Shown: in pieces, positions 1 to 36,200 of the stretch
How positions within the stretch are numbered: position 1 is the stretch's first letter
How the letters are laid out: every line of letters begins with the position of its first letter
NCBI GenBank assembly: GCA_027296625.1
Contig: JAPUIX010000068.1
Span: 1 to 36,200, forward strand
DNA from: Gammaproteobacteria bacterium
GTDB lineage: Bacteria > Pseudomonadota > Gammaproteobacteria > JAKEHO01
Direction of reading: 5' to 3'
DNA: 36,200 nucleotides
Notes under the pieces: generated by a model
The model's input: the letters and a program-made list of their open reading frames with translations, nothing else
Databases searched by the model: none
Told to the model about the DNA's origin: nothing
Made by a program: the position numbers and the translations under genes

Positions 1-732
1 AATCCCGAATGTCGACAGTACCTGCTGCGCCAGGCGTTCGAAGAAGCGGTTCACACCCATTCATATCAGTATTGCGTTGAATCGCTAGGGATGGATGAAG
101 GGGAAGTTTTCAATATGTACCGCGAAGTCTCCTCGGTACACGATAAGTCCGCGTGGGCGATGAACTATACGGAAAGCCTGGCGGATCCCAATTTCCACAC
201 GGGCACACCAGCCAATGATCAGCGCTTATTGCGTGACTTAATCGGCTTTTACGTAATTTTTGAAGGGATATTTTTCTACGTTGGTTTCGTGCAGGTGTTA
301 TCAATGGGGCGGCGCAACAAGATGACAGGTGTTGCGGAACATTTTCAATACATACTGCGCGATGAATCGATGCATATGAACTTTGGGATTGACGTTATCA
401 ATCAGATCAAAATCGAAAATCCCCATTTGTGGACGGAAGATTTCAAAAAACAGGCTCTAGAGATGATACACAAGGGCATAGAGCTGGAGATCCGATATGC
501 TCATGACACCATGCCACGAGGCGTGTTAGGGCTCAACGCCAACATGTTTACCGACTATCTACACTTCATCGCCAATCGTCGCTGCGCTCAAATTGGATTA
601 CCAGAACAGTTCCCTGGGGCAACCAACCCGTTCCCATGGATGAGTGAGGTAATGGATCTTAAGAAAGAAAAGAACTTTTTTGAGACCCGCGTAACTGAAT
701 ATCAAACGGGTGGGACCTTATCTTGGGATTGA
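1..732 (+). CDS. nrdB: Ribonucleotide reductase class Ia, beta subunit (3' part)
   Basis: The frame is open from base 1, so the N-terminus lies outside the window; 243 residues are visible. NrdB carries the diiron-tyrosyl radical that starts reduction of ribonucleotides by NrdA in the cytoplasm. In window numbering, E15, H18 and Y22 match the E-x2-H-x3-Y block that holds two iron ligands and the radical tyrosine of E. coli NrdB (E115, H118, Y122). The second ligand block lies around the FEGIFFY and [10 protein letters not shown] motifs. The C-terminus ([16 protein letters not shown]) is the tail that docks on NrdA and resembles proteobacterial class Ia enzymes. The radical tyrosine argues against a Mn/Fe class Ic protein. 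The gene is functionally unrelated to the C1 genes and converges on the minus-strand block that ends at 1183. Confidence 0.95.
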
Positions 733-1182
733 GTTTCTACCGCGAAAACCTCCTTAGCGGTAAGCCAAGATGGAGCTTGGCTATTGCCTGGCATCCGCTC
801 GCCTCTTTTGGACGCCAGGCTTTCTTATGCAACACCCAAGCAATGGATATAAGGACATGATGCTTGTCTTATCGATACGGATAGCGTGTACGTTGGCCAT
901 GCAGACTTGAAAGAGAAGCCAAAGCCATCGTTGGACCCGGTCATCGCCAGGGGCCGACCACCCCCCGCGACGGAGCACGTCATTCAGACAGCCACCCTCG
1001 CGGGGGTCTCCAACGGGACCAACCAACACAACCTTCTGGATTGCTACCGCATCGCGCTTGATTTTGGCCTGGTGGCTGCAAGACGAGCACTTAGAATTTT
1101 GAATGCAAATCGCATCGTCTGACTTGCAGACATCATTACCTTATGCCGTGTTACCAACGGCGCATCCATTTGCACCTAGCGC
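733..1182. other. Convergent intergenic region without a supported gene
   Basis: This 450-bp stretch separates the nrdB stop from the stop of the minus-strand kinase gene. Apart from the hairpins near 763-826 it holds two weak 5-bp inverted repeats, near 1117-1131 (GTCTG/CAGAC) and 1144-1160 (GCCGT/ACGGC). These could help end the minus-strand transcript but lack a T tract. The small open frames here have no recognisable motif or ribosome binding site. Confidence 0.5.
786..826 (+). terminator. Probable nrdB terminator
   Basis: GCCTGGC (786-792) pairs with GCCAGGC (814-820) and is followed by TTTCTT. A smaller hairpin, AGCCAAG/CTTGGCT (763-769 with 776-782, 6-nt loop), lies just upstream. The main loop is long (21 nt) and the T tract is imperfect, so this is a moderate call. 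Confidence 0.45.
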
Positions 1183-1830
1183 CTACATTACGTCGGATAA
1201 TTCTCCAAGCTGACTCGCCCGAGGAACGACTCGGGTGCCGGGGGCGGCACCCAGACAAAGGGCTTTTGCCATCACTTCATGTTCTTTATCGCCCAACAAC
1301 CAAGTTTCAAAATGCACCTTTCCTATCATTGTGGCAAAGTGCTGATCAACGATCGCCTGACCAGAAAGATCAGACACCGGGACTTCAACCCAGTACGGGT
1401 TGAAAGACTTCACTAGTATAAGCCGATGGGCCTCGATGTGGCTCGCCAGCCAGGCCGCGAGGCTATCGGACGAGAACTCCCAGCTCGCAGCGATCGCGTT
1501 GTTTGCCACAGCCATCGTCGAGGGCAGCCAGATGGGGACGCGCGTCTCACCCAAAGCCTTACGTAAGTGATACACATCAGCCACTGGCGTAAGCTCCCGT
1601 CGGATCCCTGCCATCATGAACCCAAACTGATCCATTGCAGAAAGTGCCATGCAATGTGCGGTATCGTCAGCAAACTTCCAATATTGCTGCGCTCGGCGCA
1701 CCAGATTGGCAAACTTGCCGCCACCCGGCACGATAATTACGCGCCCTCCTCCGTAACGAACAAGCACCTCGAGCCAAGCGGGCAATGTTTTGGAAAATGC
1801 AAGACTGCCGCCGATTTTAACTACCCACAC
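1183..1830 (-). CDS. mfnE: Amino-acid-kinase-family protein, MfnE-like furan phosphate kinase
   Basis: A 215-residue member of the amino acid kinase superfamily. The N-terminal VVKIGGS phosphate-binding loop and the IVPGGGKFA segment are characteristic. In archaea, MfnE phosphorylates (5-(aminomethyl)furan-3-yl)methyl phosphate to the diphosphate during methanofuran synthesis; methylotrophs carry a homologue in their H4MPT gene islands. It lies in line with MfnF- and MfnD-like genes, which supports the role, but the substrate is inferred. I chose a GTG start at 1830: AGGAAG lies about 6 nt upstream and the conserved Lys-Ile-Gly-Gly-Ser motif then follows at once. A TTG at 1851 is the longer alternative. 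The chosen start overlaps the end of pabB by 14 bp, suggesting translational coupling. It appears to be the last gene of its transcript. Confidence 0.82.
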   Translation of the reverse strand: MWVVKIGGSLAFSKTLPAWLEVLVRYGGGRVIIVPGGGKFANLVRRAQQYWKFADDTAHCMALSAMDQFGFMMAGIRRELTPVADVYHLRKALGETRVPIWLPSTMAVANNAIAASWEFSSDSLAAWLASHIEAHRLILVKSFNPYWVEVPVSDLSGQAIVDQHFATMIGKVHFETWLLGDKEHEVMAKALCLGAAPGTRVVPRASQLGELSDVM

Positions 1831-3205
1831 GCTGTACTTCCTTTTGCTCAAACAATTTCAGCAGTGCAGCGGCTTTATCGAATGTCTCCTGATACTCCCC
1901 TTCCAAACTCGAATCAGCCACGATACCGCCCCCGGCCCAGCAGTGCATCCGGCATTCGTCGAAAACCAGCGTTCGTATCGCAATATTAGTGTCCATGTCG
2001 CCATTAAAGCCGATATACCCCATTGCGCCACAATAGACACTGCGGCGATGGGGCTCGAGCTCTTCAATGATCTCCATGGCACGTACTTTCGGAGCCCCTG
2101 TAATTGAACCGCCAGGGAAACAGCCCCGCAGTAAATCGAGGGCATGTTGACCGGAGGCAAGCTGTCCTGTCACGGTGCTAACCAAATGATGCACTGTTGC
2201 AAAGCTCTCAAGCGCAAACAGTTTAGGGACCTCGACCGTGCCGGGAGTACATGTTTTCCCCAGATCATTGCGTAGTAGGTCCACAATCATCACATTCTCC
2301 GCCCGATCCTTCGAACTTTTCTGAAGCTCCTCAGCCAACGACACGTCACGGCGCCTATAGGCTGAACGTGGGCGCGTTCCTTTGACCGGCTTGGTTTCCA
2401 CCCGCCGATTCCTGACGCTAAGAAACCGTTCCGGCGAGGAACTTAATACGGCTCCGTCTTGAATTTGAAAAAATGCCGCAAATGGGGCTGGATTAAGCCC
2501 CCTTAATTGAACATAGGCGTCCCACAGATCGCCTTCTACGTTCACTGAAAATCGCTGGGCTAGATTGACCTGGTAACAGTCCCCATCACGGATATATTGT
2601 TTAACGCGCCTAAAGGCCCGCGCATAATCGTCACGATTCATGTTCGAAGAAACAGCAGATAATACCGTGAAGGGATTATCGCCCGCTGACGACGAAGGTG
2701 ACTGATTCATATCTTCAAGCTGAGTCCATTCATCAAACGTACGTTGATCCCTCCCCTGTCCGACTAACCACGCACGCTTCTCCTTATGGTCAACGACAAC
2801 AGCCCAATCGTAGAGACCAACAGCCATATCAGGCAGATTGACGTCCTGTATCGTCGCCTCTGGTAGAGACTCAATACGGCGTCCTAGATCATAAGCAAAG
2901 TAGCCAATAGCGCCACCACAAAACGGTAAATCCATCTCGTCTTGCTTTACCTCTCCCAAACAACGCTTAAGCAACATAAACGGATCCCGGCTAGAGCATT
3001 CCTCCCCATCACGGGAGGAGATAGTGGTCGTGTCACCACGCGTGGTTAGCGTCAAATAAGGATCGGCAGCGAGGATATCGTAACGCCCGTATTGCGTCGC
3101 TGGATGCCCACTATCTAAAAACACGCACCACGTTCGCTTAGAAAGACCTGTGAATAATTCAGAACTATCGGCGACGTAAGGCAATTCTGTGATTCGCGGT
3201 TTCAA
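1817..3205 (-). CDS. pabB: Aminodeoxychorismate synthase component I (PabB family)
   Basis: A 462-residue chorismate-binding enzyme. Visible family motifs are PVKGTRPR (with the lysine that distinguishes PabB active sites), the VDLLRNDLG block, and GGSITGAPKVRAMEIIEELEP followed by YCGAMGYIGF. PabB, with ammonia from a PabA subunit, turns chorismate into 4-amino-4-deoxychorismate on the way to p-aminobenzoate. Its position inside an H4MPT block suggests it supplies p-aminobenzoate to the beta-RFAP synthase encoded at 11719-12720. No pabA or pabC is visible here, so those functions must be elsewhere. The start is TTG at 3205, overlapping the TGA stop of the upstream gene (TTGA), a coupled arrangement. 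The cytoplasmic reaction is well known for the family; dedication to H4MPT is inference. Confidence 0.9.
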   Translation of the reverse strand: MKPRITELPYVADSSELFTGLSKRTWCVFLDSGHPATQYGRYDILAADPYLTLTTRGDTTTISSRDGEECSSRDPFMLLKRCLGEVKQDEMDLPFCGGAIGYFAYDLGRRIESLPEATIQDVNLPDMAVGLYDWAVVVDHKEKRAWLVGQGRDQRTFDEWTQLEDMNQSPSSSAGDNPFTVLSAVSSNMNRDDYARAFRRVKQYIRDGDCYQVNLAQRFSVNVEGDLWDAYVQLRGLNPAPFAAFFQIQDGAVLSSSPERFLSVRNRRVETKPVKGTRPRSAYRRRDVSLAEELQKSSKDRAENVMIVDLLRNDLGKTCTPGTVEVPKLFALESFATVHHLVSTVTGQLASGQHALDLLRGCFPGGSITGAPKVRAMEIIEELEPHRRSVYCGAMGYIGFNGDMDTNIAIRTLVFDECRMHCWAGGGIVADSSLEGEYQETFDKAAALLKLFEQKEVQRVGS

Positions 3206-4248
3206 TGGCCCATCCTCAAAAGTTGGGCGACTGCCACAGCTGGTGCGCAGTCCGACGCTAACGGCTTTAACTCCAGCGGTGCGTCAATTAGTTCGGAGAA
3301 ATCCACAAACGGGCGAGCGAGACGGTTTGCCAAGTCACGCACTAGAAAACGGCCGGTCCCCGCCCCAATCAAAGGGGCATCATCAGCAATCACATGCCTG
3401 GAGAGGGTCCGTTCAAGCCCCTGATAGATCCGGGCAAGCTGCAGATTCGCAATGTATCTGGCGACGCCGCACCAAGGGTCAAATGGTTTCGCCGCATCGA
3501 GGTCTCGACCAAGCATCCGGGCAAGGCGGCGGGCACTGTCCTCTACACCTTTACTGGCACCATCCGGTGTCTCCAGTAAATCCGCATCCACTGGCAGTGC
3601 GCCAGTGAGCCGATAAACGTCTGCCATGGTGGCAAAATGCTCCGCTGCCAGATACTGCCATTCCCCAGCGAATGGGATCCTTTGAGTGACGGCTATAATC
3701 GGCGTCCGTGCGATGCCAGTATATAACAACTCATCATATTGCATGCGATCAGAATCAGTATAACCGCGACAACAGACCTCCCCGCCTGCAAATGGAACAA
3801 TGTCGGTAGTGGTGCTTCCAATATCGATCAGGATCCCCTCTGCGAGATGCATGCTGACAAAGCGGACGCTCGCATGCCAATTTGCGGAAGCGATCTCTGT
3901 TGTGTGTGCACTAACGCGCGAGCGTCCGACGAAACCCTTCCGTCCAGCGTAGATGCGCATATTCTCTTCTCCGAGGTGTGCCACCATATGCGTTATCAGG
4001 GTTGTGATCCCTATGGCACGGGTTTCGAACACATCTGCAAGCTCACCAGTAAAAGTTACCCCATGTTCCGCTGCAGTGTCAGGCAATGTATCTAGCGCAT
4101 TCTGCATTGCCGTCTCAAAGCGCTGCACGCCTCTCCATAGTGGTGACGGTAATTGCTTGGCCATCCGGAGCGAACCATCCATGCCTAATAAAGCCAATTT
4201 GAGATGTGCTCCACCCACATCCCAACCGACGATCCCGCTATTGCACAT
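3202..4248 (-). CDS. mfnF: Hydantoinase/oxoprolinase-like protein, MfnF-like
   Basis: A 348-residue protein with an actin/hydantoinase-A-type phosphate-binding start (GWDVGGAHLKLALL) and a second nucleotide-binding-like motif (LIDIGSTTTDIVPF) in mid-protein. This matches the conserved 'H4MPT-linked C1 transfer pathway protein' family of methylotrophs. Its archaeal homologue MfnF joins the aminomethylfuran diphosphate to glutamyl-tyramine during methanofuran synthesis. It overlaps the preceding MfnD-like gene by 11 bp and the pabB start by a few bases, so translation of the three is probably coupled. The ATG at 4248 sits directly before the conserved motif. Function in methylofuran synthesis is inferred from family and neighbours. 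Confidence 0.85.
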   Translation of the reverse strand: MCNSGIVGWDVGGAHLKLALLGMDGSLRMAKQLPSPLWRGVQRFETAMQNALDTLPDTAAEHGVTFTGELADVFETRAIGITTLITHMVAHLGEENMRIYAGRKGFVGRSRVSAHTTEIASANWHASVRFVSMHLAEGILIDIGSTTTDIVPFAGGEVCCRGYTDSDRMQYDELLYTGIARTPIIAVTQRIPFAGEWQYLAAEHFATMADVYRLTGALPVDADLLETPDGASKGVEDSARRLARMLGRDLDAAKPFDPWCGVARYIANLQLARIYQGLERTLSRHVIADDAPLIGAGTGRFLVRDLANRLARPFVDFSELIDAPLELKPLASDCAPAVAVAQLLRMGH

Positions 4249-5248
4249 ACGTCTGCTCCAAATTGATTACCACCGGTTCGTTAGAGAGTAAGGCGCTCGA
4301 TATGCTTTTGTTTCCCTCAAGCAATGACAGCACCAGTTCCGCAGGATTCCGTCTAATTGATTTTCGAAGCCCAATATAAGACGTTGTTAAACGAGGGTTG
4401 ACCTCCAAAACAACGGGGCCGGATGGCGTCAAAATCAAATCAATGCCAACATAGCCCCATAGCCCCGGGATCGCCTTCGTGACGTCATCTGCCAGTTTCT
4501 CAAAGAGCGCTCGCTTGTCCCGCAATCCGTTCACGATCATGCCCCGAAGACAACATTTACTCGCATTAATCTCAACTCGCTGCTGATTACACGCTAAAAC
4601 CTTGGCCTCACCATCACGACATAACATCGATATGCTAGCCGGAATTCCAGGGATAAATCGCTGTGCCACATGGAACTGTTTAGCCTTGTTATTATCAAGC
4701 CATGTTTTTAGTGCCTCGTAAGTTCGAAACAGGTATGTATCCTCGCAACCTACTCCGTCATCAGGTTTGATTATCCAACCTGTCTCGCTCAGTGGCAGAT
4801 CAGTTGAAACTTGGTGGGTCTCAACAGCAGGAATTCCACAGTTCAAGAGCTGGGCGCTGGTGGCTGACTTGCTGGTGGTCAATCTAATTGCTTCTGGGCT
4901 GCTGCCCAGCAAGATTCGATGACACCTTTGTGCCATCTCGCTCAGGTCTTCCAACGCCCCCCCTGTCTCGGGAGCAATAGGCCACACGGCATCGGCGTTT
5001 CTAGCGAGGGTCTGCCATAACTGCCAGCAGTCGCCCGCTTGATCGGGCGTCTCGACTTGGATTGGATGTCGGACTACATCGAGCCGAGGATCTCTCGCCG
5101 TTACGATATCGATTGCCGTGAGATCAAGAAGATCACTTACCAGGGCATTGAGCATCATGTCGCCCTCTAGCGCAAGTGCATCTGGCAAAGGCTCGCCCAG
5201 TACACCACCACCCGTGATAAACTCACATACAAAAATACGCATACTCAT
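4238..5248 (-). CDS. mfnD: ATP-grasp ligase, MfnD-like (tyramine/tyrosine-glutamate ligase type)
   Basis: A 336-residue ATP-grasp protein. It starts with MRIFVCEFITGGG, has a central ATP-binding lysine segment (GWIIKPDDGVGCEDT) and a metal-binding end (GYVGIDLIL...VVLEVNPRLTTSY). This matches the MfnD family, which in archaea adds glutamate to tyramine for methanofuran. The methylofuran of Methylorubrum extorquens has tyrosine and a long polyglutamate chain, so a bacterial homologue may act on tyrosine or extend the chain; that is inference. ATG codons lie at 5248 and 5242, and the sequence does not decide between them. The start lies only 4-10 bp from the divergent HisA-like gene, so any promoter must lie inside that gene. 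It leads the mfnD-mfnF-pabB-mfnE unit. Confidence 0.83.
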   Translation of the reverse strand: MSMRIFVCEFITGGGVLGEPLPDALALEGDMMLNALVSDLLDLTAIDIVTARDPRLDVVRHPIQVETPDQAGDCWQLWQTLARNADAVWPIAPETGGALEDLSEMAQRCHRILLGSSPEAIRLTTSKSATSAQLLNCGIPAVETHQVSTDLPLSETGWIIKPDDGVGCEDTYLFRTYEALKTWLDNNKAKQFHVAQRFIPGIPASISMLCRDGEAKVLACNQQRVEINASKCCLRGMIVNGLRDKRALFEKLADDVTKAIPGLWGYVGIDLILTPSGPVVLEVNPRLTTSYIGLRKSIRRNPAELVLSLLEGNKSISSALLSNEPVVINLEQTYVQ

Positions 5249-5252
5249 CCCA

Positions 5253-5960
5253 ATGTTGATTATTCCGGTTCTCGATATTCGTCAGGGACAAGTTGTGCAT
5301 GCCCGCGCTGGCCGACGCGAGAGCTATCAACCCATACGTTCCTCCTTGTGCCGATGCAGCGATCCCAAGGCGGTAATCACCGACATCCTAACCATTTATC
5401 CGTTCACAACACTTTATATTGCCGATCTCGACGCGATTGAAGGCACCGGAAATAATCACGGACTGATGGACGAATTATGCGGGGCGTTCTCATCGCTCAC
5501 CTTCTGGATCGACAGTGGCATCAAGACATCTTCTGGGCTGATTGACAACTTCCAGGGGCATTGTAAAGCAGTGGTTGGCAGTGAATACCAACAAGATTCG
5601 GGGAGCCTTTCGACTCTTCTGCAACACAACCCCCCTCCTATCCTATCCCTGGACTTTGCGGGTGAGAGGCTCCAAGGTCCCGACGGCATGCTGGAGGCAG
5701 CAAACCTGTGGCCCCAAGAGATCATCGTCATGAGTCTTACCCGTGTTGGCACGTCTCGAGGTCCCGACCTTGGCCGGGTTGCGCTTATCAAGGCATTGGC
5801 GCCTGAAAAATCGACCTACGCGGCCGGCGGTATACGCCATGAAAAGGACCTCTGGGCGCTCAAGAAGCTTGGCATCGCAGGTGCCCTCGTCGCAACAGCC
5901 CTACATAACCGGCGCATTGATCGGCACTCGATTGGCGCACTTTTAAATATGAACGGCTAA
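5253..5960 (+). CDS. HisA/HisF-related TIM-barrel protein of C1 gene islands
   Basis: A 235-residue protein beginning MLIIPVLDIRQGQVVHA, with phosphate-binding and strand motifs of the HisA/HisF barrel (LYIADLDAIEG, YAAGGIRHEKDL, GALVATALHNRRI). Such HisA-like proteins occur in methanogens and in H4MPT islands of methylotrophs and are distinct from true histidine-pathway HisA. The reaction is not known to me; a role in making the pterin or furan cofactor is inferred from context. It is the only plus-strand gene among twelve minus-strand neighbours. The longer open frame starts at 5118, but the ATG at 5253 gives the proper barrel start, and earlier codons would run through the mfnD start. It converges on fae. 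Confidence 0.78.
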   Translation: MLIIPVLDIRQGQVVHARAGRRESYQPIRSSLCRCSDPKAVITDILTIYPFTTLYIADLDAIEGTGNNHGLMDELCGAFSSLTFWIDSGIKTSSGLIDNFQGHCKAVVGSEYQQDSGSLSTLLQHNPPPILSLDFAGERLQGPDGMLEAANLWPQEIIVMSLTRVGTSRGPDLGRVALIKALAPEKSTYAAGGIRHEKDLWALKKLGIAGALVATALHNRRIDRHSIGALLNMNG

Positions 5961-6021
5961 TCGATTTGCGTTGGGCGTTTACTTACCCGGAAATGGGCGG
6001 GTGCTAAGGGCGCTTAGCTGG

Positions 6022-6055
6022 AAAAAAATTGCCCCGAGGAGTTCCCCCGGGGCAA
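6022..6055 (-). terminator. Rho-independent terminator of fae
   Basis: On the minus strand an 8-bp stem, TTGCCCCG/CGGGGCAA (6055-6048 with 6036-6029), is followed at once by seven T residues (6028-6022). It lies about 120 bp past the fae stop. The plus strand lacks a T tract after the stem, so it would not end the HisA-like transcript. A smaller hairpin GCTAAG/CTTAGC lies at 6003-6018. Confidence 0.85.
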
Positions 6056-6171
6056 CGGCTCGTAGACTACAGCACTCGGCACCGAGAACAGATGCGCCAT
6101 TGGCAAACTCAACGCCGAATTCACCGGGCGAAACCCCGACGAATCATCTTTCTCTGCGCCTTTTCGCGCGC

Positions 6172-6684
6172 TTAATTGTGCGCGGCGAAGGGGTGAGCAG
6201 CCTCGCCCTTCTTCTTGACTACCTCAGAGGCCTTGGGCTCACGTGCGACTGCACGCTTAATCGAAAGCTTAGTAGCCTCGTAATTGTAATCCTGAATCTT
6301 CGTGTTGTCCTCGGCCAGCCAGTGAATAAACACGCCGACGCAGATAAAAATATCGTCGGCCTCGTTAGCGGGGATGGTTCCATCCTCCACACAGTCCATC
6401 ACCGCCATAGCTACCGCACGCTGGGCAGGACCAAACATCTGAACAGCCTGGTCGGCGCTCTTGAGGGTAACCTTGTTAAACAGGATCGTATTGGGTTTAG
6501 CCGGCAGGTTTGGTGCAACCACGGCCATCAACGTATTGAACCCATCCTTCTGATTGGTCAGAGCGTTGCAAAAGGCCGTCTCGGCGGGACTGCCTCTTGG
6601 CCCCATAAGCAGGTCGACGTGCGCCACCTCATTGCCCTCGCCGACCAAGGCTTCACCTGTGAGTACTCTATCAATGACTGCCAT
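6172..6684 (-). CDS. fae: Formaldehyde-activating enzyme
   Basis: A 170-residue Fae, which condenses formaldehyde with H4MPT to methylene-H4MPT in the cytoplasm. The hallmark segments are [19 protein letters not shown] (containing the catalytic histidine region), [35 protein letters not shown] and the [10 protein letters not shown]...HPFAAHN end. Length is typical. The start at 6684 is preceded by GAGGAG about 10 nt upstream and gives the usual short N-terminus; an in-frame codon at 6735 would add 17 unlike residues. About 104 bp separate it from the preceding gene, and it has its own strong terminator, so it may also be made as a separate, abundant mRNA. The next step is catalysed by MtdB (10764-11690). 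Confidence 0.97.
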
Positions 6685-6788
6685 TTTTAATGCTCCTCTT
6701 GTTGTTGTCCCGAACAATTTTTTGAATATAGACATCGCTGCCTACCTATCGTTTTGCTTATAAGAAAGGGGGCCTACACCCGGTAAGG

Positions 6789-7688
6789 TCAACCGGCCGC
6801 CAGGGTTGCTGTCCTGCGCCCGGTAACCCCGTGTTTTAACAGGTCTTCGAACTGAACCGCCAATTGGCTTGCCACGGTGAGATCCGCGCTTGTCCCCGGA
6901 TTGATCCCCGCGTGCTTAAGCCTTTGATCGAATTCTAGCAGAAGTGGAATTGCGCTTTCCGGGTTTTTATACGCATGAAAGCGAGCCTCCACTGGCCCCG
7001 CCATTGTATGAATGCGTGCTGCTGCCTCCTCCCCAAATTTTCGCTGAATGTGGGTATCTGGGACCCGCGCAAGAAAACTCAGGTAACACGCCACAACAGC
7101 CCATTCTACACTATTGTAGCGGCGAATGTGCTCAACTATGCACGGCACGCCGAAGCGGAAGATGTCGTCATAACCGCTTGCGTACTGATAGGCGATCCGG
7201 TCGCGTTGCTGCGCTGCCTCCATGGCTTCCTGCAAACTCGCCTTGGGTGAAAAATTTACATCATGCCGCTTGCTGTGTCCAAGTCCAGCAGGCGCTGCGA
7301 GCCGGATTGCCTTGAACGCGTCCTCGGCATCCCGCCTGTCCAGGGCCTCTAACACCCGAATCAGTCGATCCCGCAAGTTAGTCCCCCCAGTCTCCAGGAG
7401 CACCGCCTGGCTAAGGGGGGCAACGAGCAAGATGATCCCCAGATTCGTATTGCACGCCACTGCCGCCTGTGTCGCCTCGACGCTTCTCAGAACCCGCTCT
7501 CCTACCGAGAGCCCAGGGGCCCCTAGGATGGGTGCCGTGAGCTTGGCGCTACGTAGGAAATCATCGGCCGTCATCCCATGCCCACCGGCAAAGCGACTGA
7601 CATTGCCAGGCTTTAAGGCATGGATCTCGACGCTGCAGCTCTCATAAATAGCCTGGACGACGGCCGCATGTCTTTCCATGACAAGCAT
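6789..7688 (-). CDS. CitG-like (triphosphoribosyl-dephospho-CoA synthase family) protein of H4MPT island
   Basis: A 299-residue protein with CitG-family motifs: the KPGNVSRFAGGHGMTADDFLRSA segment, TNLGIILL, the GLGHSKRHDV region and a late MAGPVEARFH helix. CitG proteins transfer a phosphoribosyl group from ATP. A homologue is conserved beside mch and fae in methylotroph H4MPT islands (I believe Orf7 in the Methylorubrum scheme) with no proven reaction. A role in building the ribose-containing part of H4MPT is plausible but unproven. The ATG at 7688 overlaps the upstream TGA by one base (TGATG), a translational-coupling junction; the longer open frame from 7793 would overlap the neighbour by over 100 bp and is unlikely. 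Confidence 0.8.
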   Translation of the reverse strand: MLVMERHAAVVQAIYESCSVEIHALKPGNVSRFAGGHGMTADDFLRSAKLTAPILGAPGLSVGERVLRSVEATQAAVACNTNLGIILLVAPLSQAVLLETGGTNLRDRLIRVLEALDRRDAEDAFKAIRLAAPAGLGHSKRHDVNFSPKASLQEAMEAAQQRDRIAYQYASGYDDIFRFGVPCIVEHIRRYNSVEWAVVACYLSFLARVPDTHIQRKFGEEAAARIHTMAGPVEARFHAYKNPESAIPLLLEFDQRLKHAGINPGTSADLTVASQLAVQFEDLLKHGVTGRRTATLAAG

Positions 7689-8617
7689 CACGGTAAAACC
7701 GCCAGGCTGCCCGTAGCCGCGAGCCGGGCGCATAAATGATCCACAAGACAGCCACCAATATCCACCAAACACACTTCCTGCAAGCCCTTCCAAGCCGGGA
7801 TGCCATTCACTTCAATGACGTACAACTGGCCGTGACGATCCCGCATGAGATCGACGCCGGCATAATCAACATCCACGGCGCGAGCCGCCGCTTCGGCCAA
7901 GCTTTGGAGCTCCCCTCCAATCGTGACGGCCTCGCAGCGGGCGCCTTGTGCTCGGTTGGTGATCCATCCAGAGCCGCGCCGGATCATAGCCGCCCTGGCA
8001 CGGCCATTGATCACAAATACACGCCAGTCATACCAGTCGTTCTCACCCCGATCGACATAGGCTTGCAGATAGTAGACGCCGCCAAACACTTCCTCTGATG
8101 CCAAGTCTGAGGGGGAATTAAGCAACTTGACACCCGTCCCCTGCGAGCCGAACAGAGGCTTGCAGACCAACGGACAACCGCGACTCGCCTCACGCATTAT
8201 GATGGCACGGGCTTGCTGTTCGGATTCACAAACCCATGTAGCTGGCGTTGGGATCCCCGCGTGCTTGAGGAGAAAGCTGGTCATTGCTTTGTCTACCGTC
8301 CACTCAATTGCACGCGCGTCGTTATAGACAGTGACACCCATATGACGCAGCATGTGCAGCACATCGAGACGCAGAATGACCTGCTCAAGGGTCCCCCCCG
8401 GGATGCCACGTACCAGTACACCTAAGGGCAGCAAATTGTCGAAGCCGGGCAGAATGATCGAAGATTGCTCACCCGTCACCTCGATGCGGCAGTCGTTAAG
8501 CGACACAAACACGGCCAGAAACCCGCGATCAGCAAATGCATCTCTTAATACACGCCCGTGCCAACCGGGATCGTCCGTGACAATAGCGATGCCCTGATGT
8601 TGCAGCGCGTCAATCAT
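7688..8617 (-). CDS. RimK/MptN-like ATP-grasp ligase of H4MPT island
   Basis: A 309-residue ATP-grasp protein similar to RimK and to archaeal MptN (H4MPT:alpha-glutamate ligase). Key parts are the N-terminal domain with [26 protein letters not shown], the nucleotide-binding lysines in [16 protein letters not shown], and the metal-binding YAGVDLMRD...[16 protein letters not shown]. It corresponds to the ATP-grasp protein next to mch in methylotrophs (I believe Orf5). It probably ligates glutamate to a cofactor precursor; the substrate is unknown. The ATG at 8617 overlaps the mch stop by 8 bp. The longer open frame (to 8683) would add 22 residues without family resemblance. Confidence 0.82.
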
Positions 8618-9605
8618 CTTGATTGCCGAAGGACGCGTCAAGCAGCTTCTCATCAAGTTGGCCCGCATGGAAACTCCGGCCACTATGGAGTTCAGTAACT
8701 GTCACCCGTGCTGGAGAAAACAGCATCGGGTCAATCTTAAAAAAGTCATAGTCGTGATCCTTAAATATTTGCGCAAAGGGCTTCCCGTAATCCCGGCAGG
8801 TACTGCTCGGCAGTGTTTCGGCAAGCTCGGCGGCCGCCGACTCCTCGCCCGTAACAAACAAGTGAACCTGCCCGCCAAAAACGATCGCATCATTGGTCCT
8901 GCCCATGGCGGTAATGAAATCCTTGGCAGGCGGGCACAATGGCGCACTGCCGGCGCCATCCACCACGTGCTCCAACGGAAAACCGAGGGCGTGGACCTTA
9001 TGTAGGGCCACCTCAAGCACCCGTGCAACCACCTGCACAGTGCCAGCGAGGCTCCGGGTGGGTGTCACGATCAAAGTCAACCCGTCAGGGCGAATACCAC
9101 ACATCTCGACAATCTTCTCGACCACAGCCATTGGCGGCGCCGTGTCGACCTCGAGAACGAGCGATGCACTCTGGGCCCGGTCACGATACCCCAATTCGTC
9201 AAATAAGGGCTCCTTGCTGCCCATGGCACGACCCGGGCCGGATCCAAGGGCATTGAAGGCCTCCTTCCCCTTGCCGTGCGACAGACTCCAACCCGCGTAC
9301 TGGCTGGCGAGGCAGGCGATAACCGGATCGCTTGCATACACATCCAGATGCCAATGCCAGTTTGTAAAGGTGTTGGCGCTGCGCAGGCTCACGTGACCAA
9401 GCCCACCCATGCAAATCTCCGCAATACGTCGCCCGGCCTCAAGGCCACCAGGCACCGTCATGCCGGCGTCCACCAACAGGCTTCCATTCTCAAGGACATC
9501 CACCTGAAGACGCAGTGATTGCGCGTCGTCAATGAGCGCTTCGACTAAGGGCTCTGCCAGTACGTTGACACTCGGTCGTGCCTGCGCATGTTCACTGCCA
9601 TTCAT
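8610..9605 (-). CDS. mch: Methenyl-H4MPT cyclohydrolase
   Basis: A 331-residue Mch, which interconverts methenyl-H4MPT and 5-formyl-H4MPT in the cytoplasm. Recognisable blocks are [53 protein letters not shown], the [21 protein letters not shown] block, [13 protein letters not shown], and the [11 protein letters not shown] end. Length is normal for the family. The first in-frame ATG is at 9605; a TTG at 9611 is possible but less likely. It lies 41 bp after the ATP-grasp gene at 9647-10780 and overlaps the next gene by 8 bp. Its substrate comes from MtdB and its product goes to the formyltransferases at 16613 and 23795. Confidence 0.96.
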
Positions 9606-9646
9606 TACCAACGCTTAAGCTTCTTGATTGGCGTACCATTTGATTC

Positions 9647-10780
9647 CTAGGCCACTTCTGCACGGCCCATGAGGGTCTGCTCAAACTGCAGAAGACGGTG
9701 CTGCACCGCTTGCCGTGCATGCCGAGCGCTCCTCCCACCGGCATGCACCGTGCATATCGGATCGCCGTATGGGATAAGCGTGCCATCTGCAGGGCGATCG
9801 CTTACCCAAGCCGGCCAGCCACCTCGCATCGAGATGGAAAGCGGCCTATCGGCATATAAGACGGCGTGGGCATTCACCGCACGCGGCGGGCGCCCGGGCA
9901 AGCGCACGAGGCGACCTTCACAGGCCTCGAGGTGAGCATGGAACAAGACGCCGTGCTGTTCATGGAGTTCAAATGTGGCGGGTGGCCGAGGATTGAGCTC
10001 CAAAACCCAAAAGGCATTGTCCTGCACGATGAAGTCGAGCCCACATAAACCCCGTAAATCGACCGCCCGCACCAGTTCGGCAACGGACTCTTCGATGGCG
10101 CGTTTTATCCGCGGCTCAAGCTCTGCTGCGCTGACGGCCCCACCATACAGGAAGGGTGTCTCGGGAACGTTTGCCGCGTGCCATTGCGTATTGTATCCGA
10201 GCACGGTAGCCACCTTACCATTCGCTAAAAAGACCAATGAACAGGGACGCCCCTCGAGGCGGCGCTGATAGTAATGCCGCTCGTCAGCAATATCCGCACG
10301 ATCAACGGGGAGTAGCCGGATATGACCCCCGCCTGCCGCACCCGTCCGCTTGATAAGCCAGCGGGTCTTGGCCCTGGGTAGCTTGACCGTGGTTTCCGGA
10401 TAAGGAATGCCGAGCCGCTCAAGCAGACAAAAGAATGACACCGGGTCCTTGACCTGGCGGATCACCTCCGGCCGAGTCCCAACAACGCGAAACTTCCTAC
10501 CGAGGCGCGCTAAGAGATCCGGACAGTGCTCAAAGCCGCTGCCATAGACGAGGCGCGTATCCCTGCCCCGGGGATAAAGACGCAGGGCAGCACTTATGAG
10601 CCGCTCCGTATCGAATCCTTTCCTGCACGTCCCGATGACCTCAGACGCCAAGCTCGCTCGGCGCGTATCCGTATCCCCGAAGACATCCAGTACGTAGGCA
10701 CCATACCCTGCGCGCTTTGCGGAGTTGGCCAGCGCCTGGCCAGACAACGCTGCAATTAAAACCTTAGGCTTCCCGCGCAT
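9647..10780 (-). CDS. ATP-grasp protein (Orf17-like) of H4MPT island
   Basis: A 377-residue ATP-grasp enzyme. It starts with KVLIAALSGQALANSAKRAGY, has an ATP-binding segment (TRWLIKRTGAAGGGHIRLL) and a metal-binding LCGLDFIVQDNAFWVLELNPRPPATF. It belongs to the ATP-grasp family regularly linked to H4MPT genes in methylotrophs (I think Orf17). It probably forms an amide or peptide bond during cofactor assembly; no substrate is known to me. The ATG at 10780 gives a 17-bp overlap with mtdB, consistent with one operon; the longer frame from 10804 adds eight residues. It is the third distinct ATP-grasp enzyme in the block. Confidence 0.8.
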   Translation of the reverse strand: MRGKPKVLIAALSGQALANSAKRAGYGAYVLDVFGDTDTRRASLASEVIGTCRKGFDTERLISAALRLYPRGRDTRLVYGSGFEHCPDLLARLGRKFRVVGTRPEVIRQVKDPVSFFCLLERLGIPYPETTVKLPRAKTRWLIKRTGAAGGGHIRLLPVDRADIADERHYYQRRLEGRPCSLVFLANGKVATVLGYNTQWHAANVPETPFLYGGAVSAAELEPRIKRAIEESVAELVRAVDLRGLCGLDFIVQDNAFWVLELNPRPPATFELHEQHGVLFHAHLEACEGRLVRLPGRPPRAVNAHAVLYADRPLSISMRGGWPAWVSDRPADGTLIPYGDPICTVHAGGRSARHARQAVQHRLLQFEQTLMGRAEVA

Positions 10781-11690
10781 ACTCGCGCGCCACCTTAAAG
10801 GCATCCTGGAAATCTAGATACAAGGGCTTGCTCGTCTCGATCATCATCTGGCACAGCTTGGAGTGGACCTTGTATTTAACATTGCCGATTGCAAGCGCCC
10901 CAATGCCCACCGCCTTGGACGGAGTTACTTCCAATATCTTACCCATGTCATTCACATCCACACCTTCAATGCCGAGCGGCGGTACGGCGTTGCAGTCAGC
11001 AGCGACGATGAGCGCCTTGGAGTCTTTCAGGTCACTAGCTTTCACCACTCGCACACCCGCCTTAGCCGTGTTGATAATCACATGAGCCTGATTCAACATA
11101 TGCGCCGCGCGGAACGGCAGTACCAGCGCGTCGTCTATCCGGCTGTCCGCACCGTCCATGTGAACACCATAACGCTTGTTGAAGGGTTCGGCGATTGCCC
11201 GGACGTGCTCGGCGTTACGGCGACTGCCGAGAAACACATTGGCACCACATTCCGCCGCGATCACACCTGCACAGAGCCCGACCGGGCCCGTGCCACCAAA
11301 AACATACATATTGAGCCCCTCTAACGACACACCTTTTTTCTTATCCACCCAGGACTCAACACACGCGATCACTGCAGCGGCCGTCGTAAATGCGCCGCTG
11401 GGATCAGCGAAAACCGAGACTTCGAAGGGCGGGACCATGGCCCCTTTAGCGGCCTCCAGCATATCGACCGCCAGACCAAACTCTCGGCCGCCTATGAATA
11501 TCCCTGTTCGCTTTACACCTTTGGGTCCACGGGAAAAAATCGTGTCCTGCACCAAACCCGGTATCTCGTCCAGGGTGACACCACTGTAGGGAATGACATC
11601 GTTGTAGCCGGCCTCGTAGGCCATGTTGACATCGAAAGGACTTACGTTTCGGGTTGGATTGAACATATGCAATAGAAAGGGGTCTTTCAT
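10764..11690 (-). CDS. mtdB: NAD(P)-dependent methylene-H4MPT dehydrogenase
   Basis: A 308-residue enzyme oxidising methylene-H4MPT to methenyl-H4MPT with NAD(P). The nucleotide-binding fold shows as MYVFGGTGPVGLCAGVIAAECGANVFLGSRR in the middle. The N-terminus (HMFNPTRNVSPFDVNMAYEAGYN) and the region ending VGIGALAIGNVKYKVH match the MtdB family rather than MtdA or FolD. The ATG at 11690 has AAGGAG about 14 nt upstream. It is 28 bp downstream of the mptG stop. The enzyme acts between Fae and Mch, both encoded downstream on the same strand. Cofactor choice between NAD and NADP cannot be read from the sequence by eye. Confidence 0.95.
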   Translation of the reverse strand: MKDPFLLHMFNPTRNVSPFDVNMAYEAGYNDVIPYSGVTLDEIPGLVQDTIFSRGPKGVKRTGIFIGGREFGLAVDMLEAAKGAMVPPFEVSVFADPSGAFTTAAAVIACVESWVDKKKGVSLEGLNMYVFGGTGPVGLCAGVIAAECGANVFLGSRRNAEHVRAIAEPFNKRYGVHMDGADSRIDDALVLPFRAAHMLNQAHVIINTAKAGVRVVKASDLKDSKALIVAADCNAVPPLGIEGVDVNDMGKILEVTPSKAVGIGALAIGNVKYKVHSKLCQMMIETSKPLYLDFQDAFKVAREYAREA

Positions 11691-11718
11691 GATTGAGTCC
11701 GATACTCCTTATATTGCC

Positions 11719-12720
11719 TTAGGTAGACGTTGCCGAACTGGATAGCGGACGGCCATGAACTGCGATGTCAGCGCCTTTGTTGCGTGCCTTGCATACCATG
11801 AAAGAAAGTGGGCTATCTGGGTTGCAACGCGCACGTAAGTCGCGTAATACCTGATAGGCTCGCGTTTCATGGTCAAACACCGCGAACCCGGTTGGCCCCC
11901 AGGAACTCTGGCCCACCCCTAGTACTCCCTGCGCCTTTAGCCTCGCGATCACATCCCTCGCCAAGGGACTACTAAAACGCCCGCCTTGCCACACTGCGAA
12001 ATGGTCGCCGATCATCTCCTGGATCTCAGTGATCGCATATCCGAACCCGCAGTAATCGGCCTCGACCAATGCAGGCAACACCTGTAGCAGGACCAGTCGA
12101 CAAATATGCGACACCTTGCTCGGCGCCATTTTGGGTAATTGCTCAAACGCGATATGCTCCTCTAAGCCATCAATGCCCCGCCGTTCCCGATCAAATATAA
12201 GGAGTACGCGCCAAGCCTCCGGAAAGGCAATATGACTGATCACCGGCGGCACCAGCGTGCCAGCGCCTCTTCCACCGTCCACCAGAAATCCACCCAGATC
12301 GAATGCGCCGATGCCAAGACCCGAACGGGTCCCTCGCTCGACCCGGTTGGCGATCTCCAAGAGGCGGACATTAACCTCAAATAAACGGGCAATGGCCACG
12401 CCCACAGCAAGCGACAGCTGAGTCCCTGAGCCTAGCCCCACGTGTTCCGGGATGGCTTCCTCAAGTTCGATTTGGACATCGCGTCCCACGTTAAAGGACT
12501 TCAGAAAGGTCCTTGCACAGGCAAGCGCGCGTTTACTGGATGGCCCGCGGGCTGCAGATTTACCGTCCGAAGTGTCCCTGATGGTAAGCCGCGTACAGGG
12601 CTGGGATAAGCACAAGCCTAAACTGCCGAAACGCCGTCCCAGCTCGCCATTCATATCCATAAACCCCATGTGCAGGCGAGCCGGCGCTGTAACGCTGACA
12701 CTCGGGCCCCTTGCCCCCAT
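11719..12720 (-). CDS. mptG: Beta-ribofuranosylaminobenzene 5'-phosphate synthase
   Basis: A GHMP-kinase-fold enzyme of about 333 residues that joins p-aminobenzoate (or hydroxybenzoate) to PRPP with loss of CO2 and pyrophosphate, the committed step of methanopterin synthesis. Seen are SVTAPARLHMGFMDMNGELGRRFGSLG at the N-terminus, the GHMP loop PEHVGLGSGTQLSLAVG, TRSGLGIGAFDLGGFLVDGG, and GVGQSSWGPTGFAV near the C-terminus. I chose ATG 12720 because about ten residues then precede the conserved block; a GTG at 12774 would add 18 residues, and neither has a strong ribosome binding site. It is first in the minus-strand block, and the PabB gene nearby could supply its substrate. Confidence 0.92.
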   Translation of the reverse strand: MGARGPSVSVTAPARLHMGFMDMNGELGRRFGSLGLCLSQPCTRLTIRDTSDGKSAARGPSSKRALACARTFLKSFNVGRDVQIELEEAIPEHVGLGSGTQLSLAVGVAIARLFEVNVRLLEIANRVERGTRSGLGIGAFDLGGFLVDGGRGAGTLVPPVISHIAFPEAWRVLLIFDRERRGIDGLEEHIAFEQLPKMAPSKVSHICRLVLLQVLPALVEADYCGFGYAITEIQEMIGDHFAVWQGGRFSSPLARDVIARLKAQGVLGVGQSSWGPTGFAVFDHETRAYQVLRDLRARCNPDSPLSFMVCKARNKGADIAVHGRPLSSSATST

Positions 12721-13096
12721 GTTCTGTTGTCGCTCTTCTTTCACACGCAAATAGCCTAAGCCTATATCCTTCACCTACCGCTTAGTCTCACGGCGCGCAA
12801 GGCCCTATACTATATCGCATGCGACACAATCGATGCACTGGCTAGGCAGATCATCAAAGATAACCCCAAGCCTGTAGATCGATTCGGTGATGATTGAGGC
12901 AAATCGCAGCGCCATCTCCCTGAAATTCTCAGTCTGGCGACCTATGCAGACAATTTCTGGTCGAAAATGTAGCGAAATTGACGGCTGCAACGGGAAGTGG
13001 TACAAAAACGAGTGGCGTGGTAGAAAAGTAGGCGTTGGCTTTTCCCTATCCCCCTCAATCCCTTCATGTTCGTTTACAGTGCGGCGGAGACAGTTC
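12721..13096. other. Divergent promoter region between mptG and fwdD blocks
   Basis: About 376 bp separate the divergent starts (about 320 bp if mptG starts at the GTG at 12774). It holds a good plus-strand promoter candidate (12978-13006). On the minus strand, a TATAGT-like -10 lies at 12814-12809 without a clear -35 match. The open frames that cross this region lack family motifs, and no clear operator palindrome was found. Confidence 0.5.
12978..13006 (+). promoter_or_regulatory. Predicted sigma70-type promoter of the fwdD operon
   Basis: TTGACG (12978-12983), a 17-bp spacer, then TACAAA (13001-13006): five of six and four of six consensus matches at ideal spacing. The implied transcription start near 13013 leaves a leader of about 84 nt before fwdD. 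It is placed correctly to drive the first formyl-methanofuran cluster. Read by eye only. Confidence 0.5.
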
Positions 13097-13444
13097 ATGG
13101 TAGAGACGATGAGTCTAGTTGCCGGTCGCTCTAGCAAGCAGGGCACCGCCTTATGCGCCGGCAAGCTGGAGGACGAATATCGTGAAGTAACGTCCACTCT
13201 GGAGATGAACGTCGATGACATGGCCCGTCTCGGTTTGAAAGATGGCGATCCGGTGCGGCTAAGTACTGACGCGGGCGAAGCAGTGGTGCGCTGCATTGGT
13301 CGCAAAGCAGAGGACTTGCCCTTAGGCGTCTTGTTTATGGCCTACGGGCCGCCGTCAAGTCAGTTGATGGACAGCGATACGGCGGGTACCGGCATGCCGA
13401 TCTCAAAAAACTTTGAGGTCTTAGTTGAACCTGTAAAGGGTTAA
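13097..13444 (+). CDS. fwdD: Formylmethanofuran dehydrogenase subunit D (molybdopterin dinucleotide-binding)
   Basis: A 115-residue protein matching the FwdD/FmdD family, the small molybdopterin-dinucleotide-binding domain of archaeal formylmethanofuran dehydrogenase. Supporting segments are AGKLEDEYREVTSTLEMNVDDM, LGLKDGDPVRLSTDAGEAVVR, the LPLGVLFMAYGPPSSQL block and DTAGTGMPISKNFEVLVEP. The fold is the C-terminal beta-barrel domain of the DMSO reductase superfamily, here as a separate chain that would complete the cofactor pocket of FwdB. The ATG at 13097 has GGAG 7 nt upstream; earlier in-frame codons (to 12887) give unlike sequence. It lies 20 bp before fwdB. Characterised bacterial Fhc complexes have no such subunit, and there is none in the second set at 20822. 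Its presence argues that the neighbouring FwdB really binds a Mo or W cofactor. Confidence 0.88.
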   Translation: MVETMSLVAGRSSKQGTALCAGKLEDEYREVTSTLEMNVDDMARLGLKDGDPVRLSTDAGEAVVRCIGRKAEDLPLGVLFMAYGPPSSQLMDSDTAGTGMPISKNFEVLVEPVKG

Positions 13445-13464
13445 CTAACCTGCGAGGAAACAAG

Positions 13465-14832
13465 ATGAGCGAAAATATCCGTACCGTGGAAAATGCCACA
13501 TGCACCTTTTGCGGCTGCGTCTGCGACGACATGATCCTGACCGTCGACCTGGACGAGAAGCGCATTACTCGGGCCAAAAACGCGTGTGTCTTGGGACGCG
13601 CCTGGTTCGCCGGGCACAAACATGAAGAACGCCCGTTCGCCCTCATCGACGGTAAAGAAGCGACGACCGCCGAAGGTGTCGAAGAGGCTGCACAGATCCT
13701 GGCCAAGGCCCGTTTTCCGATTACCTATGGACTCAGTGATACGACCTGCGAGGCGCAGCGCCAAGCGGTCGCGATCGCCGATCTGATCGGTGCCAGCATC
13801 GATACAACAACGTCCGTATGTCATGGTCCATCGGGGATTGCCTTTGAGGGCATTGGCGAAAGCACCATGACCCTCGGCGAAGTTAAGAATCGTGCTGACT
13901 TAGTTATCTTTTGGGGCGGTAATCCAGCCGCATCACATCCCCGTCTCTTTACCCGCTACGCAGTAACGCCTAAAGGAATGTATGTGCCCAATGGTAAGAA
14001 GGATCGCACGGTCGTTTTAGTTGACGTCCGCCGCACACAGAGCGTGCCAGTCGCGAACATCTTTATTCAAATTAAGCCCCGCAGCGATTTCGAAGTGCTT
14101 TGGGCACTTAGAGCCTTGGTTAAGGGCCGCCGGATCGACCCGATTATCGAGGAGAGAACCGGAGTCTCATTAGCTACTTTAGAAGACTTGGTCGACCGTA
14201 TGAAGAATTGCCAGTATGGTGTCCTCCTATTCGGCATGGGATTGACCATGACCCGTGGCCGGCACTTCAACTCCGGGGCCCTGTTAGCGCTGGCAACCGA
14301 TCTGAACGATTACACACATTTTGTGGCCAAACCCGTTCGTGGGCACGGCAATGTGACTGGCGCGGATAATGTCCTTTCCTGGCAAACCGGATTTCCCTTC
14401 GCCGTTAACTTTAGTCGCGGATATCCCCGCTTCAATCCGGGTGAGTTTACAACGGTCGATCTCCTATCACGCGCTGAAGCCGATGCCGCCTTAATTATCG
14501 CAGCTGATCCGGCGGCGAACTTCCCTAAAGCCGCCGTTGAACACCTTCGAAAGATCCCCGTGATCCTACTCGATCCCAAACCCACCGACACCAGCCAACT
14601 TGCCCGTGTGGCCTTTACAACAGCCACCTATGGCATCAATACAGCAGGGACCGTGTACCGTATGGACGACGTGCCCATCACGTTGCGCCCGGCGTTCGAA
14701 TCACCTTATCCCAGTGATGAAGAGGTGTTGACTGCGATCAAGAAGCGTCTGCATGAGTTGACGTTGGCCAGGGGTGGCGCGTACGGGGCGGGCGCAACGC
14801 AACACGTCGCGGCGCCAGTGTCTTCCAGCTAA
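13465..14832 (+). CDS. fwdB: Formylmethanofuran dehydrogenase catalytic subunit B, Mo/W-site type
   Basis: A 455-residue member of the molybdopterin oxidoreductase superfamily, FwdB/FhcB branch. Cysteines at 13, 16, 18, 20 and 41 (CTFCGCVCDD, then KNAC) supply a [4Fe-4S] site. Residue C119 in SVCHGPSG (codon 13819-13821, TGT) aligns in position and context with the tungsten-ligating Cys118 of Methanothermobacter FwdB. Further archaeal-type blocks are LGEVKNRADLVIFWGGNPAASHPRLF, VTPKGMYVPNGKKDRTVVLVDVRRTQS, and the WQTGFPFAVNFSRGYPRFNPGEFTTVDLL region. These features predict reversible formate/CO2 conversion, in contrast to the paralogue at 20822. GAGGAAACAAG precedes the ATG. Whether the metal is Mo or W, and the direction in vivo, cannot be told. 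Confidence 0.92.
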   Translation: MSENIRTVENATCTFCGCVCDDMILTVDLDEKRITRAKNACVLGRAWFAGHKHEERPFALIDGKEATTAEGVEEAAQILAKARFPITYGLSDTTCEAQRQAVAIADLIGASIDTTTSVCHGPSGIAFEGIGESTMTLGEVKNRADLVIFWGGNPAASHPRLFTRYAVTPKGMYVPNGKKDRTVVLVDVRRTQSVPVANIFIQIKPRSDFEVLWALRALVKGRRIDPIIEERTGVSLATLEDLVDRMKNCQYGVLLFGMGLTMTRGRHFNSGALLALATDLNDYTHFVAKPVRGHGNVTGADNVLSWQTGFPFAVNFSRGYPRFNPGEFTTVDLLSRAEADAALIIAADPAANFPKAAVEHLRKIPVILLDPKPTDTSQLARVAFTTATYGINTAGTVYRMDDVPITLRPAFESPYPSDEEVLTAIKKRLHELTLARGGAYGAGATQHVAAPVSSS

Positions 14833-14855
14833 TCAAACCTAAGTTTCAGCCTTCT

Positions 14856-16490
14856 ATGCTCCGCATCGTCAATGGTAGAGTCTACGACCCTGCCAACAAC
14901 GTGGATGGGGAAGTACGCGATATCTGCATACAAGATGGCAAGATTGTAGAAAGCGTACCGCCGGATGCAAAACGCATCGACGCCCAGGGTATGGTCGTGA
15001 TGCCCGGTGGTGTCGACATTCATTGCCACATCGCTGGTCCCAAAGTTAATCTGGCGCGCAAACTGCAGCCCGAAGATCATCGCCACGATGTCCATCCCGG
15101 TACACCGTTCACACGTTCCGGTACGGGTGGGGTGGTCCCTTCAACCTTTACAACAGGCTATCGCTATACAGCTTTGGGCTATACCACCGCAATGGAGGCG
15201 GCTGTGCCACCCATTGGGGCCCGCCATGCCTTGGAAGAACTCCACGATACACCAGTGATCGATAAGGGGTTTTACGTCCTGCTTGGTAACAACGTCTTTC
15301 TTTACCAACTGCTTAAAGAAGGGCGAATGGACCAGTTTCGCCAGGCTGTCGCGTGGTGGCTAAACGTTACCAAGGCCTACGCCGCAAAGCTCGTCAACCC
15401 CGGCGGAGATGAACTCTGGAAAGGACGGCGCAATGCAAATATTACTAGGCTCGATGAAAAAATTGATCACTTTGACATTACCCCACGCCAAGTAATCAAG
15501 GCGTTCATAGAAGTCGTTAGTGAAATCGGTCTGCCTCATCCGCCCCATATCCACTGCAATAACTTGGGTCAAAGCGGTAACTACAAGACCACACTTGAGA
15601 CGATGCGCACAGCAGGAGACAAACGCGCCCATATCGCCCACATTCAGTTTCACAGCTATGGCGGTGAGCCGGGGAAGAATCCTACCTCAAAAGCTCCTGA
15701 GATCGCTGAATACATCAATGCGCACCCAAATATCAGTGCCGATGTGGGGCAAGTGATGTTCGGTAAAGCCACAATCATGACTGGTGATGCACCGATGGCC
15801 TGGTTGCTGCGTCAAATTACCGGGAATAAATGGGTAAACGCTGATACTGAACACGAGAGCGGCTGCGGCATTATCCCCTTCGCCTACCAAGAACATATTT
15901 ATACCCACGCCCTACAATGGGCAATCGGGTTGGAGTTGTTTCTCCTATCGCAGGACCCCTGGCGTTTGGTACTCTCAACTGATCATCCAAACGGTGGTTC
16001 GTTTATGAATTATCCCCGTCTGATCCGGTTACTCATGGATCGCACATTCCGCAATGAGCAGATTGGCTTGGTGAATCAAAAAGCAATTCGTAAAACCGTG
16101 CTGTTGGATGATCTTGACCGTGAATATTCCTTACAAGAGATTGCGATTGTCACGCGGGCCGGTCCAGCAAAGCTATTAGGGCTGCGTAACAAAGGTCAAT
16201 TGGGTGTTGCGGCTGACGCCGACGTTACAATTTATGAGGAGCATGACGACAAGGAACAGATGTTTAGTGCGCCGCGCTATGTCATCAAAGACGGACAGTT
16301 AATCATCGAAGATCATGAATTCCGCTCTGACCATGAAGGCCGTCTACTCCATGTTGCTCCTGAGTACGATCCTGAGATCGAACAAGCGATTCGGCCTTTC
16401 TTCGAGGATTACTACACAATTGAATTTAACAACTATGCAGTTAACGATAGCTACTTACATCGCCATGAAACGATATCAACGACAACATAG
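14856..16490 (+). CDS. fwdA: Formylmethanofuran hydrolase subunit A (amidohydrolase fold), first copy
   Basis: A 544-residue urease-type amidohydrolase of the FwdA/FhcA family, which hydrolyses formyl-methanofuran to formate plus methanofuran at a dinuclear metal site. Ligand candidates are all present: H56 and H58 (DIHCH), K178 (AAKLVNPGG, the position carboxylated in archaeal FwdA), H231/H233 (HIHCNN), H262/H266 (HIQFHSYG) and D376 (STDHPNGG). Length and motif spacing match the archaeal subunit. In the archaeal complex formate passes through an internal channel to FwdB; the intact FwdB next door allows the same here, by inference. It starts 23 bp after fwdB, without a clear Shine-Dalgarno sequence. 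A divergent paralogue is at 22128. Confidence 0.95.
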   Translation: MLRIVNGRVYDPANNVDGEVRDICIQDGKIVESVPPDAKRIDAQGMVVMPGGVDIHCHIAGPKVNLARKLQPEDHRHDVHPGTPFTRSGTGGVVPSTFTTGYRYTALGYTTAMEAAVPPIGARHALEELHDTPVIDKGFYVLLGNNVFLYQLLKEGRMDQFRQAVAWWLNVTKAYAAKLVNPGGDELWKGRRNANITRLDEKIDHFDITPRQVIKAFIEVVSEIGLPHPPHIHCNNLGQSGNYKTTLETMRTAGDKRAHIAHIQFHSYGGEPGKNPTSKAPEIAEYINAHPNISADVGQVMFGKATIMTGDAPMAWLLRQITGNKWVNADTEHESGCGIIPFAYQEHIYTHALQWAIGLELFLLSQDPWRLVLSTDHPNGGSFMNYPRLIRLLMDRTFRNEQIGLVNQKAIRKTVLLDDLDREYSLQEIAIVTRAGPAKLLGLRNKGQLGVAADADVTIYEEHDDKEQMFSAPRYVIKDGQLIIEDHEFRSDHEGRLLHVAPEYDPEIEQAIRPFFEDYYTIEFNNYAVNDSYLHRHETISTTT

Positions 16491-16558
16491 ATAAAAAATT
16501 CATAAACACTGGGATTTCGTAAGCAACCGGTTTTGTTCAAACTACATTAGCACCATTT

Positions 16559-16564
16559 TACAAT
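16559..16564 (+). promoter_or_regulatory. Weak candidate -10 element upstream of ftr
   Basis: TACAAT sits in the AT-rich 122-bp gap between fwdA and ftr, about 49 bp before the ftr start. There is no good -35 at normal spacing (TTGTTC at 16533-16538 is 20 bp away). It may allow separate expression of ftr and fwdC; low confidence. Confidence 0.25.
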
Positions 16565-16612
16565 AGCCTGCCGCAAAAGATGGCTAGGGTTTTGGCAAAA
16601 TAAAGAAAAATA

Positions 16613-17506
16613 ATGCGCATCCAAGCCACCGAAATCATTGATACCTTTGCCGAGGCCTTCGAGATGTGGGCCGCGAGAATCATCATCACCGCGGAAACCC
16701 ATCAATGGGCAACTGCAGCGGCACAATCCATGACCGGCTTCGCTACTTCGGTCATTGGATGCAAATGCGAAGCAGGGATTGAGCGCGACCTCACCGCTGA
16801 TGAAACGCCTGATCGGCGCCCCGGCATTAGTGTTCTGCTGTTCGCCACTTCCAGTGAAGGCATAGGTAAACGCCTTGTCGAGCGCGTCGGCCAAAGTATC
16901 ATGACCTGCCCTACAACAGCCTGCTTTAACGGGCTCACCAGCGAGAGTGATGTGGTCGTCGGCGGACAACTTCGCTACTTTGGCGACGGCTATCAGATCA
17001 GCAAACAGTTGGACGGGCGTCGTTTCTGGCGGATCCCGGTAATGGATGGTGAGTTCTTAGTTGAAGATCGCTTCGGCGTTCAGCCTGCTGTTGGTGGCGG
17101 TAATATCTTAATATTAGGGAAAGATATGCAGACAACCCTGCGTGCCGCCAAGGCAGCCACAAAAGCCATGAGGGAGGTGCCTGGTGTTATTCTGCCGTTC
17201 CCAGACGGTGTTGTCCGCAGTGGCAGCAAGCCCGGGTCCAGATACAAGGCCCTATTTGCTTCAACCAATGATCCGTACTGTCCCACGCTGCGTGCCATCG
17301 CCCCAGAAACAAAGGTGAACGCCGACGTAAACAGTGTACTGGAAATCGTCCTGGATGGCCTCGATCTTAACGCCGTTGAGGTTGCCATGCGCCATGGCAT
17401 TTATGCCGCCGCCAGACGCGGCATCAAGCAAATTTCCGCAGGCAATTACGGTGGCGATTTGGGTCAATATCAAATCCGCCTGTACGATCTCATCAAGGAT
17501 CAATGA
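16613..17506 (+). CDS. ftr: Formylmethanofuran:H4MPT formyltransferase, first copy
   Basis: A 297-residue Ftr/FhcD, which moves the formyl group between H4MPT and methanofuran. Family blocks include IIDTFAEAFEMWAARIIITA, the GFATSVIGCKCEAGIE segment, TPDRRPGISVL, RVGQSIMTCPTTACFNG, LRYFGDGYQ, VGGGNILILG, and ISAGNYGGDLGQYQIRL. Length is normal. The ATG at 16613 is the first codon compatible with the family start; only an A-rich weak ribosome binding site precedes it. A 122-bp gap after fwdA and a 77-bp gap before fwdC contrast with the tightly packed second cluster. In bacteria FhcD is part of the Fhc complex; in methanogens Ftr is a free enzyme. Which applies here cannot be read from the sequence. 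Confidence 0.95.
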   Translation: MRIQATEIIDTFAEAFEMWAARIIITAETHQWATAAAQSMTGFATSVIGCKCEAGIERDLTADETPDRRPGISVLLFATSSEGIGKRLVERVGQSIMTCPTTACFNGLTSESDVVVGGQLRYFGDGYQISKQLDGRRFWRIPVMDGEFLVEDRFGVQPAVGGGNILILGKDMQTTLRAAKAATKAMREVPGVILPFPDGVVRSGSKPGSRYKALFASTNDPYCPTLRAIAPETKVNADVNSVLEIVLDGLDLNAVEVAMRHGIYAAARRGIKQISAGNYGGDLGQYQIRLYDLIKDQ

Positions 17507-17583
17507 GTGATGAACCTCTCATCTATCAAGATTATATCCGTAGGCTGTAGAGCCAGCTTTGATGTTACATCAGCGTTGCCCAG

Positions 17584-18393
17584 ATGAGCCTTAAACTATC
17601 ATTACATACTGTTCCCGAAGTACCGCTAGAAGCTGAGTCCATCACACCCGACCGGCTCGCTGACCTAAGCGAGGCGGACATCGCAGCACTACCCGTTCAC
17701 CATGGAAATCAACAATCTTCCATTGGAGATTTCTTCTCCGTCTCAGGAAACGGTAATAGCGAAATACAAATTGAAGGCGACTTAACCCGCGTCAAGCTTA
17801 TTGGAGTTGGCATGACATATGGGCGCATCATAATTGAGGGTAATGTCGGCTTACATGTAGGTGCCGCCATGTCAGGTGGCGAAATAATTGTTAAAGGCGA
17901 CGCTGGGGATTGGGTCGGTCCTGAAATGTCAGGCGGTCGAATTGTTGTAAAGGGCAATGCCGGCCATCTCGTTGGAAGTGTATACCGTGGCGGGCGCATC
18001 GGCATGCGGGGTGGTGAAATTATCATCCACGGTAACGCGGGCAATGAAGTAGGTAATGGAATGCGTAGCGGCCTAATCGCAATCGGTGGCGATTGCGGCG
18101 ACTTCACCGGTGTTAACATGCTAGCAGGGACAATTATTGTCGTCGGGAAACTTGGATGGCGGTGCGGTGCCGGCATGAAGCGCGGCGCGATCGTCTCAAT
18201 GCACGATGCCGAGCTGCTCCCCACTTTTAGTTATGCGTGCACGTACCAGCCGGCTTTTTTGCGCCTTTATCTACTCCACTTGAACGAACTCGGCTTGCCG
18301 ATTAGCGACGCCCATATGAATGGTCAATACCGGCGCTTCAGTGGTGATGCCGTAGAACTGAACCGTGGAGAAGCGTTGCTACTTAAATCTTAG
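17584..18393 (+). CDS. fwdC: Formylmethanofuran dehydrogenase subunit C, first copy
   Basis: A 269-residue beta-helix protein. Roughly residues 60-200 are glycine-rich repeats of about 19 residues (G-x2-G-x3-G pattern: IEGDLTRVKLIGVGM, IEGNVGLHVGAAM, VKGDAGDWVGPEM, VKGNAGHLVG, IHGNAGNEVGNGM), as in FwdC and the C-terminal domain of glutamate synthase. The subunit is structural, holding FwdA and FwdB together and, in bacteria, contributing to methylofuran binding. The ATG at 17584 lacks a clear Shine-Dalgarno. It ends the first formyl-methanofuran set; a hairpin follows at 18448. A divergent paralogue is at 24688. Confidence 0.93.
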   Translation: MSLKLSLHTVPEVPLEAESITPDRLADLSEADIAALPVHHGNQQSSIGDFFSVSGNGNSEIQIEGDLTRVKLIGVGMTYGRIIIEGNVGLHVGAAMSGGEIIVKGDAGDWVGPEMSGGRIVVKGNAGHLVGSVYRGGRIGMRGGEIIIHGNAGNEVGNGMRSGLIAIGGDCGDFTGVNMLAGTIIVVGKLGWRCGAGMKRGAIVSMHDAELLPTFSYACTYQPAFLRLYLLHLNELGLPISDAHMNGQYRRFSGDAVELNRGEALLLKS

Positions 18394-18447
18394 GGGAATA
18401 AAGCAACCGAGACAGGAAATGGCACCAAAGCCTTAAGGATGGCTAGA

Positions 18448-18467
18448 ACCGGACTCCACAGTCCGGT
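18448..18467 (+). terminator. Hairpin after fwdC (possible attenuator or terminator)
   Basis: ACCGGACT pairs with AGTCCGGT around a 4-nt loop, 54 bp after the fwdC stop. It is followed by AATTTG rather than a true T tract, so it may only reduce read-through into the ferredoxin gene or protect the 3' end of the fwd message. Confidence 0.4.
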
Positions 18468-18531
18468 AATTTGAGATCTCTGCGTATAGCACAAATACTT
18501 ATTCGAGACGTGCCTGAGTTAGGAGAACTCT

Positions 18532-18837
18532 ATGACGACCATCATAACTGATAACTGTATTGATTGCCGCTTCACGGACTGCGTAGAAGTGTGCCCAGTC
18601 GCCTGTTTTCATGGTGATGACAAGCAGCTCTACATTGATCCAGAAGTGTGCATCGACTGCAGCGCCTGCATTCCGGAATGTCCCGTAGAAGCAATCTACG
18701 AAGACGATGACATTCCTGAGGACAAGTTGCATTGGATTGAGATAAATGCCGAACGGGCACCGCAGCTTCCAGTGGTGGACTCACAAGTAGATCCGTTGCC
18801 CACAGCAGAAGCAAAAAAAGCCGAGCTTGGCTTCTGA
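18532..18837 (+). CDS. fdxA: 7Fe ferredoxin ([3Fe-4S][4Fe-4S], FdxA type)
   Basis: A 101-residue soluble ferredoxin. The cysteine pattern matches Azotobacter ferredoxin I shifted by one residue: C9, C17 and C50 for the [3Fe-4S] cluster, C21, C40, C43 and C46 for the [4Fe-4S] cluster, with C12 at the position of the free cysteine. The C-terminal extension (about residues 60-101) is also typical of FdxA. TTAGGAGAA precedes the ATG, a strong site. It lies between the fwd set and a ferredoxin-NADP reductase, so it is a plausible electron carrier for the formylmethanofuran dehydrogenase. FdxA proteins have other roles in many proteobacteria, so the pairing is inference. Confidence 0.95.
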   Translation: MTTIITDNCIDCRFTDCVEVCPVACFHGDDKQLYIDPEVCIDCSACIPECPVEAIYEDDDIPEDKLHWIEINAERAPQLPVVDSQVDPLPTAEAKKAELGF

Positions 18838-19139
18838 GTAGATTGCTGAGCCTCGCGTTCCACCACAGACGGCGAGGATTCAAGGAACGGTTGCGCCTGG
18901 TATTTACGCCATTGTGGTCAACCGCTCTTTGCTCTCATCAAGGCGCCTCTCGAACAAGGGATTCGGATTGCGTTATTATCTTTAGTCGTACACGTTACTC
19001 ACTTTCAGGGTTCGATATTTGGCTTCGTAGTACAAGCTAAGTCAAGGGAGCGATACGACTAGCTCACTCGACATTCACCAAGCGAGACCATGTAAATTAA
19101 TTCGTTATTAGAAAACAACTGTAGGAGGAATCTAGTCAT
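18838..19139. other. Intergenic region without a supported gene
   Basis: About 302 bp between the ferredoxin and reductase genes. I see no protein-coding signal, tRNA shape or convincing terminator. The last 60 bp are AT-rich and lead into a strong TAGGAGG ribosome binding site for the reductase, so a promoter may lie here, but no clear -35/-10 pair was found. Confidence 0.45.
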
Positions 19140-20516
19140 ATGAGCAAGCTCGGGACAGAGCAAAACCCCTTGAAGGTAGCCGTCGTAGGCAGTGGGCCGA
19201 GCGGCTTTTACGCTACCGAGTCGCTTCTCAAATCTGAGCACAATGTTCTGATTGATATGCTTGAGCGGCTCCCTGCCCCGTATGGGCTTGTGCGAAACGG
19301 CGTTGCTCCAGATCATCCGAAACTTAAGCAAGTAATCTTGGTGTATGAAAAGATTGCCGAAGCTCCCGAGTTTAACTTTTTGGGGAACGTCTTGGTTGGC
19401 CGTGATGTAAGTGTTGAAGAGCTTAAAGATACCCACCATGCGATCATTTTCGCGTGCGGTGCAGAGACAGACCGCACGCTCGGTATACCGGGTGAAGACT
19501 TGCCGGGCAGTCACACCGCAACTGAGTTCGTAGGGTGGTACAACGGGCATCCTGATTATCACGACCGTGTCTTTGATCTGTCTAACGAAGTAGCTGTCAT
19601 CATAGGCCAAGGCAACGTGGCGACCGACGTATGTCGGCTGCTTGCTAAGACTGTCGACGAATTAAAGCACACCGACATCACTGAGCACGCGCTCACGGCG
19701 CTTGCCAACAGCAAAATCCGCGAGATCCACATTATCGGCCGCCGTGGACCCGCCCAGGCCAAGTTCACGCCCGCGGAACTCCGGGAGCTTGGCGATATGG
19801 CCAGTTGCGACGCGATCGTTAGGCCAAGCGACCTGGAACTGAATCCTGAAAGCCTGACTGAACTCGCCGATAAGACTAATCGAATAAACGCAAAGAACAT
19901 CAAGATCTTTCAGGAATATTCAGACCAAGCAGCGCCGACAAAGCACCGTAGATGCTATTTTCACTTCCTGAAAAGTCCTGTCGAACTGGCAGGAAACGGG
20001 CGCCTAGAGCGTGTCGTACTCGAGAAGAACCAGCTCACAGGTGAACCATTCCAACAGGCCGCCCAGGGAACAGGTGAGCGCGAAGAGCTGGCATGTGGCT
20101 TACTTTTCCGCAGTATTGGCTACCACGGTATCCCAATTCCCGGGGCCCCTTTCAATGAGCGACGCGGCGTTTTTCCAAATCGAGATGGGCGGCTCCTTGA
20201 CAGCAATCAGTCCGTGATACCGGCCCTTTATGCCACCGGTTGGATTAAACGGGGTCCCACCGGGATAATCGGGACGAATCGCGCAGACAGTGTTGCAACG
20301 GTAAAGGCGCTGCTGGAGGACCTTGGCAAACTTTCTGACGATACAAAACCTGGCGCCGATGGGCTCTACCCCCTGCTAACCGAACGGGGTATTCGGGTAA
20401 TCAGTTTTGCAAACTGGCGTGAAATCGATGCGGTGGAAGTTGAGCGAGGTAAGCCCAAGGGCAAACCTCGCGAAAAGTTTACAACTGTGAAAGACATGCT
20501 GGAGGTCCTCAACTAG
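19140..20516 (+). CDS. fprA: Ferredoxin-NADP reductase, adrenodoxin-reductase (FprA) type
   Basis: A 458-residue flavoprotein that transfers electrons between ferredoxin and NADP(H) in the cytoplasm. The FAD site GSGPSG is at residues 17-22, the family signature APYGLVRNGVAPDHP at 46-60, the NADP-binding GQGNVATD at 156-163, and a C-terminal ATGWIKRGPTGIIGTN joins FAD and nicotinamide. These features place it with FprA/adrenodoxin reductase rather than the plant-type FNR. TAGGAGG lies about 8 nt before the ATG. Its place directly after a ferredoxin gene, between two formyl-methanofuran gene sets, suggests that it turns ferredoxin reduced by FwdABCD into NADPH, or works in reverse. The family assignment is firm; the pathway link is inference. 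Confidence 0.95.
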   Translation: MSKLGTEQNPLKVAVVGSGPSGFYATESLLKSEHNVLIDMLERLPAPYGLVRNGVAPDHPKLKQVILVYEKIAEAPEFNFLGNVLVGRDVSVEELKDTHHAIIFACGAETDRTLGIPGEDLPGSHTATEFVGWYNGHPDYHDRVFDLSNEVAVIIGQGNVATDVCRLLAKTVDELKHTDITEHALTALANSKIREIHIIGRRGPAQAKFTPAELRELGDMASCDAIVRPSDLELNPESLTELADKTNRINAKNIKIFQEYSDQAAPTKHRRCYFHFLKSPVELAGNGRLERVVLEKNQLTGEPFQQAAQGTGEREELACGLLFRSIGYHGIPIPGAPFNERRGVFPNRDGRLLDSNQSVIPALYATGWIKRGPTGIIGTNRADSVATVKALLEDLGKLSDDTKPGADGLYPLLTERGIRVISFANWREIDAVEVERGKPKGKPREKFTTVKDMLEVLN

Positions 20517-20821
20517 GAATCACCCAGCCGAATGCCCGCTGCCGATTTCTAAGCCAATGCCCACGGCACCCCGGGGCAGCTCCACGGCTCTGTGCGCCAC
20601 CGGTTCCTACTGCCAATCGCTTGGTCCCTGATAATCCTGGCGCTGCGCCCTGTGTCAGCGTTGACAGAACAGCTTAGCTCAAGACACCAACAGCATGTGC
20701 TCTAAAACGGCTGAGTCGTATCAATTTCTAGCATGCATTACGCCATTATCGTATCTAGGGGTTACACTATGCAGGACATCGGACCTAAGCCGTCGGGATC
20801 GCAGAAGAGAAAAGAAAAACT
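20517..20821. other. Intergenic region upstream of second fhc cluster
   Basis: About 305 bp, GC-rich at first, including a CCCCGGGG palindrome near 20570. TTGACA at 20661-20666 is a perfect -35 hexamer but no matching -10 stands 16-18 bp away. TACACT at 20763-20768 is a possible -10 without a good -35. The short open frames here overlap the fhcB start in other frames and look spurious. The promoter of the second cluster probably lies here but is not resolved. Confidence 0.4.
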
Positions 20822-22108
20822 ATGCAAGCGCCAAATTCTCACCGCCTATCAACATCAACGTTTACTAACGTATCCTGCCCGTTTTGCAGTCTACTCTGCG
20901 ACGATCTCATCATAAAAAATAGTGGCGGGCAGTTGCATGTAGAAAGAAATGGCTGCACCAAAGCGATCGCAGGTTTCGAGCGTTCGGTAATCAAAACGTC
21001 CCCTCGCATCCAGGGTAGAGAGGCCTCCCTAAAAGAAGCCGTCGACTGCACCGCGAGGATGCTTCGTGCCGCAAAGCAGCCCCTCTTCAGTGGCCTAGGC
21101 ACGGATGTAGCTGGTATGCGTGCTGTCTTGCCTCTAGCTGAACGCACAGGCGCCATCTTGGACCACATGCACGGTGATGCCGAAACACCTCATGTGCTGG
21201 CCCTGCAAGACGGCGGCTGGATGAGCACAACGCTCACTGAGATCAGAAATCGCGCTGATCTTATTATCTTTGCAGGCACTGATGTCGTTAGCGATTTCCC
21301 ACGCTTTTTCGAACGGATCGTGTGGAACTCGCATGGCCTGTTCGATCTTAAGCCAGAACAACGTGACATTATTTACATAGGACGTCGTTTAAACACAGCA
21401 CCAGGACGGAGTCCTAAAGGCCGCAAGCCGCTCCACATTGAGTGCGATCAGCGTCGATTACTGGAAATCGTATCAGTACTCCGTACGCTACTTAGAGGCG
21501 GTGCCATCCAGGTTCGCAGTGTCGCCGGAGTATCGATCTCGGTACTACAGACCCTTATCGAGCGGATGCAGAAAGCCCGTTATGGCGTCTTGGTATGGGC
21601 GCCAGCTGCACTTGATTTTCCGCACACTGATCTTGCGATACAAGTGTTCTATGAGCTCGTAAAAGATCTCAACAAGACGACCCGCTTCTCTGGCTTCTCT
21701 CTGGGCGGGAATGACGGAGGCATAACAGCAACCAATGTCTGCACGTGGCAAACCGGCTATCCGCTTCGTACCGGCTTCTCACGAGGCTATCCTAAATACG
21801 ATGCATGGCGCTATTCAACGAAATCCTTGCTGGAACATGGCACTATTGACACATTAGTCTGGATTTCATCCCTTAGCACACAGCCTCCCCCAGTGGGATC
21901 GGAAACGCCGACTATTGTGCTTGGCGTGCCCCAGTTCAAGTTTAGTGAAGAACCTGATGTATTTATCCCAGTAGGCACACCTGGTGTGGATCATAACGGG
22001 CAGTTGTTTCGATGCGATAATGTTGTCGCATTGCCGATGCGCACGCTTAGACAGTCTCCGTTGCCTAGCGTCGCCTCCGTAATTACTGCAATTCACGAAC
22101 TTTTATAA
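20822..22108 (+). CDS. fhcB: Formyltransferase/hydrolase complex subunit B (catalytic cysteine lost)
   Basis: A 428-residue FhcB paralogue. It keeps an N-terminal four-cysteine motif (C19, C22, C26, C45; CPFCSLLCDD then NGC), so it could still hold an Fe-S cluster. At the Mo/W ligand position the segment AILDHMHGDAETP replaces SIDTTTSVCHGP: ungapped alignment from the shared ILD/SID places A120 opposite C119 of the first copy and E121 opposite the histidine. No FwdD gene is present. These are marks of the bacterial Fhc complex, in which subunit B has no redox catalysis and formate is released. Blocks shared with the first copy include TEIRNRADLIIFAGTDV and WQTGYPLRTGFSRGYPKYDAW. It starts the tight set fhcBADC. 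Confidence 0.92.
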   Translation: MQAPNSHRLSTSTFTNVSCPFCSLLCDDLIIKNSGGQLHVERNGCTKAIAGFERSVIKTSPRIQGREASLKEAVDCTARMLRAAKQPLFSGLGTDVAGMRAVLPLAERTGAILDHMHGDAETPHVLALQDGGWMSTTLTEIRNRADLIIFAGTDVVSDFPRFFERIVWNSHGLFDLKPEQRDIIYIGRRLNTAPGRSPKGRKPLHIECDQRRLLEIVSVLRTLLRGGAIQVRSVAGVSISVLQTLIERMQKARYGVLVWAPAALDFPHTDLAIQVFYELVKDLNKTTRFSGFSLGGNDGGITATNVCTWQTGYPLRTGFSRGYPKYDAWRYSTKSLLEHGTIDTLVWISSLSTQPPPVGSETPTIVLGVPQFKFSEEPDVFIPVGTPGVDHNGQLFRCDNVVALPMRTLRQSPLPSVASVITAIHELL

Positions 22109-22127
22109 CAGTGCACGCAGCCGCAGA

Positions 22128-23792
22128 ATGCTAATTCGTCTAAACGGTGGAAAAGTCTACGACCCCGCCAATAATATAAACGGCGAGGTCCGTGATATCT
22201 TTATTTTCGATGGAAAGATTATCGGCACGCCGCTGGAAGACACTCGCATCGATAAGACTTATGACATACGGGATCGTATTGTGATGGCGGGCGCTATTGA
22301 CATCCATACACATATAGGTGGTGGCAAAATCAATATCGCACGTATGATGATGCCGGAAGACCACGAAGCTGATCCAGTATCACGCACAAAACTCACCCGT
22401 GCGGGGTGTGGACATGCTGCGCCTTCAACATTGACGACCGGATACCGTTACGCCCTGTTGGGTTATACCGCTTGTTTTGAGCCTGCAATGTTACCTATCA
22501 ACGCACGTCAAGCGCATTTGGAAATGGGCGACACACCAATTGTCGACAAGGGTGCATACGCACTACTTGGAAATGACGATTTCCTGCTCAGATTGCTAGC
22601 AGAAAATAAGGAGCAGCAGTCTATCAATGACTACGTCGCCTGGATTATCGATGTAACGCAATCTATGGCTATAAAAGTCGTTAATCCAGGCGGAATTAGT
22701 GCCTTTAAGTTTAACCAACGAAACTTAGACTTGGATGAACCACATCCCTATTACCGCACTACGCCACGCCAAGTGTTGCAGCGATTGGCACGAGCAACAT
22801 ATGAGCTTGGGGTGCCCCATCCGTTACATGTGCACGGCTGCAATCTTGGCGTCCCAGGAAATGTGAATACGACCCTAAACACAATTAACGGTATGGAAGG
22901 TTTACCTATCCATCTCACGCACATACAGTTTCACAGTTATGATACTGAAGGTGATCGCAAATTCTCATCCGCGGCACCACGCATTGCCGAAGCAGTTAAT
23001 CGTAGTAGTAGCGTTTCTATCGATGTAGGCCAGGTCATGTTTGGCCAAACGGTGACAGCGTCTGGCGATACCATGTCCCAATATAGAAATTATCCCTTAG
23101 CCAGTCCAAAGAAATGGGTATGTATGGATATTGAATGCGAAGCGGGATGTGGGGTGGTGCCGTTTCACTATCGCGAACGAAATTTTGTTAATGCATTACA
23201 ATGGGCAATTGGACTTGAAATCTTTCTGCTTGTCGGTGACCCATGGCGGGTATTTCTAACTACTGATCATCCAAACGGCGCACCTTTCACAACGTATCCG
23301 CACCTGATTCGTCTACTCATGGATCGGAGTTTTCGTCACGATATGCTTTCACATATTCATAAGGATGCCGCTGCAATAAGCCATCTCGGTAGTATCGACC
23401 GTGAGTATTCCCTTTATGAGATCGCTATCATGACCCGCGCCGGGCCAGCTCATAGTCTAGGGCTGAAGGATCGCGGGCATCTCGCTCCTGGCGCTGCCGC
23501 AGACATCACAGTCTATAAGGAAGACGCAAACAAGGAAAAAATGTTTGCTAAACCGGAGTACGTATTTAAAGACGGTGAGCTAGTTGTACACAAGGGTAAA
23601 ATTGTAATGGTCCCGCAAGGTGCAACACATTGTGTTAAACCCGACTACGACAAGGGCATCGAACGTCCACTTAAGCAATATTTTGATCGCTATCATACAG
23701 TCGCGTTCGAGAACTTTAAATTAGATCCTGAGGAGATTCTTGAGATTGGGGGTGGTCACCTTTCCATCCAACCGTGCCACACGGGTGGGTAA
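22128..23792 (+). CDS. fhcA: Formyltransferase/hydrolase complex subunit A, second copy
   Basis: A 554-residue amidohydrolase. Metal-site residues are kept: H60 and H62 (DIHTH), K183 (AIKVVNPGG), HVHGCNLG, HIQFHSYD and TDHPNGAPF. It hydrolyses formyl-methylofuran to formate and methylofuran within the Fhc complex. It differs from the first copy along its whole length, so the pair is not a recent duplication. The ATG at 22128 is 19 bp after the fhcB stop, and fhcD begins 2 bp after its stop. The formate product would be used by the formate dehydrogenase encoded at 25538-30005. Confidence 0.95.
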   Translation: MLIRLNGGKVYDPANNINGEVRDIFIFDGKIIGTPLEDTRIDKTYDIRDRIVMAGAIDIHTHIGGGKINIARMMMPEDHEADPVSRTKLTRAGCGHAAPSTLTTGYRYALLGYTACFEPAMLPINARQAHLEMGDTPIVDKGAYALLGNDDFLLRLLAENKEQQSINDYVAWIIDVTQSMAIKVVNPGGISAFKFNQRNLDLDEPHPYYRTTPRQVLQRLARATYELGVPHPLHVHGCNLGVPGNVNTTLNTINGMEGLPIHLTHIQFHSYDTEGDRKFSSAAPRIAEAVNRSSSVSIDVGQVMFGQTVTASGDTMSQYRNYPLASPKKWVCMDIECEAGCGVVPFHYRERNFVNALQWAIGLEIFLLVGDPWRVFLTTDHPNGAPFTTYPHLIRLLMDRSFRHDMLSHIHKDAAAISHLGSIDREYSLYEIAIMTRAGPAHSLGLKDRGHLAPGAAADITVYKEDANKEKMFAKPEYVFKDGELVVHKGKIVMVPQGATHCVKPDYDKGIERPLKQYFDRYHTVAFENFKLDPEEILEIGGGHLSIQPCHTGG

Positions 23793-23794
23793 GG

Positions 23795-24691
23795 ATGAAG
23801 ATTAACGGTGTAATGATCGATGATGCCTTTGCCGAAGCTTTTCCAATGCAGGCAACAGGCATCATTATCACTGCCATCGATTTGCATTGGGCATATCGTG
23901 CGGCGAATTCCATCATCGGATTTGCTTCGTCTGTCATAGCCTGCGGCTGCGAAGCAGACATCGAGCGTGAGTTAAAGCCAACTGAGACACCGGATGGCCG
24001 ACCTGGACTTTCGGTTTTGATCTTTGCCATGTCGGTCAAGCAACTAAGAGAACAAGTTCAACGGCGCGTGGGGCAATCTGTCATGACAACTGCCACAACT
24101 GCCTGCTTTGCTGGCATTGACAGCGAGGTGACGGTGCCATTAGGCAAGAGCCTACGTTTCTTTGGAGATGGACATCAGATAGCCAAAACAGTAAATGGTA
24201 GACGCTATTGGCGAATACCGGTGATGCATGGCGAGTTTATATGTGAAGAGATGACCGGGGTGGTCCCGGCCATTGGTGGTGGCAACTTTATGGTGCTTGC
24301 AAAGACGGCCCGCCACGCCCTGGCCGCCTGTGAGAAATCAGTCAAGGCAATTCGCAAGGTGCCTAAAGCGGTTACTGCCTTCCCAGGCGGAATCGTTGGT
24401 GCCGGGTCGAAAATGGGTTCGAAGTACAAGTTCTTAACGGCTTCGACCAACGAGGCTTTCTGTCCGACTATCAAGGGTCAAGTGAATAGCCAACTTACGG
24501 AGGACATTGGTTCTGTTCTGGAGATTGTCATTGATGGGCTCGATGAAGAGGCGATCCGCGCGGCGACGCGAGCCGGGGTTCTCGCCGCTTGCTCACTCGG
24601 GCGAAAAAACGGAATTTATCGGATCAGTGCCGGAAACTACGGCGGCAAACTTGGCCCATATCACTTCCACCTAAGAGACATTTTAGCATGA
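23795..24691 (+). CDS. fhcD: Formylmethanofuran:H4MPT formyltransferase, second copy (Fhc subunit D)
   Basis: A 298-residue FhcD with the family start MKINGVMIDDAFAEAFPMQATGIIITA, GFASSVIACGCEADIE, TPDGRPGLSVLIFA, the VGQSVMTTATTACFAG block, LRFFGDGHQ and ISAGNYGGKLGPYHFHL. It transfers the formyl group from formyl-H4MPT to methylofuran. The ATG at 23795 is 2 bp after the fhcA stop, with GGGTAAGG around the junction acting as ribosome binding site; a GTG at 23774 inside fhcA is a less likely start. Its stop overlaps the fhcC start (ATGA). It is clearly diverged from the copy at 16613. Confidence 0.95.
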   Translation: MKINGVMIDDAFAEAFPMQATGIIITAIDLHWAYRAANSIIGFASSVIACGCEADIERELKPTETPDGRPGLSVLIFAMSVKQLREQVQRRVGQSVMTTATTACFAGIDSEVTVPLGKSLRFFGDGHQIAKTVNGRRYWRIPVMHGEFICEEMTGVVPAIGGGNFMVLAKTARHALAACEKSVKAIRKVPKAVTAFPGGIVGAGSKMGSKYKFLTASTNEAFCPTIKGQVNSQLTEDIGSVLEIVIDGLDEEAIRAATRAGVLAACSLGRKNGIYRISAGNYGGKLGPYHFHLRDILA

Positions 24692-25503
24692 ACGCGCTTA
24701 CGTTCACGCTGCTGACGCGGCCTGTTCATAATGTGGACATGTCGCCTCTTATACCCGATCAATTAACTGGTAAGGCCATTTCCAAGATCAAGGCGATGAA
24801 ACTCCATTGCGGTAATCGATCGGTTGCTGTTGACCGCCTTTTCAAGGTGTCAGGGATTGATAGAGAGAATATTTGCTTTCTTAAGAGCAGAGAGCAGGTG
24901 AATTACATCGGGCGCACAATGAGCCGCGGCAACATCAAGATCAAGGGGACAGCGGGCGATTTCCTGGGTCAGAAAATGACTGGAGGCAGAATCGTCGTAT
25001 ACGGAAACGCAGGTAACTGGACAGGCAGTGGAATGACGGGTGGAGAAATCGAAATAAACGGAAATAGTGGTAATTTCCTTGGCGCAGCTCGACCGGGTGA
25101 CCAATACGGTATGTCGAACGGCACCATATGTATTGCTGGCAACGCCGGTGATCGCGTTGGGGATCGAATGCGCCGTGGAATCATTGTGATTCGGGGCGAC
25201 GTAGGTGATTACTGCGGCGCTCGATTACTTGCCGGAACAATTCTTGTATTGGGTAGAGTGGGCCAGTTTACCGGCTATGGCATGAAGCGTGGCACCATCG
25301 TACTCGCACAACGCCCTAAACGTCTTGTAGCAACATTTACCAGTTGCGGGCAGCTGAAGATGGAATTCTTACGACTCTTATTTCGACAACTGGCCAGACG
25401 AGGACGACAATATAAAGTGTTCAAAGAATTCGGCCCCGAGGTGCATCGTTTCGCTGGCGATCTCTCCTGGTGTGGGAAAGGCGAGATACTTATTTTGGAA
25501 TAA
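24688..25503 (+). CDS. fhcC: Formyltransferase/hydrolase complex subunit C, second copy
   Basis: A 271-residue beta-helix subunit with the repeated glycine pattern (IKGTAGDFLGQKM, VYGNAGNWTGSGM, INGNSGNFLG, IAGNAGDRVGDRM, IRGDVGDYCGARL) over about residues 85-215. The ATG at 24688 overlaps the fhcD stop (ATGA), the usual sign of coupled translation; the open frame extends upstream to 24589 but would overlap fhcD by over 100 bp. The role is structural, with methylofuran binding in the bacterial complex. The formate dehydrogenase operon begins 34 bp later on the same strand, so co-transcription is likely. Confidence 0.94.
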   Translation: MNALTFTLLTRPVHNVDMSPLIPDQLTGKAISKIKAMKLHCGNRSVAVDRLFKVSGIDRENICFLKSREQVNYIGRTMSRGNIKIKGTAGDFLGQKMTGGRIVVYGNAGNWTGSGMTGGEIEINGNSGNFLGAARPGDQYGMSNGTICIAGNAGDRVGDRMRRGIIVIRGDVGDYCGARLLAGTILVLGRVGQFTGYGMKRGTIVLAQRPKRLVATFTSCGQLKMEFLRLLFRQLARRGRQYKVFKEFGPEVHRFAGDLSWCGKGEILILE

Positions 25504-25537
25504 TAACATAGGTAATCTATTTAATGCAGATTCTATA

Positions 25538-27223
25538 ATGGCAAAAAAGCGACGGAACAAGCAGCGAGGCCAGGCTCGCGGGCGGGCTGTTGATCCTCGC
25601 GCGCTTGCCGAGGTGTGCGCGTTACTGGCAGACGCACCAAGGCGACGCGAGCTCCTTATTGAATTTCTGCACCTCATCCAGGATCACTATCATCATATCA
25701 CCGCAGCGCATCTAGTCGCCCTAGCAGATGAGTTGAAGCTCTCTACGACGGAGGTGTACGAGGTTGCAACGTTCTATCACCACTTTGACGTCATCAAAGA
25801 GGGTGAACCGATCCCGCCAATGCTTACCGTGCGGGTTTGTAACTCCATTACCTGCGAGATGTTTGGTGCAAATACGCTAATACGGGACTTAAATGAACTA
25901 TTCGGTAAGCACATCCGCGTGCAGCCCGTGCCCTGTGTCGGACGGTGCCATGGAGCGCCTGTCGCGGTGATCGGTAAAAACCCAATCGAACAAGCAACGC
26001 TGAAAACAGTCAAGTCGGCGGTAGATGCAAACAATACAGAACCGATACCGCCACCCTATATCAACTATGACCAGTACCGCAACGAAGGTGGTTATAAGAC
26101 GCTGGCTGCCTGTATCAACGGGGAGCGAGATGTGGATCAAGTCATTACAACAATGGAAGACGCAAATCTGCGCGGACTGGGTGGCGCGGGTTTCCCGGCG
26201 GGACAGAAATGGCGAATCTTGCGCGACCAGCCAAAACCCTGTTTGATGGCTGTGAACATCGATGAAGGCGAACCGGGGACTTTTAAGGATCGTTTTTATC
26301 TTGAGCACGACCCGCACCGTTTCTTGGAAGGCATGTTGATATCAGGTTGGGCAACGGAATGCCAGGAAATCTATATTTACCTGCGTGACGAATATGCTGG
26401 GTGCCAAGTAACACTCAGCCAAGAGTTAGCCGCCCTTCGGCGGGATCCGCCCTGTTCGATTCCGCCGATTCACCTCAGACGGGGCGCCGGCGCATATATC
26501 TGCGGTGAAGAATCGGCGATGATCGAATCCATCGAAGGTAAACGCGGTATGCCACGGCTTAGACCACCGTATGTTGCGCAAGTTGGGCTATTTGGACGCC
26601 CTACCCTCGAACATAATATGGAAACGCAATACTGGGTACGCGATATTCTTGAAAAGGGACCAAAATGGTTTACGGCCCAAGGTCGCAATGGCCGTAAAGG
26701 TTTACGCTCATTCTCCGTTAGCGGCCGCATACAAAAACCCGGCGTACATTTGGCGCCGGCCGGAATCACGATGCGTGAATTGATCGGTGAGTACTGCGGC
26801 GGGATGTTACCCGACCATGAATTCTATGGCTATTTCCCTGGTGGTGCCTCAGGCGGCATCCTGCCGGCGTCCCTTGGCGATGTGCCACTCGACTTTGATA
26901 CCTTGGCGCCTTACGGCGCCTTTATCGGCTCTGCCGCGATCATTGTCTTGTCGAATCACGACAGCGCGCGGGAAATGGCGCTGAACGCCATGCGATTTTT
27001 TGAAGACGAATCCTGCGGCCAGTGCACCCCTTGTCGCGTCGGCACTGCCAAGGCTGTCAAACTGATGGAAAACGATGACTGGGATACCTCATTGCTCGAA
27101 GAGTTAGCCGTTGCCATGGAAGATGCATCCATATGCGGGCTCGGACAGGCTGCGCCCAATCCATTGCGCTGTGCGATAAAATACTTTCCCGAGGAGTTTC
27201 GTTCACATGGCGGCAATTCCTGA
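25538..27223 (+). CDS. fdh1B: NAD-linked formate dehydrogenase, fused diaphorase (FdsG-FdsB/NuoEF-type) subunit
   Basis: A 561-residue fusion. The N-terminal ~170 residues are NuoE/FdsG-like with [2Fe-2S] cysteines (VRVCNSITCEMFG and VPCVGRCHGAP). The rest is NuoF/FdsB-like: LRGLGGAGFPAGQKW (NADH site), YICGEESAMIESIEGKRGMPR (FMN region), and SCGQCTPCRVGT with a later SICGLGQ cysteine ([4Fe-4S]). The subunit passes electrons from the catalytic subunit to NAD. The same fusion occurs in the tungsten FDH1 of Methylorubrum extorquens. The ATG at 25538 is preceded by only a weak ribosome binding site. Its end overlaps the catalytic-subunit start by 17 bp. Confidence 0.93.
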   Translation: MAKKRRNKQRGQARGRAVDPRALAEVCALLADAPRRRELLIEFLHLIQDHYHHITAAHLVALADELKLSTTEVYEVATFYHHFDVIKEGEPIPPMLTVRVCNSITCEMFGANTLIRDLNELFGKHIRVQPVPCVGRCHGAPVAVIGKNPIEQATLKTVKSAVDANNTEPIPPPYINYDQYRNEGGYKTLAACINGERDVDQVITTMEDANLRGLGGAGFPAGQKWRILRDQPKPCLMAVNIDEGEPGTFKDRFYLEHDPHRFLEGMLISGWATECQEIYIYLRDEYAGCQVTLSQELAALRRDPPCSIPPIHLRRGAGAYICGEESAMIESIEGKRGMPRLRPPYVAQVGLFGRPTLEHNMETQYWVRDILEKGPKWFTAQGRNGRKGLRSFSVSGRIQKPGVHLAPAGITMRELIGEYCGGMLPDHEFYGYFPGGASGGILPASLGDVPLDFDTLAPYGAFIGSAAIIVLSNHDSAREMALNAMRFFEDESCGQCTPCRVGTAKAVKLMENDDWDTSLLEELAVAMEDASICGLGQAAPNPLRCAIKYFPEEFRSHGGNS

Positions 27224-30005
27224 AGACGTATCGTCCGAGGAACGATTGAGATTCACGCTGAATGGTCGTGAGATCGAAGCCCTGTCTCACGAAACCATCC
27301 TACAAGTGGCTCAGCGCGTAGGTATTGATATTCCGTATCTTTGTTACCAGGAAGGTTATCGACCGGATGGTAACTGCCGAGCGTGCATGGTTGAGATCAA
27401 GGGTGAACGTATCTTAGCACCCGCCTGTGTTCGCAAAGCCACGAAGGGGATGGAGGTCAATAGCGACAACGAGCGTGCCTTGCATTCCCAAAGAATGGTC
27501 TTGGAACTCTTGCTATCTGACATGCCGGATCAGGGCATCTCGCCGTATACCCCAAACTCTGAACTGGATCACTGGATAAAGCAATTGGGGGTGGGTAGGC
27601 CTCGCTTTCCACAACGCGAACAACCGCACGATGACCTCTCGAATCCAGGCATTGCAGTCAATCTCGATGCTTGCATCCAGTGCACTCGTTGTGTGCGCGC
27701 ATGCCGCGAAGAACAGGTTAACGATGTCATTGGTTACGCCTTTCGAGGGCCGCATTCGAAGATCGTTTTTGATCTCGATGATCCCATGGGCGAGAGCACT
27801 TGTGTAACGTGCGGCGAATGCGTACAGGCCTGTCCCACAGGTGCTCTGATGCCCGCTAACGAGGTGGGGCTCGTCGAACCGGATACCAAGATCGAATCAG
27901 TCTGCCCGTACTGCGGAGTGGGATGCCTGCTAACGTTCAATGTGAAAGATAATCATATTCTTTACATTGACGGTCGCGACGGGCCTTCTAATCAAAGCCG
28001 TTTATGTGTCAAAGGACGCTACGGTTTTGATTATGTGCACCATCCGGATCGCCTGACCAAGCCATTGATGCGACGCGATGGGATTCCAAAAACACCAGCG
28101 CTGATTGACCCAAGGGATATCGACAAATACTTCAGGGAGGTCAGCTGGGATGAGGCATTAGATTTCGCAGCAGTGGGATTACGTCGGATCAAGGATGAAA
28201 AAGGCCCCCAAGCCCTTGCTGGCTTCGGATCGGCCAAGGGCAGTAACGAAGAAGCCTACCTGTTTCAAAAGCTGGTGCGGACCGGATTTGGGACCAACAA
28301 TGTGGATCATTGCACCCGGTTGTGTCATGCCTCATCTGTGGCCGCGATGTTGGAGACCATTGGATCCGGCGCCGTATCCAACCAGGTGGCCGATGTCGCA
28401 GAAGCTGAGGTCATCGTGGTGATCGGGGCTCGCCCAACGGTGAATCACCCGGTCGCGGCAACCTTCATCAAGAACGCCGCCCAGGCGGGCAAGACACTCA
28501 TTGTCATGGACCCATACCGGTATGAACTTGCACGCCATGCTGATTATTACCTGCAAATGCGCCCCGACACCGATGTTGCGCTTCTTAATGCCATGATGCA
28601 TACGATCATCTATGAAGGACTACAAAACGATGCCTACATCGCCAAGTACACGGAGGGCTATGAAGATCTGAAGCGCTGTGTAGAGGCTTATACCGCCGAA
28701 AAGGTCGCCCCCCTCTCTGGGATCCCAGCCGAGACGATCAAAGAGGTCGCACGCCGCTATGCAAAATCAAAAGGCTCCATGATCTTCTGGGGAATGGGAA
28801 TTTCCCAGCACATCCATGGCACGGACAATGCCCGCTGCCTGATTTCACTTGCGCTCATGACAGGACAAATAGGTCGCCCCGGTACGGGCCTACACCCGCT
28901 CCGTGGTCAGAACAATGTGCAAGGCGCATCGGACGTTGGCCTCATTCCCATGTTTTATCCGGACTATCAGGCGGTTGATGATCCAGCGATTCAAGGAAAG
29001 TTTGAGAAATTTTGGGACACACAACTGGATCCTGATGTGGGCCTCACAGTGGTAGAGATCATCGACGCGATTCACGCCGGCGAGCTACACGGAATGTACA
29101 TCATGGGTGAAAATCCAGCCATGTCGGATCCCAACCTGACCCATGCCCGCGAGGCAGCGGCGAAGCTTCAGCACCTGGTAGTACAAGACATTTTCTTTAC
29201 CGAGACCTGTAGTTTCGCTGACGTTATCTTGCCTGCTTCAGCCTTTCCTGAGAAAACCGGCACCATTACCAACACAGATCGGCGGGTACAGCTGGGGCGT
29301 AAGGTTCTGGATCCGCCGGGGGATGCCCGTCAGGACCTCTGGATCATCCAGGAGATTGCCACGCGTATCGGACTGGATTGGCACTATTCAGGACCGAGCG
29401 AGGTATTTGACGAGATGCGTGCTGCGACACCAAGTATTGGCGGCATCACCTGGGAGAGGCTGGAGCAGGAAGACTCCGTCACCTATCCCTGCGAGAAGGA
29501 AGGCGATCCGGGAGACCCGATCCTTTTCGATGACGGCTTTCCCACGCCCTCCGGCAAAGGGCGATTCGTGCCCGCTGAGCTTTCATACGCAGATGAACTC
29601 CCTGACGATGATTATCCGTTTGTCTTCACGACTGGCCGCCAACTGGAACATTGGCATACAGGCACGATGACCCGTCATGCCGCGGTGCTGGATGCGATTG
29701 AGCCGGAACCGGTTTTTAATATTCACCCCGACGACCTTAAGGCCATCGATGCACATCCGGGAGATCGGATTGTGCTTGAATCAAGAAGAGGTCGCATAGA
29801 AGCACGGGCACGTGCTGATACTGCTATGCAACGCGGCAGCGTGTTTATGGCGTTCCACTTCTGGGAGGCCGCCGCAAACCTGTTGACAAACGCAGCGCTG
29901 GACCCCGTTGCTAAGATTCCAGAGTTTAAATTCTGCGCCGTGCGGGTGACACCGGCTGACTCAAATACGCAAGTACCCCAAGGGGCAAAGCAGCAAATCG
30001 CCTAA
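27207..30005 (+). CDS. fdh1A: NAD-linked formate dehydrogenase catalytic (Mo/W) subunit
   Basis: A 932-residue cytoplasmic molybdopterin formate dehydrogenase oxidising formate to CO2. In order: an N-terminal [2Fe-2S] domain (CYQEGYRPDGNCRACMVEI...C), two [4Fe-4S] clusters (CIQCTRCVRAC and CVTCGECVQACPTGAL), a further cluster (CPYCGVGC...CVKG), then the bis-MGD domains. The active-site cysteine is C369 in NVDHCTRLCHASS (codon TGC at 28311), so selenocysteine is not used; H370-style residues of the family are replaced by the usual C-T-R-L-C-H pattern. It closely resembles FDH1A of Methylorubrum; Mo versus W cannot be decided. It shares a 17-bp overlap with the diaphorase gene. No FdhD-type maturation gene follows. 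Confidence 0.95.
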   Translation: MAAIPEDVSSEERLRFTLNGREIEALSHETILQVAQRVGIDIPYLCYQEGYRPDGNCRACMVEIKGERILAPACVRKATKGMEVNSDNERALHSQRMVLELLLSDMPDQGISPYTPNSELDHWIKQLGVGRPRFPQREQPHDDLSNPGIAVNLDACIQCTRCVRACREEQVNDVIGYAFRGPHSKIVFDLDDPMGESTCVTCGECVQACPTGALMPANEVGLVEPDTKIESVCPYCGVGCLLTFNVKDNHILYIDGRDGPSNQSRLCVKGRYGFDYVHHPDRLTKPLMRRDGIPKTPALIDPRDIDKYFREVSWDEALDFAAVGLRRIKDEKGPQALAGFGSAKGSNEEAYLFQKLVRTGFGTNNVDHCTRLCHASSVAAMLETIGSGAVSNQVADVAEAEVIVVIGARPTVNHPVAATFIKNAAQAGKTLIVMDPYRYELARHADYYLQMRPDTDVALLNAMMHTIIYEGLQNDAYIAKYTEGYEDLKRCVEAYTAEKVAPLSGIPAETIKEVARRYAKSKGSMIFWGMGISQHIHGTDNARCLISLALMTGQIGRPGTGLHPLRGQNNVQGASDVGLIPMFYPDYQAVDDPAIQGKFEKFWDTQLDPDVGLTVVEIIDAIHAGELHGMYIMGENPAMSDPNLTHAREAAAKLQHLVVQDIFFTETCSFADVILPASAFPEKTGTITNTDRRVQLGRKVLDPPGDARQDLWIIQEIATRIGLDWHYSGPSEVFDEMRAATPSIGGITWERLEQEDSVTYPCEKEGDPGDPILFDDGFPTPSGKGRFVPAELSYADELPDDDYPFVFTTGRQLEHWHTGTMTRHAAVLDAIEPEPVFNIHPDDLKAIDAHPGDRIVLESRRGRIEARARADTAMQRGSVFMAFHFWEAAANLLTNAALDPVAKIPEFKFCAVRVTPADSNTQVPQGAKQQIA

Positions 30006-30081
30006 TAGTTAACCTGGACAAGCGGCAGCTAGGTCGGTGGGAATAATAAGGTGCTGGGGGAAATTACAAAAAGAAGAAGGA

Positions 30082-30792
30082 TTACTCGGTGTCGACAGCC
30101 CCGACGAAGGTTAGGGTCTCCTCGATGAGCGGCTCACCCATCTCAAGGCCGTCCTCCGTTTTGCCCGGGACCACGGTGCGAATCTGGTATAGCGAGCCCG
30201 GGATCTGCTCCGACAAAATGATGGTGTATTGCTTGTCCGCGTATTCCTCAAACAGGGGTCGCTTCGGATCATTAACATAGGGCGCAAACCGGATCTGATG
30301 GCCATCCACTTCACTGCCATTATAATCAAACGTAATCGGCGTCACCTCAGCGCCGTCGGCGAATGCATACTTGAGCCGCCGATGGAAGTACCGCCAGTTC
30401 CCTTCGGTCAACCGATCCATCTCGTACACGTCACCTTGTAAATAGAACCCAAGCACGGGATTGCCACGCACATTTTTCTGAGGCGGCATGAACTGTTTCC
30501 TTTCGCCACTGAAAAAATCTATCTCAGTGTCTTTCATCCCGTCCTCGTGGACATTGACAACAGCAAGGTACACCCTGTCGTCAATACTCTCTTCGAGTAA
30601 TCCACGCTTTGTGAACTGATAGCGTAACTCACTCGGTTTATTGATATTGGCGAGATGGTCTGTACGCCAGAGTAAGGTCTCTGCCGGAGAAAAGGCCGCC
30701 GCGCCAGCGCCACCGACCTCCTCCGCGGTCACCGCTGTCGAGGTCAGCGCAAGCACACCAATCAACGATAAAACCTTAGCCGTATTCATCAT
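30082..30792 (-). CDS. Exported protein of unknown function, linked to xoxJ
   Basis: A 236-residue protein with a likely signal peptide (MMNTAKVLSLIGVLALTSTAVTA, cleavage near residue 23). The mature part is acidic and beta-rich in appearance, with segments such as LLWRTDHLANINKPSELRYQFTKRG, FLPP-like QFMPPQKNVRGNPVLGFYLQGDVYEM, and a C-terminal half ending LIEETLTFVGAVDTE. I do not recognise an enzyme motif, cofactor site or heme-binding CxxCH. It starts 28 bp after the xoxJ stop on the same strand, so it is probably co-expressed and periplasmic. The ATG at 30792 (with a second at 30789) is chosen because the signal peptide begins there; a TTG at 30831 would overlap xoxJ. A role in methanol dehydrogenase assembly or electron transfer is only a guess. 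Confidence 0.75.
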   Translation of the reverse strand: MMNTAKVLSLIGVLALTSTAVTAEEVGGAGAAAFSPAETLLWRTDHLANINKPSELRYQFTKRGLLEESIDDRVYLAVVNVHEDGMKDTEIDFFSGERKQFMPPQKNVRGNPVLGFYLQGDVYEMDRLTEGNWRYFHRRLKYAFADGAEVTPITFDYNGSEVDGHQIRFAPYVNDPKRPLFEEYADKQYTIILSEQIPGSLYQIRTVVPGKTEDGLEMGEPLIEETLTFVGAVDTE

Positions 30793-30820
30793 CCGTATAC
30801 GTTGCACAGCGTCAACACCC

Positions 30821-31687
30821 CTACTCCTCAATCAACGGTACGCCGTAGTCCACGAGTATTTCTCTTATCTCGTCCCTGTTCTGATCGATCAATTGATTCA
30901 ATTGTTTCTTCCATTCTCGGTCGCTATGACGCACGGCCATGGCAATATTGTAGTTGAACCGCATTTCTGGATCATCGGGATCAGATGCCATCGGGATAAC
31001 GATGATCTCAGCGGAATCGATCTGCTTGGCAAAGTAGCCGGCAATCGGACCCCAAATAATCGTCACGTCGATCTTGCCATCGACGAGGTCCCGTTCGATG
31101 ATCTGACCGGGATATTCCCTTGCGTCGCCAGACATCATTCTGTAGGGGACCATCTGTTCCATTAAGCCGTTTTTGAATACCCACAGCTGGGCCGGACCGC
31201 GGTCAAAAAGCCCCACTTTCAGCTGCTTCTTCCGTTCGGGCGGTAGATTGGCCAAGTCTTCGGGGGTCTTGACATCATCTAAGCCCCGGCCCTTGACATA
31301 GACCATAGCCCAGGCAGATGAATAGTAAGGCTTGGTGGTTGCCGCCAATTCGAAGCCGTCGGGCACACCTATCACTACATCGCACTTGTATTCACCCGGC
31401 CTGATTTCTGATCGAAGCGTATTGCGAATAAAACCGATCCGCTGTGGAAAAAAAGTGTACTCAACCGGCAGATTCAATTGCTCAGCAAAGAGTTCGGCAA
31501 TCTTATTCTCAAAGCCCTGCTGTTCCTCATTGGAAAAAGGGAGATTAAATGGGTCTGCACAGACTTTGAATGCTGTACGCTCGGCTGCCACGCTTGACAT
31601 GGCTCCCCCAACCAGGGCAGCGAACCCAGCCAGTGCAAGCGCCGCTACTGGCAGCCGGGAATTCCAACAACACGTAAACTTTGCCAT
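30821..31687 (-). CDS. xoxJ: Periplasmic substrate-binding-like protein of methanol oxidation, XoxJ/MxaJ
   Basis: A 288-residue periplasmic-binding-protein fold of the MxaJ/XoxJ family. It has an N-terminal signal peptide, then FKVCADPFNLPFSNEEQQGFENKIAELFAEQL, a VEYTFFPQRIGFIRNTLR block, CDVVIGVPDGFELA, YYSSAWAMVYVKGRGLDD and VTIIWGPIAGYFA. XoxJ is thought to help activate or fold XoxF by holding the partially unfolded enzyme. The ATG at 31687 has GGAGG 11 nt upstream; the longer TTG start at 31705 is less likely. It lies 221 bp downstream of the cupredoxin gene and 28 bp before the exported-protein gene. Confidence 0.93.
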   Translation of the reverse strand: MAKFTCCWNSRLPVAALALAGFAALVGGAMSSVAAERTAFKVCADPFNLPFSNEEQQGFENKIAELFAEQLNLPVEYTFFPQRIGFIRNTLRSEIRPGEYKCDVVIGVPDGFELAATTKPYYSSAWAMVYVKGRGLDDVKTPEDLANLPPERKKQLKVGLFDRGPAQLWVFKNGLMEQMVPYRMMSGDAREYPGQIIERDLVDGKIDVTIIWGPIAGYFAKQIDSAEIIVIPMASDPDDPEMRFNYNIAMAVRHSDREWKKQLNQLIDQNRDEIREILVDYGVPLIEE

Positions 31688-31908
31688 TCTGCACAATACC
31701 TCCAAGTAGGAATAACGCCTCCATGAGCCGCATACAGTGAGACTTAAGGAACGCCCCTATACTGAGTGTCAAGGAAAGAGCCAAGCGACCGGTCCCGGCC
31801 GCCATTCGCGTTGGCACCCTACGGGATGTTGCAGCTCGCTTCCCGATGTGAGTCGCTTTTTTGGCAACCACCCCCGACGGGACGAATGCATAACCGTCTG
31901 TGGCGTCG

Positions 31909-32334
31909 CTACTTAGCCTCGGCTCTTTGGCTGATGGCCTGGTTTGCCTTGATTGCAAGGCGCTTGGCCTGGCCCTGCGCGTTGGCCTTTACTTGCTCGA
32001 TATTCGTCGGCTCGCCGACGATTATGGCACCGCCCATACCAAAACCCCAATGGGGGGTGCACTTGTAGAGATAAACCCCTTCTACATTCAAGGTGACGCT
32101 GCCATTCTCGCCCATCGCGAGGTGCCAATGTTCCGCGCCGTCTGGGATTACCCCTTCCAGCGACTGGGAATCATGACCGCTCATATTCGTCCAGGACACC
32201 CTATCACCGGGCTGAATAAAGACCACCAATGGTGCAAACTTGGTGGCCTGCGCTGATATGGTGACGTCTTCCGCGAATGCATTATTAAACCCAAGCATCA
32301 AAACAGATGCCATAACAATCAATGCATATTTCAC
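31909..32334 (-). CDS. Pseudoazurin-type cupredoxin, candidate XoxF electron acceptor
   Basis: A 141-residue exported blue-copper protein. The signal peptide is MKYALIVMASVLMLGFNNAFA. Type-1 copper ligands are H54 (SGHDSQS), C92, H95 and M100 (YKCTPHWGFGM), the spacing C-x2-H-x4-M of pseudoazurin. The lysine- and alanine-rich C-terminal helix after residue 110 is also as in pseudoazurins. It would carry single electrons in the periplasm. It stands between xoxF and xoxJ, where many xox clusters have the cytochrome c gene xoxG, and no CxxCH protein is encoded in the window. The start is GTG at 32334, with a GGAG-containing leader; the signal peptide begins there. Serving XoxF is inference from position. 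Confidence 0.93.
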   Translation of the reverse strand: MKYALIVMASVLMLGFNNAFAEDVTISAQATKFAPLVVFIQPGDRVSWTNMSGHDSQSLEGVIPDGAEHWHLAMGENGSVTLNVEGVYLYKCTPHWGFGMGGAIIVGEPTNIEQVKANAQGQAKRLAIKANQAISQRAEAK

Positions 32335-32399
32335 TTGCGTCTCTATTACTCCAATTCTTATCGCTCCAACCTTGAGGCCTGACGAGCGTTTTGCAAGCT

Positions 32400-32429
32400 A
32401 TTATGAGCTGCTGCTAGCCCACGCTCCAA
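32400..32429 (-). promoter_or_regulatory. Possible promoter of the cupredoxin-xoxJ unit
   Basis: Reading the minus strand, TTGGAG (32429-32424), an 18-bp spacer and CATAAT (32405-32400). The -10 and -35 each match four or five consensus positions. The predicted start near 32393 leaves a leader of about 60 nt before the GTG at 32334. Confidence 0.35.
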
Positions 32430-32746
32430 TCAACAACGCCCCTGATTCTGTCAACAACGCCGCCCAAAGGCAAGCCGGCTGGTTGACGCGCCAGTGTCCC
32501 GATCCGCCAGGCACGGCCCCATCGTCACCGTGGGGTCTCCCTGCCAGAGTGACCCTGTCCGGCGACCAACGACATCGAATATTCGCGTCAAGACGCGCTC
32601 GCCTATCTGACCTGACGGGATCTAAGAACTTTTAAGCCAATATATTGCACTGCATCATAATGGATGGTGCGGTAGATCCCTTGGCCCACGCCTTAGCACA
32701 GCCCATCAACCGCCTGTGACCTTAAACTCGTCTGTCATGTCTGAAC

Positions 32747-32780
32747 AAAAAAATCCCCGGTACCCGAAGGTACCGGGGAT
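32747..32780 (-). terminator. Strong rho-independent terminator of xoxF
   Basis: On the minus strand a perfect 12-bp stem ATCCCCGGTACC/GGTACCGGGGAT (32780-32769 with 32764-32753) encloses a TTCG tetraloop closed by C-G, followed by seven T residues (32753-32747). It begins about 40 bp after the xoxF stop. This separates xoxF transcription from the genes downstream. Confidence 0.93.
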
Positions 32781-32818
32781 ATCACCACAGTGTCCTTATT
32801 AGAGTAGTTGTCCTTCGC

Positions 32819-34693
32819 TTACGGCAGGCTGAAGGCGGTCAGCACGCCACCCAGGCGGGTGTAATGCTTCAGGCCCTTATAGGCGCCCACGGCACCGAGC
32901 CCATCCGTGTCCTTCTCAAGACCAGCCGCAAAGCCGATGCCGGCCCAACCACCGAGCCCAGACAGCACACCAACGTACTGCTTGCCCTTGTGGCTCCAGG
33001 AATTGGTGTTGGCAATGATCCCGGACGGGGTCTTGAACTTCCACAACAATTTGCCGGTGTTGGCGTCAATGGCCTTGAGGTAGCCTTCCAGAGTGCCATA
33101 GAACACCACATCACCCGCAGTCGCCAGCACGCCGCTCCAGACGGAGAACTGCTCCGGAATGGACCAAACAATCTTGCCCTTATCAGCATCCCAGGCAATC
33201 ATATTACCCAGATTGTTGGTGCCATCACCCGTCACCTTACCGGCCGGGAACATATTGAGGATCGCATTTACAAACGGCTGACCGGCAACATACTGATTGG
33301 CACCCGCCGCGTAACTCACAGGCTCATAGTCCATGCACACGTGATTGGTGGGTACATAGAACAGGCCCGTGCGCGGTGAGTAGGCCGCCGGCTGCTGATC
33401 CTTCACGCCTAACGCCGCCGGGCAGATGTTGGTGGTGTTGACATCTTCACCCTGAGCGTCCGTGCTGTAACGAGACACCACCTGTGGACGTCCCGTCTTC
33501 ATGTCCACATGGGTTGCCCAGTTGGTAGCCGGATCATACTTCTCGGCTACCAGCAGCTCACCGGTGATACGGTCCAGCGTGTACCCAAAGCCATTCCGGT
33601 CGAAATGTACCAGGGCCTTGCGGTTCTTGCCCTTGACCTTCATGTCGACCAGGATCATCTCGTTGACGCCGTCATAGTCCCACTCATCATGGGGCGTCAT
33701 CTGATAGACCCATCGGGCAATCCCGGTGTCCACGTCGCGAGCCATAATAGTCATGCTCCACTTGTTGTCACCCGGACGCACGACCGGATTCCAGGTCCCT
33801 GGATTGCCGGTGCCGTAGTAGATGAGGTTCTCGGCCTTGTCCCAAGGCCACCAGCCCCAAATGCTACCGCCGCCTTGCTTCCACTGATCGCCTTTCCAGG
33901 TTTTGGTGCTGGAGTTCTTGCCAACTGGCTTCAGCATTGACTTAGTGTTTGAGTCAAAGAGCATGTCCGCATCCGGCCCCATGCTGAAGGCCCGCCATGC
34001 CAGGCTGCCGTCCGAGATGTTATAAGCCGCCATCCAGCAGCGCACACCAAACTCAGCACCGGAGCAACCAGTGAAGATCTTGTCCTTGATGGGGTGCGGG
34101 GCGTGGGTGTTGGTCTGCCCCTGCTTGGGACCGTAGGGACCACCCATCGCTGCGGAGATATCACCGCCATTCTTAATCGACCAAACCTTCTCACCCGTTG
34201 CGGCATTGATTGCCACGAGGGTGGTGTCGGCCTGCTGCAGGAAGATCTTGCCTTCAGCGTAACTGAGACCACGGTTGACCGTGTCGCAGCACATCACAGG
34301 CACGACTTCATCCCAGTCCTGTATCGGTTTGTACTCCCATACGATCTCGAGGTTATCAAGGTTAATGGCGAACGTGTTGTTAGGAAACGCAGCATGGATG
34401 TACAGCGTGTCGTGATCCAGACCCGTAGCGCTACCGGGTAATACCAGCGGACCCCCTTCATGACCACGCAGTACGCCCGTGGAGAACGTCCATGCTGCCT
34501 GAAGTTTACCGGCGTTCTTGTTGTTGATCTGCTTCAACTCAGTGTAACGCCAGTTCCAATAGTTCCCGCCCGGATAGGCCCAATAGTTAGGGTCCTGAGT
34601 CAGCTTCAGTACCCCCTCATTGGCCAATACCGAGGCGGGAATGGCGAGGGCAACGACCGCCACAAGCCACCGTCTCATTGATGATTTACTCAT
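32819..34693 (-). CDS. xoxF: Lanthanide-dependent PQQ methanol dehydrogenase
   Basis: A 624-residue periplasmic quinoprotein with a signal peptide ([24 protein letters not shown]). The vicinal cysteines C135-C136 (VMCCDTV) form the disulfide ring over PQQ. The active-site segment [12 protein letters not shown] contains D339-Y340-D341; the second Asp coordinates the lanthanide and is replaced by Ala in calcium-type MxaF, so this is XoxF. Tryptophan-rich beta-propeller motifs recur ([36 protein letters not shown]). It oxidises methanol to formaldehyde, possibly on to formate. GGAGGAGG lies right before the ATG at 34693. It ends in a strong terminator and is transcribed divergently from a SoxYZ-like gene. 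No xoxG cytochrome is adjacent. Confidence 0.97.
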
Positions 34694-35571
34694 GACCTCC
34701 TCCTTAAAATGTTATGGTTGATCATGTTGATCTCTAGCGAAGAAAAACCCCCAATACCTCAAGATCAGAAGGCATCAGGGGAATGATAATTCGCGGACCC
34801 TATCGTTTTCACTACAACTCGGGGATGCGACTGCAAACGGCAGTACACAGGCTTGTTTGAACACTCAGCCATGGCGGCAGCAACACGAGGCTGAGCAGGT
34901 GATCGAAGACGCTTCACGTCCATTCTTGGCATCGTTATTATTTATCCTGCCCCAGATTATGGGTTGGGGTTAATTCTTATAGGGCTGATTATAATCCAAT
35001 TCAACCATTCATCAATATGTATTTGTATTCCATGCAATCGGGTAAAAACCTGCCGGCAAGGGGCCGCTATGAGAGCGCTCGGGCGAAGACGCCGGCAAAT
35101 GATAAGCAACGTAAACTTCACCTTGTAGCCCATTCAATGAAAGCGCTATTTCTGTATTCTCCTCACGAGACAATTGGATCGACTGCCCACCATGACCCAG
35201 GGCCGCAGGACTGGCACCCTCGGTTCCCCATCTTTCTCCTAACGCCCAATCCAGCGATTCATCGACCCCCCTTTGGCTTTGTGAGCGGATCGGCAGGGAC
35301 CCTCACCCCTTACGCCGAGCCACCCGCCAGGCCGGACGATAACGGGCAGAGGGCCTACCGACCTTTCAATACCTAGGCCAACCCATGGCCTTCCCCAGCA
35401 AGGCTTGCCAAGGACGGGGCCAAACCGGCCCCGTTATCTGGATGGCTGGCACTTGCCCCGCCAGCGCCCGAAACGCAGCCCCGCTCATCCATCGGCACGG
35501 CCCCCTTGCAACTACAACCAGGCCAACTTTCGTGATATAAACACCGAGGTGCGAACGAAGAGATTAAGTGG
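34694..35571. other. Long divergent control region between xoxF and the SoxYZ-like gene
   Basis: About 878 bp without a supported gene. Near xoxF it holds a direct repeat of GTTGATC (34717-34723 and 34726-34732). A perfect 8-bp hairpin ACGGGGCC/GGCCCCGT with a 5-nt loop lies at 35414-35434, without a T tract. An imperfect CCCCA/TGGGG inverted repeat lies near 34960. A 119-codon open frame at 35017-35376 has no ribosome binding site, no motif, and a proline/histidine-rich unstructured content, so I do not call it. Confidence 0.5.
34717..34732. repeat. Direct repeat GTTGATC in the xoxF leader
   Basis: Two copies of GTTGATC, 9 bp apart start to start, 24-39 bp upstream of the xoxF start codon; the first overlaps a TGATCA palindrome. 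This could be a regulator site or chance; it sits close to the ribosome binding site. Confidence 0.35.
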
Positions 35572-36200
35572 ATGTTTCCCAAGTTAACCCGCGAATATTT
35601 CAGACGCGCTGGCTTATGGTTGGTACTGTTTGCGATCGCCCCGCCCGTGGCAGCCACGCCGGAAGAAGAGTCCCGGCAGATCTGGGACACCAGTTTGAAG
35701 CCCGTGTACTTTGCGGATCGGGCGATTTCCGAAGGGGCCGCACAGACCATTATCGAACTCACCGCGCCACCGAAGGCTGAAGATCCGGCCCTCGTTCCCA
35801 TTTCGATCCACACCAAGATCCCACAGACCGACGACGCGTTCATTCAGAAGATCTATGTCTTTATCGATAAGAATCCCCTGCCGTTAGTCGGGATTTTTGC
35901 CTTTACACCGGCGAGCGGGCGTGCCGATCTGGCAATGCGGATCCGCATTGATGACCGAAGCTATGTTCGAGCTATCGCCGAGACGAACACCGGCGAGCTA
36001 TACATGGATGAGCGCTTTGTCAGGGCCGTGGGCGGCTGCTCGGCCCCACTCGGGAAAGACCTTGCCGAGTCCATGGCGCGACTCGGGAAGATCAAAATTA
36101 GAATCCTGGGCGAAATCCAACAGGGCGAGCCGAGCCTCACACAGCTGATGATCAGTCACCCGAATATCACGGGCCTTGCGATGGACCAGGTGAGGCGGAT
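35572..36200 (+). CDS. Quinoprotein-dehydrogenase-associated SoxYZ-like carrier (5' part)
   Basis: The frame runs from the ATG at 35572 to the window end, 209 residues, with no stop, so the C-terminus is missing. It has a signal peptide (hydrophobic AGLWLVLFAIAPPVAA). The following SoxY-like region includes IWDTSLKPVYFADRAI, the VPISIHTKIPQTDDAFIQKIYVFIDKNPLPLVGIF block, and VRAVGGCSAPLGKD, where a cysteine after GG recalls the swinging-arm end of SoxY. The following residues (KIKIRILGE...ISHPNITGLAMDQ) begin a SoxZ-like domain. This fused carrier family is regularly found beside PQQ alcohol dehydrogenase genes and its role is not settled. It is divergent from xoxF. The ribosome binding site is weak, so the start is likely but not certain. 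Confidence 0.82.
   Translation, partial: MFPKLTREYFRRAGLWLVLFAIAPPVAATPEEESRQIWDTSLKPVYFADRAISEGAAQTIIELTAPPKAEDPALVPISIHTKIPQTDDAFIQKIYVFIDKNPLPLVGIFAFTPASGRADLAMRIRIDDRSYVRAIAETNTGELYMDERFVRAVGGCSAPLGKDLAESMARLGKIKIRILGEIQQGEPSLTQLMISHPNITGLAMDQVRR

What the first reader, a model, noticed from the sequence alone, without database searches (positions are those of the whole stretch)
13097..18393. A bacterial gene set that looks like a redox-active formylmethanofuran dehydrogenase (FwdDBA-Ftr-FwdC)
Seen: FwdB at 13465 carries C119 in a SVCHGP motif at the position of the tungsten ligand of archaeal FwdB (Cys118), Fe-S cysteines at 13, 16, 18 or 20 and 41, and is preceded by a separate FwdD molybdopterin-dinucleotide-binding subunit. 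The FwdA copy keeps K178 and all metal-site residues. Known: in characterised methylotrophs the related Fhc complex has lost redox chemistry and has no FwdD. Inference: this bacterium can oxidise formyl-methanofuran directly to CO2, or reduce CO2, by an archaeal-type route.
Basis: partly seen in the sequence, partly recalled or inferred. Interest (0 to 1): 0.92.

Follow-up and report, generated by a model that had tools for sequence, protein, structure and literature searches.

The report
NADP-linked formylmethanofuran dehydrogenase in a methylotroph
This uncultured methanol-oxidising bacterium carries, next to the usual formate-releasing Fhc enzyme, a second complete archaeal-type tungsten/molybdenum enzyme that has kept all its redox active-site residues and is genetically tied to an electron chain leading to NADPH, so it can probably burn formyl groups straight to CO2.

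Summary
fwdD-fwdB-fwdA-ftr-fwdC lie at 13097-18393. FwdB C119 aligns with tungsten ligand Cys118 of M. wolfei FwdB, and an AlphaFold model (pLDDT 90.6) matches archaeal FwdB at TM 0.89. The Fhc B subunit has lost the Cys and His.

In 84/84 related bacterial FwdBs Cys118, His119, Arg288 and His290 are invariant; in 0/53 FhcBs is the Cys or His kept. (In an unbiased class survey 13/13 carry FwdD.) fdxA-fprA flank Fwd in 43 of 57 loci with readable flanks, but 0 of 20 Fhc-only loci. In eight Methylococcales loci FwdD is instead fused to a CysJ-type NADPH diflavin reductase.

Best reading: a redox-competent Fwd that oxidises formyl-methanofuran to CO2 and delivers electrons to NADP+. CO2 reduction is unlikely with this partner (-530 mV from NADPH). 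Bacterial FwdDBA-Ftr-FwdC with Cys118 was reported before (PMC7325909), so this is a new variant, not a new kind. Activity, metal and direction are untested.

The parts
13097..13444 (+). fwdD: molybdopterin-dinucleotide-binding subunit D (115 aa)
   Evidence: Pfam PF01568 over cut-off; FwdD structures 2ki8, 9sfi, 8rja, 7bkb, 5t5i are the best PDB matches; next to fwdB in 13/13 surveyed Fwd genomes
13465..14832 (+). fwdB: Mo/W-bis-pterin catalytic subunit; C119 metal ligand, H120, R292, H294; 4Fe-4S C13 C16 C20 C41
   Evidence: AlphaFold model pLDDT 90.6 matching 8rja_B at TM 0.89/0.94, rmsd 1.8
14856..16490 (+). fwdA: binuclear-metal amidohydrolase subunit; H56 H58 K178 H233 H262 D376, gate K63
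   Evidence: TIGR03121 715 bits; residue mapping to 5t5i_A
16613..17506 (+). ftr: formylmethanofuran:H4MPT formyltransferase of the Fwd cassette
   Evidence: TIGR03119 414.8 bits
17584..18393 (+). fwdC: beta-helix subunit
   Evidence: TIGR03122 281.4 bits, cut-off 130.65
18532..18837 (+). fdxA: FdxA-type dicluster ferredoxin, presumed electron acceptor of FwdB
   Evidence: NCBIfam FdxA_Protbact 116 bits, below its cut-off of 135; linked to Fwd but not to Fhc-only loci
19140..20516 (+). fprA: NADPH:ferredoxin reductase (FprA/adrenodoxin reductase type), presumed Fd -> NADP+ step
   Evidence: 415 bits to M. tuberculosis FprA 1lqt, 357 to adrenodoxin reductase 1cjc
20822..22108 (+). fhcB: scaffold subunit of a separate Fhc complex; tungsten-Cys and His lost (GDAETP), Fe-S cysteines kept
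   Evidence: TIGR03129 343.7 bits
22128..23792 (+). fhcA: hydrolase subunit of Fhc, metal-site residues kept
   Evidence: TIGR03121 774 bits
23774..24691 (+). fhcD: formyltransferase of Fhc (start codon uncertain)
   Evidence: TIGR03119 411 bits
24688..25503 (+). fhcC
   Evidence: TIGR03122 264.6 bits
25538..27223 (+). NAD-linked formate dehydrogenase, fused gamma-beta subunit (2Fe-2S + FMN/NADH domain)
   Evidence: PF01257, PF01512, PF10589
27207..30005 (+). formate dehydrogenase alpha subunit
   Evidence: TIGR01591 775.7 bits, cut-off 666
6172..6735 (-). fae, formaldehyde-activating enzyme (feeds the H4MPT pathway)
   Evidence: TIGR03126 247.7 bits
8610..9611 (-). mch, methenyl-H4MPT cyclohydrolase
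   Evidence: TIGR03120 399.8 bits
10764..11690 (-). mtdB-like methylene-H4MPT dehydrogenase
   Evidence: PF09176 122.8 bits
11719..12774 (-). beta-RFAP synthase (methanopterin biosynthesis), divergent neighbour of fwdD
   Evidence: TIGR00144 160.3 bits, cut-off 113.5
32819..34693 (-). XoxF-like PQQ methanol dehydrogenase (XoxJ-like partner at 30821-31705)
   Evidence: TIGR03075 662 bits, MoxJ family 284 bits

Best explanation
The locus encodes a redox-competent formylmethanofuran dehydrogenase (FwdDBA-C with its own formyltransferase). Methanol is oxidised to formaldehyde (XoxF) and taken by Fae, MtdB and Mch to formyl-H4MPT. Ftr moves the formyl group to a methanofuran-type carrier, FwdA hydrolyses it to formate inside the complex, and the formate passes to the Mo/W-bis-pterin site of FwdB-FwdD and is oxidised to CO2. 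Electrons leave through the 4Fe-4S cluster to FdxA and then, through FprA, to NADP+ (-530 to about -320 mV, roughly -40 kJ/mol). The neighbouring Fhc plus NAD-formate dehydrogenase is the parallel, non-redox route via free formate. Shown: gene content, catalytic residues, fold, conserved linkage. Inferred: metal occupancy, activity, the electron path and its direction.
For: Cys118/His119/Arg288/His290 invariant in 84/84 bacterial FwdB, Cys and His absent in 53/53 FhcB. Of 86 columns invariant in five archaeal FwdB, 59 are kept in at least 95% of bacterial Fwd and 19 in Fhc; the losses in Fhc include the metal-site motifs. FwdD adjacent in 13/13 unbiased hits and 76/80 scan hits. Three separate clades, archaeal Fwd, bacterial Fwd, Fhc. 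Model matches 8rja/5t5i FwdB better than Fhc. dN/dS 0.05 for fwdB against 0.16 for fhcB between congeners. fdxA-fprA linked in 43/57 Fwd loci with readable flanks and 0/20 Fhc-only loci. Independent second link to NADP(H): FwdD fused to a full FMN/FAD/NADPH diflavin reductase in Methylococcales. MoaA in 13/13 and MobA in 6/6 Fwd genomes tested. Three Fwd genomes (G039, G179, G286) have Mch but neither Fhc nor a formate dehydrogenase over any cut-off tested, so Fwd is the only visible exit to CO2. Potentials and an archaeal precedent for swapping the acceptor module: PMC11493965.
Against: No biochemistry; metal and activity are not testable here. FwdD falls below the strict NCBIfam FwdD cut-off. 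No FdhD (sulfur-ligand insertion) was found in the window's genome, nor in G001, G028 or G173, although it was in G039, G179, G286 and others. Archaeal FMDs are described as oxygen-sensitive (PMC11656701), and the host looks aerobic. 8 of 57 loci (Chloroflexota, Alphaproteobacteria, Planctomycetota) have no linked NADP module. In G245, which has no Fwd hit, fprA still sits next to fhcB. Free ferredoxin may have other users.
Confidence: 0.68

Rival explanations
1. A redox-active Fwd that oxidises formyl-methanofuran, but whose electrons go elsewhere (respiratory chain or other low-potential users), fdxA-fprA being a neighbour with another job.
For: 8 of 57 loci have Fwd without a linked NADP module; fprA stays beside fhcB in G245, which has no Fwd hit; FdxA-type ferredoxins serve many enzymes (own knowledge).
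Against: 0/20 Fhc-only loci carry fdxA or fprA nearby; a physically different NADPH module is fused to FwdD in Methylococcales.
Confidence: 0.17
2. The Fwd set works in the CO2-reducing direction (CO2 fixation into the C1 pool), driven by reduced ferredoxin.
For: Archaeal homologues run both ways (PMC11656701); some bacterial hosts may be anaerobes (own inference).
Against: Window partners are FprA (NADPH) and XoxF/Fae methylotrophy; -530 mV is far below NADPH (PMC11493965 plus textbook); no hydrogenase, bifurcating or polyferredoxin gene was seen in the window.
Confidence: 0.07
3. The set is non-redox, a second formyltransferase/hydrolase in which FwdB-FwdD keep cofactor residues without catalysis.
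For: Closest characterised bacterial complex is a hydrolase; Fhc and formate dehydrogenase already give a complete route in this genome.
Against: The four metal-site residues checked are invariant across several phyla while true Fhc lost the Cys and His; low dN/dS; genomes without Fhc and recognised formate dehydrogenase keep it.
Confidence: 0.06
4. Assembly artefact or archaeal contamination in one metagenome bin.
For: The genome is a 188-contig assembly.
Against: Same contig holds the bacterial H4MPT, fhc and xoxF genes; same cassette in a congener and in many other assemblies; tree places it in a bacterial clade.
Confidence: 0.01

Closest known systems
Archaeal tungsten formylmethanofuran dehydrogenase Fwd (M. 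wolfei 5t5i; Ca. Ethanoperedens 8rja)
   Same: Subunits A, B, C, D; Cys118 ligand, His119, Arg288, His290, 4Fe-4S cysteines, amidohydrolase site; fold TM 0.89
   Different: No FwdE, FwdF or FwdG in the window; Ftr inside the operon; FdxA and FprA in place of polyferredoxin or F420 modules; methylotrophic bacterial host
Formyltransferase/hydrolase complex Fhc (M. extorquens 6s6y)
   Same: A, B, C and Ftr genes together; amidohydrolase site
   Different: Fhc lacks FwdD, the Cys ligand and pterin; it is the second set in this window (20822-25503) that belongs there
fwdDBA-ftr-fwdC of Hakuba Actinobacteria (Merino et al. 2020, PMC7325909)
   Same: Same gene order; Cys118 and the 4Fe-4S domain reported in bacteria
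   Different: No methanopterin synthesis genes seen there, role proposed in growth on CO; no FdxA-FprA link or FwdD fusion described in the passages read
Bacterial FwdB homologues of the MopB survey (PMC10100899)
   Same: 149 bacterial FwdB counted, inferred transfer from Archaea
   Different: No analysis of FwdD, of co-occurrence with Fhc, or of electron partners in the passages read
F420-reducing Fwd of Ca. Ethanoperedens (PMC11493965)
   Same: Fwd core with an added reductase that redirects electrons to a -340 mV carrier
   Different: There F420 in an archaeon; here NADP(H) in bacteria, by FprA or by a fused diflavin reductase

Membership tests
Formylmethanofuran dehydrogenase (Fwd/Fmd) | FwdB with Cys or Sec metal ligand and neighbouring His/Arg | tested here: met
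   C119, H120, R292, H294 = wolfei C118, H119, R288, H290
Formylmethanofuran dehydrogenase (Fwd/Fmd) | Separate FwdD pterin-nucleotide-binding subunit | tested here: met
   PF01568 over cut-off and five FwdD structures as best matches; below the strict NCBIfam model cut-off
Formylmethanofuran dehydrogenase (Fwd/Fmd) | N-terminal 4Fe-4S cysteines in FwdB | tested here: met
   C13, C16, C20, C41
Formylmethanofuran dehydrogenase (Fwd/Fmd) | FwdA amidohydrolase with His4-Asp-carboxylysine site | tested here: met
   Candidate ligands (four His, Asp, Lys178) and gate Lys conserved against 5t5i_A
Formylmethanofuran dehydrogenase (Fwd/Fmd) | FwdC subunit | tested here: met
   TIGR03122 over cut-off
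Formylmethanofuran dehydrogenase (Fwd/Fmd) | Polyferredoxin FwdF/FwdG electron module of methanogens (accessory, not present in all members) | tested here: not met
   No such ORF among the genes annotated in the window; FdxA-FprA instead. The electron module differs among archaeal members (PMC11493965, PMC11656701), so it was not taken as defining
Formylmethanofuran dehydrogenase (Fwd/Fmd) | Bound Mo/W-bis-PGD and formyl-methanofuran:acceptor activity | not testable with these tools
   Needs purified protein
Fhc formyltransferase/hydrolase | B subunit without metal-ligand Cys/His | tested here: not met
   Fwd set has both; the 20822 set has neither
Fhc formyltransferase/hydrolase | No FwdD | tested here: not met
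   FwdD present at 13097
Fhc formyltransferase/hydrolase | Ftr gene and subunit in the complex | tested here: inconclusive
   ftr lies in the operon; physical association not testable

The most novel reading that the evidence does not exclude
Methylotrophic and methanotrophic bacteria hold an NADP-coupled formylmethanofuran dehydrogenase, wired either through FdxA-FprA or by fusion of FwdD to a CysJ-type diflavin reductase. It oxidises formyl-methanofuran directly to CO2 and makes NADPH, bypassing free formate, and coexists with the non-redox Fhc.
Probability: 0.6. Interest if true: 0.85.

Novelty: new variant of a known kind. Interest (0 to 1): 0.72.

Why it matters
Textbook bacterial C1 oxidation ends with Fhc releasing formate and a formate dehydrogenase oxidising it. 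If this reading is right, many uncultured methylotrophs and methanotrophs, including the soil atmospheric-methane oxidiser USCgamma (Taylor) and Methylococcales such as OPU3, have a second ending that conserves the low potential of the formyl group as NADPH. That would alter growth-yield and NADPH budgets for environmentally important methane sinks. Having the redox-active and the redox-dead complex side by side in one genome, with a fused FwdD-diflavin reductase in others, also makes the evolution from archaeal Fwd to bacterial Fhc directly testable. Automatic names do not separate the two: both B subunits pass TIGR03129.

Tried and rejected
A first AlphaFold model from 12 close sequences was poor (pLDDT 65) and was replaced with a 65-row alignment. 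I hoped FwdB would be the only Moco enzyme in the 1.1-Mb genomes, which would make Moco genes proof of a metal site; each also has another, unclassified DMSOR-family protein, so that argument was dropped. FdhD presence was tried as a marker of an active FDH-like site and was mixed. Contamination was rejected on synteny in a congener. The genome-contig scan used the peptides E[NHD]ATCTFC and DTTTSVCH, so conservation of Cys119 among those 80 loci is partly built in; the unbiased support is the 13/13 hits of the protein-based class survey. One alignment (A2) included a formate dehydrogenase segment by mistake and was not used. Literature searches found no description of FdxA-FprA linkage or of a FwdD-diflavin fusion; only open-licence papers are held, and Adam et al. 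2019 and Hemmann et al. 2019 could not be read.
Full report
OBSERVATION. The window is contig C68 of a 2.42-Mb, 188-contig, 97.7% complete genome. Its only same-genus relative in the survey, G001, has a contig of the same length (94,068) and the same locus coordinates as JAKEHO010000008.1, Gammaproteobacteria isolate PMV_7.24, so the host is an uncultured gammaproteobacterium. ORFs and family searches place fwdD 13097-13444, fwdB 13465-14832, fwdA 14856-16490, ftr 16613-17506 and fwdC 17584-18393 on the + strand. FwdB scores 497.8 bits against TIGR03129 (cut-off 327.8). The best solved structures are archaeal FwdB chains (8rja 390 bits, 9sfi 372, 5t5i 369); M. extorquens FhcB gets 55 bits. C119 of SVCHGP falls on Cys118 of SVCHGP in M. 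wolfei; in 9sfi the residue there is X, perhaps selenocysteine. The Fe-S ligands are C13, C16, C20 and C41; C18 is extra. FwdD is a true D subunit by its PDB matches, though below NCBIfam's strict FwdD cut-off. FwdA keeps H57, H59, K178, H231, H271, D385 and gate Lys64 in wolfei numbering.

Directly after fwdC come fdxA (18532-18837) and fprA (19140-20516). FprA gives 415 bits to M. tuberculosis NADPH-ferredoxin reductase FprA and 357 to adrenodoxin reductase. Then follows a second B-A-Ftr-C set at 20822-25503 and an NAD-type formate dehydrogenase at 25538-30005. The second B subunit has GDAETP where SVCHGP stands in Fwd: it is a true Fhc. The - strand at 1183-12774 carries methanopterin-cofactor genes with Fae, Mch and MtdB, and a XoxF-type methanol dehydrogenase with XoxJ lies at 30821-34693. 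So one 36-kb contig holds methanol oxidation, the H4MPT pathway, a redox-type Fwd, a non-redox Fhc and a formate dehydrogenase.

HOW WIDESPREAD. A protein search of 369 genomes of the class gave a bimodal result: 13 genomes with Fwd-type FwdB (65-90% identity) and, below a wide gap, Fhc types at 34% or less; 8 genomes have both, 5 Fwd only, 28 Fhc only. In all 13, fwdD is next to fwdB. A scan of 84,980 species genomes found 277 stretches encoding relatives and kept 80: mostly gammaproteobacterial MAGs, among them USCgamma Taylor, Methylococcales OPU3, Methylothermaceae and the sponge symbiont Porisulfidus, plus MAGs labelled Alphaproteobacteria, Gemmatimonadota, Chloroflexota and Planctomycetota; 76 of 80 have fwdD in the locus. 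That scan used peptides containing the Cys motif, so only the class survey is unbiased for Cys119.

RESIDUES, TREE, FOLD. Over 84 bacterial FwdB, 53 FhcB and 5 archaeal FwdB: Cys118 (X in 9sfi, entered as C), His119, Arg288 and His290 are invariant in Fwd and archaea, and Cys and His are absent from every FhcB. Twenty-three archaeal-invariant columns are kept in at least 95% of Fwd and in at most 20% of Fhc; they include C118, H119, G120, P121, W149, N152, D185, R187, R288, H290 and N292. PMC11656701 names Cys118's neighbours His119 and His290 among the residues at the metal, and says that absence of D and loop remodelling in B caused pterin loss in M. extorquens. A tree (IQ-TREE quick, PMSF) separates archaea, bacterial Fwd (98) and Fhc (100), each one clade; the Fhc branch is very long, so deep order within Bacteria is uncertain. 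An AlphaFold model (65 rows, pLDDT 90.6) matches 8rja_B at TM 0.89/0.94 and rmsd 1.8, and 5t5i_B at 0.88, against 0.68 for M. extorquens FhcB. Between the two congeners dN/dS is 0.05 for fwdB, fwdA, fwdC and fdxA and 0.07 for fprA, but 0.16 for fhcB; synonymous changes are near saturation, so these are rough.

THE ELECTRON PARTNER. Of 57 Fwd loci with at least 7 kb downstream and 3 kb upstream of fwdB, 43 carry both fdxA and fprA, 1 fprA alone, 5 a fused FwdD, and 8 (3 Chloroflexota, 2 Alphaproteobacteria, 3 Planctomycetota) none; five of the 43 are duplicate fetches of the same contigs. In 20 Fhc-only loci of 17-20 kb from the same class there is not one fdxA or fprA, while the neighbouring H4MPT and formate dehydrogenase genes are often shared. 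The cassette fwdDBA-ftr-fwdC-fdxA-fprA thus sits between the RFAP-synthase gene and fhcB, which are direct neighbours in most Fhc-only loci. One exception, G245, has no Fwd hit but keeps fprA next to fhcB. The counts are not phylogenetically independent.

A FUSION. In Methylococcales loci fwdD lies on the opposite strand, head to head with fwdB, and is the N-terminal 112 residues of a 728-736-residue protein whose remainder is a complete diflavin reductase: TIGR01931 (CysJ) 685 bits over its cut-off of 668, with flavodoxin, FAD and NAD domains, and 441 bits to the sulfite reductase flavoprotein structure 6efv. It is in one open frame in L131, L135, L137, L139, L141, L142 and L148, and cut by the contig end in L136; L138 has masked bases there. 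Two structurally unrelated NADPH modules, one linked and one fused, point to the same function. NADP(H) as end carrier is inferred from the families.

MECHANISM. Formyl-methanofuran to CO2 has E0' -530 mV (PMC11493965). To NADP+ (-320 mV, textbook) this is about -40 kJ/mol, so oxidation is strongly favoured and CO2 reduction by NADPH is not. Archaeal precedent exists for re-wiring Fwd with a reductase (F420, PMC11493965). Bacteria that live with oxygen can make W-bis-MGD and a W formate dehydrogenase active under aerobic conditions (PMC13197769), which answers part of the oxygen objection. All 13 Fwd genomes have MoaA, and the 6 tested have MobA, over cut-off. Three Fwd genomes (G039, G179, G286; 1.1-1.7 Mb, 97-98% complete) have Mch but no Fhc, no formate dehydrogenase over a curated cut-off and no XoxF, so Fwd appears to be their only route from formyl to CO2. 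They do have at least one further unclassified DMSOR-family enzyme each, so this is supportive, not decisive. FdhD is present in those three but not found in the window's genome, an open point.

KNOWN OR NEW. Bacterial fwdDBA-ftr-fwdC with Cys118 was reported in Hakuba Actinobacteria (PMC7325909), and bacterial FwdB homologues of archaeal origin were counted (PMC10100899). What I did not find described in the open literature searched: coexistence with Fhc in methylotrophs, the fdxA-fprA cassette, and the FwdD-diflavin reductase fusion. Subscription papers could not be checked. By membership tests the complex meets the sequence-level features of Fwd/Fmd and fails those of Fhc; metal and activity remain untested. 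I file it as a new variant of formylmethanofuran dehydrogenase.

Noticed in passing
L137:7524-9725 (- strand); also L131, L135, L136, L139, L141, L142, L148: FwdD fused to a CysJ-type FMN/FAD/NADPH diflavin reductase in Methylococcales methanotroph MAGs, divergent from fwdB.
   Followed up: yes
window 20822-22108 and most gammaproteobacterial FhcB: FhcB keeps all four 4Fe-4S cysteines (40 of 53) although the Mo/W site is gone; M. extorquens FhcB lacks this N-terminal domain altogether. Why a scaffold keeps a cluster site is unexplained.
   Followed up: partly
L068 (G039), L069 (G286), L066 (G179): Small genomes (1.1-1.7 Mb) with Fwd-FdxA-FprA and Mch but no Fhc, no recognised formate dehydrogenase and no XoxF; the C1 source is unknown.
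   Followed up: partly
L150:438-2765, L152:1733-3976, L155:580-2868: A 750-780 aa molybdopterin oxidoreductase (CPHDCPDTCSMLVT) in those genomes, below the cut-off of every NCBIfam model; unclassified.
   Followed up: no
L145:1972-3759 (Planctomycetota): An aldehyde ferredoxin oxidoreductase (usually a tungsten enzyme) lies between fwdC and fwdD.
   Followed up: no
L158 (G245:C33): A relative without any Fwd hit still has fprA directly beside fhcB, as if fwdDBA-ftr-fwdC-fdxA had been deleted.
   Followed up: partly
L128:8841-9257: An Rrf2/NsrR-type Fe-S regulator gene sits upstream of fwdD in an alphaproteobacterial MAG, a possible oxygen or NO switch for Fwd.
   Followed up: no
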